Shown in pieces: positions 1-64,000 of a stretch of DNA of 64,000 bases. The notes beneath the pieces are model-generated. The model was not told the DNA's origin. It did not search any database and saw nothing but the letters and a program-made list of their open reading frames with translations. A program made the position numbers and the translations under genes. Within the stretch, counting starts at the first letter, position 1; the number at the start of each line of letters is the position of its first letter. Source of the DNA: an uncultured Agrobacterium sp. (GTDB taxonomy: Bacteria > Pseudomonadota > Alphaproteobacteria > Rhizobiales > Rhizobiaceae); contig CAJYTK010000009.1 of the NCBI GenBank assembly GCA_913777615.1, positions 244,285 through 308,284 of the forward strand. Direction: 5' to 3'.

Positions 1-9
1 CAGAATGTC

Positions 10-41
10 AAAAAACCCGCCCGCTTCGTGGCGGGTTTTTT
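10..41. terminator. Bidirectional rho-independent terminator
   Basis: A perfect 6-bp GC stem (CCCGCC at 16-21, GGCGGG at 30-35) has an 8-nt loop, an A tract before it and a T tract after it, so it can work in both directions. It lies downstream of the minus-strand L,D-transpeptidase gene and of whatever gene ends left of the window. Confidence 0.85.
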
Positions 42-108
42 GTTTCTTTCGCAAAGATGGCCATTCTGTGTTGAGGGTCTCCCGATGCGTCAATCTTTCT
101 CTAAGGCA

Positions 109-654
109 CTATAAAACCTGGATAATCTGTCCTCTATGAAGGTGCGACAAAAGACGGCGCATATCTCTGGGGTGAAGCGCGACGCAGCCGGCAGTCGGCT
201 CGTAACCCGGACGGATCATATGCATGAAGATGGCTGAGCCACGATTGCGCTGCCTGCATCTGACGTTCCAGTCGAGCACCAGGCAAACGTCGTAAAGGCC
301 GTCCTCCCTGCGGATCTCCTCATGGCTCGGTTTGAACGGAGCTTTGACCATCCGATTGTAGTTCGGATCGCTTGGCGCATCGCACCACAACATCGACTTT
401 ACCGCCCTACGCAATGTCAAGCGAGTTTGAACCGCCCGCATGCGCTCTCCCCGGATGAAGCCGTAAAGCAGCGGCATCTGCGCAATCGGTGTTTTACCAT
501 CGCCTTCGCACTTGAAAGCGGTGCGACCCTTGCGACCAATCGCAGCCTGAAACGTTAAGTGACCTAGCTGAACGATCGCTCGACTTTTGCTTAAAGGGGA
601 GGGACGAACGAGAAGTCTTGGAGCTGGTGCTCGAGATTTAATCTTTCTGGTCAT
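109..654 (-). CDS. L,D-transpeptidase (YkuD) family protein
   Basis: The 181-residue product carries the YkuD catalytic signature near its C terminus: His145 in FMHM, then TAGCVAL with the likely nucleophile Cys157. Family members make 3-3 peptidoglycan cross-links or attach proteins to peptidoglycan, and L,D-transpeptidases are abundant in Rhizobiales, which grow at a pole. I see no signal peptide or membrane segment; the N terminus is basic and proline-rich, so export is unexplained. I chose the ATG at 654 over a GTG one codon upstream because an AAGAAGAG-like stretch lies just ahead of it. The gene is alone on its strand, diverging from the response-regulator gene at 796, and ends at the terminator at 10-41. 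The family call is firm; substrate and location are not known. Confidence 0.85.
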   Translation of the reverse strand: MTRKIKSRAPAPRLLVRPSPLSKSRAIVQLGHLTFQAAIGRKGRTAFKCEGDGKTPIAQMPLLYGFIRGERMRAVQTRLTLRRAVKSMLWCDAPSDPNYNRMVKAPFKPSHEEIRREDGLYDVCLVLDWNVRCRQRNRGSAIFMHMIRPGYEPTAGCVALHPRDMRRLLSHLHRGQIIQVL

Positions 655-795
655 CACTCTTCTTCACGAGATTTTGCTTTGAAGATGCTTCACCCTGACG
701 TCATAGCACGGCGTTATTGCCGCACAAGGGTTGACGCGAAGCGCGCAAACCGCTGAATTGGTTTGGAAATTAAATAGGAAAGGTGAAGGCATTCT

Positions 796-1479
796 ATGAC
801 GGCCCGTACATTGCTTCTGGTTGATGACGACGACGATCTGCGCGACACCCTTGCCGAACAGCTTTCGCCCTATGATGAGTTCTCGCTTCTCACTGGCGCG
901 AGCGCCAACGACGCCATACAGACGGTAAAATCCGCACAGGTCGATTTGCTGATCATGGATGTGGGCCTGCCGGACATGGACGGGCGCGAAGCCGTGAAGC
1001 TGATGCGCAAGAACGGCTTCAAGTCTCCCATTATCATGCTCACCGGCCACGATACCGATTCCGACACCATACTGGGTCTCGAGGCTGGCGCGAACGACTA
1101 TGTGACGAAACCTTTCCGCTTCGCAGTCCTCCTTGCTCGCATCCGTGCGCAGCTGCGCCAGTACGAGCAAAGCGAAGACGCGGTCTTTACTGTCGGACCT
1201 TACCAGTTCAAGCCAAGCCAGAAGCTGCTGACCACGGAAGACGGCAAGAAGATCCGCCTGACGGAAAAGGAAGCAGCCATCATCCGCTACCTCTACCGCG
1301 CTGGCAGCGCCGTCGTTACACGCGACGTTTTGCTGGAAGAGGTCTGGGGTTACAATTCAGGTGTCACCACCCACACGCTTGAAACCCATGTCTATCGGCT
1401 TCGTCAGAAGATCGAGCGCGATCCGTCAAATGCGGAAATTCTCGTCACCGAGAACGGCGGCTACAAAATCGTCCCTTAG
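796..1479 (+). CDS. OmpR/PhoB-family response regulator (CenR-like)
   Basis: This is a 227-residue two-domain regulator. The receiver domain (about residues 5-118) has the acidic pair Asp10/Asp11, phosphoacceptor Asp55 in IMDVGLPDMDG, Thr83 and Lys105 in VTKPF. A winged-helix DNA-binding domain (about 130-226) ends in the usual LETHVYRLRQKI and GGYKIVP motifs. No histidine kinase is adjacent, so it is an orphan here. The sequence resembles the conserved alphaproteobacterial envelope regulator CenR, whose kinase gene is also usually unlinked; that identity rests on recall and is not certain. It is followed at 118 bp by a cyclic-nucleotide-binding protein gene on the same strand. Confidence 0.93.
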   Translation: MTARTLLLVDDDDDLRDTLAEQLSPYDEFSLLTGASANDAIQTVKSAQVDLLIMDVGLPDMDGREAVKLMRKNGFKSPIIMLTGHDTDSDTILGLEAGANDYVTKPFRFAVLLARIRAQLRQYEQSEDAVFTVGPYQFKPSQKLLTTEDGKKIRLTEKEAAIIRYLYRAGSAVVTRDVLLEEVWGYNSGVTTHTLETHVYRLRQKIERDPSNAEILVTENGGYKIVP

Positions 1480-1597
1480 GGCCTTTTGTGGCATGCCCCC
1501 TTGTGTTGGCGCTCACATTGGTTGAAAACCAGTCGGACCGTGTGCCCTTGTTTGAGAGACGCGGCTTCCGACTTCGATCTCCCATCTGGACCAGCTC

Positions 1598-2053
1598 ATG
1601 GCGTTGAACGACGATATCAAGCTTTTCGCGCAGGTGCCGCTGTTTCAGGGTTTCAGCGAGGACCAGCTGAGGCTGATCGCGTTTGGCGCAGAGCGCCGGC
1701 GCGTTTCTGAAGGGCATATGCTGTTTCGCCAGCACTCTCCCGCCGAATGCGCATTTGTCGTCTGTCATGGAAGCTTCGATCTCTGGACCGAGGACCGTGA
1801 CGGTACGCGCGAAATCCAGGCAACGGTCGGCAGTGGCTGCCTTCTGTCGGAACTCGCGCTCTTCACCCTGTGCGAGCGCAAGTTTACGGCCGTTGCGCGC
1901 CAGGATTCCGAGGTCATCCGCATCACCCGTATTCTTTTCCATCGTATGATCGAGGAATTTCCGGATGTGGCACAGGTGGTGACCGAGCGCATCCGCGGAA
2001 ATATCGCGGCGCTCGCCTCCAGTGCGGCTGCGATGCAAAAGCGCTTTCTCTAA
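1598..2053 (+). CDS. Stand-alone cyclic nucleotide-binding domain protein
   Basis: The 151-residue protein is almost entirely one CRP-like cyclic-nucleotide-binding beta-roll (about residues 10-125) plus a short C-terminal helix. There is no helix-turn-helix, kinase or channel module, so it is not a transcription factor of the Crp/Fnr type. In the phosphate-binding cassette the Glu is kept (SELAL), but the usual preceding Gly is Ser and the Arg region reads ERKFTAVA, so ligand binding may be altered or lost. It lies downstream of the response regulator and may be co-transcribed with it. It ends 12 bp from the convergent xthA gene. Its output partner is unknown. Confidence 0.8.
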   Translation: MALNDDIKLFAQVPLFQGFSEDQLRLIAFGAERRRVSEGHMLFRQHSPAECAFVVCHGSFDLWTEDRDGTREIQATVGSGCLLSELALFTLCERKFTAVARQDSEVIRITRILFHRMIEEFPDVAQVVTERIRGNIAALASSAAAMQKRFL

Positions 2054-2065
2054 GAGGCGCTATCT

Positions 2066-2869
2066 TCAGAACTTGAAATGTGCCGTGACAGGCACGTGGT
2101 CAGAAGGGCGGTTCCAACCGCGGGCTTCCTTCAGGATTTCTATGCGGTCGAGCGACGGGCCCAAATCCTGCGATGACCAGATATGGTCAAGACGGCGGCC
2201 GCGATTGGCGGCCTCCCAGTCCTTGGCCCGATAGCTCCACCACGTGTAGATCTTTTCCGTCTCCGGCACGTTGAGCCGCATCAGGTCGAGCCAGTTGCCA
2301 CGCTTCATCACCTCCATGAGCCCCTCCGTTTCGACAGGCGTATGGCTGACGATCTTCAGCAATTGCTTATGCGACCAGACGTCGTTTTCCAACGGAGCGA
2401 TGTTCAAGTCACCGACCAGGATAGACGAAGTGCCAGGCATACTGTCAGCGCTCAGCACCTTCATCTCTTCCACGAAGTCGAGCTTGTGGCCGAACTTCGG
2501 ATTGATCGACCGGTCCGGCTCATCGCCACCTGCCGGGACATAAAAGTTATGAAGGCGAATGCGGCGACTGCCGAACTCTACCAGCGCGGAGATATGGCGG
2601 GCGTCCCCTACCCCGCAGTAATCCTGGCGATGATCTTCTGTGAGCGGCAGCTTCGAAGCGATGGCGACGCCGTGATAGCCTTTCTGACCGTGAATAATGA
2701 TGTGCTCATAGCCAAGCGCCCGCAAAGGCTTCAGCGGGAATTCGCCGTTCGGGCACTTGGTTTCCTGCAAGCAGAGAACGTCTGGCTTGTAACGCACCAG
2801 GAATTGCTCGACGATCGGCATGCGTAGCCGCACCGAGTTGATGTTCCAGGTGGTTATTGAAAAAGCCAT
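2066..2869 (-). CDS. xthA: Exodeoxyribonuclease III (AP endonuclease)
   Basis: The 267-residue product matches the ExoIII/APE1 endonuclease-exonuclease-phosphatase fold along its whole length. Visible active-site motifs are TWNINS at the N terminus (Asn9 and Asn11), LQETK with metal-binding Glu36, VGDLNIAP in the middle and the C-terminal SDHVPV (Asp257, His258). These enzymes cut abasic sites and trim 3' blocks in base-excision repair. The gene is the last in the minus-strand run ftsK-lolA-xthA, 83 bp after lolA. Confidence 0.95.
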   Translation of the reverse strand: MAFSITTWNINSVRLRMPIVEQFLVRYKPDVLCLQETKCPNGEFPLKPLRALGYEHIIIHGQKGYHGVAIASKLPLTEDHRQDYCGVGDARHISALVEFGSRRIRLHNFYVPAGGDEPDRSINPKFGHKLDFVEEMKVLSADSMPGTSSILVGDLNIAPLENDVWSHKQLLKIVSHTPVETEGLMEVMKRGNWLDLMRLNVPETEKIYTWWSYRAKDWEAANRGRRLDHIWSSQDLGPSLDRIEILKEARGWNRPSDHVPVTAHFKF

Positions 2870-2952
2870 GCCTCACGCTCCATCTCGTCTTGAGTGGAGG
2901 CAGGCTTATAACATCGGACATAAAACGGAAACCGCTTTCTGCCGAGCGATCG

Positions 2953-3627
2953 TCAGCCGCGTTTGCGGACGTCTTCGTAGTTGATGGCAAAAACCTTGTC
3001 GTCGAGGTTCACGCCCGTTTGAACGTTGAAGATCATCACGGTCGTGTCCTTGTTCTGGGCGTCCGTGGTCGTCCATTGACGGAGGTCGAAGGTTTTCGGG
3101 TCGAACATCAGCGTGATGGTGGAATCGCCGAAAATGCTTTTATCACCGAGAACGATAGTGATCAGATCGGACTCTTCCTTGACGCTGCGAACCTTCTGGT
3201 TGCTAAGGTCGATCTTGTCGGAAAGCAAGAGGCTGAGCGGCGTCTTTGACAGCGGATAGAGGTCCCAGGTCTTCAGCTTCATATTGCCGATGACGACGTT
3301 GCGGCCATCCGCAATCACGCGCATGGGCGACGGGTCTTCGTAGTTGAAGCGAAGTTTTCCGGGCCGCGAAATATAAAACTTGCCGCCGGTTTGTTCGCCA
3401 CGCGGGCCGAACTGAACGAACTCGCCCATCATCGTCTTGACCGACGAGAAGTGATTGGCGATCTTCTGCGCCGTTGCGCCGTCACCTGCACCCTGGGCAA
3501 AAGCCGCGACCGGCGAAAGTGCTACAGAGGCTGCCGCTGCCGAAAACAGTGTCATCGCAGCTCTGCGCGTCATGCTGCTTTCAAGGCCGGAATGCTGAGC
3601 GGAAACGACCGAGCGGGTATTCTTCAT
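2953..3627 (-). CDS. lolA: Outer-membrane lipoprotein carrier protein LolA
   Basis: The 224-residue protein carries lipoproteins across the periplasm from LolCDE to the outer membrane. It has an N-terminal signal sequence beginning about ten residues in (TRRAAMTLFSAAAASVAL, cleavage near AFAQ). The paired arginines leave open Tat export, though Sec is the rule for LolA. The mature part has the LolA-type beta-strand pattern (GGKFYISRPGKLRFNYEDP, then the hydrophobic-pocket region and YEDVRKRG end). An in-frame ATG at 3678 exists, but the ATG at 3627 has AAGGAG six bases ahead and gives the better signal peptide. It sits between ftsK and xthA on the same strand. Confidence 0.9.
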   Translation of the reverse strand: MKNTRSVVSAQHSGLESSMTRRAAMTLFSAAAASVALSPVAAFAQGAGDGATAQKIANHFSSVKTMMGEFVQFGPRGEQTGGKFYISRPGKLRFNYEDPSPMRVIADGRNVVIGNMKLKTWDLYPLSKTPLSLLLSDKIDLSNQKVRSVKEESDLITIVLGDKSIFGDSTITLMFDPKTFDLRQWTTTDAQNKDTTVMIFNVQTGVNLDDKVFAINYEDVRKRG

Positions 3628-3794
3628 TCTGTTCTCCTTCATCGCATTCCATGTGCCGAAAAAACACGGCGGCTTCATGACATGGAGCGACGGCTATAAC
3701 GTCGAAAGCACACGCCTGGTTGCGGTTACTGAACCGGCACACAGGCGGCGGGTGCCAAAGACCAACCCGCGGTGGCGCATCCGGCATGTGAGGC

Positions 3795-6425
3795 TTAATC
3801 ATTCTCCGTCGGCACGAGGATTTCGCGCTTTCCGGCGTGGTTGGCAGGGCCGATGATGCCTTCCTGTTCCATCCGTTCGATCAGCGAGGCGGCCCGGTTG
3901 TAACCGATACCAAGCCTGCGCTGGACATAGGATGTCGAGGCCTTGCCATCACGCAATACGACGGCCACGGCCTGATCGTAGGGGTCGTCGGACTCGGCCA
4001 TGTTGCCGGTCCCGGCGGGACCGCCACCATCCTCGTCCTCATCCTCTTCGGTGACCGCTTCGAGATAGTCGGGCGAGCCTTGCGTCTTGAGGTAGGAGAC
4101 GATCTCTTCCACTTCATTGTCCGAAACGAAGGGACCATGAACGCGCTGGATGCGCCCGCCGCCTGCCATATAGAGCATGTCGCCCATGCCGAGCAGCTGC
4201 TCCGCACCCTGTTCACCAAGGATGGTGCGGCTGTCGATCTTGGAGGTGACCTGGAAGGATATGCGGGTTGGGAAGTTCGCCTTGATCGTACCGGTGATGA
4301 CATCGACAGACGGACGCTGGGTCGCCATGATGACATGAATGCCGGCGGCACGCGCCATCTGTGCAAGGCGCTGCACAGCACCTTCAATGTCTTTGCCCGC
4401 CACCATCATCAGGTCGGCCATTTCGTCGATGATGACGACGATGTAGGGCAGCGGCTTCAGATCGAATTCTTCCGTCTCATACATGGCTTCGCCGGTCTGG
4501 CGGTCGAAGCCGGTCTGTACGGTTCTAGTCAGAACTTCGCCCTTATCGAGCGCCTGTTGAACGCGGGTGTTGAAGCCGTCGATGTTGCGAACACCGATCT
4601 TCGACATCTTCTTGTAGCGCTCTTCCATCTCCCGCACCGTCCATTTCAAGGCGACGACGGCCTTCTTCGGATCGGTGACGACAGGCGAGAGCAGATGCGG
4701 GATGCCGTCATAGATCGACAGTTCGAGCATCTTCGGATCGATCATGATCAGGCGGCACTGTTCCGGTGTCATGCGATAGACGAGCGACAGGATCATGGTG
4801 TTGATCGCCACCGACTTGCCCGAGCCGGTGGTACCGGCAACGAGAAGATGCGGCATCTTGGCGAGGTCGGCGATGACGGCTTCGCCGCCGATGGTCTTGC
4901 CGAGTGCCATGGGCAGCTTGGCCTTGCTGCTTTCGAAATCGCGCGACCCGACCAGTTCGCGCAAGAAAACCGTCTCGCGCGTGCGGTTGGGAAGCTCGAT
5001 GCCGATGGCGTTGCGGCCAGGAACGACGGCAACGCGGGCGGCAATGGCGCTCATCGAGCGGGCGATATCGTCCGCCAGACCGATGACGCGCGAAGACTTG
5101 ATGCCGGGCGCAGGTTCAAGCTCATAAAGTGTTACGACCGGGCCAGGACGCACGTGGATGATCTCGCCCTTAACGCCGAAATCTTCCAGTACGCCTTCCA
5201 GACGGCGGGCATTCTGCTCCAGCACGTCTGCATTCAGCGTGTTGTCTTTGACGACATTCTTTGGCTCGGCCAACAGGTGGATTGAGGGGACCTGGAAGCC
5301 ATCCGGGGAGATGAAGGAGGTTTGCGCTTCGCGTGCAACCCGCTCGCTCGGCTTTGGTCGGGCAGGTGGCGCGGTAATGCGCGTTGGGCTTCCCGGTGCG
5401 GGTCGCGCGGCAAAGGGCGCATCGCCGGAGAGTATGCCATCCGGCAGGCTATCCTCGTCATCGAAGGGCTCGTCGAGATCGCCGCCGTTGGCGGATGGTG
5501 CCTGCCGTCGGGCACGCGCTTCTGCCCGTTCCTCGAAGGACGGCTCCGCTCTTTCCAGACGGTTGATCGCTGTTTTCAATCGCGATGGCTCGTTTAGTGT
5601 CCCGAATTCGTAGTCGTTGAAATCGTAAGGCTGCTCGAACTCATTGGTGAGCGACTTGGGCTTGAGACGCAGAATACGGCGCAACCTTGCCTGGGTGATG
5701 TACCAGTAATGAGCAAGCGCGCCAAAGGCCAGGGCGTTGGCGAAGAAGCCCTCGCCGTCATCTTCGCCGTCCTCTTCGATCGCCTGAACCTTGCGGACCT
5801 TGCTGGCAGTGGCAGCCTGCGGCGCGAAGGGCTCCTCGGCATCCTGATCCAGGGCGCCAAGAAGTCCGGAGGCGATCAGCATCAGCCAGGCAGCAGGCAC
5901 GGCAAGAATGGAGCCAAGAACGGTCGCTGTGGTGCCAGTAGGATAAGCACCGAGAAAAAGCGCAGGGAAACGCAGGATCATGTCGCCGATGACGCCGCCG
6001 ATCCCGTTAGGCAGCGGCCATGTCTGAGGGGCCGGAAAACAGCCAAGCGCAGCCGAAGCGATAAAGGCACCGCCGATCCACGCCGTCAAACGGACTGGCA
6101 TACGCGTCAGTTTTCGGCCGGAAATCAGCACGAAGGCCCAAGACAGCACAGGCAACATGGCAATCAGCGACGACAGGCCGAGAAACTGCATCATGATATC
6201 GGCGAAGATCGCGCCGCTATGTCCGAGCAGGTTGGTGGGCTCGTTGGAGGTCGCGTAGGAAAGACTGGGGTCGGCGACATTCCAGGTCGCGAGTGCCGTC
6301 ACGCCCAGCGCCAATGCTGCCAGAACGGCAAAACCACACAGCGCCATGATCTGTCGCACGACGAATGCCGTCAGCACGAAGCGATTGTCGCGGCCCTCGA
6401 ATGTCGGAGAATTCACTCTGCCCAT
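3795..6425 (-). CDS. ftsK: DNA translocase FtsK
   Basis: The 876-residue protein couples septation to chromosome dimer resolution. Several hydrophobic helices fill residues 25-190. A charged, proline-containing linker covers about 200-420. The RecA-like motor has Walker A GTTGSGKS near 533 and Walker [11 protein letters not shown] near 660. A C-terminal gamma winged helix (about 810-868) should recognise KOPS and activate XerD. The length is normal for Rhizobiaceae. The start at 6425 lies about 80 bp from a perfect TTAA-N7-TTAA motif (6506-6520), which suggests cell-cycle control. lolA follows 167 bp downstream. Confidence 0.96.
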
Positions 6426-6501
6426 ATGTTGAACCTGTCGTCCTTAGTGTTTCCGGAGCTTCGTGACCGAAGCAGGGATGACAGGGCAAAATAGCGGCAC
6501 G

Positions 6502-6524
6502 GTGGTTAATGCGGCATTAACCAC
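6502..6524. promoter_or_regulatory. Perfect 23-bp palindrome with CtrA-type motif upstream of ftsK
   Basis: Positions 6502-6512 and 6514-6524 are an exact 11-bp inverted repeat around a single G. Inside it are TTAA at 6506-6509 and TTAA at 6517-6520 separated by 7 bases, which is the full CtrA consensus TTAA-N7-TTAA. It lies 77-99 bp upstream of the ftsK start codon. CtrA is the master cell-cycle regulator of alphaproteobacteria; that it binds here is inferred. Confidence 0.7.
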
Positions 6525-6552
6525 GGGAAAACTCGTTTACCAAGCTCAGCGC

Positions 6553-6592
6553 GTCAAAAAAAAATAAGCCCGGCGAGGCGATCGCCGGGCTT
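6553..6592 (-). terminator. Rho-independent terminator of glnK-amtB
   Basis: A 10-bp perfect stem (6566-6575 with 6583-6592, AAGCCCGGCG) is followed on the minus strand by TTATTTTTTTTTG. It lies about 40 bp after the amtB stop codon. Confidence 0.88.
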
Positions 6593-6605
6593 CGATAAAG
6601 CAAGG

Positions 6606-6627
6606 TTCGGGTGCGCAGGCACCCGAA
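6606..6627. other. Second stem-loop after amtB
   Basis: TTCGGGTGC (6606-6614) pairs perfectly with GCACCCGAA (6619-6627) around a GCAG loop. It sits between the amtB stop codon and the T-rich terminator. It lacks its own T tract, so it is more likely a 3' end stabiliser or part of a tandem terminator. Confidence 0.6.
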
Positions 6628-6632
6628 TGATC

Positions 6633-7988
6633 TTAGTTGTGGTAGGCAGCTTCGCCGTGGGACGCGAGATCGAGACCTTCGCGTTCGGCTTCGACCGGCA
6701 CACGCAGACCGACGATGATGTCGACGATCTTGTAGAGGATCGCAGAGCCGATACCCGTCCACAGGATGGTGATGACGACAGCCTGAACCTGAACCATGAA
6801 CTGACCGCCCATGGTCTGTTCGCCGGCGTAACCGACGCCACCGAGAGACGCGCTGGCGAAGATGCCGGTTGCGAGAGCGCCGAAGAGGCCGCCAACGCCG
6901 TGAACGCCGAAGACGTCAGCCGTATCGTCGTAGCCGAACTTGTTCTTCACCACCGAGACGAAGAAGTAGCAGATCGGCGAGACGAGCAGACCCATGATGA
7001 TCGCGCCCATCGGACCGGCAATGCCGGCAGCAGGCGTGATGGCCACGAGACCGGCGATCATACCGGAAGCCGCACCCAGCATGGAAGCCTTGCCGCGCGT
7101 AAAGCTTTCAACCAGGCACCAGGAGAGGATGGCAGCAGCCGTGGCGACGAATGTGTTGACGGTTGCGAGCATCGCGCCACCGGAGGCTTCGAGATTGGAA
7201 CCGGCGTTGAAGCCGAACCAGCCAACCCACAGCATGGCTGCGCCGACATAAGTCAGCGTCATGGAGTGCGGAGCCATCATGTCCTTGCCGTAACCCGTGC
7301 GCTTGCCAACCATGATCGCACCGATGAGACCGGCGACACCGGCATTGATGTGAACGACCGTGCCGCCAGCAAAATCAAGTGCGCCGAGGCCGAAGAGATA
7401 GCCCTTGGCATCCCACACCATGTGGGCGATCGGGAAGTAGACGAAGGTGACCCAGAGCAGGCAGAAGAGGATCGAGGCAGAGAACTTGATGCGTTCGGCA
7501 AAGGCACCGATGATCAGCGCCGGTGTCAGGGCTGCAAACGTCATCTGGAACATCACGAAGATGTATTCCGGAATGACGACGCCCTGCGAGAAGGTCGCAG
7601 CGGTCGTATCCTTGGTGACGCCAGCGAGGAAGAGCTTGGCAAAGCCGCCGAAGAACGGGCTTTCAGAACCGCCGAAAGCGAAGGAGTAGCCGTAGGCGAC
7701 CCAGGCGATCATGACGGTCGCAGCGATGACCGTGCATTGCATGAGAACCGAAAGCATGTTCTTGGCGCGAACGAGACCGCCGTAGAACAGACCCAGACCC
7801 GGAACGGCCATGAACAGCACCAGAAGGGTGGAGAGGAACATGAAGGCGGTGTCGCCCTTGTCCGGGACCGCGGCGGCAGCGGCCGCTGCGGGGGCCGCGG
7901 CGTCCTGTGCAAAAGAGATGACCGGCGCCAGGAGGGCTGCCGCACCGGCGCTAAGCGCGCTGAGTGTGGAAATTTTCTTGAAGTTCAT
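6633..7988 (-). CDS. amtB: Ammonium transporter AmtB
   Basis: The 451-residue membrane protein has a cleavable N-terminal signal sequence (cut near SFAQ), an alanine-rich segment, then eleven expected membrane helices. Amt signatures are plain: FYGGLVRAKN after the first helix, WVAYGYSFAFGG, DFAGGTVVHINAGVAGL with the pore histidine, and FGVHGVGGLFGALATG with the second. It passes ammonium inward and is blocked by the GlnK trimer when nitrogen is plentiful. It is the second gene of glnK-amtB (29-bp gap) and ends at a strong terminator. Confidence 0.96.
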   Translation of the reverse strand: MNFKKISTLSALSAGAAALLAPVISFAQDAAAPAAAAAAAVPDKGDTAFMFLSTLLVLFMAVPGLGLFYGGLVRAKNMLSVLMQCTVIAATVMIAWVAYGYSFAFGGSESPFFGGFAKLFLAGVTKDTTAATFSQGVVIPEYIFVMFQMTFAALTPALIIGAFAERIKFSASILFCLLWVTFVYFPIAHMVWDAKGYLFGLGALDFAGGTVVHINAGVAGLIGAIMVGKRTGYGKDMMAPHSMTLTYVGAAMLWVGWFGFNAGSNLEASGGAMLATVNTFVATAAAILSWCLVESFTRGKASMLGAASGMIAGLVAITPAAGIAGPMGAIIMGLLVSPICYFFVSVVKNKFGYDDTADVFGVHGVGGLFGALATGIFASASLGGVGYAGEQTMGGQFMVQVQAVVITILWTGIGSAILYKIVDIIVGLRVPVEAEREGLDLASHGEAAYHN

Positions 7989-8017
7989 AGTGTGAGGACT
8001 CCCCTGTCAGCCGAGCT

Positions 8018-8416
<399 letters not shown>

Positions 8417-8442
8417 TCAGTAACAGCGACTGCCACTCTATA

Positions 8443-8458
8443 TTCAAAGGCCGTGCCA
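8443..8458 (-). promoter_or_regulatory. Sigma-54 (RpoN)-type promoter of glnK-amtB
   Basis: Read on the minus strand the site is TGGCACG-N4-TTGAA, against the consensus TGGCACG-N4-TTGCW. The -24 element is perfect and the spacing correct, with one change (GC to GA) at -12. It lies about 87 bp upstream of glnK, which is NtrC/RpoN-controlled in many proteobacteria. I did not find a convincing NtrC site further upstream. Confidence 0.65.
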
Positions 8459-8582
8459 GTTTGCGCACGAGGGACATAAGCAATTGAAAAGTAAAGACTA
8501 TAAATAATTCGGCCGCAAAACAGGCAATTGTCCGCACTTTAGGCGAGCAATTTATGGGCGATTTTTTTAATTTGAGTATTTT

Positions 8583-9467
8583 TTAGTCATTTGCTCGTTT
8601 GCGAATCAGGCCCTCTTGCGCCATCGAGGCAATAAGGACGCCGTTGCGGGTAAAAAGGCTGCCTCTGGTCAATCCGCGAGCACCAGATGCGCTCGGGCTG
8701 TCTTGCGTGTAGAGCAGCCAGTCTTCCAACTTGCAGGGGCGGTGAAACCACATGGCGTGGTCGAGGCTCGCTACCTGGATCGTCGGATCGAAGATGGTCG
8801 TTCCATGAGCATAAAGCGACGTATCGAGCAGCGTCATGTCGGAAAGATAGGCGAGAACGGCTGCCTGATAATGCCTGTCGTTTGGCACATCGCCGACCGC
8901 TCTCACCCAGATATCCTGCTTGGGGTCGAGCTTTTCCTTGGAAATATAATGCGTGAGCGACACAGGGCGGATTTCGATCGGCCGCTTGTTCTCCCAGTAT
9001 TTGCGGATCGCAGGCGGCGCATTGGCGAGAAAGGCTTCCTGCAACTGCGCCTCGCTCATCAGGCTTTCCGGCTGCGGGACGTTCGGGATTTCGCTTTGAT
9101 GATCGAAACCGCCTTCCTCAATCTGGAACGAGGCGGACATGGAAAAGATCGCATGGCCATGCTGGATGGCAACGATGCGCCGCGTGGCAAAACTTGCCCC
9201 ATCGCGAATACGATCGACCTGATAGACGATCGGCACGAGAGGATCACCCGGCCGCATGAAATAGGCATGCAGCGAATGGATATAGCGGTCCGCATCCACC
9301 GTTCGCTGCGCTGCCATCAATGCCTGCGCAATGACCTGACCGCCAAAGACACGCTGCCACCCGACCTGCGGACTGGTGCCGCGAAAGAGATTTTCTTCAA
9401 GTTTTTCAAGATCAAGCGTGGCGACAAGATTTTCCATCGGGCTTGATGAATGAGAAGAATGCGACAT
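8583..9467 (-). CDS. tesB: Acyl-CoA thioesterase II
   Basis: The 294-residue protein is a double hot-dog TesB. Its first half contains the family signature QRVFGGQVIAQAL and the SLHAYFMRPGDP stretch. The second half has the matching hot-dog with LDHAMWFHRP and the ending SMAQEGLIR. It hydrolyses acyl-CoA to free fatty acid and CoA in the cytoplasm. A longer frame starts at 9560, but the Met at 9467 begins just before the conserved region and has GGAG upstream. The gene diverges from the monooxygenase gene at 9560. Confidence 0.93.
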   Translation of the reverse strand: MSHSSHSSSPMENLVATLDLEKLEENLFRGTSPQVGWQRVFGGQVIAQALMAAQRTVDADRYIHSLHAYFMRPGDPLVPIVYQVDRIRDGASFATRRIVAIQHGHAIFSMSASFQIEEGGFDHQSEIPNVPQPESLMSEAQLQEAFLANAPPAIRKYWENKRPIEIRPVSLTHYISKEKLDPKQDIWVRAVGDVPNDRHYQAAVLAYLSDMTLLDTSLYAHGTTIFDPTIQVASLDHAMWFHRPCKLEDWLLYTQDSPSASGARGLTRGSLFTRNGVLIASMAQEGLIRKRAND

Positions 9468-9559
9468 TTCGGCATGCTCCGGCTGTATGAAGACGTGATG
9501 GGATGGTCTATAATGGGAGGACACTATGCACAAGAACGCAAGGCGCAGGAGAAGACGCA

Positions 9560-10774
9560 ATGCTTGATGTCGTGATTGCCGGGGGCGGATATGTGGGCTT
9601 GAGCGTTGCTGTCGCCATCAAGCAGGCAGCGCCGCATCTGGGCGTACAGGTCATCGAGGCTGCGCCCGAAGACGTCTGGAAGAAAGACGTGCGGGCTTCC
9701 GCAATCATTGCGGCCGCAAGCCGCATGCTGGATGTCTTCGGCATCTGGCAGGAGCTGGAGCCGGAAGCACAGCCGATCAACAAGATGATCGTGACGGATT
9801 CGCGCACGGCAGATCCCGTTCGTCCGGTGTTTCTGACCTTCGATGGCGATGTGGCGGAAGGCCAGCCCTTTGCGCATATGGTGCCGAACGTCGCCATGGT
9901 CGGCGCTCTGCGTAGTCTTTGCGAGCGACTCGGCATCGAGATACGCCATGGCCTTAGCGTTACCGGCTTTTCCGCAGGACCACAGAGCAACGTGATTTCT
10001 CTTTCCGACGGATCGTCGTTTGAGACACGTCTGCTGGTCGCCTGTGATGGCGTCAAATCGGCGCTGCGCGACATGGCTGGCATCAAGACTGTCCACTGGG
10101 CTTATGACCAGTCTGGCATCGTCACCACTGTCGAGCACGAACGCCCGCACAATGGCTGCGCGGAAGAGCATTTCCTGCCGTCCGGCCCATTCGCCATCCT
10201 GCCGCTTAAAGGCAATCGCTCCTCGCTGGTGTGGACCGAACGTACTGCGGACGCCGACAGTCTCGTTGCGTCCGACGATCTGATTTTCGAAGAAGAGCTT
10301 GAGCGGCGCTTCGGCCACAAGCTCGGACCAATCCGCCCCGTCGGTCCGCGCCGCGCTTTCCCTCTTGGCCTCACGCTCGCCCGCGCTTTCGTCGCACCGC
10401 GCATTGCGCTGGCCGGCGACGCCGCTCACGGCATTCACCCAATTTCCGGCCAAGGGCTCAATCTTGGCTTCAAGGATGCGGCAGCGTTGGCGCAAACCGT
10501 CATCGAGGCCGATCGCATCGGGCTCGATATCGGTTCTCTCAACGTGCTGAAGCGCTACCAGTCCTGGCGCCGCTTCGATACCGTGCGTATGGGCGTGACA
10601 ACCGACGTGCTGAACCGTCTTTTTTCAAACGATGTCGGCCCTATCCGCGTCGCGCGCGATTTCGGGCTTGGCCTCGTCGACCGGATTCCAGCGCTCAAAT
10701 CCTACTTTATCGGCCAAGCTGCCGGAACCTCGGATCGCAATGGCCCAAAGCTGCTGGCGGGACAACCTCTGTAG
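9560..10774 (+). CDS. FAD-dependent UbiH/UbiF/COQ6-family monooxygenase
   Basis: The 404-residue protein has the N-terminal dinucleotide-binding motif IAGGGYVGLSVA (residues 6-17) and a second FAD motif GDAAHGIHPISGQGLNLG near residue 287, typical of ubiquinone-ring hydroxylases. It probably hydroxylates a polyprenyl-phenol intermediate of ubiquinone biosynthesis at the inner membrane. Which ring position is not decidable from sequence, since alphaproteobacterial UbiH/UbiL/UbiM-type enzymes differ in regiospecificity. The ATG at 9560 is preceded by AGGAG at a good distance; the open frame extends 57 bases further upstream. Confidence 0.88.
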   Translation: MLDVVIAGGGYVGLSVAVAIKQAAPHLGVQVIEAAPEDVWKKDVRASAIIAAASRMLDVFGIWQELEPEAQPINKMIVTDSRTADPVRPVFLTFDGDVAEGQPFAHMVPNVAMVGALRSLCERLGIEIRHGLSVTGFSAGPQSNVISLSDGSSFETRLLVACDGVKSALRDMAGIKTVHWAYDQSGIVTTVEHERPHNGCAEEHFLPSGPFAILPLKGNRSSLVWTERTADADSLVASDDLIFEEELERRFGHKLGPIRPVGPRRAFPLGLTLARAFVAPRIALAGDAAHGIHPISGQGLNLGFKDAAALAQTVIEADRIGLDIGSLNVLKRYQSWRRFDTVRMGVTTDVLNRLFSNDVGPIRVARDFGLGLVDRIPALKSYFIGQAAGTSDRNGPKLLAGQPL

Positions 10775-11110
10775 CCAGCATCGTTCTTTAGCGACATCTG
10801 ATTCAGCATCTGGTGGCTTTGACGGCAGAGAAAGCCACATCTTGCCGTGAACAAAGACTGAATCTTCTGGAGTCAGCGATTCGTCTCTGATTCGTTCTCA
10901 ACCTGTTCCGAATCTTGTGGCTTTGGCGTTTCTCGGTAAAAAAGCGTTTTGCGCGACCGTATCCGGCAATCAAATGAGCGAAGACGCCGCTGATAACGCT
11001 TTCGTCCTTGCGTTTGGCCCTCTCGATTGCCATGTGTGAAGGACTAAAATGCGGGCGCCCTCACGCCGTGTCCGAAGAGTAGCAGCATCGTCGTTTTCGC
11101 GGATAGTACG
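10775..11110. promoter_or_regulatory. Helicase upstream region with GANTC cluster
   Basis: This 336-bp gap holds no convincing gene. A stem-loop (GTGGCTTT at 10813-10820, AAAGCCAC at 10831-10838) follows the monooxygenase gene but has no T tract. GANTC sites, the CcrM methylase target, begin at 10800, 10860, 10870, 10878, 10889 and 10910, with five of them inside 55 bp. Such clusters mark cell-cycle-sensitive promoters in some alphaproteobacteria; that role is inferred here. Confidence 0.55.
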
Positions 11111-14100
11111 TTGAATTTTCGCCCCATGATCTTGAGCGGCCGCGGTGTAACGGCCGTTCTTGGACCGACAAATACCGGCAAGACCCATTATGCCATTGAA
11201 AGAATGGTGGCGCATGGAAGCGGGGTCATAGGCCTGCCGCTGCGCCTGCTGGCGCGCGAGGTCTATACGCGACTGGTGGAAAAGGTCGGCGCCAACAACG
11301 TCGCGCTGATCACCGGCGAAGAGAAGATCTCCCCTCCCCGCGCCAAATATTCCGTCTGTACAGTGGAAGCGATGCCGCGCGAAACCAATGCCGCCTTCGT
11401 CGCCATCGACGAGGTACAGCTCGCGGGCGATCTGGAACGCGGCCACATCTTCACCGACCGCATCCTGCACTTGCGCGGCAAGGAAGAGACGCTACTTTTG
11501 GGTGCCGGCACTATGCGGCCCATTCTCGAAAAGCTGCTGCCGGGCATCGTGATGGTCGAGCGCCCTCGCCTCTCACAGCTCTTCTATGCGGGCTCGAAGA
11601 AGATCACCCGCCTGCCGCAGCGTTCGGCCATCGTCGCCTTCTCCGCCGACGAGGTCTATGCGATTGCCGAACTGGTACGTCGTCAGCGCGGCGGTGCTGC
11701 CGTCGTTCTTGGCGCGCTGTCTCCCCGCACCCGCAACGCCCAGGTCGGCCTTTATCAGAATGGCGATGTGGAATACCTTGTCGCGACCGATGCCATCGGC
11801 ATGGGTCTGAACCTCGATGTCGACCACGTGGCCTTTGCCCAGGACCGTAAATTCGACGGCTACCAGTTCCGCAATCTGAACCCGGCTGAAATGGGCCAGA
11901 TCGCCGGTCGTGCCGGACGTCATTTGCGCGACGGCACCTTTGGCGTCACGGGCCGGGTCGATCCGCTGGACGATGAGCTGGTGGAGCGGATCGAATCACA
12001 CGAGTTCGATCCGGTCAAAGTGCTGCAATGGCGCACCAAGAATTTTGATTTCTCATCCATCAGAAATCTCCAGGCGAGCCTTGACGCCGCACCAACGGTG
12101 CAGGGCCTGTCACGTGCGCTTCCCGCCATCGACCAGCAGGCGCTTGAATATCTGGCGCGCTATCCGGAGATCATCGACGTCACCACGACGGCGGAGCGTG
12201 TCGAAAGATTGTGGGAAGCCTGCGCTTTGCCGGACTATCGCCGCATCGCGCCTGCACAACATGCCGATCTGATTTCGACCCTCTATTTCGATTTGGTGAA
12301 ACGCGGTACGGTCAATGAGAATTTCATGGCCGAACAGGTGCGCCGCGCCGACCGGACAGACGGTGAGATCGACACGCTTTCCGCCAGGATTGCGCAGATC
12401 AGAACATGGACGTATGTATCCAACCGCCCAGGATGGCTTGCCGATCCGACACACTGGCAAGAAAAGACACGGGAAATCGAGGATCGATTGTCCGATGCGC
12501 TACATGAAAGGTTGACGAAACGCTTTGTTGATCGCAGGACATCTGTGCTCATGAGGCGCCTAAGAGAGAATGCGATGCTTGAAGCTGAAATCAGTGTGAA
12601 TGGTGATGTCTTCGTAGAAGGACATCATGTCGGTCAATTGGCGGGATTCCGGTTCACCCCGGTTTCGGGAACCGAAGGCCCGGATGCCAAGGCCGTGCAG
12701 GCGGCAGCGCAAAAGGCGCTCGCATTGGAGTACGAGGCGCGTGCCGCCCGCCTCCATGCCAGTGGCAACGGCGACCTCGCCTTGAGCTCGGACGGCCTCG
12801 TCCGCTGGCTCGGTGAGCCCGTGGCGCGTCTGGCCGCTGGCGACAACATCATGAAGCCACGCGTCATTATGCTGGCCGACGAGCAGTTGAGCGGCAATGC
12901 GCGTGACCACGCGCTTGCCCGCATCGAGCGCTTCGTCAATCATCAGATCGCGACGGTGCTGAAGCCGCTCGACGATATTTCTCGTGCCGAAGACCTGCAG
13001 GGTCTTGCCAAGGGCCTGGCGTTCCAGTTGGTCGAAAATCTCGGCATCCTGTTCCGTCGTGATGTGGCCGAGGAGGTCAAGACGCTGGACCAGGACGCGC
13101 GCGCTTCCATGCGCCGTTACGGCATCCGCTTCGGCGCCTATCACGTCTTTCTGCCTGCACTTTTGAAGCCGGCGCCTGCCGAGCTCGTGACACTGCTCTG
13201 GGCCTTGAAGAATGACGGTCTTGGCAAGCCGGGCTATGGCGATCTCATTCCAGTTCTGGCCGCTGGCCGCACCTCGGTCGTGACCGATCCCGGCTTCGAG
13301 CGCATGTTCTACAAGCTTGCTGGTTTCCGTTTCCTCGGCAAGCGCGCCGTGCGCATCGATATTCTCGAGCGCCTGGCAGACCTCATCCGTCCGCTGCTGC
13401 AGTGGAAGCCCGGTCAGCAACCGCGCCCAGAAGGCGCCTATGACGGTCGCCGCTTCACCACCACCACAGCAATGCTGTCGATCCTCGGCGCGACGCTGGA
13501 CGACATGGAAGAGATCCTCAAGGGTCTCGGCTACCGTGCCGATCAGGTCTCTGCAGAAGAGGCAGCGACTTTCCTGGCCGCACAGAGCGGCGAGCCTGCC
13601 AAGGCAGGTGTGACAGACGCCGCTCCAGCTGAAGACGCTGCAAATGACGATGCGGACGCCTCCGATGCCTCCGAACAGGAAGCCTCTGCCGAAGCGCCGG
13701 TCGAAACAGTTGCAGAGGTGAAGGCTGAAGAGCCGAAAACCGAAGGAAGCACGTCTGAAGAAGGCAAGACCGAGGAAGCGACGGCTGAAAACGCTGAGCC
13801 GAAGCCGGTCCTTCTGTGGCGTCCAGGTGGCCGCAACGACAATCAGCGCAGCGATAACCGCCGCCCGGGCAACCGCAGTGCCGGTAACCGCGGCGAAGGC
13901 GAACGTCGCGAAGCGGGCGAAGGTCGTCCAGGCAACCGCCACAATGCCAATCGTGACGCTAACCGTGATGGCGATCGCAAGCGCGAAGGCGGCCGTCCGG
14001 ACAATAAGGCACGCGGCAACAACAATCGTGGCGATCGTCCTGATCGGGGCGAGCGCAAGGATCGTCCCGAACGCAACGATCGCGGCGGCAAGCCGCAGGG

Positions 14101-14203
14101 TCAGCAGCGTTTCGAGGCAAAGCCACCGCGCAAGGAAAAGCCGATGGATCCGGATTCGCCTTTCGCCAAGCTCGCTGCTCTCAAGGAGCAGCTGAAGAAG
14201 TAA
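11111..14203 (+). CDS. SUV3-like RNA/DNA helicase with disordered C-terminal tail
   Basis: The 1030-residue protein has a superfamily 2 helicase core resembling mitochondrial SUV3: Walker A GPTNTGKT at about 18-25, motif II DEVQLAGD near 100, and motif VI QIAGRAGRHLRDGTFG near 260. From about residue 830 it turns into an acidic Ala/Glu-rich stretch, then a basic Arg/Asn/Gly/Asp-rich tail of repeated RNR, NRD and GDR-like units, ending DSPFAKLAALKEQLKK. SUV3 proteins work with RNases in RNA decay; the bacterial role is little characterised. The start is uncertain: TTG at 11111 or ATG at 11126, neither with a clear Shine-Dalgarno sequence. An S4 RNA-binding gene follows 4 bp later, probably co-translated. 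Confidence 0.88.
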   Translation: MNFRPMILSGRGVTAVLGPTNTGKTHYAIERMVAHGSGVIGLPLRLLAREVYTRLVEKVGANNVALITGEEKISPPRAKYSVCTVEAMPRETNAAFVAIDEVQLAGDLERGHIFTDRILHLRGKEETLLLGAGTMRPILEKLLPGIVMVERPRLSQLFYAGSKKITRLPQRSAIVAFSADEVYAIAELVRRQRGGAAVVLGALSPRTRNAQVGLYQNGDVEYLVATDAIGMGLNLDVDHVAFAQDRKFDGYQFRNLNPAEMGQIAGRAGRHLRDGTFGVTGRVDPLDDELVERIESHEFDPVKVLQWRTKNFDFSSIRNLQASLDAAPTVQGLSRALPAIDQQALEYLARYPEIIDVTTTAERVERLWEACALPDYRRIAPAQHADLISTLYFDLVKRGTVNENFMAEQVRRADRTDGEIDTLSARIAQIRTWTYVSNRPGWLADPTHWQEKTREIEDRLSDALHERLTKRFVDRRTSVLMRRLRENAMLEAEISVNGDVFVEGHHVGQLAGFRFTPVSGTEGPDAKAVQAAAQKALALEYEARAARLHASGNGDLALSSDGLVRWLGEPVARLAAGDNIMKPRVIMLADEQLSGNARDHALARIERFVNHQIATVLKPLDDISRAEDLQGLAKGLAFQLVENLGILFRRDVAEEVKTLDQDARASMRRYGIRFGAYHVFLPALLKPAPAELVTLLWALKNDGLGKPGYGDLIPVLAAGRTSVVTDPGFERMFYKLAGFRFLGKRAVRIDILERLADLIRPLLQWKPGQQPRPEGAYDGRRFTTTTAMLSILGATLDDMEEILKGLGYRADQVSAEEAATFLAAQSGEPAKAGVTDAAPAEDAANDDADASDASEQEASAEAPVETVAEVKAEEPKTEGSTSEEGKTEEATAENAEPKPVLLWRPGGRNDNQRSDNRRPGNRSAGNRGEGERREAGEGRPGNRHNANRDANRDGDRKREGGRPDNKARGNNNRGDRPDRGERKDRPERNDRGGKPQGQQRFEAKPPRKEKPMDPDSPFAKLAALKEQLKK

Positions 14204-14207
14204 GTCT

Positions 14208-14624
14208 ATGGGTCAAAAGGAACAGCCACTCGAAGCCGGGCGTCAGCGCCTCGACAAGTGGCTGTTCTTCGCCCGTATGGCAAAATCCCGATCGATTGCC
14301 CAGAGCTACATTCAGTCGGGCAATATCCGGGTCAATGGCGCGCCCATCCGCCAAGCCAGCCATATGGTAAAGCCCGGTGACAAGCTCGATATCTCCGTCG
14401 AGCGGATGGACCGCATTCTCATCGTCAAGGCGGCGGGCGAGCGGCGCGGGCCTTATGAAGAGGCCAGGCTTCTGTATGACGATCAAACCCCTCCCCGCGA
14501 ACCGAAGGATCGCTTGACCCTGCTGGAGCAGGCTGTTCGCCAGCCAGGCAGCGGTCGTCCGACCAAGAAGGAACGCCGGGCGCTAGACAGGTTCATCTCG
14601 GAGAGGGATAACGATCCAGATTAG
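14208..14624 (+). CDS. S4-domain RNA-binding protein (Hsp15-like)
   Basis: The 138-residue protein starts with an S4 domain (about residues 13-75: RLDKWLFFARMAKSRSIAQ, then the IRVNGAPIRQASHMVKPGD loop). A basic C-terminal tail follows. It resembles Hsp15 (HslR), which binds stalled 50S subunits still carrying nascent-chain tRNA. It begins 4 bp after the helicase stop codon, so the two probably form one RNA- or ribosome-related operon. Confidence 0.88.
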   Translation: MGQKEQPLEAGRQRLDKWLFFARMAKSRSIAQSYIQSGNIRVNGAPIRQASHMVKPGDKLDISVERMDRILIVKAAGERRGPYEEARLLYDDQTPPREPKDRLTLLEQAVRQPGSGRPTKKERRALDRFISERDNDPD

Positions 14625-14781
14625 AATAAACGACTATTTTGCTCGCTTTTTTCAGCATGGTTTATCCTTGCTATCTTGGGTCAAAGGCATTACGTCACTT
14701 GCGAAAATGCCCTGTCTGAATTCCGGGCGAAGGCTTGTGTTCGAAAGCCACTGACCCGGCCTGCATATTCTGGAGTTCTTC

Positions 14782-15120
14782 ATGACGTATGTCGTGACCG
14801 ATAATTGCATTCGCTGCAAGTACACTGATTGTGTTGAAGTCTGCCCCGTGGATTGCTTCTACGAAGGTGAAAACTTCCTCGCCATCAACCCTGACGAATG
14901 CATCGATTGCGGCGTGTGCGAGCCGGAATGTCCCGCCGAGGCGATCAAGCCAGATACCGAGCCGGGCCTCGACAAGTGGCTGAAAATCAATGCGGAATAT
15001 GCTGCTATCTGGCCAAACATCACGGTCAAGCGCGATCCGCTGCCGGAAGCCAAGGAGATGGACGGCGTCGAGGGCAAGCTCGACCTCTACTTCTCCGCTG
15101 AGCCTGGCAAAGGCGACTGA
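14782..15120 (+). CDS. fdxA: 7Fe-8S ferredoxin FdxA
   Basis: The 112-residue ferredoxin has a first cysteine group at residues 9, 12, 17, 21 and 25 and a second at 40, 43, 46 and 50 ([12 protein letters not shown]). This spacing is typical of [3Fe-4S][4Fe-4S] ferredoxins of the Azotobacter FdI/FdxA type. The C-terminal extension with [14 protein letters not shown] is also typical. It serves as a low-potential electron carrier in the cytoplasm. A 157-bp leader separates it from the S4 gene and a terminator follows directly. Confidence 0.95.
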
Positions 15121-15145
15121 TACAAGTCAGCTCTGTGTAAATATT

Positions 15146-15179
15146 AAAAGCCTCCCGGCACCCGCCGCGGAGGCTTTTT
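15146..15179. terminator. Bidirectional terminator between fdxA and holA
   Basis: AAAAGCCTCC (15146-15155) pairs with GGAGGCTTTT (15169-15178) around a 13-nt loop, with a T tract on the plus side and matching A-rich sequence on the other. It can end both convergent units. Confidence 0.88.
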
Positions 15180-15203
15180 CATTTCTCTCGATCGATAGAA
15201 AGA

Positions 15204-16241
15204 TCAGCCGCCCCTACCCGCTTGCAGGGTTGTGGCAAGCAGCGTCAGAAGCGCCACGCTCTCTTCCAGGCTCTGACGCTGGCGACTTTGCAGGATCGCT
15301 GACTGCAACCGGTTCATTTCTCTGGCAATCGCTGCCGGCTGCCATGTGCGTAGCGCTCGCTCGATGATCGGCTTGCGGCGAAAATGAATGCCGCGCCCAA
15401 GCGTCTGCATCACTTGGCCTGCCTGAAGCTTCTTCTCGTCCATTTCGGCCCGCATCTGGTCGAGCAACTGAAATTGCCTTAGGCATCCCTGCAGCACAAG
15501 AAAGATCGGCGTCTTCGAGGAGATGATCTTCTGGCTAGCGTGAAAGAAGCCGTTGCGATCGCCCTTGAGGATCGCGTCCACGGCGTCGTCCGCAGACACC
15601 GCACTGGCATCGCCAATGATCGCCTCGACATCGTCTTCCTCGATCACATCTCGGCCACGGCAGTAGAGCGCCAGTTTCTTCACCTCGTTGCGTGAGGCAA
15701 TGCGGTCGCCACCCAGCGACTCGATTAGCCGCTGTCGTGCCGCTGGCGTGATCCTTAAATTTTCATCGGCAAGCTCATGATCGATCAACGCGTTCAACGA
15801 TCTTGCATCATCGGCATAGCAAGGAATGGCGGCAATAGCGCGTGAGGGCTCGGCGATCTTGCGAAGCCCCGTGCCTTTTTTAAGGTCGCCTGCCTCGATA
15901 ATGAGAAAGCTTGTCTCTGGCGGACTATCCGCCAGCACCTGAAGCGCATCGACCAACGGCTTTTCATTGGCCGCACCCTTGACCCAGACAAGCTTTTCGC
16001 CGCCAAAGAGGCCAATGGCGTTCACCTCGTCCAAAAGCCGTCCTGGGTCGCCCTGCAGGTCGGTGACGGCAAGTTTCAGCGAGGCGAAGGCATCATTCGG
16101 ATCGATACCGGTCTTTTTTGCAATGATCGCAGCACGTTCCGATACCAGTCCGCGATCCGGTCCATATAGGACAAAGATGCGAAAACGCTCCGCCGGATTT
16201 TCGGCGAAGCGTTCGAATTCATGAGACTTGATTTCCGTCAT
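15204..16241 (-). CDS. holA: DNA polymerase III delta subunit
   Basis: The 345-residue protein is the clamp-loader delta subunit, which opens the beta clamp. The conserved N-terminal region reads RFFVLYGPD-like (FRIFVLYGPDRGLVSERA), followed by the KLVWVKGA and LLIDHEL-like blocks and the FFHASQKIISSKTPIF region of the collar domain. As expected for delta, the AAA+ P-loop is degenerate. It lies 9 bp after lptE in the minus-strand run leuS-lptE-holA, an arrangement seen widely in proteobacteria. Confidence 0.92.
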   Translation of the reverse strand: MTEIKSHEFERFAENPAERFRIFVLYGPDRGLVSERAAIIAKKTGIDPNDAFASLKLAVTDLQGDPGRLLDEVNAIGLFGGEKLVWVKGAANEKPLVDALQVLADSPPETSFLIIEAGDLKKGTGLRKIAEPSRAIAAIPCYADDARSLNALIDHELADENLRITPAARQRLIESLGGDRIASRNEVKKLALYCRGRDVIEEDDVEAIIGDASAVSADDAVDAILKGDRNGFFHASQKIISSKTPIFLVLQGCLRQFQLLDQMRAEMDEKKLQAGQVMQTLGRGIHFRRKPIIERALRTWQPAAIAREMNRLQSAILQSRQRQSLEESVALLTLLATTLQAGRGG

Positions 16242-16250
16242 GATCGCAGC

Positions 16251-16799
16251 TTATCGGCTGAGCGTGGCGGCAATGTCCGTGCGAATGATCTCTGCCAGTT
16301 CACGCGCCGCACGGTTTTCGCCGTCACGGATCGCACGGATCTTGGCGAATTCCTGCTGCGGCAGGTCGAGCATGGCGGTGACGGTGCGCTTTGCGGACCG
16401 CAGCACCTGACCGTCGGACATGCGCGTCAGCACATATTGACCGGTCATCGTCACGCGACCCGGATAAGGACCGTCATAGTTGCTCTTGCCGACCGACAGG
16501 CTGGTGTCGTTGGTAACCTCGGTGGAGCTGGCGCTGGAGGAAACCACCAGCTTGACCTGATAATCCGTCTTGGTGGGAGCGCCCTGCCCGCCATAGGCGA
16601 GGAAGATCAGGTGGTTGCGAACCTCCTGTGTGATGCGGTCGCCAGCGGATGAGAAGCTGACGGAGGCAAGCTTCTCACGCGTTCCCGATTCCACGCCATA
16701 GAGCGGGCGAACCTGGCAGCCCGCAAGCGCACCAGACAAAACGACGACAGACACTGCGGCGGCTATGCGGCCCCATCTGGAATAGGCATCAAACAACAA
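16251..16799 (-). CDS. lptE: LPS-assembly lipoprotein LptE
   Basis: The protein, about 182 residues, has a signal sequence ending in the lipobox LAGC (Cys28) followed by QVRPLYG, the usual start of mature alphaproteobacterial LptE. It plugs the LptD barrel and helps place LPS in the outer membrane. No ATG is available. The frame opens with two consecutive TTG codons overlapping the end of leuS, so translation is probably coupled to leuS. Position between leuS and holA supports the call. Confidence 0.85.
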
Positions 16800-19419
16800 T
16801 GTTCACGATCCTTTGTGGAACCACGATGATCTTCTTCGGCTCTGAACCGGCGAGTGCCGCCTTGACGGCATCCAGTTCCAGCACGGCGGCGCGTACGGTA
16901 TCTTGATCCGCATCGCGGGCGATTGTCAATTCGCCACGCTTCTTGCCGTTGATCTGGATCGGCAGAACAACCTCGTTCTCTTCGACCAGCGCTGGCACGA
17001 AGACAGGCCATGCCGCCTGAGCAACCAGACCGGAATTGCCAAGAACCTTCCAGCACTCTTCCGCCAGATGCGGCGTCATCGGCGCAATCATGCGGATGAG
17101 TATTTCTGCGGCATCGCGCGCCGCAGCCTTCACGTCATCCGCCTTGCCACCGGCAGCAACCTCGGCCAACGGACCAGCCAGTGCGTTGACCAGTTCGTAG
17201 ATGCGGGCGATCGCCTTGTTGAAGGCAAGCTTGTCCAGATCGTCCTGTACGGCCTTCAGCGTCTTGTGCGCGGCCTTGGAAATCGCCAAGCCCTCGCCTG
17301 CCGTGGCTGGAGCTGCCTTGGCAGCCTTCAATTCGTCGGCAGCTTCGCCGATTATGCGCCAGACGCGCTGTACGAAACGATGCGCTCCTTCGACACCCGC
17401 TTCCGACCAGATTACATCTCGATCCGGCGGGCTATCGGATAGCACGAAGAAGCGCGCGGTATCGGCGCCGTAAGAGGCGATGATATCGTCTGGATCGACC
17501 ACGTTCTTTTTCGACTTCGACATCTTCTCGATGGAGCCGATCGTCACCTCCGCGCCGCCCTCCAGCATGAAGGCACGACGCTTACCGTCGACATCCTCGA
17601 TGCGGATATCGGCCGGTACGACCCATTGGCCGTTTTGGCCTTCGCCCAGGCGATAGGTCTCATGCACCACCATGCCCTGGGTGAACAGGCCTTTGAAAGG
17701 CTCCTTCACATCCACATGGCCAGTTTCCTTCATCGCGCGGGTAAAGAAGCGCGAATAGAGCAAGTGCAGGATCGCGTGTTCGATGCCGCCAATATATTGG
17801 TCGACCGGCAGCCAGCGATTGGCGACCTTTGGATCGGTCGGCTCATTCTCCCAAGGTGCGGTAAAGCGGGTGAAGTACCAGCTGGAATCGACAAACGTAT
17901 CCATGGTGTCGGTTTCGCGCCGCGCATCGTGGCCGCATTGCGGGCAGGCGACGTGACGCCATGTCGGGTGGCGATCCAGCGGATTGCCGGGGACATCGAA
18001 GGTGACGTCGTCCGGCAGCTTGACCGGCAGATCCTTCTTCGGAACCGGCACGACGCCGCAGACTTCGCAATGGATGACCGGGATCGGGCAACCCCAATAA
18101 CGCTGACGGGAAATGCCCCAGTCGCGCAGGCGGAAATTGACCTTGCGCTCCGCCTGTGGGGCGTCACCCAGCATCTGCGGCGACAGCTTGGTCACGACCG
18201 CTTCGAAGGCGTCCGTGGTCTTCATGCCGTCCAGGAAGCGGGAATTGATCATCACGCCGTCATCGACATAAGCCGTATCACCAACGGTGAAGCTTGCTGC
18301 ATCGCCATCTTCCGGCATGACGACCGGAACGACTGGCAAGCCATATTTGCGGGCAAAATCCAGGTCGCGCTGGTCGCCAGACGGGCAGCCGAAGATCGCG
18401 CCGGTGCCGTAATCCATCAGCACGAAGTTGGCGATATAGACCGGCAGCTCCCAGGACGAATCCAGAGGATGGACGACCTTGACGCCGGTATCCATGCCGC
18501 GCTTCTCAGCCGTTTCCAAAGCAGCCAGAGACGTGCCCTGACGACGGCATTCGTCGCAGAACTCGGCAATGGCGGTATTGTTCTCGGCCAAGGCTTTCGC
18601 CAGCGGATGATCCGCAGCGATCGCCAGGAACGAAGCACCAAACAGAGTGTCTGGGCGCGTGGTGTAAACCGTGATGTCACTGAACCCTTCCGGCGCAGTG
18701 GCGGCCACCGTCTGCCAGCGCAGCGACAGGCCTTCGGACTTGCCGATCCAGTTCTTCTGCATCAGCCGGACCTTTTCCGGCCACTGATCCAGCTCGTCCA
18801 GGGAATCCAGCAGATCCTGGCTGAAATCGGTGATGCGGAAGAACCATTGTGTTAGCTCACGCTGTTCGACCAGCGCACCGGAACGCCAGCCGCGACCGTC
18901 GATCACCTGTTCGTTGGCCAGAACGGTATGGTCGACCGGGTCCCAGTTGACCTTGGACTGCTTGCGATAGACCAGACCCTTCTGCATGAAGTCGATGAAC
19001 AGCGACTGCTGACGGTGGTAATAATCCACGTCGCAGGTCGCAAATTCACGGCTCCAGTCCAGCGACAGACCCATGGATTTCAGCTGGCCACGCATGGTGG
19101 CAATGTTCTGATAGGTCCAGTCCTTCGGGTGAACCTTGTTCTGCATCGCGGCGTTTTCTGCCGGCATGCCGAAGGCATCCCAACCCATGGGATGCAGCAC
19201 ATTGTAGCCGCGTGCGCGCTTGTAGCGGGCGACTACATCGCCCATCGCATAGTTGCGCACATGGCCCATATGAATGCGACCGGACGGGTACGGGAACATC
19301 TCGAGGACGTAATATTTCTCGCGGGTGTCGCTATTGTCGGTCACGAAGACCTTGTCTTCGTTCCACTGCTGCTGCCAGCGCGGCTCGGCGTCGCGAGGAT
19401 TATAACGTTCGATGGCCAT
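16789..19419 (-). CDS. leuS: Leucyl-tRNA synthetase
   Basis: The 876-residue class I synthetase has the HIGH-type motif HMGH at 50-53, a CP1 editing domain around 220-420 and a leucine-specific region. The KMSKS motif is near residue 633 and a C-terminal anticodon-binding and tail domain follows. It charges tRNA-Leu and edits mischarged norvaline and isoleucine. The frame opens at 19488, but [15 protein letters not shown] at 19419 is the conserved start. It overlaps lptE by 11 bp. Confidence 0.97.
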
Positions 19420-19616
19420 ACTTCTGAAATCCGGGTATCGAGGGGGTAATGCGCGCTGACCTTCACCATGAAACGGCCGATGCGTCAAGTTTTGCAGGGC
19501 GTTAGGGGGCGCAAACTTGGAATACAGCGCTTAAATGGTGACATTGATGCTTGGCATCAAGCCACCACGGCTCTAGGACGAACACAACACAGTCTGAGAT
19601 AGAACAGAGGTTTCCC

Positions 19617-20276
19617 ATGGACATCGAAGCCCGTCTTGCCGACATTAAGGAGCGGATTGCCACCACAGCCGAGAGGGCGGGCAGAGCGCCCGGCGAAGTC
19701 ACCCTGATTGCCGTCTCGAAAACCTTCGATGGCGACGCCATCCAGCCGGTCATCGATTGCGGCCAGCGTGTCTTCGGCGAGAACCGGGTTCAGGAAGCGC
19801 AGGGCAAATGGCCGGCGCTGAAGGACAAGACCCCGGACATTGAGCTGCATCTGATCGGCCCGCTGCAATCCAACAAGGCTGCCGACGCGGTGGCACTGTT
19901 CGACGTGATCGAAAGCATCGACCGCGAGAAGATCGCCCGCGTGCTGGCGGAAGAATGTGCCAAGCAGGGCAGGGCGCTGCGCTTCTATGTTCAGGTCAAT
20001 ACCGGGCTGGAGCCGCAGAAGGCAGGCCTCGATCCACGCGAGACGAAAGCTTTCGTCGACCTCTGCCGCAATGAGCTGAAGCTCTCCGTCGAGGGCCTGA
20101 TGTGCATTCCGCCAGCGGATGAAAATCCCGGCCCGCATTTTGCGCTTCTCGCAAAGCTCGCCAAGGAATGCGGTGTGGAAAAGCTCTCCATGGGCATGTC
20201 AGGCGATTTCGAAACGGCGATCGAATTCGGCGCGACCAGCGTGCGTGTCGGCTCTGCCCTCTTCGGCGCGCGCTGA
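19617..20276 (+). CDS. YggS/PLPBP-type pyridoxal phosphate homeostasis protein
   Basis: The 219-residue protein is a single alanine-racemase-fold barrel with the PLP lysine at residue 35 (IAVSKTF). It has the family blocks FGENRVQEAQGKW, HLIGPLQSNK and the phosphate-binding SMGMSGDFETAIEFGATSVRVGSALFG at its end. Members buffer free PLP and have no known enzyme activity. The Met at 19617 fits the family length and has AGAGG upstream. It diverges from leuS and ends at a terminator facing ndvB/chvB. Confidence 0.93.
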   Translation: MDIEARLADIKERIATTAERAGRAPGEVTLIAVSKTFDGDAIQPVIDCGQRVFGENRVQEAQGKWPALKDKTPDIELHLIGPLQSNKAADAVALFDVIESIDREKIARVLAEECAKQGRALRFYVQVNTGLEPQKAGLDPRETKAFVDLCRNELKLSVEGLMCIPPADENPGPHFALLAKLAKECGVEKLSMGMSGDFETAIEFGATSVRVGSALFGAR

Positions 20277-20302
20277 CGCCCTTAACGACCCTCGAAAACC
20301 AG

Positions 20303-20340
20303 AAAGCCACAGCGTTTTCAGCGCCGTGGCTTTTTTCTTT
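20303..20340 (+). terminator. Rho-independent terminator after the YggS gene
   Basis: AAAGCCAC (20303-20310) pairs with GTGGCTTT (20326-20333) and is followed by TTTTTTCTTT on the plus strand. It may also help end the convergent glucan synthase transcript, though the A tract there is shorter. Confidence 0.82.
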
Positions 20341-20366
20341 GAAGAGGCCTTCGAGGCTCACCCCGT

Positions 20367-23300
20367 TCAGTCGAACGGGATGGCGCGATCCGTGCTCTTG
20401 ACCGGCTTGCCATCGATCGTGACGGCAATGTCCGCGGAGCCTGCCGTGCGCTTGACGGAAACGTCGCGGGTGGTTCCGTCGATCGTGACCTGGACGGAGA
20501 ACCCATCCCAGGCTTCGGGCAACGACGGCGCGATATGTAGCTTGCCGCCATTGCGCGTGATGCCGAGAATGCCTTCGACCGCAGCGCGATAGAGCAGGCC
20601 GGCCGAACCCGTATACCAGCTCCAGCCACCGCGACCGGCATAGGCGTTTTCGCCATAGACATCCGCCGTCACCACATAGGGCTCGACACGGTAGGTCTCG
20701 GACGTTTCGCGGTCCAGGGCGTGATTGACCGGGCTCAGCATCGAGAAGCACTTCCATGCATCTTCGCTGCGGCCAAGCTTGGCAAGCGCAAGAACAACCC
20801 AGGTTGCAGCGTGGGTATACTGACCGCCATTTTCACGAACGCCCGGCGGATATCCTTTGATGTAGCCTGGATTGTGCGGCGTGCGGCTGAAAGCCGGGGT
20901 GAAGAGGCGGATGATGCCGAGATCCTCGTCCACCAACTTGCTCATCACCGCATTCATGGCCTGCTGCGAACGATCCGCCTCGCCTTCGCCGGAAAGCACG
21001 CTCCAGCTCTGTCCGAGCGAATCGATCTGGCATTCTTCGCTGGTGGAGGAGCCGAGCGGCGTGCCGTCGTCGAAATAGCCACGACGGTAATAGTCACCGT
21101 CCCAGCCTGCGGTTTCGAGTGCCGCGCGCAGCTTGTCGCGGTGCGTTTTCCACCGTTCGACGCGGTCGAGATCGCGGCGTTCTTCGGCGATGGCAATGAA
21201 GTCGCGCAGCGTACCGGCCAGGAACCAGCCCAACCAGACGCTGGTGCCCTTGCCACCGATACCGACGAGGTTCATGCCGTCGTTCCAGTCGCCACCGAGC
21301 ATCAGTGGAAGACCGTTTTCGCCGGTGCGATGGATGGCGAGATCAAGCGCCAGTGCCACATGCTCGTAGAGGTTCGCCGTCTTCTCGCTTGTTTCCGGCT
21401 GGAAGAAGGCATCATGCTGGCCAGGCATCAAGGCTGCACCCTTGAGGAAGGGGATATCCTCCTCCAGGATTGCCTTGTCGCCGGTGGTGGCGATGTACTG
21501 ATAGGTCGCGTAGGCAAGCCACACGACGTCATCGGAGATCGTGGTACGAACACCTGCTCCTGTCAGCGGCAACCACCAATGCTGGACGTCACCTTCGACG
21601 AACTGTCGACCAGCAGCGCGGATGATCTGCGCGCGGGCGAGATCCGGTTGGTAGAGCAGGAAGGCAAGCGTGTCCTGCAGCTGGTCGCGGAAGCCGAAAG
21701 CGCCGCTCGACTGATAGAAGGCCGTGCGTGCCAGGATGCGGCAGGAGAAGGCTTGGTAGGGCAGCCAGGTGTTGACCAGGTGGTTAAAGCCAGCATCCGG
21801 TGTCGAAACCTGCAACTGGCCGGTAAAGCCCTTCCAGAAATCCTTGTTAGCCTGAAGCACGGTGTCGAAATCCGAACTGCGGATATCCTTCACCAATGCG
21901 CGAGCCTCATCTACCGTATCGGCATCTCCGAGATAGAACAGCACATGGCGTTCTTCACCCGGCTTAAGGTGAATTTCCTGCATCACTGCCGCGCAAGGCG
22001 CGCCATCGAGCTCCGTGCTTCCGGAAAGCGCAGCACCCGTGACCACGGCCTGCGGTGCATTGATGGTGCCAAAGCGACCGATGAACTCACGTTTGCTGGT
22101 CGTGAAGCTGGTCGACGGTCCATCGAGCGACAGGAACGACGTCCTCTCATTATAGTCGATGCTGTAGGGGTTGGAGGCAAAGAGTGTACCGGTGTCCTCA
22201 TCATGACTGCTCAGAATGAACGGTGCAGACTTCTGCGGGTTGTTTCCAAGCACCCACTCGACATAACCATAGGTCTTCAGGCGGCGGTTCTGCGTTCCGA
22301 CGTTGCGGATCGTCAGACGCGAAAGCTTGACCGGCTTTTCGCGATCCACCGTCTGCGTCACCTCGATATCGAGACCGTCATCGACGCTGCGGAAAGTGGA
22401 GTAACCGAGACCATGGCGGGCTTCGAAGACCGCTTCCGGGTTGCGACCGATGGCAGCAAAGGGCGAATGGATCTTTCCGCTTTCGGCATCGGCAACATAG
22501 ATCGCCTCACCCGGTCGGTTGGTAACCGGATCGTTGGTCCACGGTGTCAGCTGATAGTCGCGGGAATTGCGGCTCCAGGTGAAGCTGGCGCCTTCCGCTG
22601 AAACATGGAAGCCGAATTTCTCGTTGGAGATGACGTTGATCCACGGATGCGGCGTGGACTGTCCACGGTTCAGCCGCACGACGTATTCGCGACCATCCTT
22701 GGTGAAGCCACCAAAGCCGTTCCAGAAATCGAGATCCTGGGTGTCTTCGACGGGATCGGCAACCGGATAGGCGGGTGAGGGCAAACGCGCGAGCGTCGCA
22801 TTGGCATCCGGTCCACGGTTGGCTGCAAAGAGCGACACGGCGCGGTTGACCTGGTCGACGATCTTGCCGTTGCGCACGTGAAGCACGACGCGAGATGCGG
22901 CCAGAAGTGCTGCCCAGGTTTCCTCATCCATCAAGTCACGGCGCACCGAGAAGACATGCGGTCTTCCGCCATCCGCCGGGTTGATGCGGCGCTGCGCTTC
23001 GGAGATGTGATCCAGCGCATGCTGCATATCCTGCGCATAGGATGCGGAGCGCTCATTGACGATGACGAGATCGAAGATCACGCCGCGCGAGCGCAGATAT
23101 TCATGCGCACTCAAGGCTTCTCGGACGATATCCATGTCCATGTCGTCATTGATGCGCAGCGCAAAGATCGGGAAGTCGCCCGAAATCGCCAGCGACCAGA
23201 GGGAACGCTGCGAGGCGAGACCGGTTTTCAGCGTGTCCGCATCGGCGCGCAGATGCATGTCCGGATACACAAGGTAGCGACCGAGATGCTGGAAGGCTGC

Positions 23301-26300
23301 TGCCTGTTGCGAGGAGACGCCGACATGGCGCATCTGCACCTGGGTGCGTGTCCAGGCATGAACAAGTTCATGCGCGAAAGCATCCGGGTGACGATAGCGA
23401 TCGATCGCCTTGTCGACATCCTCACGGCCAGGCGCTGCAATCGTCCAGAAAATCACGCTGACCTTCTTGCCGGCAGGCACGCGCACGACGCGACGCAGCG
23501 ACAGGATCGGATCGAGCGTGAAGCCATCGGAATTCGAAAGCGTCGCTCCCTGATCGAAGGCGGCAGCCTCTGCAAGTGTGCGGCCACGGCCGATGAACTT
23601 GGCGCGATCGGTCTCGTATTCCGTCGCGCGAGACGTGCCGGCATTGTCTGCCGCCAGATGCGCGATGATGGTATCGGGATCGCTCGGCGAACGCTTGTTG
23701 CGCCATGCGCGGATGACATCGCCGCGCTTGCCGATTTCTGTCTGCACGAACATGCGCGAGAACAGAGGATGGGCGTTGTCGTCGTCCTCCTTGCCGATCA
23801 CCGGCTCGAGATAGGAGGTCACTTCGATGTAGCGATCTTCCGTCCCGACGTTAAGGAGGGTGATACGGCGACCTTCAGCATCATGCTCGGTGGCAACGAT
23901 GCACTCGACGACGCTCTGCAGATCGCCCACTGTTTTGTGGAATTCGGCACGATCGTCCATGAAGACAGTCTTGGTCTTTTCTCCTTCCGCAACGCGTGGT
24001 TCTGCGGTCGCACTCCACCATTGGCCAGTCGTGGTGTCGCGCAGGAACAGGAAGGTACCCCAACGGTCTTCCGTCGGATCGGCCTTCCAGCGGGATACCG
24101 CCTGGCCGTTCCACTTGGAGTAACCGGCACCGGTTGCCGTCAGCATCGTGGAATAGTGGCCGTTTGACAGGAACACCACGTCACGATCACGGATGGCCGG
24201 ATCGGTCACCGTGCGGATTTCGGCGCGCAGAAGATCCGCCTGTTCCTTGCCGGGAGTTTCCGGCTCGTACTTGGCGCTCATCACCGGCACTTCGCGCGGT
24301 GCTTTTTCCTGCAGCAGCAGTTCGGCTGCTTCGATCACCGGATCGGCATGGAACAGTTCACGCAGGAAACCATCGAAGGCGACGTTGGCGACAGCCGCAA
24401 TCGACATGCCATGGTGGTGGGCATAGTAGTTGTAGACGACGGCACAGACCTTGCCATCGGGAACGCGGGTCGGCGTAAAGTCCACGGCATCATGGAAGCC
24501 ATAGCGACCAAGCGCGCCGAGCTTGCGCAGCTTCTCGAGGTTTTCGAGCGCCGAGTCTGGATCGTACTGCGCGGCGAGGATCGACGCATAGGGCGCGATG
24601 ACGGCATTCTGGCCAAGACCACGCTTGAGGCCGAGCGTCGGAACACCGAAGTTGGTGTACTGGTAGTTCATATTGTGGTCGCGGGCATTGAAGGCCGCTT
24701 CGGAGATACCCCAAGGCGTGCCGAGACGGCGACCGTGATTGATCTGCTCACGAACGATCAGATTGTTGGTCTGATTGAGGATACCACCCTGACGCTCCTG
24801 CATGACGAGCGGCGGCATCAGATATTCGAACATCGAACCCGACCAGGAAACCAGCGCGCCCTGCGCGCCGATCGGCACGACCTGACGGCCGAGACGATAC
24901 CAGTGTTCCGTCGGCAGATCGCCCTTGGCAATCGCAAAGAGCGATGTCAGGCGGCACTCGGAAGCCAGCAAGTCGTAGCAGGCCTCATCCAGCTCCTGGC
25001 TTTCCACGCGGTAGCCGATCGAGAGCAGACGGCGATCCTTGCGATAGAGGAAGCCGAAGTCCATGGAGAAAGCGAGATTGCGGCTGCGATCGCGAAGCGA
25101 GGCAAGACGCTCCCGCAGCGAATCGATGGTGGAGTGATCGAAGGCGCTGTCGGAAATATGCGCTTCACAGCAATCCACCAGCATCTGCGCCCAGCGGGTC
25201 ATTTCGGCGCTTTGCTCGGACTTCACTTCCAGATCGAGATTGGCCGCAAGTTTCTGAATGTCACGCGCCAGAACCGCAAGGTTGATGACGCGGATCGAGG
25301 CGAACTCGTGCTCGCGCTTGACCGAGGTAAGCGCGTTGGAGAAGCCGATGATGCGCTCTTCCAGACGGCGGTGCAGCGGACGCAGGTTCTTGCGGTCGTC
25401 CGGCAGTTCTTTCAGGCTTTCGCGAACGATGCCGGCGACATCGCCGATACCGTCGAGATTGCCCTGAAGGTGAGCCGACGGCGCTTCCGCCCACTGGCGG
25501 CAGGCAGAGGAAATGGCGATCAGATGGCCGGCGAGGTTACCGCTATCCACGGCGGAAACGTAGCGGGGGCCGAGCGTCTGCAGCGTATCGGTATGGTACC
25601 AGTTGTAGAGGTGACCGCGATACTTCTCCATCTTCTCTACCGTCTCGATGGTCTTTTCCAGACGCTCGATCGTGTCGGAGAAGCTGATCCAGCCAAACTG
25701 ACGGGCAGAAATCGTCGACAGCAGGTAGACGCCGATGTTGGTCGGCGAGGTACGGCTGGCAACGATAGGCTCCGGCGTCTCCTGGAAGTTGTCCGGCGGC
25801 AGATAGTTTTCGTCCTTGTTGACGAAGGTCTCATAATAGCGCCACGTGCGACGCGCGATCTTTCTGAACTCACTCGACACATGCTCTGAAACGAACATGC
25901 GGTCTTCGGTTTCCGCAGACTGGCTGACATACCAGGCAACTACCGGCGAGAAGACCCACAGAAGAGCGAACGGGACGCCGACGAGGAAGGCATTGTCACC
26001 AGGGAGCGCTGCGAACAGAAGGCCCAGGAGAGCGACGACCGGCGCATGCCACATCTGACGATAGTAATCGAAGACGCTGCCCTGGGCGCTGGACTGCATG
26101 CTGGCGGCGGTACGCCATTCCAGCAGCAGCTTGCGGCTGACGAAAAGACGGTAGAGCGAACGTCCGATGGCATCAGCCATCATGCAGGCGCCGTCGGCAA
26201 TGAAGACGATGCGGAGCGCGACCTGTGCATTGGTAGCGCGGATTTCCGACCAAATCGTGTGGAAATGCGCCTGGGGCACGATATCCGTTGAACGCGGCAC

Positions 26301-28856
26301 AAGGCCCGTCAGAAGCGAGATGGTCGGCGCAACGAAGAGCGAGAAGATCAACAGAATCTGCCAGATCAGCGCGCCGAACGGGTCCATGAAGTACCAGCCG
26401 AGAACGGACGCCACGAACCAGGCGATCGGGGTCAGCGAGCGGCGCAGGTTGTCGATCATCTTCCAACGGCCGAGCGCGGTTACACCGCGTGCGGCATCGA
26501 GAATGTAGGGCAGCAACTGCCAGTCGCCACGCGCCCAGCGATGCTGGCGCGAGACTTCGACCTCATAACGGGTCGGGAAATCCTCGACGAGTTCCACGTC
26601 CGTCACCAATGCACAGCGGGCAAAGGAGCCTTCAAGCAAATCGTGGGAAAGAACGGAATTCTCGTCGATGCGGCCCTTCAGAGCCTTTTCGAAGGCATCC
26701 ACATCGTAAAGGCCCTTGCCGGTAAAGGTGCCTTCTGCGGTCAGGTCCTGGTAGACGTCGGACACGGTAAAGACGTAAGGGTCGATACCGCGGTTGATCG
26801 AGAAGACGCGCTGGAAGACCGACGCATCCTTACCCGTCGTCAGCGACGGCGTGACACGCGGCTGCAGCAGACCATAACCATGGATCACACGGCCGGTTTC
26901 CGGATCGTGAACCGGACGGTTGATCGGGTGATGCATCTTGCCGACGAGTTTGGTGACGGCATCGCGCATAAGGCGCGTATCGGCATCCAGCGTCATGACA
27001 TATTTGACATCCTTCGGCACGGTGTTCGCACCGTTGAGGAAGGTCGTGTCCTTGTCGCCGCGCAGCAACAGGTTCAGTTCATGCAGCTTGCCGCGCTTGC
27101 GTTCCCAGCCCATCCAGCACCCTTCGGACGGATTGTAGATGCGGCGGCGATGAAGCAGGAAGAAGCGGGTTTTGCCGTCAAAGGCGTAGCGCGCGGAGAG
27201 GTTCGCCACTTCGCGCTTGGCATATTCCAGAAGCTCCACATCCTCGGTGGTCTGCTCCTGCTGCGCATCGCGCCAATCGCTGATCAGCGAGAAATAGATC
27301 TCGCCATGGGGATTGGCGAGATAGTGGACTTCCAGATTGCGGATCATCTCGTCAACCGCATCACGGCTGGTGATCATGCAAGGCACGGCAACCAGGGTGC
27401 GGGCATCTTCAGGAATGCCGCTCTTGAACTCGTAACCGACAAGGCGGAACGGTTTAACGAAGAAAGTGACAAGCGTGTTGAAAAGACCTGTCGCGCCTTC
27501 GGAGGCTGGAAGTGCAAACATCAAGAGGAACGCGCTGACGACATACCAGGGCATGCCGGCTTCAGCCAGGAACCAGCCAACCGCCAGCATAGCAATAGCT
27601 GTCAGAACCAGAACCGGGACAGCAACGGCAAGCCAGTTGAAGCGGCGCATGGTGCGCACGACGCGCTGGGCAAACAAGGGATTGTAGCCAATGCGTTGCT
27701 CCAGTTCCTTGCGGCGCTGACCGACGAGGAAGGCGCCGACATTCGGCTGATGCGGATAGGCATCATTCGACGTGGCGGCTTCCGTCACCATGTCGACGGC
27801 AAGCTGAGCCACCTCAACTTCGGTCTTGCTGGAACGGCGCGCCAGCAGCTCCACATTGTTGCGGTAAGTGTTGCGCGAGCCGAAGTCGAGCGTTTCGTAG
27901 TCGGTCTGCTCGCGCAGAACCTTGTCGATGTGGCTGACGTCTTCGAACCAGACCGACCATTCGGTGTCATCGATCTCACGCAGGCTCTTGACGATATTGC
28001 CCATCGTCACGTTGCCAGAGGCAAGGCGGTTGTGCTCCGCCATCATAACGTTTTCAGCGTCGGTGCCGACGCTGTTGAGACGCTCTTCAAGCCAGTTCAG
28101 TGCGAAGTTCGAGGTTTGCGAGCCGTTCTTCAGACGATAGAGGAACTGGGTCGCGAATGTCGGGTCATCGACCAGCGGGTCGATCTGCTTGAGGAATTCC
28201 GCCGAAGGCTCCGCCTCGTTGAGACGGATGATCTCGTCCACCACCTCATTGGCCTTGTGGCGCATGCGGCGCGAGCGCTCGACACGAATGGAGATGCGAC
28301 GCAGGTTCTCGATCAGCACGAAGCGCAGGAAGGACGGCAGCGCCCAGATTTCACCGATCTGTAGCGTCTTGTTGGTCTGGAAGCCTTCGACCAGCGCCGT
28401 CAGACTTTCGCGCGAGACCGTGCTGTGGGTGTGGGCGACAAAGAGCCATGCCAGTGCCAGAGCGCGCGGGATTTCGGCATTGCCGATCCGCATCGTCGGC
28501 AGTTGCCGATAGAATTTCTTCGGGAAATCGCGACGGACTTCCTGGATGGCTTCTTCGATCACATAGTGATTGTCGAGCAGCCATTCCGCAGCCGGCGTGA
28601 TGGTCAGGCCGTTTTCCGAATCTACCGCCGTGGTGCGATAGACGCGCAGAATTTCCTTCTCGTTCTCGCGGTGACGCGCGAAGAAGTCGAACTCCATGAA
28701 ACCGGGAAGGGAGGCAGAACCTGAGTGCGACAGGTCTGCCCCGCAAGCTTTCAGCTCGTCTATGTTGAAATAGACAGAGCGGATCGAGTCGTTGTGATCG
28801 ATCTGCTTGGTTTCGGAGTCACGGGCGGCGGCGGTCGGCGTAATATGAAATGACAT
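20367..28856 (-). CDS. chvB: Cyclic beta-1,2-glucan synthase (ChvB/NdvB)
   Basis: This 2829-residue inner-membrane enzyme makes cyclic beta-1,2-glucan from UDP-glucose. The glucan serves osmoadaptation and is needed for attachment, virulence or nodulation in Rhizobiaceae. After an N-terminal cytoplasmic region, hydrophobic segments lie near residues 410-445. The GT84 glycosyltransferase follows, with LDADTR near 627 and the QHRWARGDW signature near 772. More membrane segments lie near 810-860 and 950-980. A glucoamylase-like middle region comes next, then a long GH94 phosphorylase-like C-terminal part (about 1550-2829) that sets chain length. The size equals the full-length family and no break is visible. 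The exporter gene chvA/ndvA is not in the window. chvB is the Agrobacterium name, ndvB the Sinorhizobium name. Confidence 0.97.
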   Translation of the reverse strand: MSFHITPTAAARDSETKQIDHNDSIRSVYFNIDELKACGADLSHSGSASLPGFMEFDFFARHRENEKEILRVYRTTAVDSENGLTITPAAEWLLDNHYVIEEAIQEVRRDFPKKFYRQLPTMRIGNAEIPRALALAWLFVAHTHSTVSRESLTALVEGFQTNKTLQIGEIWALPSFLRFVLIENLRRISIRVERSRRMRHKANEVVDEIIRLNEAEPSAEFLKQIDPLVDDPTFATQFLYRLKNGSQTSNFALNWLEERLNSVGTDAENVMMAEHNRLASGNVTMGNIVKSLREIDDTEWSVWFEDVSHIDKVLREQTDYETLDFGSRNTYRNNVELLARRSSKTEVEVAQLAVDMVTEAATSNDAYPHQPNVGAFLVGQRRKELEQRIGYNPLFAQRVVRTMRRFNWLAVAVPVLVLTAIAMLAVGWFLAEAGMPWYVVSAFLLMFALPASEGATGLFNTLVTFFVKPFRLVGYEFKSGIPEDARTLVAVPCMITSRDAVDEMIRNLEVHYLANPHGEIYFSLISDWRDAQQEQTTEDVELLEYAKREVANLSARYAFDGKTRFFLLHRRRIYNPSEGCWMGWERKRGKLHELNLLLRGDKDTTFLNGANTVPKDVKYVMTLDADTRLMRDAVTKLVGKMHHPINRPVHDPETGRVIHGYGLLQPRVTPSLTTGKDASVFQRVFSINRGIDPYVFTVSDVYQDLTAEGTFTGKGLYDVDAFEKALKGRIDENSVLSHDLLEGSFARCALVTDVELVEDFPTRYEVEVSRQHRWARGDWQLLPYILDAARGVTALGRWKMIDNLRRSLTPIAWFVASVLGWYFMDPFGALIWQILLIFSLFVAPTISLLTGLVPRSTDIVPQAHFHTIWSEIRATNAQVALRIVFIADGACMMADAIGRSLYRLFVSRKLLLEWRTAASMQSSAQGSVFDYYRQMWHAPVVALLGLLFAALPGDNAFLVGVPFALLWVFSPVVAWYVSQSAETEDRMFVSEHVSSEFRKIARRTWRYYETFVNKDENYLPPDNFQETPEPIVASRTSPTNIGVYLLSTISARQFGWISFSDTIERLEKTIETVEKMEKYRGHLYNWYHTDTLQTLGPRYVSAVDSGNLAGHLIAISSACRQWAEAPSAHLQGNLDGIGDVAGIVRESLKELPDDRKNLRPLHRRLEERIIGFSNALTSVKREHEFASIRVINLAVLARDIQKLAANLDLEVKSEQSAEMTRWAQMLVDCCEAHISDSAFDHSTIDSLRERLASLRDRSRNLAFSMDFGFLYRKDRRLLSIGYRVESQELDEACYDLLASECRLTSLFAIAKGDLPTEHWYRLGRQVVPIGAQGALVSWSGSMFEYLMPPLVMQERQGGILNQTNNLIVREQINHGRRLGTPWGISEAAFNARDHNMNYQYTNFGVPTLGLKRGLGQNAVIAPYASILAAQYDPDSALENLEKLRKLGALGRYGFHDAVDFTPTRVPDGKVCAVVYNYYAHHHGMSIAAVANVAFDGFLRELFHADPVIEAAELLLQEKAPREVPVMSAKYEPETPGKEQADLLRAEIRTVTDPAIRDRDVVFLSNGHYSTMLTATGAGYSKWNGQAVSRWKADPTEDRWGTFLFLRDTTTGQWWSATAEPRVAEGEKTKTVFMDDRAEFHKTVGDLQSVVECIVATEHDAEGRRITLLNVGTEDRYIEVTSYLEPVIGKEDDDNAHPLFSRMFVQTEIGKRGDVIRAWRNKRSPSDPDTIIAHLAADNAGTSRATEYETDRAKFIGRGRTLAEAAAFDQGATLSNSDGFTLDPILSLRRVVRVPAGKKVSVIFWTIAAPGREDVDKAIDRYRHPDAFAHELVHAWTRTQVQMRHVGVSSQQAAAFQHLGRYLVYPDMHLRADADTLKTGLASQRSLWSLAISGDFPIFALRINDDMDMDIVREALSAHEYLRSRGVIFDLVIVNERSASYAQDMQHALDHISEAQRRINPADGGRPHVFSVRRDLMDEETWAALLAASRVVLHVRNGKIVDQVNRAVSLFAANRGPDANATLARLPSPAYPVADPVEDTQDLDFWNGFGGFTKDGREYVVRLNRGQSTPHPWINVISNEKFGFHVSAEGASFTWSRNSRDYQLTPWTNDPVTNRPGEAIYVADAESGKIHSPFAAIGRNPEAVFEARHGLGYSTFRSVDDGLDIEVTQTVDREKPVKLSRLTIRNVGTQNRRLKTYGYVEWVLGNNPQKSAPFILSSHDEDTGTLFASNPYSIDYNERTSFLSLDGPSTSFTTSKREFIGRFGTINAPQAVVTGAALSGSTELDGAPCAAVMQEIHLKPGEERHVLFYLGDADTVDEARALVKDIRSSDFDTVLQANKDFWKGFTGQLQVSTPDAGFNHLVNTWLPYQAFSCRILARTAFYQSSGAFGFRDQLQDTLAFLLYQPDLARAQIIRAAGRQFVEGDVQHWWLPLTGAGVRTTISDDVVWLAYATYQYIATTGDKAILEEDIPFLKGAALMPGQHDAFFQPETSEKTANLYEHVALALDLAIHRTGENGLPLMLGGDWNDGMNLVGIGGKGTSVWLGWFLAGTLRDFIAIAEERRDLDRVERWKTHRDKLRAALETAGWDGDYYRRGYFDDGTPLGSSTSEECQIDSLGQSWSVLSGEGEADRSQQAMNAVMSKLVDEDLGIIRLFTPAFSRTPHNPGYIKGYPPGVRENGGQYTHAATWVVLALAKLGRSEDAWKCFSMLSPVNHALDRETSETYRVEPYVVTADVYGENAYAGRGGWSWYTGSAGLLYRAAVEGILGITRNGGKLHIAPSLPEAWDGFSVQVTIDGTTRDVSVKRTAGSADIAVTIDGKPVKSTDRAIPFD

Positions 28857-29403
28857 CGGCTCGTATTCTGGACCCTGAGTGAAATGCTGAGGCTAGTCTT
28901 TAACCCTTAACTGTTTCGGAGTTCTCATCGAGAGTGAAACAATGTGGCAAGCTTTATTTCGTGCTGATCCTGAACCTTTGCTGAACCACCGCGGACCAGC
29001 GCACGGTAGCGAGAAACAATCTTATCGCCCGACATGGTGAAATCGGGGCATTCGGATTTCACTATATAATATCAATAGTTTCTCGAGAACGAATTGGCGT
29101 CTAGGGGAGCATGACCCCGGAACCAGACATTTCGCAAAATTCCCCCGCGAAAACGCCGCTGCCTTTCCCCGATATCTCCCCATATCCGCTTGGCATTCTT
29201 CTTCATGACGTGATGTGATCAGAAGGTTTTGAATGTTTCAAGGCATTTTCAGTTCCATGCCATCTGTTTGATTGCCGCGCAAGAACACAAATCCAGGCCA
29301 ATAACAGCACGCCCTTATCAAGACGGTCCACTCTTGCTATTCATGATCGATGAAGAATGCGCCGGCCAGCAACCGCTGCGGCAAAGAGACGGAACAGCAA
29401 AGC
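28857..29403. promoter_or_regulatory. 547-bp divergent intergenic region, chvB / M20 hydrolase
   Basis: No gene is convincing here. The region is more AT-rich than its surroundings. An ACTATATAATATCAATAG stretch at about 29061-29078 could hold the -10 of a chvB promoter reading leftward. Next to it is the 10-bp palindrome TTCTCGAGAA (29080-29089). The chvB start at 28856 has only a weak GAG-type ribosome site. Nothing else is recognisable. Confidence 0.4.
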
Positions 29404-30585
29404 ATGACACTGCATCCGGTGACCATTTCCTCGTCGTCCAACGTCATGGAAGAGGTGGTTGAAATCCGCCGCCATCTGCATCGCAATCCGGAGATCGGCC
29501 TATCCGAATTCAAGACGTCCGATTTCGTCGCAGAGCGCCTGACTAAAATGGGCTACGAGGTAACGCGAGGCCTCGCAGGCACCGGCGTGGTCGCCACCTT
29601 GCGCAATGGCACAAGCAATCGCAGCGTCGGCATCCGCGCCGACATCGATGCCCTGCCGATCCACGAGGAAACCGGCGCCGACTATGCCAGCGAGACACCA
29701 GGCATGATGCATGCCTGCGGCCATGACGGCCACACCGCCATGCTGCTGGGCGCGGCGAAGATCATTGCTGAGCGGCGCAATTTCGACGGTACGATCCATC
29801 TGATCTTCCAGCCGGCAGAAGAAAATTTCGGCGGCGCGCGCATCATGATTGAAGACGGCCTGTTCGACCGCTTCCCCTGCGACGCAGTCTTTGCCCTGCA
29901 TAATGATCCAAGCCAGCCTTTCGGCCATTTTGTTTTGCGTGACGGCCCGGTGATGGCGGCAGTGGACGAATGCAAGATCACCGTCAACGGGTATGGCGGC
30001 CATGGGGCAGAGCCGCAAAGCGCCTCCGACCCGATCGTTGCCGGTGCCAGCATCGTCATGGCGCTGCAAACGGTGGTCTCGCGCAACATCCATCCGCTGA
30101 TGCCAGCCGTCGTCACCGTCGGCGCATTCCATGGCGGCAAGGCCAGCAATGTGATCCCGGAGACAGCGGAAATGCTGCTGACCATCCGCTCCTTCGACCC
30201 TGAAGCCCGCGATGAGTTGGAAAAGCGCATTCGCATGATCGCCGAAGGTCAGGCCGCAAGCTACGGCATGAGCGTGACGCTGGAGTATGAGCGCGGTTAC
30301 AGCCCGACCGTCAATCACAAGGCGGAAACGGACTATGTACGGGCGCTCGCCACGCGCTTTGCCGGGGCCGACAAGGTGCTGGAGATGGAGCGCCCGACCA
30401 TGGGAGCGGAAGACTTTGCCTATATGCTGGAGAAGCGCCTCGGCTCGTATTTCTTCCTCGGCACCAAGCGCACCGACAACGACCCGCCGCTGCACCATCC
30501 GAAGTTCGACTTCAACGACGATATCATTCCGATCGGAACCGCCTTCTGGGTGGAGCTTGCGGAAGATTTTTTGAAAGCTGACTGA
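29404..30585 (+). CDS. M20-family amidohydrolase (HipO-like)
   Basis: The 393-residue protein is an M20D metalloamidase. It has the metal-binding MHACGHDGHTAML near residues 100-112, PAEENFGGA, a dimerisation lid domain beginning around HFVLRDGPVMAA and the C-terminal MGAEDFAYMLE and HHPKFDFND blocks. Family members remove N-acyl or similar groups from amino acids, as in hippurate or N-acyl-amino-acid hydrolysis; the exact substrate cannot be told. The Met at 29404 is the best family match, though its ribosome site is weak; the open frame begins at 29350. It converges on cobM with only 2 bp between stop codons. Confidence 0.9.
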   Translation: MTLHPVTISSSSNVMEEVVEIRRHLHRNPEIGLSEFKTSDFVAERLTKMGYEVTRGLAGTGVVATLRNGTSNRSVGIRADIDALPIHEETGADYASETPGMMHACGHDGHTAMLLGAAKIIAERRNFDGTIHLIFQPAEENFGGARIMIEDGLFDRFPCDAVFALHNDPSQPFGHFVLRDGPVMAAVDECKITVNGYGGHGAEPQSASDPIVAGASIVMALQTVVSRNIHPLMPAVVTVGAFHGGKASNVIPETAEMLLTIRSFDPEARDELEKRIRMIAEGQAASYGMSVTLEYERGYSPTVNHKAETDYVRALATRFAGADKVLEMERPTMGAEDFAYMLEKRLGSYFFLGTKRTDNDPPLHHPKFDFNDDIIPIGTAFWVELAEDFLKAD

Positions 30586-30587
30586 AG

Positions 30588-31352
30588 CTACTCAGTGGCG
30601 GGCGTTCTGAAGCGGCGAACATAATCGGTGCTGTAGAGCGCGCTTTCGCGAAAATCGGACGATGCGAGCCCGTTACCAACGAAGATCATTGCGGTGCGCT
30701 CGACTGGCTCTTCCGCAAGAAGGGATTCTATATCGGACAGCGTACCGCGAATAACACGCTCTTCCGGCCACGAGGCTCGCACGACGATGGCCACCGGGCA
30801 ATCCGCGCCGTAAAGCGGCGTCAGCTCCTCGACCACCTGCCCGATGGCATGAATGGCGAGATGGATGGCAAGTGTCGCGCCTGTCGCGCCAAAGGCCTTG
30901 AGGTTTTCGCTCTCCGGCATTTTGGACGCGCGACCGGAAACACGCGTGAGCACCAGGCTTTGCGCCACTTCCGGCACCGTCAGTTCCCGCTTCAAGGTAG
31001 CCGCCGCAGCTGCAAAGGACGGCACACCAGGCGTCACGGTGTAATCGAGCCCGAGCCGTTCCAGACGGCGGATCTGCTCGCCCATGGCGCTCCAGACGGA
31101 AAGATCGCCGGAATGCAACCGCGCTACATCCTTGCCCTCCTTCGCAGCCGCAACGAACTCGGCCTCGATCTCGTCCAGCGACAGGGCTGCAGTATCGACG
31201 ATACGTGCGCCTGCCGGGCAATAATTCAGCAGCGCCTTCGGCACCAGCGAACCGGCATATAGGCAGACGGGAGAAGCGGCGATCAGATCGCGACCGCGCA
31301 GCGTAATGAGATCTGCGGCACCGGGGCCAGCGCCGATGAAATGAACTGTCAT
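30588..31352 (-). CDS. cobM: Precorrin-4 C11-methyltransferase
   Basis: The 254-residue SAM-dependent methyltransferase has the tetrapyrrole-methylase blocks [18 protein letters not shown], the [15 protein letters not shown] loop and [12 protein letters not shown]. It converts precorrin-4 to precorrin-5 in the oxygen-dependent route. It is the last gene of the minus-strand cob run and overlaps cobE by the 4-bp ATGA type. No terminator separates it from the convergent M20 gene. Confidence 0.95.
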
Positions 31353-31756
31353 GTCTTGTCTCCAGACGTGGCAAAGGCCACGGTAATATCGCCGACGATC
31401 ATGCGCGGCGCGATCAGTTTCGACGCTTCGCCAAGCGCTGCAAGTGCGGCTGCCTCGCTGACGCTTGGCGAACCGGCATATTTTGAGCTCAGTTCTGACC
31501 GGGTCAATGCGCGGTTCGCAGCGGCCTCGAAATCGGCCTGCGCCACCACGACGAAGGCCATGCCGAGCCGTGTTGCTGCTTCCAGCAAGGCGGGCTCATC
31601 CGCCTTGATCGGTGCCGTCGCAATAAAGTCGAACGCTACGCCGAACTTGGCAGAGGCCTGCGCGAGCGCGGCCAGGACGGCCTCCGGGCTGACACCCTTG
31701 CGGCACCCGATCCCCGCCACGATCACGGCATGTCCTTCGGTTTGACCCAGGACCAT
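31349..31756 (-). CDS. cobE: Cobalamin biosynthesis protein CobE
   Basis: The 135-residue protein matches the C-terminal domain of CbiG, which stands alone as CobE in aerobic producers. It shows the typical start [21 protein letters not shown] and the later [15 protein letters not shown]. It is needed for efficient cobalamin synthesis, but its exact reaction in the aerobic pathway is not settled. Its start lies 34 bp inside cobL and its end overlaps cobM by 4 bp, so it is tightly coupled to both. Confidence 0.88.
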
Positions 31757-32988
31757 TGCGTGACCGGCATGCCGGCACGCCAGCCCTGCATCTGCCCGAC
31801 CGGGGATGCGCGTGCAACCTCAAGCCGGATCAGGGAGCCGCCAAGCCGCGCCTGTGCCGAGAGCAGCATGGCCTCCATTTCCAGCGTCACGGCATTGGCG
31901 ACAAGCTTTCCGTCCGGCTTCAAGGCGCTGATTGCGCCCTCCAGAACCCCAGCCTCGCTGCCGCCGCCGCCGATGAATATGGCATCCGGCGTCGGCAAGC
32001 CTTCAAAGGCTTCGGGTGCGGTGCCAATCACCACGTCGAGACCCGGCACGCCGAAGGCTTGCGCATTGCGCATGGCGCGTTCTGCCCGCTCGGCATTCTG
32101 TTCAATACCGATAGCCCTGAGCGATGGGTGAGAGAGCATCCACTCGATGCCGATCGAGCCGGAACCTGCGCCTATATCCCACAGCAGCTCACCATGGCGA
32201 GGTGCGAGTGACGACAGCGTGACGGCGCGGATTTCACGCTTGGTCATCTGCCCATCATGCTCGAAAAGCGCGTCGTCCAAACCGCTGGCAAAAGGCAGTA
32301 TCCGCGCAGCCTCATCGGCAACGACCTCGATAGCAACCACATTGAGCGGGTCTATATCAGCAAAGTCAAAGTCCTTTGCCGTCGTCGCGCGGGGATTTTC
32401 GCGGGGACCGCCAAGCGCTTCCAGCAAGTGGAAAATTGACCGGCCAAAACCGGTCTCCTTCAGAAGAGCGGCAATCAGTGCCGGGGCGCTGGCATCGGAC
32501 GTGAGCGCGATGATCTTCGCACCGGACTGAAGATATGGGCGGATCAGATCGATGGAGCGCCCATGCAGGGAAATGCATTCGGTGTTCTGCAACGCCCAGC
32601 CGAGCCGCGAGGCGGCAAGCGAAATAGCCGACGGGGCTGGATAGGTGATCACTTCACCCGCATCGATGTGTCTCAGCAATGACACCCCGACGCCATGGAA
32701 AAACGGATCGCCGGAAGCCAGCACACAGACCTTTCTGCCCCTGAGCGCCACGACATCCGTCATGGCGACATCGAAGGGGACAGGCCAGGGGCGGGGCTCG
32801 CCTTTGATCGCACCAGAGACCAATCCGAGATGGCGCTTGCCACCGAAGACGACCTCGGCATTTTCGATGGCCTGGATGGCATTTGCCGGCAAACCGGCAA
32901 GACCATCCTCGCCGATACCGACGATGGAAAGCCAAGGCACAAGTTTTTCGCTGGCGACAGAGGATATTCCGTCATATTCAACGGCCAT
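31723..32988 (-). CDS. cobL: Precorrin-6Y C5,15-methyltransferase (decarboxylating)
   Basis: The product, about 421 residues, fuses two modules as in other aerobic CobL proteins. The N-terminal tetrapyrrole methylase begins PWLSIVGIGEDGL, and the C-terminal CbiT-like Rossmann methyltransferase has LLWDIGAGSGSIGIEWM and the IFIGGGGSEAG block. It methylates C5 and C15 and decarboxylates the acetate at C12, giving precorrin-8X. I place the start at the ATG complementary to 32986-32988, with GGAG six bases ahead; ATG codons up to 33018 are possible. Either way it overlaps or abuts the start of the oppositely oriented cobK. Confidence 0.94.
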   Translation of the reverse strand: MAVEYDGISSVASEKLVPWLSIVGIGEDGLAGLPANAIQAIENAEVVFGGKRHLGLVSGAIKGEPRPWPVPFDVAMTDVVALRGRKVCVLASGDPFFHGVGVSLLRHIDAGEVITYPAPSAISLAASRLGWALQNTECISLHGRSIDLIRPYLQSGAKIIALTSDASAPALIAALLKETGFGRSIFHLLEALGGPRENPRATTAKDFDFADIDPLNVVAIEVVADEAARILPFASGLDDALFEHDGQMTKREIRAVTLSSLAPRHGELLWDIGAGSGSIGIEWMLSHPSLRAIGIEQNAERAERAMRNAQAFGVPGLDVVIGTAPEAFEGLPTPDAIFIGGGGSEAGVLEGAISALKPDGKLVANAVTLEMEAMLLSAQARLGGSLIRLEVARASPVGQMQGWRAGMPVTQWSWVKPKDMP

Positions 32989-33766
32989 GACACGCTCCAT
33001 CCTCATTCTCGGCGGCACGGCGGATGCCCGTCTTCTGGCCGGAAAGATTGCCGACGAATCCGGCTACCGGATTTTGCTGTCCATGGCGGGCCGTACCAAG
33101 GAACCGGCGAAGCAACCCGTGCCGGTTCGCGTTGGCGGCTTTGGCGGCGCAGCTGGACTGAAGACCTTCCTCACCGAGGGAGGCTTCGATCTGCTGGTGG
33201 ATGCGACCCACCCTTACGCGGCGCGGATTTCCGCCAATGCTGCCGAGGCGGCTAGGCTGACCGGCGTGCCTCTGGTCTCGCTGTCGCGTCCGGCCTGGGT
33301 CGAAGAAAAGGGCGACCGATGGGAAAGGGTTGGCAGCGTGGAGGAGGCGGTGACCGCCTTGGGGAGCATCCGCCGATACGCCTTTCTGGCGCTTGGTCGG
33401 CAAGAGCTTTTGCCCTTTGAAACCGCACCCCAGCACAGCTATCTGATCCGCAGCGTCGACCCCGTGGAGCCGCCACTTGCCGTGCCGAATGCGCGCTACA
33501 TGACGGCCCGAGGACCCTTTGCGCTTGCAGACGAAATCGCCATGTTGAAGGGAAACGATATCGACGTCATCGTTTCGAAGAACTCCGGCGGCGCAGCGGC
33601 CTATGCGAAAATCGAAGCCGCACGCGTTCTCGGCATTCCGGTCATCATGATCGACAGGCCACCCCGCCTGCAATCCAGTGCCATAGGCATGGAAGTGCTG
33701 GATATCGAGACTGCGCTGACCGCCATCCGCCATCAGCTTTCCCTTCTGGAAAAACGCGGCGAATAG
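32987..33766 (+). CDS. cobK: Precorrin-6A reductase, embedded antisense
   Basis: The 259-residue NADPH-dependent reductase begins SILILGGTADARLLAGKIA and keeps family blocks DLLVDATHPYAARISANAAEAA, RYMTARGPF, VSKNSGGAAAYAKIEAAR and MIDRPP. It reduces precorrin-6A to 6B. It is the only plus-strand gene inside the minus-strand cob run and fills the whole gap between cobJ and cobL. Its ATG (32987-32989) shares a CATG with the cobL ATG, and its last 34 bp overlap cobJ. No upstream Shine-Dalgarno sequence is obvious, and any promoter must lie inside cobL. Confidence 0.94.
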   Translation: MTRSILILGGTADARLLAGKIADESGYRILLSMAGRTKEPAKQPVPVRVGGFGGAAGLKTFLTEGGFDLLVDATHPYAARISANAAEAARLTGVPLVSLSRPAWVEEKGDRWERVGSVEEAVTALGSIRRYAFLALGRQELLPFETAPQHSYLIRSVDPVEPPLAVPNARYMTARGPFALADEIAMLKGNDIDVIVSKNSGGAAAYAKIEAARVLGIPVIMIDRPPRLQSSAIGMEVLDIETALTAIRHQLSLLEKRGE

Positions 33767-34506
33767 ACCAGAGACGGCTGGTCCTGACGGTCGATAATGC
33801 GTGTCTCGACCGACCCGACAATGATGCAGGTCGCCATATCCGCCATATCGCTCGACGCTTCCGATAGGGGCACGACGCGCATACGCTCATCGGCGCGCCC
33901 GGCAGCGCGGCCGAAAATCACCGGCACCGAGCCCGGCAGGTGCGCCCGCAGCACATCGAAGGCCGTTGCCAGTTGATGCGGTCTTGCCTTGCTGACGGGA
34001 TTGTAGAAGGCCATGACGAAACCGGCTTCAGCTGCGGCCACCAACCGCTTTTCGATCAGCGACCATGGTTTGAGATTGTCGGAGAGCGAAATGGCGCAGA
34101 AATCGTGACCGAGCGGTGCGCCCGCCCGTGCCGCGACAGCGAGCATGGCCGTCACCCCTGGCACAACCGAAAAGTCGATGTCGCGCCATTCGGCAGGACC
34201 GTTCTCAATTGCCTCGCAGACCGCAGCCGCCATGGCGAAGACACCTGGATCGCCGCCTGAGACGACGCAGACCTTTCCGCCAGATGCGGCCAATGTCAGC
34301 GCGGCCTCGGCGCGGGAAATCTCTTCGCGATTGTCCGATGCGTGACGCCGCTGATCCGGACGCAGCGACAGCCGGTCGAGATAGGGAATGTAGCCGAAGA
34401 AATCTTCCGCCGCATCCACCGCAGCCAGCGCCTCCGGCGTAATCTGCGAAAGGCTTCCCGGCCCCAGACCAACGACCGTCAAACGTCCGGTGGAGGACGA
34501 GCTCAT
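33733..34506 (-). CDS. cobJ: Precorrin-3B C17-methyltransferase
   Basis: The 257-residue tetrapyrrole methylase carries out ring contraction with C17 methylation, giving precorrin-4. Visible blocks are LTVVGLGPGSLSQITPEA, VVSGGDPGVFAMA, VVPGVTAMLAVAARAGAPLGHDF and MAFYNPVSKARPHQL. Its start overlaps cobI by 4 bp and its end overlaps the convergent cobK by 34 bp. Confidence 0.95.
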   Translation of the reverse strand: MSSSSTGRLTVVGLGPGSLSQITPEALAAVDAAEDFFGYIPYLDRLSLRPDQRRHASDNREEISRAEAALTLAASGGKVCVVSGGDPGVFAMAAAVCEAIENGPAEWRDIDFSVVPGVTAMLAVAARAGAPLGHDFCAISLSDNLKPWSLIEKRLVAAAEAGFVMAFYNPVSKARPHQLATAFDVLRAHLPGSVPVIFGRAAGRADERMRVVPLSEASSDMADMATCIIVGSVETRIIDRQDQPSLVYSPRFSRRES

Positions 34507-35282
34507 GCAGGCTCTCCCGCCGGGCGATCCTTCCAGCCGGGCACGAGAACCAGAGAGAAATAGGGAGCGGGTGACTCGTCGCGCTCGATCAGGCGCATGG
34601 CATGTCCATTGGCCATGGTGCCGCGTTCGACATAGAGCGCGCCTTCCAGCTTACCTGCCTTTTCCAGCGCGCGGCGGATTTTCGGCAGGTTGCGACCGAC
34701 CTTCATGATGACAGCGCCATCCGTACCCGAGAGCCGCTCGAAAAGCGCATCCTCATTCAACGTACCCGGCAGGACGCTCAAGATATCGTCGCCCTGCACC
34801 AGCGGCAGTCCGGTCATCGACCAGCAGCCGGACATGGCCGTGATCCCCGCCACCACCTCCGCCGGATAATTCGGCGCAAGTCGAAGATGCAGATGCATAT
34901 AGGAGCCGTAGAAGAGCGGATCGCCCTCAGAGAGCACGGCCACGGTGCGTCCGGCATCCAGATGAACGGCGATATCGCGTGCCGACTGATCGAAAAAGGC
35001 AGCGATCGCGCCGCGATAGTCGTCACCGTTCTTGTCGCTTTCGACCGTGACCGGATAGACGAGCGGCATTTCCAGCGTACCGGGCCGGATGAAGCTTTCG
35101 ACGATGCCGCGGCCATTGCCCTTGCTGCCGCGCTTGCAGAAAAAGGCGATCACATCCGCAGTCTCGATGGCACGCACGGCCTTCAGCGTCAGAAGATCGG
35201 GATCGCCCGGACCGGTCCCGACGCCGATGACCTTGCCCTTCAACGCCTTTTCCGGTGTGGGATCGTAAAGTGCGGCACTCAT
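34503..35282 (-). CDS. cobI: Precorrin-2 C20-methyltransferase
   Basis: The 259-residue methylase makes precorrin-3A. It shows GVGTGPGDPDLLTLKAVRAI at the N terminus, VLSEGDPLFYGSYMHLHLRL, VVAGITAMSGCW and the GTMANGHAMRL ending region typical of CobI/CbiL. It sits in the coupled run cobH-cobI-cobJ with 4-bp overlaps on both sides. Confidence 0.95.
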   Translation of the reverse strand: MSAALYDPTPEKALKGKVIGVGTGPGDPDLLTLKAVRAIETADVIAFFCKRGSKGNGRGIVESFIRPGTLEMPLVYPVTVESDKNGDDYRGAIAAFFDQSARDIAVHLDAGRTVAVLSEGDPLFYGSYMHLHLRLAPNYPAEVVAGITAMSGCWSMTGLPLVQGDDILSVLPGTLNEDALFERLSGTDGAVIMKVGRNLPKIRRALEKAGKLEGALYVERGTMANGHAMRLIERDESPAPYFSLVLVPGWKDRPAGEPA

Positions 35283-35911
35283 AGGCCAGCCCTCGCAACG
35301 GCATTGACGGCGGCAGCCGTCATGGCGGAGCCGCCCATGCGGCCCTTTACGATAGCATAGGGAATGCCGAGCGTGCTGTCTTCCAGCGCATCCTTCGATT
35401 CCATTGCCCCAACAAAGCCCACCGGCATGCCGATGATCGCCGCAGGCCGCGGGGCGCCTCTTTCCAGCATTTCCAGGAGATAGAACAACGCCGTCGGCGC
35501 ATTGCCGATGGCAACCAAAGCGCCGTCGAGATGATCGGCCCAGAGATCGAGTGCGGCGGCTGAGCGGGTATTGCCGATGGTCTTTGCCAGCTCCGGTGTG
35601 CGCGGATCGCGCAGCGTGCAGATGACGGCGTTGCCGGCCGCCAGACGCGCCCGTGTGACGCCATGCGCTACCATTTCCGCATCGCAGAGAATGGGCTTTC
35701 CAGCGGCTAGCGCGCCGCGTGCGGCTGACACGAAATCCGCAGAAAAGCGAAAATGCCGGGCCGCCTCGACCTGTCCGCAGGCATGGATCATGCGAATGGC
35801 AATATCCGCCTGTTCGGGCGTGAAGGCGGTAAGATCCGCTTCCTCACGGATGATGGCAAAGGAGCGCTCATAGATCGCATCGCCATTGCGGATATAGTCG
35901 TAAGTCGTCAT
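35279..35911 (-). CDS. cobH: Precorrin-8X methylmutase
   Basis: The 210-residue isomerase moves the C11 methyl group to C12 to form hydrogenobyrinic acid. It has the family pattern YDYIRNGDAIYERSFAIIREEADL with RMIHACGQVEAARHFRFS (the active-site His), then the IIGMPVGFVGAMESK block. It is joined by 4-bp overlaps to cobG upstream and cobI downstream. Confidence 0.95.
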   Translation of the reverse strand: MTTYDYIRNGDAIYERSFAIIREEADLTAFTPEQADIAIRMIHACGQVEAARHFRFSADFVSAARGALAAGKPILCDAEMVAHGVTRARLAAGNAVICTLRDPRTPELAKTIGNTRSAAALDLWADHLDGALVAIGNAPTALFYLLEMLERGAPRPAAIIGMPVGFVGAMESKDALEDSTLGIPYAIVKGRMGGSAMTAAAVNAVARAGL

Positions 35912-37281
35912 GTCTCGTCCTGTCGGAGCGCCGCAATAACCCTGTCCTTGCCCAATCGGACAAACAGGCTGCGGGCATTTTCTCCGGGCTTATGTTCTTT
36001 TTCATAGAGGCGGGCAAGCCGGGAAAGCCCGGCCTGCGCTTGAGAGCCAGCCAAAATCGCGTCCGAGGGCGCCGAAACCTTGGCCTTATAGCCAAAGGAG
36101 AGGCCGCTAGCTGTGCCGGAAAAGGCAAGAAGGGCGGGCGCTGGATGGGCGCACCCCTTGCCGCAACCGGAGAGGTGCAGCGTTAAGGAGCCATCCAGCA
36201 TATCGCGACACTCTTTGGCGGCAAACGCGGCCAGCGATTGAACCGAGATGAAGGCCGATGCGCACGCGGGCGCCCCGGCACAAACGGCGATGGAAGAGCG
36301 CGTATCGCCATCGCTGACGACGAAGCCGGCACTCTCGGCGTAATCGAGAAGGGCGTTACATGCGTCGTTTTCGCCCACCGCATAGAACGCATGCTGCGGC
36401 CCGGGCCTGATGGATTGGACATCGATATCACGCGCCTTCCTGCAAAGGGCAGACAGGGCATCCGAGGTGATCTGTCCGAATGCGGGCGCGATGACGGCAG
36501 CAGATAGATTATCGTTCAAGGGCCAAAGCCTGCGCTGGTCTGCGCGCTTTTTCGTATCCGCATGTCTGGTTGAGGTCAGGGCAGTGGGCGGGACAGGCGA
36601 AAGACGATCCCCACACACCGCATGCACCGTCGCCCTATCCAAATCACGGCCCCGCACATCCGGCCCCCGTTCGGCGAGGTGGACGAGAAGATCGATGACG
36701 CAATCGGCAGCATCATGAGTTTGGACTGCCCCGGCGAGCAGCGCCTTGTCTTCCGTACCACCCAGCATCAGATGCCAGACAATGCCAACCTCATGCTGGA
36801 TAGCCTTCAGCCGAATATCGGCAAGCAACCCACCCATCGAAACCATACCATCGCCATCGACGATCACCGACATCTTGGGCGCGAGCTTGGCATCAAGACC
36901 GAGTGCTGCGGCCCTTTGACTGATCCGATCGAGGATCGGCGCGGGATTGGCGACCTCACTGCCGTCGATCCCGGCAATCGGCGACATTTCCACCGCAAGG
37001 CCTAGGCGCAAAGGAAGGTCTAGTGCGAGCACATCGCGCTCCAGCAGAACAGCGCTTTCGGCGGTCAGCCCACGAAACTGAAGGCTGCCGCGCGCAGTGA
37101 CGTCGAGAAGGCCGTTGCCGTGACGGTGTGCGAGAGCGGAAAGGGAATCGAGAGCAGACGGCGCAAGACCATCAGTGAAAGCCACGCGCGACAACAGACC
37201 GTCGCCGGTCTGCATCGGTGCGGACAGGGCAGGGCAGGCGCCACGGCGGGAAAAGGGCTGCACGGAAGGAAGCGGGTTCAA
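35908..37281 (-). CDS. cobG: Precorrin-3B synthase
   Basis: The 457-residue protein is related to sulfite/nitrite reductases and uses O2 to make precorrin-3B, which marks this as the aerobic pathway. It begins RRGACPALSAPMQTGDGLLSR. The [4Fe-4S] cysteines appear in CAGAPACASA (about residue 335) and SGCGKGCAHP (about 370). Two ferredoxin-like half-domains are visible around residues 20-90 and 240-310. Start and stop codons overlap cobN and cobH by 4 bp each. Confidence 0.93.
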   Translation of the reverse strand: MNPLPSVQPFSRRGACPALSAPMQTGDGLLSRVAFTDGLAPSALDSLSALAHRHGNGLLDVTARGSLQFRGLTAESAVLLERDVLALDLPLRLGLAVEMSPIAGIDGSEVANPAPILDRISQRAAALGLDAKLAPKMSVIVDGDGMVSMGGLLADIRLKAIQHEVGIVWHLMLGGTEDKALLAGAVQTHDAADCVIDLLVHLAERGPDVRGRDLDRATVHAVCGDRLSPVPPTALTSTRHADTKKRADQRRLWPLNDNLSAAVIAPAFGQITSDALSALCRKARDIDVQSIRPGPQHAFYAVGENDACNALLDYAESAGFVVSDGDTRSSIAVCAGAPACASAFISVQSLAAFAAKECRDMLDGSLTLHLSGCGKGCAHPAPALLAFSGTASGLSFGYKAKVSAPSDAILAGSQAQAGLSRLARLYEKEHKPGENARSLFVRLGKDRVIAALRQDET

Positions 37282-40200
37282 GCCGAAACCCTCGCCGATG
37301 GTGCCACCGATGACCGTGGTGCGATCAGCATCTCCAGTTCCGCATCCACCGCATTGCGGCGGCTGTGCCAGAGGTTGCGGTGGCGCGCGGAGAGGAAGCG
37401 CTCGGCCATCAACTCCGCTGCTTTCGGGTTCTCCCGCAGGATGAAGTCGCGCACCTCCTCATTGCCGAAATAGGCATCATAGACCGCTTCGATCAGCGAT
37501 GAGGAAACGGCTTGCGTGGTTTCGGCAAAACCGATCAACCGGTCGACGGTCTCGGCAAATTCGGCGGCACCACGCGGGCCGTGGCGCAGCTGCCCGGCAA
37601 TAAAGCGCGGATTGATCGCGCGGGCGCGCACGACCCGGGTAATCGCCTGCGCGATAGATCTGGCACGCGGGCGGGCGGGATCGGTCGTGTCGAGCGCCAC
37701 CACATCCGCTGCCTGCCCAAGCTTGGCCTTGGCAGCGGCAAAGCCGCCGATGAAGGCGACGTCCGACGAGCCATCCAGCAGATCGCGCCCCGGATCATCA
37801 CCGGTATGAACTAGAAGCTCGGCGCGTCCGACCTGGCGCGCAAACCCCGCATCAACAACGATCTCCAGCCCATCGGGCCCGCCAAAGGCGTGGCTTGCGG
37901 CATCCAGATAGGCTTGGCCCAGCGCCTCGCGCTCGTCCCAGTCCCCATGCGCAATAGCGTCTTCGATACCCGCGCCATAGGTGCCAGGGGCCGACCCGAA
38001 GATGCGTGCCGGCACATGACCAAGAGAGGCTGCCTCCTCAGCGAGCGGATTGTCGCCTGGGGACTCTTCCCGCGCCGCGATAGCCCTTGCCGCCGCATCG
38101 AGAAGCGCGATGAGAGCCGGAAACATATCGCGAAATAGGCCGGAAATGCGCAAGGTCACATCCACACGCGGGCGCCCGAGCGCTGCGGGCGGCAGAACCT
38201 CGATGCCGTTCACCCGGCCGGTCGCCTGATCGTAGATCGGACGCGCGCCCATCAGATGCAGCGCCTGTCCGACATCTTCGCCGCCATTGCGCAAAGACGC
38301 AGAGCCCCAGAGATCGAAGACCAGATGGCGCGGCCAGTCGCCATGGCTTTGCAAATAGTGGCGCAGCACCTCTTCGCCTGCGGCCTTGCCCAGCTCGAAG
38401 GCGGTCGGCGTTGGCATGGTGCGCGGGTCGGCAGCGTAAAGATTGCGCCCTGTCGGCAGCACGTCCAGCCGTCCTCGGGCTGGCGCGCCGGAAGGGCCGG
38501 GCAAAATGTGGTGGCCGTCCAGGGCGGCGAGCAGCGCTGCCTTCTCGCGGATCGCACTCTCGCGCCTCAGAGAATCCGGCTCATCATCCGCGCAGCGCCC
38601 AAAGACATGCTGGCCGTCCTTAATGGCGAAATCCTTCAGATCGCACAAAAACGCATCGATCCGCGTCAGCGCCGAATCCGCATCCTCCTCCACACCGATA
38701 CCGGCATCAGCGGCAAGCCCCGTCTCGAAGGCCTTTTCGACAATCAGCTTGGCCAGACGATCGCGGCGGCGGCGATCGAGCCCATCGGCCTGGGCATACT
38801 CATCGACCAGCTGTTCGAGTGCAGCCTGCTCCGGTGAAAGACCGGCGGACACTAGAACGGGCGGAATGTGCCCGATAGTGAGGGCGGCAATGCGCCGCTT
38901 GGCAACGGCAGCTTCCCCCGGATTGGAAACAATGAAGGGATAGATGACCGGCAGCGATCCGGTGACGATCTCCGGGAAACAGGCTTCCGACAATGCGACC
39001 GTTTTCCCGGGCAGCCATTCCAGCGTGCCATGCGCGCCGACATGGATGATGGCATGGGCGTCGCAATCCTGCTGCATCCACGCGCCGAAGGCGGCCAGCG
39101 CATGACGCGGCGGCAAGGCCGGATCGTGATAATCCACCCGCCTGTCCGCCCGCCGTCCACGATCCGGAGCAAGCGCGACAGTGACAGACCCAAAGCGGGC
39201 GGCACGGAACTGGAAGGATCCTTCGATAACGGCCTCATCGTCAGCCGCGTCACCCCAGGCGGACGTAATGGCGGTGCGGGCGGCAATTGGGAGACCGTCC
39301 AGAAAGTGGTGGTAGCGAGACATCGAAATACTGGCGCTCTCGGCCTTGATCCGATCCAGCAACGCTCTTGCCGTTTCCGGAATATCGCCAACCGCATAGC
39401 CCGCATCACGTAGGTCGCGCAGCATCTCCAAAACACTTTGCGGCACATCGAGACCGACTGCATATCCGGTGCGACCGGGTGCAGCACCCGGATAGTCCGG
39501 CATGAGGATAACGAGACGCCTCTCCGCCACCGGCGTCTGCGTCAACCACAGATGGGCAGCGATTCGGTCTGCGACCTGGGCCACACGATCCGGCTCTGGA
39601 GCATTGAGCAGTCCTTGGCGCCCGGTAAGGTCGGACTGCTTGAAGGAGATGGCACCGGCCAGAATCCGGCCATCCAGTTCCGGCAGGACCACATGCATGG
39701 CAAGATCCGATGGGTTGAGGCCGCGCATGTTCTCAGCCCAGGCATCGCGCCGCGTCGTGGCCATGATGACCTGGAAAACCGGCACGCCAAGCCGGTCGAA
39801 CAGGCTTTTGCCGTTCTCATCCGTCTGGCTGGCGAAGGCCGTTGCGGCGATGATGGCCGCAGGCTTCAGCGGTGCCAGCGTGTCTTCCAGAAACAGAATC
39901 GCCTCACCATCCTTCAAGCCACTGACGAAAATCGGCAGGGGGGCAAAGCCGCGGTCCTTCAGCGCCTCAAAAAGCACATCGATGGCCGCGGCATCGGCTG
40001 CCAGAAGCATGGAACGGTAAAAGAGAATGGGCAGCCTTGGAGCATCAGGCCGAAAAGCGGAGAGCGCTTGAGCAAGATCGACCTCGCCAAGGCCTGGGAT
40101 ATAGAAGCCGGATTTCGGCAGAGGCTCTGGCTCGACATCCGGCCAGACGCCTTCCTTGGCAAAAGCGGTGAGGCCTTCGCAAAGACGGCGCATGTTCTGC

Positions 40201-40637
40201 TGCCCGCCTTGCCGGAAGAAGGAGAGGATCGAGCCAAGCTGGCCCTGATCGATCGTCGATTGCGCTTCGAGCTTTTCATCGCGCTCGCTGCATTCGCCTG
40301 GCAGAAGCACGAGCTTGATGCCGCGCCAGCGCGCCATCATTGCCAGCTGATCAACGCCGTAGCGCCAGCGATCCGCGCCACCCAGAATCCGGATAAGGAT
40401 CAGCTTGGCATTCTCCGCAGTCTTTTCGATCCAGAGATCGACCGACATGGGATGGCGAAGCTCGGACAGATTGGCGACGCTGAGTGAGACGCCGGAGCCC
40501 TCCGGCCATGCCCGCTGCAAACCGGCAAGGTCGCTTGAGGAGAACGACAACACCACCACATCCGCCTGCGGCTGGTCGAGATCAACCGGCTCGATCAGGT
40601 CGTCCAGAGACGACGATGTGGTGGCGAGGATATGCAT
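37278..40637 (-). CDS. cobN: Cobaltochelatase subunit CobN (compact form)
   Basis: The 1119-residue large subunit works with CobS and CobT to insert cobalt into hydrogenobyrinic acid a,c-diamide using ATP. Family blocks include MSVDLWIEKTAENAKLI near residue 64, HVGAHGTLEWLPGK near 540, PSGAPARGRLDVLPTGRN near 710, VDVTLRISGLFRDMFP and the C-terminal ERFLSARHRNLWHSR. CobN proteins I recall are about 1270 residues. The shortening falls between HVFG (about 675) and ALDGHHILPGPSG (about 703), where others have a long insert. cobS and cobT are not in the window. It starts 6 bp after cobW and overlaps cobG by 4 bp. Confidence 0.94.
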   Translation of the reverse strand: MHILATTSSSLDDLIEPVDLDQPQADVVVLSFSSSDLAGLQRAWPEGSGVSLSVANLSELRHPMSVDLWIEKTAENAKLILIRILGGADRWRYGVDQLAMMARWRGIKLVLLPGECSERDEKLEAQSTIDQGQLGSILSFFRQGGQQNMRRLCEGLTAFAKEGVWPDVEPEPLPKSGFYIPGLGEVDLAQALSAFRPDAPRLPILFYRSMLLAADAAAIDVLFEALKDRGFAPLPIFVSGLKDGEAILFLEDTLAPLKPAAIIAATAFASQTDENGKSLFDRLGVPVFQVIMATTRRDAWAENMRGLNPSDLAMHVVLPELDGRILAGAISFKQSDLTGRQGLLNAPEPDRVAQVADRIAAHLWLTQTPVAERRLVILMPDYPGAAPGRTGYAVGLDVPQSVLEMLRDLRDAGYAVGDIPETARALLDRIKAESASISMSRYHHFLDGLPIAARTAITSAWGDAADDEAVIEGSFQFRAARFGSVTVALAPDRGRRADRRVDYHDPALPPRHALAAFGAWMQQDCDAHAIIHVGAHGTLEWLPGKTVALSEACFPEIVTGSLPVIYPFIVSNPGEAAVAKRRIAALTIGHIPPVLVSAGLSPEQAALEQLVDEYAQADGLDRRRRDRLAKLIVEKAFETGLAADAGIGVEEDADSALTRIDAFLCDLKDFAIKDGQHVFGRCADDEPDSLRRESAIREKAALLAALDGHHILPGPSGAPARGRLDVLPTGRNLYAADPRTMPTPTAFELGKAAGEEVLRHYLQSHGDWPRHLVFDLWGSASLRNGGEDVGQALHLMGARPIYDQATGRVNGIEVLPPAALGRPRVDVTLRISGLFRDMFPALIALLDAAARAIAAREESPGDNPLAEEAASLGHVPARIFGSAPGTYGAGIEDAIAHGDWDEREALGQAYLDAASHAFGGPDGLEIVVDAGFARQVGRAELLVHTGDDPGRDLLDGSSDVAFIGGFAAAKAKLGQAADVVALDTTDPARPRARSIAQAITRVVRARAINPRFIAGQLRHGPRGAAEFAETVDRLIGFAETTQAVSSSLIEAVYDAYFGNEEVRDFILRENPKAAELMAERFLSARHRNLWHSRRNAVDAELEMLIAPRSSVAPSARVSA

Positions 40638-40643
40638 GACGCG

Positions 40644-41678
40644 TCAGGCCGCCAGCATCTGTTCGATCTTCTCGCGATTGAGGCCCTTTTCACCGATCAC
40701 GACGAGCGCCGAACGGCGTACTTCGCCTGCGGCCCAGGGGCGGTCGAAATAGTGATTGACGCGCGCGCCGACGGCCTGAACCTGCAGGCGCATGGGCTTG
40801 GACGAGACTTCGACGAAACCCTTGATGCGCAGAACGTTCTCAGACGCCGCGGTCTGGGCGATACGTTCTGCCAAGGCCTCTGGATCGGACACCGCACCAA
40901 GTTCGACCACGAAGCTGTCGAATTCGTCGTGATCGTGGTCCTCTTCCTCATCATGATGAGTATGGCGGTTTTCGATATCGTTTTCGACTGCCAGCCCAAG
41001 CCCGATCAGCACGGCAGGATCGATCTGGCCGTGGGAAGCAACGACGATCTTGGCGGCCTTTGGCAGATGCTCGCCGATATGCGCCTTGGCACGCTCCAGA
41101 CCTTCGGCATCGAGAAGATCGGCCTTGGTCAGCACGATCAGGTCGGCGCAGGCGATCTGATCTTCGAAGACTTCCTCGACCGGATCGTCATGGTCGAGCG
41201 CTTCGTCATTGGCGCGCTGGGCGGCGAGCGCGTCCATGTCATGCGACACCATGCCTTCGGCAAGTGCTGCACCATCGGCAACGGCAACGACAGCGTCGAC
41301 GGTGACCCGACTCTTGATCGCGGGCCATTGGAAGGCCTGGACCAGCGGCTTGGGCAGCGCAAGACCAGAGGTCTCGATCAGGATATGCTCGACCCGCGGC
41401 TGGCGGCTCAAGATCTGCTCGATGGCCGGCTGAAAATCATCCGCGACTGTGCAGCAGATGCAGCCATTGGCAAGCTCAACAATGTTTTCTTCCGGGCAGC
41501 TTTCGATGCCGCAGCCTTTGAGGATTTCGCCATCGATGCCGACATCGCCGAACTCATTGACGATGATCGCCAGACGCTTGCCATCGAGCTTTTCGAGAAG
41601 GCCGCGCAGTAGTGTGGTTTTGCCGGCGCCCAGAAAGCCGGTGACGATGGTGCAGGGAACGCGCTCTAGCGTGGTCAT
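40644..41678 (-). CDS. cobW: CobW-type G3E GTPase metallochaperone
   Basis: The 344-residue protein has the P-loop GFLGAGKTT (14-22), the metal-binding motif GCICC (Cys73, Cys75, Cys76), a TKADL-type GTP motif and a histidine/acid-rich run HTHHDEEEDHDHDEF at about residues 234-249. The C-terminal domain begins around LRIKGFVEV. CobW is thought to deliver cobalt for the chelatase. That fits the position directly ahead of cobN and after a riboswitch. Its start overlaps the DUF1636 gene by 4 bp. Confidence 0.94.
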   Translation of the reverse strand: MTTLERVPCTIVTGFLGAGKTTLLRGLLEKLDGKRLAIIVNEFGDVGIDGEILKGCGIESCPEENIVELANGCICCTVADDFQPAIEQILSRQPRVEHILIETSGLALPKPLVQAFQWPAIKSRVTVDAVVAVADGAALAEGMVSHDMDALAAQRANDEALDHDDPVEEVFEDQIACADLIVLTKADLLDAEGLERAKAHIGEHLPKAAKIVVASHGQIDPAVLIGLGLAVENDIENRHTHHDEEEDHDHDEFDSFVVELGAVSDPEALAERIAQTAASENVLRIKGFVEVSSKPMRLQVQAVGARVNHYFDRPWAAGEVRRSALVVIGEKGLNREKIEQMLAA

Positions 41679-42100
41679 GATGTCTCCTCGAGGAAATTCA
41701 AAGGGGGAATGCGCGCGACCATGCCGCGCTTCAAGCTATCCGGACGCCCGCGCCAGGGCATCAGGCCGTCGGTGGAGCTTTCAAGCAGACGCGCGCCGGT
41801 GATCAGATCATCGGCATGATCGGGCGTCAGCCCGCCGAAGACGTAAGACCAGCCATCGGCACTGCGCATCGCGGCACTGGCACCACGCTTGCAATTGGCA
41901 AGGCAGTTGACGCTGCGTACCTCGATATCGGCTTCCGCACCAAGCGCGATCGCAGCCTCTGCCAGCAGCGCGCCGGGGCGCGGCTCGGCATTCGGTTCTG
42001 CCTCACTACGGCAACTGCGGCAGACATAGACAACAAGACCGGAAGCTTTCTGCTTTTCGGTCGATCCTTCCGTCCGAGACGATGTCGCTGTAATATCCAA
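41675..42100 (-). CDS. DUF1636 ferredoxin-like metal-binding protein
   Basis: The product, about 141 residues, belongs to the small DUF1636 family often found beside cobW. It has four conserved cysteines, Cys27 and Cys30 in VCRSC and Cys66 and Cys70 in NCLANC, arranged as in thioredoxin-fold [2Fe-2S] ferredoxins. The function is unknown; a redox or metal-relay role with CobW is inferred from position. No ATG is available: the frame opens at TTG 42100, with GGAAGCGGG upstream. It is the first gene behind the cobalamin riboswitch and overlaps cobW by 4 bp. cobP, which I would expect near cobW/cobN in relatives, is absent. Confidence 0.82.
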   Translation of the reverse strand: MDITATSSRTEGSTEKQKASGLVVYVCRSCRSEAEPNAEPRPGALLAEAAIALGAEADIEVRSVNCLANCKRGASAAMRSADGWSYVFGGLTPDHADDLITGARLLESSTDGLMPWRGRPDSLKRGMVARIPPLNFLEETS

Positions 42101-42224
42101 ACCGAGCCCGCTTCCGCTGTTACAACATGCAAGGGGTGCGGTGCCGAAGACGGAATGCGAGACAGCGCAAACCGATATTCGGCGGAACTGACTGACCGGA
42201 GCACCCCGCCCGGCAGACGTTTTT

Positions 42225-42417
42225 TTCTGAAACGGCAGGTCTCCTGGCTTGCGGCTTGAATAGGCGCCCTTGCACCGCCTTCCCGGATCGAAATCCAGTG
42301 GCTTTACGGTGCGGGCTTGCCGCTTACAGTTGCGGGGGCAGCCACGGATTGACCCGAGAAGTGGGCGGAACCGTGTTCCCTCTTAGCTTTTCCCGTTGCC
42401 GGAAAAAGACCGTCAGT
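42225..42417 (-). ncRNA. Cobalamin riboswitch (AdoCbl element)
   Basis: Read on the minus strand the leader contains, in order, AAGAGGGAACACGG (42371-42384), GCTGCCCCCGCAACTG (42327-42342), AGCCACTGG (42295-42303) and the B12 box AAGCCAGGAGACCTGCC (42234-42250). These are the conserved elements of the cobalamin riboswitch, in the right order. It should repress the DUF1636-cobW-cobN-cob run when adenosylcobalamin is plentiful. No U-tract terminator follows. A 7-bp stem GGGGTGC/GCACCCC (42201-42207 with 42133-42139) could belong to a translational expression platform. Confidence 0.93.
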
Positions 42418-42423
42418 GCCTTA

Positions 42424-42452
42424 CCTTTACGGGCAAGCTGGCTTGCGGTCAA
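42424..42452 (-). promoter_or_regulatory. Sigma-70-type promoter of the riboswitch transcript
   Basis: On the minus strand TTGACC (42447-42452) and TAAAGG (42424-42429) are separated by exactly 17 bp, placing the start site near 42417, at the edge of the riboswitch. The spacer contains GCAAGC-CA-GCTTGC, a perfect 6-bp inverted repeat that could bind a regulator. Confidence 0.6.
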
Positions 42453-42551
42453 TGCGCGGATTCTTGAACGATGCTCTCGGTGCCATTGCCGAGAAGGGCG
42501 TTTTGACTATAGTCGCCGCTTCCAAAACAGGCTCGGAAGGACGTGGACATC

Positions 42552-43169
42552 ATGACACGCGAGATCAGCGACAGTGACGCCGCCCGCCACCGCGAGAAGA
42601 TGGTGAATCGCAAGAGCGTGCAGGATGCGGAAGTGGCCGAGAAGACCATCGAGAAGGGTCTATTGATGGTCAATACCGGCCCCGGCAAGGGCAAGTCCAC
42701 CGCAGCCTTCGGCCTTGCGCTGCGCATGCTCGGCACGGGCCGACGCGTTGGTATCGTCCAGTTCATCAAGGGCGCGTGGTCGACCGGCGAGCAGCAGGCG
42801 CTGACGATTTTCGGCGACCGGGTAGAATGGCGCACCATGGGCGAAGGTTTCACGTGGGACACTCAGGACCTGAAACGCGATATCGCCGCGGCGACCAAGG
42901 CCTGGGAGGAAGCAAAGCTCCTGATGGCCGATGAGACGATCGGTCTTCTGGTTCTGGACGAATTGAATATCGCGCTTCGCTACGATTATCTGGATCTGAC
43001 GGACGTTGTCGCCACCTTGCAGAGACGCCGTCCCGATCTGCACATCATCGTGACCGGGCGCAACGCCAAGCCGCCGCTGATCGAGGCAGCAGACATGGTG
43101 ACGGAGATGACGCTGGTGAAGCATCACTTCAAGGCGGGCGTCAAAGCCCAGTCCGGCATCGAGTACTGA
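42552..43169 (+). CDS. cobO: Corrinoid adenosyltransferase CobO
   Basis: The 205-residue ATP:cob(I)alamin adenosyltransferase of the BtuR/CobA type has the P-loop NTGPGKGKST at 41-50, EGFTWDTQDLKRD and the VLDELNIALRYDYL block. It attaches the adenosyl ligand to cob(I)yrinic acid a,c-diamide. A GTG lies three codons upstream at 42543, but the AAGGA site is spaced for the ATG at 42552. It opens the plus-strand set cobO-cobQ and diverges from the riboswitch operon. Its own promoter may use TTGACT near 42500. I see no plus-strand riboswitch. Confidence 0.94.
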   Translation: MTREISDSDAARHREKMVNRKSVQDAEVAEKTIEKGLLMVNTGPGKGKSTAAFGLALRMLGTGRRVGIVQFIKGAWSTGEQQALTIFGDRVEWRTMGEGFTWDTQDLKRDIAAATKAWEEAKLLMADETIGLLVLDELNIALRYDYLDLTDVVATLQRRRPDLHIIVTGRNAKPPLIEAADMVTEMTLVKHHFKAGVKAQSGIEY

Positions 43170-43172
43170 TCC

Positions 43173-44630
43173 ATGGCCGCCAGATCCATCATGTTCCAGG
43201 GAACCGGCTCGGATGTCGGCAAGTCGCTCATGGTGGCGGGTCTGGCGCGTGCCTTTACCCGTCGCGGACTTTCGGTTCTGCCCTTCAAGCCACAGAATAT
43301 GTCCAACAATGCCGCGGTGACTGCGGATGGCGGCGAGATCGGTCGGGCGCAGGCCTTGCAAGCGCGGGCGGCAAATGTTCCGCTCTCGGTGCACATGAAC
43401 CCGGTTCTTTTGAAGCCCCAGAGCGAAACCGGCGCGCAGGTGGTGGTACAGGGCAAGATCCTCGGCAACGCCAGGGCGGCAGAGTACCAGCACATGAAAG
43501 CAGTGCTGATGCTGCACGTGCTGGAAAGCTTCGAGCATCTGAAGGCCAATGCCGATCTGGTTTTGGTCGAAGGTGCCGGCAGCGCATCGGAAGTCAATCT
43601 GCGTGCCAATGACATTGCCAATATGGGTTTTGCCCGCGCCGCCAATGTTCCGGTGATCTTGATCGGTGATATCGACCGAGGCGGGGTGATCGCCAGTCTC
43701 GTCGGCACGAAGACGGTGGTGGATGCAGACGACGCGAGGATGATCGAAGGCTTCATCGTCAATCGTTTTCGCGGCGATCCCTCGCTGTTCGAGGAGGGGA
43801 TGCATATTATCGCAGACCACACCGGCTGGACGTCCATCGGCCTTCTGCCGCACTTTGCCGACGCCGCACGCCTGCCCGCCGAAGATGCGCTGGGACTGAC
43901 TGGCGAAGCCCAAGCGAAACCGGGCGCCAGGATCCGCATCGCCGTGCCGATCCTGCCGCACATCTCCAATTTCGACGATCTCGACCCGCTGGATATGGAG
44001 CCGGATGTCGAACTGATCCGCGTGCGTCCCGGAACCGCCATTCCTGGCGATTGCGCCCTTATTCTGCTGTGCGGATCGAAATCGACGATTGCCGATCTGG
44101 CCGTCCTGAAGCAGGCCGGGTTCGACATCGACATCAAGGCGCATCTTCGCCGCGGCGGAATGATTCTGGGTCTCTGTGGTGGCTACCAGATGCTTGGAAC
44201 GACCCTATCGGACCCGGACGGCATCGAAGGGCCGGCATCGACCGTGGAAGGGCTGGGGCTTCTAAACGTCGAGACGGTGCTGACCGGAGACAAGCGGCTG
44301 GTCTCGGTCGAAGGGCGAAGCTTCGACGGCGAGGCGTTCTCCGGCTATGAAATGCATGTGGGTGTGACCAAAGGTGTCGATTGCGAACGGCCCTTCTCCA
44401 CCATCGGCAACCATGTCGATGGCGCGATATCCGCCGATGGCCGTGTTTTCGGCACCTATGTCCATGGCCTGTTTTCCGATGACGGACAGCGCAGCGCCTG
44501 GCTGCAACGGCTCGGCGGGCAGCGCTCGGCGCTGAATTACGAAGCGCAGGTGGATGCGGTGCTGGACCGGTTGGCCGACCACATGGAGCGCCATATCGAT
44601 CTCGACGCGCTGCTCTCTATCGCCAGATAA
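43173..44630 (+). CDS. cobQ: Cobyric acid synthase
   Basis: The 485-residue glutamine-dependent amidase adds four amides to the corrin side chains. The N-terminal synthetase domain has [14 protein letters not shown] and NPVLLKPQ. The C-terminal class I glutaminase domain has the nucleophile Cys in [10 protein letters not shown] (about residue 334) and the catalytic His in TYVHGLF (about 430). It begins 3 bp after cobO. Its last 14 bp overlap the end of the antisense cobD gene. Confidence 0.95.
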
Positions 44631-45582
44631 GCAATACCAGAAGACCAAAGAAGCCGATCAGCAGGCCATCCGCGATACGCGCAAGCTTCAGAGCCTGACG
44701 AATATCGGCGGCGGTCAGATCCCGACGTCCACCTTCGCCCATGAAGCGCGCCTGGATCATCTGTCCAGCATAGGAGCGCGGTCCGGCAAGTGCGAAACCC
44801 AGCGCCCCGGCAAGAGCCGCTTCCGGCCACCCGGCATTGGGAGAGCGGTGGTGGCCAGCGTCACGAGAAATCGCCCGAACCGCATTGGCGGGAGAGGCCC
44901 CCGGCAAGAAGAAGGCGGCGACCACGAAGAGCAGACCGCTGAGGCGCGAGGCGGGGAGATTGACCAGATCGTCCACACGGGCAGAAGCCCAACCAAAGGC
45001 TTTGTATTGTGGTGTGCGGTGACCGATCATGCTGTCTGCCGTGTTGATCGCCTTGTAGCCCGCCCCACCGGGCAGGCCGAGCAAACCGAGCCACAGCGAA
45101 GGTGCTACGATGCCATCGGAAAAATTCTCGGCGAGGCTCTCGATGGCCGCCCGACACACCGCTGCCTCATCGAGTTGATCGGGATCGCGACCAACGATCA
45201 TCGACACGGCATTGCGCCCACCTTCGAGGCCTTCGCTTTCCAGCGCGATTGCCACTGCCTCGACATGGGTTTCCAGGCTTTTTTGCGCAGGAAGAGATGC
45301 ACCGACGATCGCGACCAGTAAAAAGCCAAGCGGAAAAAGCAGAAGAATACTCTGCAGCAGAAGGGAGATTGTCACCGTGACACCCAAAATAACGATGAGC
45401 GCCAGGACGCCTTTGCCTTCCCGATGCAAAAATGACCGGTGTTCTCGGTTCCATTTTGCGTCGAGCAGCGCAATAAGCGAACCAATCCAAGTCACCGGAT
45501 GGCCGATCCGGCGAAACAGCCAATCGGGATAGCCAGCGAAGCGTTCGATCAAAAGCGACAGGAAAGCAATGGTGAAGAACAT
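44617..45582 (-). CDS. cobD: Adenosylcobinamide-phosphate synthase CobD/CbiB, embedded antisense
   Basis: The 321-residue membrane protein joins aminopropanol phosphate to adenosylcobyric acid. CbiB blocks are visible: [23 protein letters not shown], the REHRSF-like segment, [30 protein letters not shown] and [15 protein letters not shown]. Hydrophobic helices flank them. The ATG complementary to 45580-45582 is chosen over a TTG at 45588. The gene occupies exactly the gap between cobQ and cobC on the other strand, overlapping cobQ by 14 bp and the cobC start by up to 14 bp. Confidence 0.94.
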
Positions 45583-46609
45583 GGGCAACCTGGGACCAGA
45601 GAGGGTAGAGGCAGCGATCCGCCACGGTGGCGATCTTGGCCTGGCACGTGCGTCCTACCCGCTAGCGCCTCAACCCTGGATCGACCTGTCCACAGGGATC
45701 AATCCACATTCCTATCCGCATTCTCCCCTTCCTGCCAGCGCCTTCTCACGCCTGCCGGAGCCTGACGCGCTGGAACGCCTGAAGGCGGTTGCCGCCACCA
45801 CTTTCAGCGCGCCGTCTGTCAAGCATCTAGCCGCAGCGCCGGGAACGCAAATGCTCATGCCGCTGCTTGCCGAGATTGCCGTTCAACGCGGCGCCAAAAA
45901 TGCAGCCGTGCTGACACCCGCCTATGCGGAACATGCCAGAACGGCGCGCATGGCAGGACTTGCGGTAACGGAAGTCGCGCACCTCTCCGACCTCGCGGAT
46001 TTCGACTATGCGGTGGTGATCAATCCCAACAACCCCGATGGCCGGGTGGTAGAGCGCGACAATCTTCTGGCTCTCGCTGACCATATGCACCGCAAGGGCG
46101 GTCTGCTGGTGGTCGATGAGGCCTTTATCGAGACAGGCTATGCGGCAAGCGTAAGCGAAGCCACCGCCATTGAGGGACTCGTGGTGTTGCGCTCCTTCGG
46201 CAAGTTCTACGGCATGGCGGGCCTGCGCCTTGGCTTTGCCATTGCTCATCCGGATATTGCCAATGGGCTGGAGCAGCGCCTCGGACCATGGGCGGTATCC
46301 GGCCCGGCGCTGCATGTTGCAACCGAGGCGCTGGCGGATTGGAACTGGCGCGAAGCGATGAGACTCCGGCTAAGAGAAGAAGCTGCGCGTCTCGACGGGC
46401 TGCTGGGAAATGCTGGTTTCACCGTCGGCGGCGGCACCAGTCTTTTCCGTCTGGTTCGGGACGAAAGGGCGGCAGCGCTGTTCGACCATCTGGCGAAGCG
46501 CGGTATTCTTGTTCGCATCTTCGACGAGCGCCCCTATGACGTGCGCTTCGGCCTACCGGAGACGGAAGGCGAATGGACAAGGCTAAAGGTAGCTTTGTCC
46601 GAATTCTGA
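45569..46609 (+). CDS. cobC: Threonine-phosphate decarboxylase CobC
   Basis: The 346-residue PLP enzyme of the class II aminotransferase fold shows IDLSTGINPHSYP at the start, INPNNPDGRV, VVDEAFIE and the PLP lysine in RSFGKFYGMAGLRLG (about residue 211). It provides the aminopropanol arm used by CobD, its neighbour. ATG 45569 has AGGA five bases ahead. ATG 45581 is also possible and would share a CATG with the cobD start. It closes the plus-strand cob set. Confidence 0.93.
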   Translation: MVKNMGNLGPERVEAAIRHGGDLGLARASYPLAPQPWIDLSTGINPHSYPHSPLPASAFSRLPEPDALERLKAVAATTFSAPSVKHLAAAPGTQMLMPLLAEIAVQRGAKNAAVLTPAYAEHARTARMAGLAVTEVAHLSDLADFDYAVVINPNNPDGRVVERDNLLALADHMHRKGGLLVVDEAFIETGYAASVSEATAIEGLVVLRSFGKFYGMAGLRLGFAIAHPDIANGLEQRLGPWAVSGPALHVATEALADWNWREAMRLRLREEAARLDGLLGNAGFTVGGGTSLFRLVRDERAAALFDHLAKRGILVRIFDERPYDVRFGLPETEGEWTRLKVALSEF

Positions 46610-46633
46610 TTCTTCTCCGACAATCCAAAACAA

Positions 46634-46660
46634 TTATGCCCGGAACTGGTCCGGGCATAA
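46634..46660. terminator. Stem-loop between cobC and the fuconate dehydratase gene
   Basis: TTATGCCCGGA (46634-46644) pairs perfectly with TCCGGGCATAA (46650-46660). On the minus strand it is followed by TTGTTTTGG, so it is more likely to end the fuconate dehydratase transcript. On the plus side no T tract follows. Confidence 0.65.
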
Positions 46661-46688
46661 GGAAGGGTGGGAAGCAGAAAGGGGAACC

Positions 46689-47966
46689 TTAGCCCTTGAA
46701 GGTATAAGCCTCGATCGACTCCGGCTTCATTTCGATGGAGAAGCCAGCCATCTTTGGCGGCATATAAGCGGCGTTCTGGATATCGCATGGCTCGAAGAAG
46801 TGCTCGTGCAGATGGTCGACATACTCGATCACGCGGCCTTCCTTGGTGCCGGACACAACCAGATAATCAATCATCGACAGGTGCTGCACATATTCGCAAA
46901 GCCCGACGCCACCGGCGTGCGGCCAGACGGGGAGGTTATACTTCGCGGCGATCAGCAGAACGGCCAGAACTTCGTTCAGACCGCCCATGCGGCAGCTGTC
47001 GATCTGCACGACGTCGATCGCACCTTCGGCGATGAACTGCTTGAACATGATGCGGTTCTGGCACATTTCGCCAGTCGCGACCTTCACCGAGCCAATGGCC
47101 TGGCGGATCTTGCGGTGACCGGCGACATCGTCCGGGCTCGTCGGCTCTTCGATGAAGAAGGGCTTGCAGAAGGCAAGCTTGTTGACCCACTCGATGGCCT
47201 GATCGACCTCCCAGACCTGGTTGGCATCGATCATCAGATAGCGATCAGGCCCGATGACTTCACGGGCGATGGTGAGGCGACGAATATCGTCCTCCAGATC
47301 ACGGCCGACCTTCATCTTCACGTGGTTGAAGCCCGCATCGATCGCCTCATGGCAGAGGCGGCGAAGCTTCTCGTCGCTGTAACCGAGCCAACCGGCGGAA
47401 GTGGTGTAGCAGGCGTAACCCTCGGCTTTCAGGATATCGACGCGCTCCTTCTTGCCCGCTTCCGCCTTCTTGAGGATGGCGAGCGCATCATCGCGCGTCA
47501 GAACGTCGGTCAGGTAGCGATAGTCGACGATGTCGGCGATCTCTTCGGCGCTCATATCGGCCACGAACTGCCAGACTGGCTTGCCAGCCTGCTTGGCGAG
47601 CAGATCCCAGACGGCGTTGACGACGGCACCGGTTGCCAGGTGCATCGCACCCTTATCCGGACCGATCCAGCGCAGCTGGCTGTCGCTCGTCAGGTGGCGC
47701 CAGTATTTGCCGGGGTTCTCGATGACGGTGGCGAGATCGGTTCCAACAACCAGATGACGCATCGCCTTGATCGCCATGCAGCAGATGTCGTTACCGCGAC
47801 CGATCGTGAAGGTCAGTCCGTGCCCCTTCAGCGAAGGCTCATCCGTATCGAGAATGACGTAGGCCGCGGAGTAATCCGGATCTGGATTCATCGCATCCGA
47901 GCCGTCGAGGCTCTGTGAGGTGGGGAAGCGCAGGTCGAAAACGCGCAGGTCGGTAATCTTTGTCAT
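46689..47966 (-). CDS. L-fuconate dehydratase (enolase superfamily)
   Basis: The 425-residue protein matches L-fuconate dehydratase. It starts ITDLRVFDLRFPTS, has the FTIGRGNDI loop, the catalytic lysine motif KMKVG (about residue 218), MIDANQVW and EEPTSPDD metal ligands, and the catalytic His in VWPHAGGVG (about 351). It removes water from L-fuconate to give 2-keto-3-deoxy-L-fuconate. The family also accepts some related six-carbon sugar acids, so L-fuconate is likely rather than proven. It is the last gene of the seven-gene minus-strand transporter and enzyme run. Confidence 0.9.
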   Translation of the reverse strand: MTKITDLRVFDLRFPTSQSLDGSDAMNPDPDYSAAYVILDTDEPSLKGHGLTFTIGRGNDICCMAIKAMRHLVVGTDLATVIENPGKYWRHLTSDSQLRWIGPDKGAMHLATGAVVNAVWDLLAKQAGKPVWQFVADMSAEEIADIVDYRYLTDVLTRDDALAILKKAEAGKKERVDILKAEGYACYTTSAGWLGYSDEKLRRLCHEAIDAGFNHVKMKVGRDLEDDIRRLTIAREVIGPDRYLMIDANQVWEVDQAIEWVNKLAFCKPFFIEEPTSPDDVAGHRKIRQAIGSVKVATGEMCQNRIMFKQFIAEGAIDVVQIDSCRMGGLNEVLAVLLIAAKYNLPVWPHAGGVGLCEYVQHLSMIDYLVVSGTKEGRVIEYVDHLHEHFFEPCDIQNAAYMPPKMAGFSIEMKPESIEAYTFKG

Positions 47967-48018
47967 GGCCGTTTACTCGCGGTCAGGGGTCATTGAATAT
48001 GAGAGGCTCGTCGGTCGT

Positions 48019-49029
48019 TCAGGCCACTTCCACCATGCCTTTGATGACGCCGGCGCGCGGGTCGGTCAAGCCGGCGAAATTGGCTGGCACCTCGGCGAGC
48101 GTCATGCGGTGAGTGATGAGAGCGTCCGGCACGCGACCGTCACGCAGGGCTTGCAGCACCCGCTCGAAATCTTCCGGCGTTGCGTTGCGGCTGCCAAGCA
48201 ATGTCGTCTCGCGCTTGTGGAATTCCGGGTCATTGAAGCTGATATCGCTGGCAACGATGGAGACGAGGACATAGGCCCCGCCATGGCCGACAAAGGAGAA
48301 GCCACGCTCCATCGCCTTCGGATTGCCGGTCGCGTCAAACACGACATCGAAGAAGTTGCCTTCGGTAATCTCGCTTAGCCGATCCTTGTCACCTTCGCCA
48401 AGCAACACGATATTGGCAACGCCAAGATGATCACGGCAGAATGAAAGCCGGTCTTCGCGGCTGTCGATCATGGTCACCACGGCACCGTTCATCGCTGCAA
48501 AGACCGCGACGGCCATGCCGATTGGGCCAGCACCGACGATCAGCACATGCTGGTCCTTCTCGACGGCGCCGCGACGCACGGCATGCGCGCCGATAGCAAG
48601 GAACTCTGTCATGGCGGCCTGGTCGAGAGACAGTCCTTCAGCCTTCAACACGAACTGCTGCGGAACGCTCAAATACTCCACCATGCCGCCATCGCGGTGA
48701 ACGCCGAGCACACCGATGTTGCGGCAGCAGTTGCTCTTGCCCTTCAGGCAGGCGCTGCAATGCCCGCAGGACATGTAGGGAATGATGGTGACGATATCGC
48801 CTGTCGCAAGCGCACTACCTTCCGGTGCTTCCTCGACCGTGCCCGACAATTCATGGCCCATAATGCGCGGATAGGAGAGATAGGGCTGATTGCCGGTGAA
48901 GATATGCAGATCCGTTCCGCAGACGCCGATGCGGCGGACACGCACCAAAACCTCATTGGATGCTCTTGATGGCTTTGGCATTTCCTTGGAAACGAGTTCG
49001 CCGGGTTTGTCACAGAAAATAGCCAGCAT
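48019..49029 (-). CDS. Zinc-dependent sugar-acid/alcohol dehydrogenase
   Basis: The 336-residue medium-chain dehydrogenase has catalytic zinc ligands Cys37 (GVCGTD) and His59-Glu60 (GHE). The structural zinc cysteines lie in SCGHCSACLKGKSNCC and the NAD-binding motif GAGPIGMAVA follows. It resembles RspB and L-galactonate-5-dehydrogenase types. In this locus it could oxidise a sugar acid, for example the 2-keto-3-deoxy product of the adjacent dehydratase; that is inferred. It starts 3 bp after the amidohydrolase gene. Confidence 0.88.
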   Translation of the reverse strand: MLAIFCDKPGELVSKEMPKPSRASNEVLVRVRRIGVCGTDLHIFTGNQPYLSYPRIMGHELSGTVEEAPEGSALATGDIVTIIPYMSCGHCSACLKGKSNCCRNIGVLGVHRDGGMVEYLSVPQQFVLKAEGLSLDQAAMTEFLAIGAHAVRRGAVEKDQHVLIVGAGPIGMAVAVFAAMNGAVVTMIDSREDRLSFCRDHLGVANIVLLGEGDKDRLSEITEGNFFDVVFDATGNPKAMERGFSFVGHGGAYVLVSIVASDISFNDPEFHKRETTLLGSRNATPEDFERVLQALRDGRVPDALITHRMTLAEVPANFAGLTDPRAGVIKGMVEVA

Positions 49030-49032
49030 GGA

Positions 49033-49854
49033 TCACCTGTCGGAAAGAGAATAAATACGTGCGGCGTTTGCGCCGAAAACCTTGGCGTGGTGCTCCTGAG
49101 GAACGACGTCCCGGCAGAAATCCAGCCAGCCCTGATAGTCACCGGCAAGCCTGATCACCGGCCAGTCACTTCCAAAAATCACCCGGTCTGGGCCAAACAG
49201 TTCGAAAATGGTTTCCGCGTAGGGCCGAACTGCTTCCACTTTCTGCTCGCCACGCTCCACAAGAAGACCGGACAGCTTGCAAAAAACGTTTGGAAGTGCA
49301 GCAAGCGCCGCCATATCCCGTCGCCAGGCGACATAATGTCCGGTTGCGATCTTAGGCTTGGCACCGTGATCGATAACGATTTGCAGAGCAGCATGGCGGC
49401 TCGCAAAACGCAGCAGATAAGGCAGGTGTGGCGGTAGAACCAACGCATCGAAGACCAGACCCTTTTCGATCATGGTTTCGACCGCGGGACCAAGTGCCGG
49501 ATCCTCGATCCACTCCACGTCGGCAATATCCTGCAACATCGGCCGCAGGCCCTTGAAGGCAGGATGCGAAGCGCGCCGCGCGATCTCGGCAGGCCCATCC
49601 GCTGCCTTCATGTCAACCCAGCCCACAACACCTTTGATGAACGCGTTTTCATCGGCAAGGGCCAGCATGAAATCCGTATCGCCAGCGCTCTCCATGGTCT
49701 GTACCAGCACAGTGCCGGAAATACCGGCCTCTTCCAGCAAAGGCTCAAGATCGGCAGGCAAGAAATCCCTGTAAATGGCTTCAAGCGAAGCTGGCGGCCA
49801 CTGACCCTGCCGTTCCTTCAACAGCCAGAAATGCTGGTGTGCGTCGATGAGCAT
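49033..49854 (-). CDS. Amidohydrolase-fold sugar lactonase (L-fucono-lactonase-like)
   Basis: The 273-residue TIM-barrel protein opens with IDAHQHFWLL (His6, His8) and has GVVGWVDMKA, HPAFKGLRPMLQD, VIDHGAKP and the VIFGSDWPV ending motif. These are typical of the COG3618 lactonases that open L-fucono- or L-rhamnono-lactone. It lies between the aldo/keto reductase and zinc dehydrogenase genes with 3-bp gaps, fitting a lactone-opening step after sugar oxidation. Confidence 0.87.
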   Translation of the reverse strand: MLIDAHQHFWLLKERQGQWPPASLEAIYRDFLPADLEPLLEEAGISGTVLVQTMESAGDTDFMLALADENAFIKGVVGWVDMKAADGPAEIARRASHPAFKGLRPMLQDIADVEWIEDPALGPAVETMIEKGLVFDALVLPPHLPYLLRFASRHAALQIVIDHGAKPKIATGHYVAWRRDMAALAALPNVFCKLSGLLVERGEQKVEAVRPYAETIFELFGPDRVIFGSDWPVIRLAGDYQGWLDFCRDVVPQEHHAKVFGANAARIYSLSDR

Positions 49855-49857
49855 GGC

Positions 49858-50871
49858 TCAACCCTTCGCGCCCGGCACCGGAGCACCTTCGGCAATCAGC
49901 CCGCGACGCTGCAATTCAGACCAGAACGCATCTGGAATATCCTGCTCGAACCAACCGATATTGGAGGAGAGTTGCGCTGAATTGCGCGCACCGGAAACGA
50001 CGGTAACGGATGCAGGGTGAGCAAGCGGGAACTGTAGCGCTGCGGCCTGGAGCGAAACGCCCATCTCCTCGCAGACATCATGCAGCGCATCCACACGCGC
50101 CAGAAGCTCTGCCGGCGCGTCCTTGTAGTTGAACTTGCGATTGCCAGCCAGAATGCCGGAATTGAAAGCCCCGGCGACGACGATCCCCACACCCTTTTCG
50201 GCGCAAGAATTCATGAAGCCAAGGCTCTGCTGTTCCAGAAGCGTGTAACGGCCGGCAAGCATCGCGGCGTCGATATCGAACACGTCCATGGCGTCGCGAA
50301 CGACTTCCCATTCATTGACGCCGAGACCGACAGCTTTCGTCGAGCCTTCGTCACGCAGCTTGCCAAGCGCCTTGAAACCGCCGCCTGTCGTCAGCTGGTC
50401 CCAATAATGCTGATGCCTGTCGCCATGCGTGTAAGGGCCGATATCGTGAATATAAAGAATATCGGGCTTCAGCACGCCGAGACGCTGCTGGCTTGCCTCG
50501 AAGGAGCGCATGATGGCGTCATAGGAATAGTCGTAGACCGGACGGAACGGCAGCGGTGCGACATAGGTATCTTCTTCCGGTCCTACCGTTTCATCCGGCA
50601 CCATGACACGGCCGACCTTGGTGCTGAGCGTATATTCGCTGCGGTCGTGCTCGGTCACCATTGTGCCGAGACGACGCTCTGAGCGGGTGTAGCCATAAAA
50701 GGGCGCGGTATCAAAGTAACGCATGCCACTGTTCCAAGCGGTGTCGAAAGCGCCCTTGGACTCCTCGTAAGGCGTCAGGCGATAGAGATTGCCCATCTGG
50801 GCACAGCCGAGACCCATGATGGTCACTTCGACGTCTCTATGGGGCAGTTTGCGTTTATCGGAGACCTTCAT
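49858..50871 (-). CDS. Aldo/keto reductase, probable L-fucose (D-threo-aldose) 1-dehydrogenase
   Basis: The 337-residue AKR has Asp54 and Tyr59 in DTAPFYGYTRSERRLG, the YIHDIGPYTHGD segment and the C-terminal SGARNSAQLSSNIGW cofactor-binding region. It belongs to the group of D-threo-aldose 1-dehydrogenases (L-fucose and D-arabinose). The product would be the lactone used by the next gene. The gene lies between the transporter genes and the lactonase. Confidence 0.87.
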   Translation of the reverse strand: MKVSDKRKLPHRDVEVTIMGLGCAQMGNLYRLTPYEESKGAFDTAWNSGMRYFDTAPFYGYTRSERRLGTMVTEHDRSEYTLSTKVGRVMVPDETVGPEEDTYVAPLPFRPVYDYSYDAIMRSFEASQQRLGVLKPDILYIHDIGPYTHGDRHQHYWDQLTTGGGFKALGKLRDEGSTKAVGLGVNEWEVVRDAMDVFDIDAAMLAGRYTLLEQQSLGFMNSCAEKGVGIVVAGAFNSGILAGNRKFNYKDAPAELLARVDALHDVCEEMGVSLQAAALQFPLAHPASVTVVSGARNSAQLSSNIGWFEQDIPDAFWSELQRRGLIAEGAPVPGAKG

Positions 50872-50955
50872 GGCGGCGCACTTTCAAATGTGTCGTGTGG
50901 TTGTGATCGCGCCCTGCGGTGCGATCATTGATATTGCGTATGCGAAGTCCGGTCT

Positions 50956-50986
50956 CGCCATGCCCGAGACGATCCCGGGCATGGCG
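50956..50986. other. Intercistronic stem-loop after the binding-protein gene
   Basis: CGCCATGCCCG (50956-50966) pairs perfectly with CGGGCATGGCG (50976-50986) without a T tract. It lies just after the binding-protein stop codon, where such structures often protect the upstream message and let the binding protein be made in excess over the downstream enzymes. Confidence 0.6.
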
Positions 50987-50997
50987 AAGGAAGGATA

Positions 50998-51939
50998 TCA
51001 GTACAGAACGTTCTTGGCTTCCGGCTTGTCGATATTGTCCTTGGTGACGACAACGACACCGGTATCGACGAACTTCTCGACCTTTTCCTTCTTGATCAGC
51101 TTTTCGACGGTTTCAACGCCCTTTTCGCCCATCTGGTAGGAGCCCTGAACGACGATCGCAGACAGTGTGCCGTCCTTGACGAAGTTCTGGAGATCTTCGT
51201 TACCGTCAAAGCCGATGGCAACGACCTTGCCGGCCTTGCCGGACTGAGCGAGCGCACGGCCGACGCCGATTGCGGTCGGCTCGTTGGCGCCGAAGATGCC
51301 CTTCAGGTCGGGGTTGGCGGCCAGAACGTCAGTGGTCTGGTTCAGAGCGGTCGCCATCTGGGACTGAGAGTAATAAGGGCCAACGATCTCCAGCTTGGAA
51401 TTTGCCTTGATGTAGTCGATGAAGCCACCGACGCGGCCGATTTCAGAACCGGCACCCGCAACGTAAGACATGACCGCGATCTTGCCTTCCTTGCCGACCT
51501 TCTTGATCATTTCTTCGGCTGCAAGCTCACCGGCCTTCTTGTTGTCGGTCGCCAGGAAAGACTGGTAGTATTGCTCGCCACCCTTGGCCAGTTGCGAGTC
51601 GATCAGCACGACTGGGATGCGGGCTTCCCATGCCTTCTTGACGGCTGGCAGAAGAGCGTCCGGATCGGACGGCGCGAGCACGATGCCGTCAACCTTACGG
51701 TTAACCGCGTTTTCGACCATGTTGACCTGGTCGGCAATGGCGGATTCGGACGCCGGACCCTGGAAGGTCATCGTTTCGCCCTGGGCATTCTTCATCGAAG
51801 CGTCGGCGCCCTTCTGGACGTTCTGCCAGAATGTAGAATTGACTGTCTTGACGATGACGGCGATTTCGCCAGCCTGCACAGCGGAAACGCTCCAAAGCGC
51901 GATCACGGATGTTAAAAGAACAGTCGTCAGTTTCTTCAT
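50998..51939 (-). CDS. Sugar ABC transporter periplasmic binding protein (RbsB-like)
   Basis: The 313-residue protein has a signal peptide (KKLTTVLLTSVIALWSVSAVQAG) and the two-lobe periplasmic fold of the RbsB family: GEIAVIVKTVNSTFWQNVQKGA, VDGIVLAPSDPDALLPAV, IFGANEPTAIGVGRAL and VVAIGFDGNEDL. It binds a monosaccharide in the periplasm; L-fucose is the best guess from the enzymes downstream. ATG 51939 follows GGAGGAAGAC, a strong ribosome site. Confidence 0.92.
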   Translation of the reverse strand: MKKLTTVLLTSVIALWSVSAVQAGEIAVIVKTVNSTFWQNVQKGADASMKNAQGETMTFQGPASESAIADQVNMVENAVNRKVDGIVLAPSDPDALLPAVKKAWEARIPVVLIDSQLAKGGEQYYQSFLATDNKKAGELAAEEMIKKVGKEGKIAVMSYVAGAGSEIGRVGGFIDYIKANSKLEIVGPYYSQSQMATALNQTTDVLAANPDLKGIFGANEPTAIGVGRALAQSGKAGKVVAIGFDGNEDLQNFVKDGTLSAIVVQGSYQMGEKGVETVEKLIKKEKVEKFVDTGVVVVTKDNIDKPEAKNVLY

Positions 51940-52033
51940 GTCTTCCTCCATTTATACCGGCGAAGGGAGAGCTCCTCTTCTCGACACCGGCTGTCCCGCG
52001 GATAGGGTCCGCACCCCTTTCAGAAGCTAGAGT

Positions 52034-52053
52034 GCTTTCGGAGGCAAAACCGA
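52034..52053. other. Stem-loop in the permease to binding-protein gap
   Basis: TTTCGG and CCGAAA pair around an 8-nt loop in the 146-bp gap (51940-52085) between the permease and binding-protein genes. It may separate expression of the two. The gap shows no gene. Confidence 0.4.
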
Positions 52054-52085
52054 AAACCCTTTCGCTGAAAATGCTGGCACTACAA

Positions 52086-53108
52086 TCAACGGCGGTTGCG
52101 CAGCTGGTCGATCCAAACGGTCATCAAGATGACGAGGCCGATGATGATCTGCTGCGTGAAGGCAGAGACGCCGTTCATGTTGAGACCGTTGCGCAATATA
52201 CCGATGACGAATGCACCGATTGCCGTGCCTGAAATCGTTCCGACGCCACCGATCAGCGAGGTGCCGCCGATGACGGCGCTGGCAATGGCGTCAAGCTCGT
52301 ACATCACGCCTTCGTTCGGCTGTGCGGTAACCAGGCGCGACATCAAAACGCAGCCCGTCAGACCCGCAAGCGTACCGGAAAGAACGTAAGTGAAGTTGGT
52401 GACGCGAGCGACATTGACGCCCGAGAGCCGAGCTGCTTCGGCGTTTGAGCCGACCGCATAGATGTGGCGTCCGAGAACCGAGCGGTTCAGCATGAAGGCC
52501 ACGGCAAGCGCAATGACGACCATCAAGATGACCGGGTAAGGGATGCCCGGGAACACCACATTCGGGAACCCGTCGTCGCCGATATTGACGATGCGGAAGA
52601 GGGCACCGTTGCCAAGCTCACCGAAGGATTCGCCGAGGCCGGAGACGGCACGGGCGCCAGTGATCTGCAACGCCACACCACGCGCAATCAACATCATGCC
52701 AAGCGTTGCGATGAAGGGCGGCAGCTTGAAGCGGGTGACGAGGAAACCGTTGATCAGACCGCAGAGCGAGCCGGTCAGAATACCGAGGAACATGCCGACC
52801 GGCACCGGCATGCCGAGTTCCTTCACCGCAAGTGCTGCGACCACGCCAGCCAGCGCCAGAACCGAGCCGACAGACAAATCGATGCCACCGGTGATGATGA
52901 CGCAGGTTGCACCAATACCCAAAAGAGCGATGGACGTGACCTGCAGCGCGATCGTCATGGCGTTGTTGACGCTGAAGAAAGCGCTGCTGGTGGCCGAAAA
53001 CACGATTGCCAGCACCACGAGGCTGCCGAGTGCGGCAAACTTCTGGATGATGTCTTTCTGCCTGTCGCTGAGCGCGGAGGTCTTAACGGGTTCAGGTGCT
53101 TTCGACAT
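52086..53108 (-). CDS. Sugar ABC transporter permease (RbsC-like)
   Basis: The 340-residue inner-membrane protein has the hydrophobic pattern of RbsC-family permeases. Key stretches are GGIDLSVGSVLALAGVVAAL, PPFIATLGMMLIARG, YAVGSNAEAARLSGVNV (the cytoplasmic coupling region) and AIASAVIGGTSLIGGVGTISG. It starts 8 bp after the ATPase gene. Confidence 0.93.
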   Translation of the reverse strand: MSKAPEPVKTSALSDRQKDIIQKFAALGSLVVLAIVFSATSSAFFSVNNAMTIALQVTSIALLGIGATCVIITGGIDLSVGSVLALAGVVAALAVKELGMPVPVGMFLGILTGSLCGLINGFLVTRFKLPPFIATLGMMLIARGVALQITGARAVSGLGESFGELGNGALFRIVNIGDDGFPNVVFPGIPYPVILMVVIALAVAFMLNRSVLGRHIYAVGSNAEAARLSGVNVARVTNFTYVLSGTLAGLTGCVLMSRLVTAQPNEGVMYELDAIASAVIGGTSLIGGVGTISGTAIGAFVIGILRNGLNMNGVSAFTQQIIIGLVILMTVWIDQLRNRR

Positions 53109-53116
53109 GTCTTACC

Positions 53117-54682
53117 TCATTGCCCCTTGCGGCTATAGCCCGAGGCATAGCGCATAATTTCTTCTTGATTGGTCTTGGCCGTTTCCAGCACGCCGGTGAT
53201 CGTTCCTTCGTGGAACACAGCGATACGATCCGTCAGGCCCAACACTTCGGGCAGTTCCGAACTGATGAGGATGACGCCGATCCCGCGGGCAGCGAGCTCG
53301 TCCATGATCTTGTAGATAGCGAACTTCGCACCGACATCGATACCGCGGGTCGGCTCATCGAAGAACAGGATGCGCGACTGGCGAAACAGCCATTTGCCGA
53401 TGATGATCTTCTGCTGGTTGCCGCCGGACAGGAGGCGAACGGTCTGCTTGATCGAAGGGGTGCGAACATTCAGGAGATCGACATAACGCTGCGCGACCTC
53501 ATCGTGCTTGTTGAAGTCGATCAGGCCGAAGCGGTTTGAAACCTCTTCCATGTTTGCCAGCGAAGTGTTGGCTGCGACCGACATCTTGATCGCCAGTCCG
53601 TCGCTCTTCCGGTCCTCTGAAAGATAGGCAATTCCCTCTTCGATGGCATCCTGCGGAGATTTGATCGAAAGCTCGCGGCCTTCGAAGGTGATAGTGCCAG
53701 CGTCGAAAGCATCCGCGCCGAAGATGGCCCTTGCGACTTCGGTGCGACCGGCCCCCATCAGCCCCGCAAATCCGAGGATTTCTCCCCGGCGCAGCTCGAA
53801 ATTGACATCGTGGAACACGCCCGTCCGCGTCAAGCCCTTGACGGAGAAGATGACCTCGTCCGTCGGCCTGGAGGTGCGCTCCGGGAACTTCTCTTCCAGC
53901 GAGCGACCCACCATACGGGTAACGATGTCATCGACCGTGATCGATTTGAAATCATCCGTCGAGATGTAGCGTCCATCGCGAAGCACGGTAACGCGGTCGA
54001 CGATCTCGGCCATCTCGTCCAGGCGGTGGGAAATGTAAACGATGCCGACGCCAGAGGCCTTCAGGTCGCGGATAACCTTGAACAGCAGGCGTGTTTCCTG
54101 CTCCGTCAACGATGACGTCGGCTCATCCATAATGAGCACTTCGGCGTCAAGCGAAAGCGCCTTGGCGATTTCGACCATCTGGCATTGCGCCACCGAAAGG
54201 CCGCGCACGAGCATATCGGGACTGATGTCTACGCCGAGCCGATCAAGACAGCGTCCGGCGTCAGCGCGTAACTTCTTGCGGTCTACGAGAAAGCCTTTTT
54301 TCGGCTCACGAGCGAGATAAATGTTTTCGGCAACGCTCAAATGCGGAACGAGATTGAGTTCCTGGTGGATGATGGCGATGCCCGCCGCCTCAGACTCGAG
54401 CGGGGAAGCATATTGTACCTTCTGGCCCTTATGCAGGATCGTACCGCTGGTCGGCTGATAGACACCGCTGATGATCTTCATCAAGGTGGACTTACCAGCA
54501 CCGTTCTCGCCGCAGACGGCGTGAACTTCGCCGGAGCGCAGGTCGAAACGCACATCGCTCAATGCCTTGACTCCGGGGAACTCCTTGCAGATGTCCTCAA
54601 GACGCAAAAGCGCACCGGACGCCTGAAGCGCGTCATGCCGTGTGTCATCATGGCTCGAAATGGACGATGCGCCCTGCGACAT
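53117..54682 (-). CDS. Sugar ABC transporter ATP-binding protein (RbsA-like)
   Basis: The 521-residue protein has two fused nucleotide-binding domains. The first has Walker A GENGAGKST at 58-66, a degenerate signature region around LSVAQCQMVEIAKAL and Walker B EVLIMDEPTSSL. The second has the degenerate P-loop GLMGAGRTE and an intact LSGGNQQK signature with ILFFDEPTRGID. This pattern is typical of RbsA, MglA and XylG. It is the first gene of the minus-strand run and diverges from the regulator gene across 257 bp. Confidence 0.94.
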   Translation of the reverse strand: MSQGASSISSHDDTRHDALQASGALLRLEDICKEFPGVKALSDVRFDLRSGEVHAVCGENGAGKSTLMKIISGVYQPTSGTILHKGQKVQYASPLESEAAGIAIIHQELNLVPHLSVAENIYLAREPKKGFLVDRKKLRADAGRCLDRLGVDISPDMLVRGLSVAQCQMVEIAKALSLDAEVLIMDEPTSSLTEQETRLLFKVIRDLKASGVGIVYISHRLDEMAEIVDRVTVLRDGRYISTDDFKSITVDDIVTRMVGRSLEEKFPERTSRPTDEVIFSVKGLTRTGVFHDVNFELRRGEILGFAGLMGAGRTEVARAIFGADAFDAGTITFEGRELSIKSPQDAIEEGIAYLSEDRKSDGLAIKMSVAANTSLANMEEVSNRFGLIDFNKHDEVAQRYVDLLNVRTPSIKQTVRLLSGGNQQKIIIGKWLFRQSRILFFDEPTRGIDVGAKFAIYKIMDELAARGIGVILISSELPEVLGLTDRIAVFHEGTITGVLETAKTNQEEIMRYASGYSRKGQ

Positions 54683-54828
54683 CCGCTACCTCCCAATAGC
54701 CGCTCCGTTCTCCCGCAGAGCGCTTCAATGGTCGCAATGGTTAGGCCGCATTTTTTGGGTGGTCAAGCCAATTTATGATTTTTTATCGTTGAACATACTG
54801 AACCCTAAACGCCAGAACGTAATAAATC

Positions 54829-54895
54829 TGATAATATCAAACGAAATCAGGTAGATGAAATATATCTTTGCCAATACCTTCCGTAAGGTTTACGG
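54829..54895. promoter_or_regulatory. Two palindromes in the divergent transporter/regulator region
   Basis: TGATA-A-TATCA (54829-54839) and CCGTAA-GGT-TTACGG (54881-54895) are perfect inverted repeats in the 257-bp gap between the transporter ATPase gene and the GntR-family gene. The second lies 45 bp upstream of the regulator start. Either is a good candidate operator for autoregulation and control of the sugar genes; binding is inferred. Confidence 0.55.
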
Positions 54896-54939
54896 TAAGG
54901 CCAAATCTTCAACCCCCTCAGGATGATCGTGAGCCTCAG

Positions 54940-55632
54940 ATGAATGGTCAGGCCAAAATCGTGGAGCCGAGACGCCTCTATCAGCAGGTCGCAGACCAGA
55001 TCCGCGATCTGATCGACGGTGGAGAGTTTCAGCCTGGCACCCGGCTGCCATCGGAAAGAGATCTGGCTCAGAAACTCGGAGTATCGCGGCCTTCGCTACG
55101 CGAAGCGCTGATCGCGCTTGAAATCGACGGCAGCGTTGAGATTCGCATGGGCTCTGGCGTTTATGTCTCGCTGGAGAACGGAGCCCAGCAAGCGCGAACC
55201 CGTTCTTTGGGGGACAGTCCTTCCGAACTGATGCAGGCGCGCTCAACACTTGAGGGAGCGACCATTGTTATGGCGGCAAGCCGGATTGATGACGCGGGGC
55301 TCTTGTCACTGAGAGCAGCGCTCGATGAAATGAAGAGGGAGATCGAAGCCGGTCGTAAACCGCTCGATCAGGATAGAAGGTTTCACACCATGATTGCCGA
55401 GCAATCTGGCAACACCATTCTTGCGCGGCTGGTGGCTGACCTCTTCGATGACAGGCATAGCCCCATCTCCACGCAATTGCGCGTGAAGTTCGAAGACCGC
55501 GGCACCTGGGGCTTTGCACTGGAAGAACATGAGGCGATCCTGGCCGCGTTGGAAAGCCACGATCCGCTGCTGGCACAGGCGGCGATGCGTATCCACTTGG
55601 AAAACTCGAGACGGCGCTGGATCGAGACGTAA
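54940..55632 (+). CDS. FadR-subfamily GntR transcriptional regulator
   Basis: The 230-residue protein has a GntR winged helix (about residues 10-78: LYQQVADQIRDLI, GTRLPSERDLAQKLGVSRPS and VEIRMGSGVYVS). A helical FCD ligand-binding domain follows (about 95-225), with metal-type residues in RFHTMIAEQSGN and LEEHEAILAAL. Such regulators of sugar-acid genes usually respond to the substrate or its keto-acid product. Frames extend to 54868, but ATG 54940 matches the domain start. It precedes the UxaA-family gene by 43 bp. Confidence 0.9.
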   Translation: MNGQAKIVEPRRLYQQVADQIRDLIDGGEFQPGTRLPSERDLAQKLGVSRPSLREALIALEIDGSVEIRMGSGVYVSLENGAQQARTRSLGDSPSELMQARSTLEGATIVMAASRIDDAGLLSLRAALDEMKREIEAGRKPLDQDRRFHTMIAEQSGNTILARLVADLFDDRHSPISTQLRVKFEDRGTWGFALEEHEAILAALESHDPLLAQAAMRIHLENSRRRWIET

Positions 55633-55675
55633 TTCAACATGCCTCGGCAGCGATCCTGTCGGGAGGAGGAAAAGA

Positions 55676-57208
55676 GTGACTGAGAATACCGAAGCGACCA
55701 TTCTGCTGAACACCAAAGACAACGTTGCGGTCGCCCGCCGACCCATTCCTAAGGATACGGAAATAGGGCGCGGTGATCTGAAGGCGCTTGATCTGATCGG
55801 GCGCGGCCACAAGGTCGCACTGCAACCGATCAGGAACGGCGCAGAGGTGATCAAATATGGTCAGGTGATTGGCGTCGCGACGCAGGATATCGAACCTGGC
55901 CGCCATGTTCACCTGCACAACCTCGCAATGGTGCCATCCGAACATGCGCATCAGTTCAGTGTCGATATCGAAGAAAAAGGCATGTTGCCGGAAGCCGAAC
56001 GTCGGACCTTTATGGGATATGATCGCGGAACGGGCGGTGCCGGCACGCGCAACTACATCGGCGTCATCGCTTCTGTGAACTGTTCGGCGACAGTGTCGCG
56101 TTACATTGCCGACTATTTCAACAAGGAGGGCGGGCTCGCCGGTTTCGACAATGTCGACGGCGTCGTGGCCCTGACCCACGGCACGGGCTGCGCCCTCAAC
56201 ACCAAGTCGGAAGGCTATCGCCTGCTGATCCGGACCATCCAGGGCTACGCCCGCCATCCGAATTTCGGCGGTATTCTGCTGATCGGGCTTGGCTGCGAGA
56301 CAAACCAGATCGCGCCGATCCTTGAACACTACAAGATGGAAGAGGGCGACCGCCTGCGGACGATGACGATCCAGCAGCATGGCGGCACGCGCAAGACCAT
56401 CGAAGCGGCAATTTCCAACATCAAAGAGATGCTGCCGATCGTCAATGCTGCAAAGCGTACCGAGCAGCCTCTGTCAAAATTGAAGCTGGCGCTCGAATGC
56501 GGCGGTTCGGACGGCTATTCCGGCATCTCGGCAAACCCGGCGCTCGGTTACGCATCGGATCTCATCGTACGCAACGGCGGCACCACTGTTCTGGCGGAAA
56601 CACCTGAGATTTATGGCGCAGAACATCTTTTGACGCGCCGTGCGGTGACGCCTGCGGTTGCTGAAAAGCTGCTACAGCGCATCGACTGGTGGCGCGATTA
56701 TACAGCGCGCAACGGCGACGAGTTGAACAACAATCCGTCCCACGGCAACAAGCTTGGTGGCCTCACCACCATTCTGGAAAAGTCGCTGGGCGCTGTTGCC
56801 AAGGGCGGCTCCATGCCGCTGAAGGCGGTCTATGAATTCGCCGAAACCGTGACCGAACCCGGCTTCGTCTTCATGGACACGCCAGGCTATGACCCGGTCG
56901 CCGTGACAGGTCAGGTGGCGGGCGGATGCAATGTCATCTGTTTCACCACGGGCCGTGGCTCGGTGTCCGGCTTCAAACCCGCGCCCTGCATCAAGATTGC
57001 TACCAACTCCGAAATGTTTGAACACATGAAGGAGGACATGGATCTCAACTGCGGTGAAATCGTCACCGGTATGGAGACGATTGAGGCCGCAGGTCAGCGG
57101 ATCTTCGACCATATCATCGCGGTCGCATCGGGTGAGAAAACTGTCAGCGAGATCTATGACTATGGCGACAACGAATTCGTGCCGTGGCAGGTCGGTGCTG
57201 TCACCTGA
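55676..57208 (+). CDS. UxaA-family sugar-acid dehydratase/hydrolase
   Basis: The 510-residue protein fuses an N-terminal SAF domain (about 12-95) to the altronate/galactarate dehydratase core, as full-length UxaA does. Core motifs are RGTGGAGTRNYIGVIASVNCS, HGTGCALNTKSEGY, GLGCETNQI, LECGGSDGYSGISANPALG and NNPSHGNKLGG. It may dehydrate altronate, but in this locus it may act on a fucose-pathway acid. Translation probably starts at GTG 55676, with GGGAGGAGG upstream; no ATG fits. It is co-oriented with the regulator and ends at a parS-like palindrome. Confidence 0.88.
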   Translation: MTENTEATILLNTKDNVAVARRPIPKDTEIGRGDLKALDLIGRGHKVALQPIRNGAEVIKYGQVIGVATQDIEPGRHVHLHNLAMVPSEHAHQFSVDIEEKGMLPEAERRTFMGYDRGTGGAGTRNYIGVIASVNCSATVSRYIADYFNKEGGLAGFDNVDGVVALTHGTGCALNTKSEGYRLLIRTIQGYARHPNFGGILLIGLGCETNQIAPILEHYKMEEGDRLRTMTIQQHGGTRKTIEAAISNIKEMLPIVNAAKRTEQPLSKLKLALECGGSDGYSGISANPALGYASDLIVRNGGTTVLAETPEIYGAEHLLTRRAVTPAVAEKLLQRIDWWRDYTARNGDELNNNPSHGNKLGGLTTILEKSLGAVAKGGSMPLKAVYEFAETVTEPGFVFMDTPGYDPVAVTGQVAGGCNVICFTTGRGSVSGFKPAPCIKIATNSEMFEHMKEDMDLNCGEIVTGMETIEAAGQRIFDHIIAVASGEKTVSEIYDYGDNEFVPWQVGAVT

Positions 57209-57224
57209 CGTTTCACATGAAACA
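57209..57224. other. parS-like palindrome
   Basis: CGTTTCACATGAAACA matches the widely conserved ParB-binding consensus TGTTTCACGTGAAACA at 14 of 16 positions; the inner GTTTCACATGAAAC keeps the arms exact. It begins one base after the UxaA-family stop codon. ParB binding is inferred only. Confidence 0.5.
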
Positions 57225-57236
57225 TCGATAGACAAA

Positions 57237-57270
57237 GAAAAGGCCCGGAGAATGATCTTCGGGCCTTTCT
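57237..57270. terminator. Bidirectional terminator, UxaA-family gene / purH
   Basis: AAGGCCCG (57240-57247) pairs with CGGGCCTT (57260-57267), flanked by A-rich sequence on the left and TTTCTTC on the right. It separates the convergent UxaA-family and purH genes. Confidence 0.8.
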
Positions 57271-57287
57271 TCTGAACAGTATCAGTC

Positions 57288-58904
57288 TCAGTGTCTGAAA
57301 TGGCGCATGCCGGTAAACACCATCGCGACGTTATGGGCATCTGCCGCGTCGATGACGTCCTGATCACGCATGGAGCCGCCCGGCTGAATGACAGCGGTTG
57401 CACCGGCAGCTATTGCAGCAAGAAGGCCATCCGCGAAGGGATAGAAGGCTTCCGACGCAACCGCCGATCCCTTTGTCAAAGGCTCTGCGAGACCCATGGC
57501 CTTGGCAGCGTCTTCTGCCTTTTGAGCTGCAATGCGGGCAGAGTCCACACGGCTCATCTGACCGGCTCCGATACCGGCGGTCTGGCCATCCTTTGCGTAG
57601 ATCACCGCATTCGACTTCACATGCTTTGCAATCTTGAAGGCGAACTTCATGTCCTCAAGCTCCTGCGCCGTCGGCGCACGCTTGGTGACGACCTTCAGAT
57701 CGAGGTCTTCCACCATGCCGTTGTCTCGGCTCTGCACGAGGAGACCACCCGACACGGTCTTGGCGGTGATGCCGGCTGCGCGTGGATCGGGAAGACCGCC
57801 AGCGGAGAGCAGTCGCAGGTTCGGCTTGCGGGCGACAATCGCTTTTGCCTCTTCCGTCACGTCCGGTGCGATAATGACTTCGGTGAAGAGCTGGATGATT
57901 TCTTCTGCCGTTTCTGCATCAAGCGTCTGGTTCAAGGCGATAACGCCGCCAAAGGCAGAAACCGGGTCGCACGCAAGGGCTCGCTTGTAGGCTTCGAGAA
58001 GCGTCGATCCTGTTGCAACACCGCACGGATTTGCATGCTTGATGATAGCAACAGCAGGCGCATTCTCGGGCAGGAACTCGGCAACGAGTTCATAAGCAGC
58101 GTCCGTGTCGTTGATGTTGTTATAGGAAAGCTGTTTTCCCTGCAGCAGCGTGGCGGTTGCCACGCCGGGGCGCTTTTCCCCCGTCAGATAGAAACCAGCA
58201 CTTTGATGCGGGTTTTCGCCATAACGCATCTTTTCCTTCAGCGTACCGCCAATGGCGCGGTAATGCGGCGTCTCGATGGAGAGAGCCTCTGCAAACCAGT
58301 TGGAAATGACGGCATCGTAAGCGGCGGTACGGGCATAGGCCTTGGCGGCAAATCGCTGGCGCAGCGCATAAGACGTGTGACCGTCATCGGTCTGCAAGGC
58401 CTCGAGAAGTTCAGGGTAATCACTAGGATCGGTGACAACCGTCACATAGGCATGGTTCTTGGCGGAAGCGCGGATCATCGCCGGGCCACCAATATCGATA
58501 TTCTCGACTGTCGTCGGATAGTCGCCACCCTTGGCGCGAACTTCTTCGAACGGATAGAGATTGATGACGGAAAGGTCGATGCCTTCGATACCGTGGGCGC
58601 GCATGGCCTCCTGGTGCTCGGCATCGTCGCGAATGGCGAGCAACCCGCCATGCACATTCGGGTGCAAGGTCTTCACCCGGCCATCCATGATCTCCGGAAA
58701 CTTGGTGATGTCGGATACGTCCGTGACCGGGAGACCTGCCTCGGCAATTGCCTTGGATGTACCACCGGTAGAAAGCAGCTTCACACCCAGCTTCACCAGC
58801 GCGCCGGCGAGCTCGATAATGTCGGTCTTGTCGGAGACGGACAGAAGTGCGGTGCGGATACGAACTTTGTCGGGAGCGGGGATCTTCTTGGAAACGACGG
58901 CCAT
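57288..58904 (-). CDS. purH: Bifunctional AICAR transformylase/IMP cyclohydrolase
   Basis: The 538-residue protein performs the last two steps of IMP synthesis. The N-terminal cyclohydrolase (MGS-like) domain has [15 protein letters not shown] and [11 protein letters not shown]. The C-terminal transformylase has [33 protein letters not shown] and SDAFYPF-like [11 protein letters not shown]. The frame opens at 58976 but [19 protein letters not shown] at 58904 is the family start. Its 3' end faces the terminator at 57237-57270. Confidence 0.96.
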
Positions 58905-59038
58905 CGTGGCAACTCCGTAAATGGTGGAGGATGAGCCGGAGAAAGCGCGCCCCGGCGGTTGCCGCCGCGTTAGCACAGCTTGATTGATTAATAAACAGAG
59001 CGGTGGGCTTTATCGGGAAAGCCAGCTTGAAAGACGCA

Positions 59039-60718
59039 TCAGCCTCTCTGCTCGAGAAGCCATCGGATCTCGGTGGTTTCTGGAAGCTGGAAAGCAACCT
59101 CAATTTGCTGCGAAGGCCTAATGCCGGATGCATCCGCCATGAAGACGTCTTCAGCAATCGTAACCTGCCGCGCCGGCGCTGTGAATGTCCAGGCCGTACC
59201 ATCCGGCGCCTGCATCAACACAGTTTCCTCATCTTCCTGAGTAAGCTCGATCAGTGGATGAACATGGAAACGGCAGACTGCCTCGGCAGGCTCGGGCTGC
59301 CGCTTTTCCACAAGCCTGATCCAGTCACGCCCCCTGATCTTGTTGCCGGCCGCGTTCAGTTCCAGCTCACGCTGATGAATGTAGCCGAGACTGATATAAC
59401 CATCGTGAGAAGCGCTCAGTATATCGGCCTTTTTCTCATCGATGCGCCGGTCGACCTCGATCTCGTCAATGCCCGCTACGACGACCGGACCGAGAAGGCT
59501 GGAATTGGAAATTCGGGCCGATGAACGGTCTGCAATCGTGAGGGTGGTATGGGCGGCGGTGCTACGGCTGACGCGCTTGAAGGCCGCGGACGCATATTGC
59601 GGGAAGCCAGAATTGACGATGAAGCGATAACGGCCCGAAGAAAGCTCGAAAGATAGGCAGCCGCAATGGGCACTGCGAGATAACTCGATGGACGCAGGCT
59701 TACCCGTATCGACGATAACAACCGTGTCGCCGACAGACAGTCGATGATAGTCAAGATCGGGCAGGGACCGCGATGGCTTTCCCGCCGTTTCATCGTAGCG
59801 CAGAACCGAGGCAAGTTCATTTGCAAGCGTGGCGGTCGTTCCGTTGAACAGGGCCAGATCGCCATCCTGGTGACGAAAGAAGCGGATCGCTGGAAACATG
59901 CGATCGATGGCGGGCACCAGGCCTGCCGGCACGTCGTGACCGAGGTTGATGTAGCTCTGCCGAAGCGGAAGCAGATCCAGCAGCAGTTCGAGCATGACGC
60001 GCGGATTACGCGATACATGTCCACCGTCCGGAAGGATTTGACGTTCCATTTCATAATCGAGTTTTCGTCCTTGCCGGGCGATCTTCGTGGCACTGTTCGG
60101 CATGGAGATGGAGGCCATGGCAAGGGCAATACGAATCTTAAGGCGGATTTCACCATCCGGCACATGTTTGGCGATCAATCCGAGATAGGCGACATGCAGC
60201 CCGATACATTTAAGGAAGCGCCTGTAGAAATTGGTGTCCGCCTTTTGAAGGATCACTGGCGAATGAGAGAGCCAGGACGTCAATCTCTGGGCTGCCAATT
60301 CCGGCGTCCAGGCCACGCCGCGAATGCGTTTGCCGTGCAGGCTCATCCATTCCGCCACATGCATCCGGGCACGGTGACCGGCTTCTTCCGATCTGCTGGC
60401 CCGTACATGCCTTAGCCAGCCGAACGCGTGCAGCCGCGCTTCAAAGGCGGTTGAAGGAGCCTCGAGCAAAAAGGGAGAAAGACCGCCGGTTTCTAGAATG
60501 CGTCCAGCCAGAAAGATCCGCCCATGCACCAGTTCCTGGGCAACATAAGGATCGACGGCACGTAAATCCGTCGGCGCTGCCACGAGCGCGCTTGGAACTC
60601 GGCTGGAAAGCTTCCACAGCTTCAGACGCACGGGTGCGACGGACACCATGATGCGGCTACGGATCGTGCGCAGGACATAAACCGCAACGCTGAAGCGATT
60701 GTTCAGAGAGCTCGCCAA
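59039..60718 (-). CDS. Heparinase II/III family protein
   Basis: The 559-residue protein has an N-terminal alpha-helical toroid region and a C-terminal beta-sandwich beginning near LPDLDYHRLSVGDTVVIVDTG, with AHCGCLSFELSSGRYRFIVNSG. This is the pattern of heparinase II/III-like uronic-acid polysaccharide lyases. I see no clear signal peptide. The role is unknown; in Rhizobiales this family member sits steadily between purH and rsmB, from memory. The best start is TTG 60718 with AGGA upstream. ATG 60649 is possible but has no ribosome site. Confidence 0.82.
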   Translation of the reverse strand: MASSLNNRFSVAVYVLRTIRSRIMVSVAPVRLKLWKLSSRVPSALVAAPTDLRAVDPYVAQELVHGRIFLAGRILETGGLSPFLLEAPSTAFEARLHAFGWLRHVRASRSEEAGHRARMHVAEWMSLHGKRIRGVAWTPELAAQRLTSWLSHSPVILQKADTNFYRRFLKCIGLHVAYLGLIAKHVPDGEIRLKIRIALAMASISMPNSATKIARQGRKLDYEMERQILPDGGHVSRNPRVMLELLLDLLPLRQSYINLGHDVPAGLVPAIDRMFPAIRFFRHQDGDLALFNGTTATLANELASVLRYDETAGKPSRSLPDLDYHRLSVGDTVVIVDTGKPASIELSRSAHCGCLSFELSSGRYRFIVNSGFPQYASAAFKRVSRSTAAHTTLTIADRSSARISNSSLLGPVVVAGIDEIEVDRRIDEKKADILSASHDGYISLGYIHQRELELNAAGNKIRGRDWIRLVEKRQPEPAEAVCRFHVHPLIELTQEDEETVLMQAPDGTAWTFTAPARQVTIAEDVFMADASGIRPSQQIEVAFQLPETTEIRWLLEQRG

Positions 60719-61094
60719 ACGTGTTTTTCCTGCCTCGCAGAGTTTAAAGCGTGTCGCGATCTTTCAGATGCACTTCCTACGCTTTAGGTCCTCGTTTTTT
60801 CGCATGTTTTGATCACAAAACCGCTGCATGCTTTTGCGCGGACCATGCTTTTAGAGAGTGTGCATATGAAGCGCGATAAAAGAAGATGGATAAAGTTTCA
60901 CGAAAAACTTCATATTCTGTAAACGAATAAAGGGGCAAGCGCACCACGCGGAGTCACTTATACAGCATTCGCTGAAAAATTGGGCGGGAACGAGAGACAC
61001 GTTCACACACCCGTGGAGAATATCAGGAAGCGCCACGATCAAGGTTCACGGCTGACAGCACCAAATACCGGGCCGAGTGCGATTTAGCAGGAGT
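60719..61094. other. 376-bp intergenic region between rsmB and heparinase-like gene
   Basis: The left part is a palindromic repeat (60741-60850, listed separately). The remainder is AT-rich with no terminator for rsmB. It contains an 18-codon frame at 60866-60922 (ATG to TAA) that is lysine/arginine-rich and preceded by GAGAG. I do not call it a gene. Confidence 0.4.
60741..60850. repeat. Rhizobial intergenic mosaic-type (RIME-like) palindromic repeat
   Basis: This segment of about 110 bp matches by memory a repeat scattered through Rhizobium and Agrobacterium genomes. Its first palindrome is AAAGCGT (60746-60752) with ACGCTTT (60779-60785). The second is GTTTTG-ATCA-CAAAAC (60806-60821), enclosed by GCATG (60802-60806) and CATGC (60827-60831). 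Two palindromes in about 108 bp is the layout described for RIME1. Only one copy is visible in this window. Confidence 0.7.
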
Positions 61095-62480
61095 TTATGA
61101 GGTGGCTTTTTTACGCAGCACCGTAGCGTAAAATCCATCCACACCGCCAAACATGTCCGGGATCGTGCGCAAATCACCATCATCATTGATGGCAGTTTCC
61201 ATGCCTGGCAGATCTTTCGCTTCGACCCGGACGCGTTCCAAACGGGGATCGGATGAAAGCACGCGCCCCACCATTTCCTCTCCCTCCGAGGGATCAAGGG
61301 AGCAGTTGGAGAAGATAATCATGCCGCCGTCATTGACCAGAGTCACAGCGTGTCGCAGCATCTGCTCCTGAAGCGCGGCAAGTTTGGCGATATCCTTCTC
61401 ATCCTTGGTCCAACTGACATCGGGATGTTTACGCATCGTGCCGGTGGACGAGCAGGGAGCATCGAGAAGGACTGCGTCGAACAACGCGTCCGGTTGAAAC
61501 TTCAGCATGTTGGCTTCGACCGTTTCGGCCTCGAATCCAAGCCGCTTAAGGTTGGCGCGAAGTCGTTTCAGACGATTTCCCGATTGATCCAACGCCGTGA
61601 CCTTGGCCCCTGCAAGAATGAGCTGGGCGGTCTTGCCGCCAGGTGCCGCACAAAGATCCGCAACGCGCTTGCCATACAGGTCTCCCATCAGCCTTACTGG
61701 CATGCTGGCAGAAAAGTCCTGCACCCACCACTCGCCTTCAGTAAAACCCGGCAGGGCAGAAACCTGGCCTTCGAATGCTCCGAGCCGTACACTGCCATTC
61801 GGCAGAACAGTTCCGCCCAGCACCTGCGCCCAATGTGTGGGATCGGATTTGACGGTAATATCGATAGAGGAGGGCAAAAGCTGAGAGGCCGCGATACGCG
61901 ACGCTGTCTCTTCGCCATAGGCCTTCACCAATCTGCCGTAGAACCAGTCCGGAAGCACCGCAATGGCCTCTATTGCCGCCATGACCGTGTCTTTCTCGCG
62001 ACCAAGGCGGCGCAAAACGGCGTTGACAAGTTTGACAAAACGCTTGTTGCGCGGATCGCGGTGCGCCTGTTCCACGGCCAGATCGACTGCAGAGTGATCG
62101 GGGACATCGAGGTAGAGCATCTGGGCGACGGCAACCACTAGAACATGATGCAAGGAACGGGCGCCCTGGGGCAGAGGCCCGTCCAGCATCATGGAGATCG
62201 CGGCTTCGATTCTGGGCAAGTGACGCAACGCGCTGTTGACGATAGCGCGGACCAATGCGCGATCCGCAAGGTTAAGAGCGCGGTAGGCTGGATTTCCGTG
62301 TTCCGCATCCATCATTCCGTCAAGAGACGTCTTCTTGTCGATGACGGCAGAAATGATCTTTGCCGCCGCCATACGGGCCGACAGCCCCGGCTTCCATTCC
62401 CCATCTGACCCACCCACGTCGGACGGCGCAGGCTTTCTCTTGTTGAACTTGGGCCGGGCAGGGGCGTTGGATGATGTCAA
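61095..62480 (-). CDS. rsmB: 16S rRNA m5C967 methyltransferase RsmB (Fmu/Sun)
   Basis: The 461-residue protein has an N-terminal NusB-like domain (about 40-180) and a C-terminal SAM methyltransferase with [30 protein letters not shown] (Cys of the PCS motif) and the catalytic [12 protein letters not shown]. It methylates C967 of 16S rRNA. Translation appears to begin at TTG 62480, in a TTGA overlap with the htpX stop codon and with AAGG upstream, so it is coupled to htpX. Confidence 0.93.
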
Positions 62481-63430
62481 GACCAGGGACCTTTTTGCGG
62501 ATTGTTTGTGCCACGACCGGTTGTCGGAACGGAACGTGATTTGCGCACGGCATTACCACTTGTGGCGCGATAGGTCGATGCCTGGCTGAACTCTTGCGAC
62601 AGGGCGTGAAGCGCTGCAATCCGGTTATCCGTATTCGGATGGGTAGAAAACAGGTTGTCCATGCGTTCGCCTGACAGCGGGTTAATGATAAACATGTGCG
62701 CTGTGGCAGGATTACGCTCAGCGTCGTTGTTATGAATGTGTTGGGCAGCCCCGGCGATCTTCTGCAAAGCAGAGGCAAGCCAAAGCGGATTGCCACAGAT
62801 TTCGGCACCGCGTCGATCCGCTGAATATTCGCGTGTGCGGCTAATCGCCATCTGTACCAGCATGGCTGCAAGCGGAGCGACGATCATCGCAACGAGAACG
62901 CCGATGAATCCAAGCGGATTGTTGTTCTCACGATTGCCGCCGAAGAAGAAGGCGAAGTTGCCGAGCATGGAAATCGCCCCGGCAAGCGTAGCGGTTATCG
63001 TCATCGTCAAGGTGTCGCGGTTCTGGATATGCGCCAGTTCATGCGCCATGACGCCTGCGACTTCCTGAGGTGTCAACATTTCCATAAGCCCGGTGGAGGC
63101 GGCCACTGCTGCATTCTCAGGGTTACGGCCGGTAGCAAAAGCATTGGGCTGCGGATTGTCGTAGACATAGACCTTCGGCATTGGCAGACCGGCATTCTGC
63201 GATAGGTCGCGGATCATATGAAAGAATTCCGGAGCGTTTCGTTCATCCACTTCCCGGGCTCGATAGGCTGCAAGCACCATCTTGTCGGAGTTCCAGTACG
63301 AGAACAGGTTCATGCCCGCGGCAATCACCAGCGCGATCATCATTCCGCCCTTGCCACCAATGAGAAATCCCACACCCATGAAGAGCGCCGTCATGAAGGC
63401 CAGAAGCATGGCCGTACGCATCAAATTCAT
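62477..63430 (-). CDS. htpX: Protease HtpX homolog
   Basis: The 317-residue M48 metalloprotease has two N-terminal membrane helices, the zinc motif HELAHI near residue 128, further hydrophobic segments ([13 protein letters not shown] and [14 protein letters not shown]) and the [11 protein letters not shown] third-ligand region. It degrades misfolded membrane proteins. The C-terminal 40 residues are a low-complexity tail. ATG 63430 has GGAG seven bases ahead. rsmB follows with a 4-bp overlap. Confidence 0.94.
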
Positions 63431-63545
63431 CCAGCATCTCCGTCGAAGCAATCAATTGGCGGCCGAGACTTATCAAACCAGCCAGTTTTCTATAATCTGG
63501 TTATAGAGAACTGCTTTTCAATATGCCGTGACGAGGGTGAAGCCC

Positions 63546-63746
63546 ATGCAGAACGCCGATAACGACAATGCGAACGAAGACAAGAAGGTGCTTTCGCCTG
63601 CTGCGCAACGCGCATTGCAGGAAGCTGAAGAACGACGTCGCAAAGCCAAGGCATTAAAGCTCCCTCCAGAAACCGGAGGACGCGGCGGAGCGGAACCTGT
63701 GCGTTTTGGAGACTATGAGATAAACGGCAGAGCGATCGATTTCTGA
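63546..63746 (+). CDS. DUF1674/SDHAF4-like protein
   Basis: The 66-residue protein has a charged N-terminal helix (LSPAAQRALQEAEERRRKA) and the conserved C-terminal block GGRGGAEPVRFGDYEINGRAIDF of the DUF1674 family. The mitochondrial member, SDHAF4, helps assemble succinate dehydrogenase. Bacterial function is presumed similar but untested. ATG 63546 has GAGG nine bases ahead. It diverges from htpX with a 115-bp gap. Confidence 0.85.
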   Translation: MQNADNDNANEDKKVLSPAAQRALQEAEERRRKAKALKLPPETGGRGGAEPVRFGDYEINGRAIDF

Positions 63747-63824
63747 TCGCTTCCATGATCCCAGTGCATTTTATTTTCTAATAACAATTACTTAGTTTGT
63801 ATTTCAATATGCGAAGAATCTGAA

Positions 63825-63839
63825 CCACGATGATCGTGG
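63825..63839. other. Short perfect inverted repeat
   Basis: CCACGAT-G-ATCGTGG is a perfect 7-bp inverted repeat in the AT-rich gap after the DUF1674 gene. No T tract follows on the plus strand. It may be a weak transcription end or an operator. Confidence 0.35.
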
Positions 63840-63872
63840 CGCAGCCCGGCGTGATGAAACAGGTCTTCCGCC

Positions 63873-64000
63873 TTAGAGCGTTTCCTTGTTAAATAGAAAC
63901 AGTTCTGTTGGTTCAAACGGGATCGACTGATTGTCCGGGCGGCGCGTGCCGTAGCCAACGCATACGGCCAAGCCGTCCGGGCAAGCAGGTGGCCCGTTTC
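63873..64000 (-). CDS. Possible 3' end of a gene cut by the window edge
   Basis: An open frame of 41 codons runs in from the right edge and stops with TAA at 63873-63875; the end reads IPFEPTELFLFNKETL. I do not recognise the protein. The last part (63876-63928) also resembles a palindromic intergenic repeat I associate with Agrobacterium (GTTTC at 63880-63884 with GAAAC at 63896-63900), so the frame could be chance or the repeat could supply the C terminus. Confidence 0.3.
   Translation of the reverse strand, partial: NGPPACPDGLAVCVGYGTRRPDNQSIPFEPTELFLFNKETL

Follow-up and report, generated by a model that had tools for sequence, protein, structure and literature searches.

The reverse frame of ambigrammatic narnaviruses is codon-aligned and avoids UUA, CUA and UCA. 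A report on these viruses describes an intact reverse ORF over the polymerase gene that is needed but whose sequence is unconserved, and proposes that what counts may be translation itself (PMC8316113). A review describes the noncontiguous operon menE-menC-MW1733-ytkD-MW1731 of Staphylococcus aureus, in which a gene on the opposite strand lies inside an operon, is fully overlapped by the polycistronic RNA and gives an mRNA that pairs with an internal untranslated region (PMC7154746). For E. coli O157:H7, long ORFs embedded antisense in known genes (pop/ompA and others) are reported to be protein-coding (PMC7103648, PMC9927249). Overlaps of 4 nt and 1 nt between a stop and a start codon are a known signature of termination-reinitiation, and for pairs tested in E. 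coli and Haloferax the process is nearly abolished by a distance of ~20 nt (PMC10666635). As for the cobalamin genes, PMC4070679 reports from 2012 the overlap of all adjacent pairs in cobH-cobI-cobJ-cobK-cobL in Ensifer adhaerens and three other Ensifer, and the same overlaps in Rhizobium leguminosarum and P. denitrificans SC510.

We analysed a 64,000-nt stretch of DNA (the window) from an uncultured Agrobacterium sp., in which a long minus-strand run of cob genes is interrupted by cobK on the plus strand (Table 1).

Table 1. Features of the cob run and of the antisense ORF across cobK (window positions).
Feature	Position	Strand	Evidence
cobalamin riboswitch, head of run	42217-42429	-	Rfam RF00174, 122.3 bits
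DUF1636 gene	41675-42100	-	profile search
cobW	40644-41678	-	profile search
cobN	37278-40637	-	profile search
cobG	35908-37281	-	profile search
cobH	35279-35911	-	profile search
cobI	34503-35282	-	profile search
cobJ, precorrin-3B C17-methyltransferase	33733..34506	-	profile search
convergent 3'-end overlap cobK/cobJ, 34 bp	33733..33766	both strands	ORF coordinates
TGATG: cobJ stop and bridge start, one base in common	33731..33735	-	AAGGG at 33741-33745, seven bases upstream
cobK, precorrin-6A reductase; embedded, opposite strand to operon	32987..33766	+	Pfam PF02571 E 3.4e-67; NF005968 over cut-off
antisense bridge ORF of 251 codons, aligned codon by codon with cobK	32978..33733	-	ORF list; no family match
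CATG common to cobK and cobL start codons	32986..32989	both strands	sequence
11-nt overlap of bridge end (TGA 32980-32978) and cobL start (ATG 32988-32986)	32978..32988	-	GGAG at 32995-32998
cobL, precorrin-6Y methyltransferase (CbiE-CbiT)	31723..32988	-	profile search
cobE (CbiG C-terminal domain)	31349..31756	-	profile search
cobM, precorrin-4 C11-methyltransferase; run's last gene	30588..31352	-	profile search

On the minus strand the order is riboswitch, DUF1636, cobW, cobN, cobG, cobH, cobI, cobJ, reversed cobK, cobL, cobE and cobM, and there is one cobalamin riboswitch. The original prediction held that cobK fills the gap between cobJ and cobL from the other strand, that the ATGs of cobK and cobL both lie within one CATG and that cobK overlaps cobJ by 34 bp; these three statements agree with our coordinates, and the gene identities were borne out by profiles (CbiJ/CobK, CobJ, CbiE-CbiT/CobL, CobM, CobI, CobH, CobG, CobN, CobW). 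The start of cobL is a choice: the homology script favoured an internal GTG (L001 1442, equal to window 32940), but the ATG at 32988 has a GGAG six bases upstream. The plasmid record of R. leguminosarum WSM1325 (L310) is annotated with the identical 2-nt cobK/cobL overlap.

Between cobJ and cobL the minus strand carries an ORF, here called the bridge, whose codons lie directly opposite those of cobK; the final cobK codons, under cobJ, fall outside it. At E 0.001 neither NCBIfam nor Pfam gave a match. That it extends cobL at the N-terminus was ruled out, as the bridge of the window runs in a different frame and its end lies 11 nt within cobL. The original prediction made no mention of this 251-codon ORF, though it was present in the ORF list. 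In one genome such an open antisense ORF is unremarkable, because cobJ of the class I genomes described below, about as long as cobK, has no in-register antisense stop in 78 of 192 cases (cobI, 70 of 143). Long antisense ORFs are usually dismissed as GC artefacts, and the frequency of open frames in these neighbours favours an alternative in which the antisense frame is a high-GC effect only and cobL-cobE-cobM are driven by a promoter inside cobK; the evidence given below makes us regard it as very unlikely. The ORF gains its significance from comparison across loci only.

For this comparison we classified the neighbours of cobK by profile searches. PF02571 was present in 244 of 297 genomes in the family set, 201 of 249 in the order set, 113 of 337 in the class set and 109 of 398 in the phylum set; these sets overlap. 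The loci are mostly the best-scoring matches per search, and related; 30 low-scoring family matches were added, none of which was of class I, the arrangement in which cobK is reversed between cobL and cobJ (J<K>L<). This arrangement was found in 200 of 314 loci. In another 85, cobK lies downstream of a co-oriented cbiD (55 convergent with cobM, 25 without a cob gene in view beyond cobK, and on the same strand 3 before cobM and 2 before cobH), four have cobK co-directional with cobJ and cobI, and in 25 the neighbours are different or unseen. Once identical cobK sequences had been removed, 192 class I and 113 other loci were left, and cobK and cobJ overlap by more than zero in 170 of 184. The original prediction had proposed comparing the cobJ-cobK-cobL junction in relatives: with 200 of 314 loci it recurs beyond chance, and the J<K>L< arrangement itself is widespread, already in print and not particular to this genome. 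A link of J<K>L< to cobF, and of the other layout to cbiD, is unsupported here: the source genome has cbiD (G000:C9:208564-209595) and gave no CobF match over the cut-off.

The antisense frame is open through cobK in 186 of the 192 distinct class I loci. These 186 have 12 stop codons in 45396 between the cobJ stop and the cobK start, all at the very start of cobK, where by definition of an open locus the frame ends at cobL. All class I loci were open in 33 of 37 family labels, three of the labels being names that possibly coincide with numbered families; one of the 33 (f229) lies outside the taxonomic class, as does the family f237, open in one of four loci. Five named plasmid records also have an open frame (R. 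leguminosarum WSM1325, S. meliloti AK57, Methylorubrum extorquens CM4, Novosphingobium humi and R. tropici CIAT 899), and in the three with regional annotation no gene is entered for the bridge, the plasmid gene table being incomplete. As a control slot we took the antisense of cobK in cbiD-cobK loci between cobM and cobA or cobB, where 7 of 48 loci have an open frame and 4 of 48 a junction start; of a further four control-slot loci, with the left side unseen, two are open and none has a junction start. The three loci of the cobA-K-cbiG slot, two open and none with a junction start, are too few to use. The four co-directional cobK genes carry a mean of 4.75 antisense-stop codons.

In-register antisense stops TGA, TAG and TAA correspond to cobK codons TCA, CTA and TTA, and codon boxes were counted in the 181 of 184 class I loci with a GC3 of at least 0.55. 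There, cobK uses TCA in 2 of 958 TCN codons, CTA in 3 of 4388 CTN and TTA in 2 of 407 TTR. In the same genomes the TCA share is 5.3% in cobJ, 4.1% in cobI, 6.5% in cobH, 7.2% in cobL, 11.0% in cobE and 7.0% in cobM, and these neighbours use CTA at 1.4-2.9% and TTA at 2.5-8.6%; cobK of cbiD-bearing loci uses them at 9.3% (TCA), 1.0% (CTA) and 8.7% (TTA). No such depletion was seen for the remaining class I cobK codons that end in A (Pro 5.8%, Thr 4.7%, Ala 6.9%, Val 4.1%, Gly 8.3%, Arg 5.8%), the Thr and Ala shares being slightly under those of the neighbours and the Arg share over most of them. With three closed loci excluded, TTA, CTA or TCA occurs 17, 925 and 939 times at cobK offsets 0, 1 and 2 in 46157 codons, and therefore only the register frame is depleted; at offset 0 cobJ has 169 in 46150 codons and cobL 458 in 72344. 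That the other two frames of cobK are undepleted speaks against a mere GC effect, and so do cobK genes of matched GC3 from other contexts, with a mean of 2.44 stops vs 0.29 in class I at GC3 0.65-0.75 and 1.11 vs 0.13 at GC3 0.75-0.85.

From the codon usage of cobJ, cobL and cobI in each genome, 227.9 antisense stops are expected over the 192 cobK genes; 57 were observed, 29 of them in two low-GC loci; excluding both loci, 206.9 were expected vs 28 observed. Zero-stop cobK genes numbered 170 where 84.0 were expected. When one locus was kept per 60%-identity cluster (41 clusters), zero-stop genes were 34 vs 17.6 expected and antisense stops 36 vs 64.4 expected. Comparison of the loci shows, at the level of codon choice, a frame across cobK that is under selection to stay open. 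Since the avoided codons can have an effect only on a reader that takes the antisense strand three bases at a time, they point to ribosomes, and ribosome reading in turn suggests that minus-strand RNA through cobK is present often enough, and translated, in most lineages.

Next, we looked at the two ends of the frame. An in-frame start lies on the cobJ stop in 179 of 192 loci: ATG (118), GTG (42) or TTG (8) begins one base before the TGA to give a 4-nt overlap, and 11 loci have the TGATG form of the window; 7 of the 13 loci with no junction start have an open frame. The base preceding the cobJ stop is A in 118 of 186, vs 7.2% A at cobJ third positions. The distance from the cobJ stop to the cobK end varies, with overlaps of up to 67 nt, or gaps, and the bridge start tracks the cobJ stop. 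We rejected the idea that this start signature is a by-product of a conserved CobK His, as the distance of the codon from the cobK stop varies between 0 and 21 codons (172 loci) and the CAT:CAC ratio is 112:37 at the site vs 545:490 elsewhere (Fisher p = 1.5e-7). The same junction type joins cobI to cobJ: of the 143 loci in which cobI was called, 112 have the 4-nt overlap. Only 80 of 179 bridge starts have an SD-like 4-mer upstream, a kind of motif that is weak evidence.

At the other end, 181 of the 182 open loci with an assigned cobL start have the frame's stop within -50..+30 nt of that start, which was chosen by homology and is uncertain in some loci, the window included. The exception is L199, where the frame stops 115 nt short of cobL, and four further open loci have no assigned cobL start. 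Overlaps of 11, 8, 4 and 14 nt between bridge and cobL are the commonest; taking the nearest in-frame cobL start at or upstream of the homology start, a choice that favours the result, one of these four lengths was found in 167 of 182. Both ends of the bridge are coupled in form, and coupling is predicted at each.

The frame is also kept where the genes have moved apart. Nineteen loci open through cobK have 62-365 nt between cobK and the homology-assigned cobL start, and in 18 of them the frame crosses the gap and ends at cobL, vs an expectation of 4.05 with shuffled gaps. The frame likewise spans 116-431 nt between cobJ and cobK in eight open loci, five of which have a start on the cobJ stop. 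The bridge accordingly ranges from 236 to 409 residues (median 248; 179 loci with a junction start). By eye, the gap parts of these bridges resemble translated dispersed repeats. The six closed loci of the 192 are L045, L087, L228, L290, L291 and L307, three of them from f237; intergenic space of at least 60 nt beside cobK was present in five of these six vs 25 of 186 open loci (Fisher p = 3.7e-4), which would fit a possible replacement of a lost bridge by a promoter.

The gene-like start and stop junctions and the conserved frame would also be expected if the bridge were a genuine protein-coding gene, antisense over cobK and with a conserved product. As a silent cobK change alters the first base of the antisense codon, this can be weighed by comparing pairs of loci. 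Four-fold-site divergence in 33 disjoint close pairs is about equal in cobK (0.271), cobJ (0.285) and cobL (0.290). Among pairs below 62% protein identity, the agreement of antisense residues given the same sense residue (observed/shuffled) is 1.107 for cobK, no higher than the controls cobJ (1.118) and cobL (1.104), and purifying selection on the bridge amino acids was not detected by this test. Close pairs (75-90% protein identity) lean towards a protein gene, with an antisense agreement of 0.662 in cobK vs 0.594 in cobJ and 0.588 in cobL; we do not read this excess as product conservation because genes differ in rate at equal protein identity. A tblastn search with the bridge found plasmid cob loci at 32-38% identity among the 20 matches listed, and CobK gave ~57% identity over its best 40 matches. 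Besides the bridge of the window, three gap-extended bridges gave no Pfam match (at E 0.01). By these comparisons the antisense product is not detectably conserved, close pairs leaning the other way, and we judge a protein-coding gene here to be highly improbable.

From the open frame and its junctions we consider it probable that the operon mRNA passes through cobK in reverse and is translated on the way as a dummy bridge that carries ribosomes from cobJ to cobL. The minus-strand run from the riboswitch to cobM would be one transcription unit that crosses cobK antisense. Ribosomes finishing cobJ would restart at the start codon overlapping the cobJ TGA, translate antisense cobK as a bridge ORF with an irrelevant product, stop at the cobL start and restart there, and cobK itself would be read from the other strand. 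Reinitiation is nearly abolished at ~20 nt in the tested pairs; an untranslated gap the length of cobK would interrupt the supply of ribosomes to cobL, and in bacteria with Rho would invite termination. Bridge ribosomes would block Rho polarity and/or a duplex with the cobK mRNA, and would feed cobL by coupling; Rho polarity, duplex protection and coupling to cobL are candidate benefits that the data do not tell apart. The read-through RNA, the actual reinitiation and the driving benefit are what we infer from the pattern of conservation. On this reading cobK must have its own plus-strand promoter; no conserved -10 element was seen upstream of cobK in 60 loci with the common CATG.

The original prediction had left cobL-cobE-cobM with either read-through or a promoter inside cobK. 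Comparative evidence favours the read-through, with the addition that the antisense stretch is kept as an ORF with coupled-type junctions. For the internal promoter speaks a local peak of synonymous conservation at about cobK codons 155-163 (score 3.9), which could be an internal signal. Against it, a sigma-70 consensus scan of 30400-42700 found three sites vs 2.7 in shuffles and none in cobK, which is weak evidence, and in 20 gap or closed loci no Rfam match over the gathering score was found, and no second riboswitch near cobL.

The same prediction had read the locus as a noncontiguous operon in the S. aureus sense. Its geometry stands, with an opposite-strand gene between genes of one operon in 192 distinct loci; the untranslated antisense stretch described for S. 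aureus has, by the comparative evidence, no match here, the frame being kept open with coupled-type junctions at both ends. A plain noncontiguous operon, in which the antisense stretch is untranslated and the two RNAs cut each other down by collision and RNase III, would share that geometry with the reviewed S. aureus case, yet an untranslated stretch gives no cause for one-register stop avoidance or for kept start and stop junctions; we therefore find it unlikely as the whole account, and mutual repression could also coexist with a translated bridge.

If true, translation across cobK would be a new means by which an interrupted operon stays functional and a natural case for whether antisense translation can function without a product. 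It bears on how an operon passes a reversed gene in bacteria with Rho, and on whether ribosomes also translate across the reversed gene in other noncontiguous operons. In engineering Ensifer/Sinorhizobium cob operons, a recoded cobK could silence cobL-cobM unnoticed.

Finally, we set the cob locus beside the systems described at the outset. Like menE-menC-MW1733-ytkD-MW1731 it has an opposite-strand gene inside an operon, here with a presumed polycistronic RNA overlapping it fully; where the S. aureus mRNA pairs with an untranslated region, the cob locus has an open frame and coupled-type junctions kept under selection, and on these grounds we call it a noncontiguous operon with a putatively translated, product-free bridge. 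Its cobJ ends have the same 4-nt and 1-nt overlaps (168 NTGA and 11 TGATG of 192) as termination-reinitiation pairs, with coupling predicted; the usual coupled partner is a gene with a needed product, whereas at the cob locus it is the antisense of another gene. The E. coli O157:H7 ORFs are claimed as protein genes, whereas the openness of the cob bridge is conserved across many families and its product not detectably so. There is also a likeness to the narnaviruses: cobK has an in-register reverse ORF (186 of 192), avoids TTA, CTA and TCA (7 in 181 loci) and has a reverse product that is not detectably conserved. A bacterial counterpart of such a bridge was not found among the matches listed in the open-licence PMC literature. 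With some confidence, though less than for the bridge itself, we lean towards cobK being an ambigrammatic cellular gene, one strand serving for the enzyme and the other only to carry ribosomes, and with them RNA polymerase, from cobJ across to cobL; product-free ribosome bridges of this kind would then be a general device, missing from annotations, that lets bacteria with Rho polarity tolerate a reversed operon gene, kept here in more than 30 families. Narnaviruses are RNA viruses of eukaryotes, whereas cobK is a bacterial gene whose reverse ORF is joined to two neighbour genes.

In class I loci, those with cobK reversed between cobL and cobJ, stop codon usage was compared where the bridge is open, that is, where the frame antisense to cobK and codon-aligned with it runs from the cobJ stop to the cobL start without an in-register stop. 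TGA is the usual stop in these loci, ending cobJ in 183 of 186, cobI in 132 of 139 and cobL in 170 of 182, whereas TAG closes cobK in 148 of the 186, probably as a consequence of the cobJ codons that overlap the cobK 3' end. Across 181 cobK genes, a local peak of synonymous conservation covers codons 155-163 (window score 3.9, sd 0.96) and could possibly be an internal signal; a similar peak (4.2) lies around codons 225-235 of cobL, counted from the script's cobL start at 32940.

Where the longer bridges cross gaps, in nine of the compared loci (L014, L021, L067, L069, L166, L133, L038, L013 and L024), their sequence resembles dispersed repeats of intergenic type that are translated and have kept the frame, as if an insertion were tolerated only when open.

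In the window, the cob run and the M20-family peptidase gene meet 3' end to 3' end with hardly any space between them: only two bases separate the peptidase gene end from that of cobM (30588, minus strand). Further along lies a large gene of 2829 residues, which we take to be a cyclic beta-1,2-glucan synthase of the NdvB/ChvB type.

Coordinates of the features discussed (window positions, except cbiD, located on contig C9 of the window's genome, G000)
Feature	Position	Strand	Basis
M20-family peptidase gene	29350-30585	+	family match
2829-residue gene	20367-28856	-	GH94, glycoamylase-like and weak glycosyltransferase matches
cobK conservation peak	~33449-33475		
cbiD	G000:C9:208564-209595		413.6 bits

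The window's genome, ~92% complete, contains cbiD and gave no CobF match above the cut-off, the top score being 51.8 bits at the cobI place. Both cobG and cobE are present despite this.

A second layout recurs in 55 loci (L055, L062 and L063 among them), with cbiD-cobK on one strand and convergent with cobM. Here too cobK runs antisense to the main cluster but mostly lacks a bridge, and the other strand often continues with cobA or cobB.
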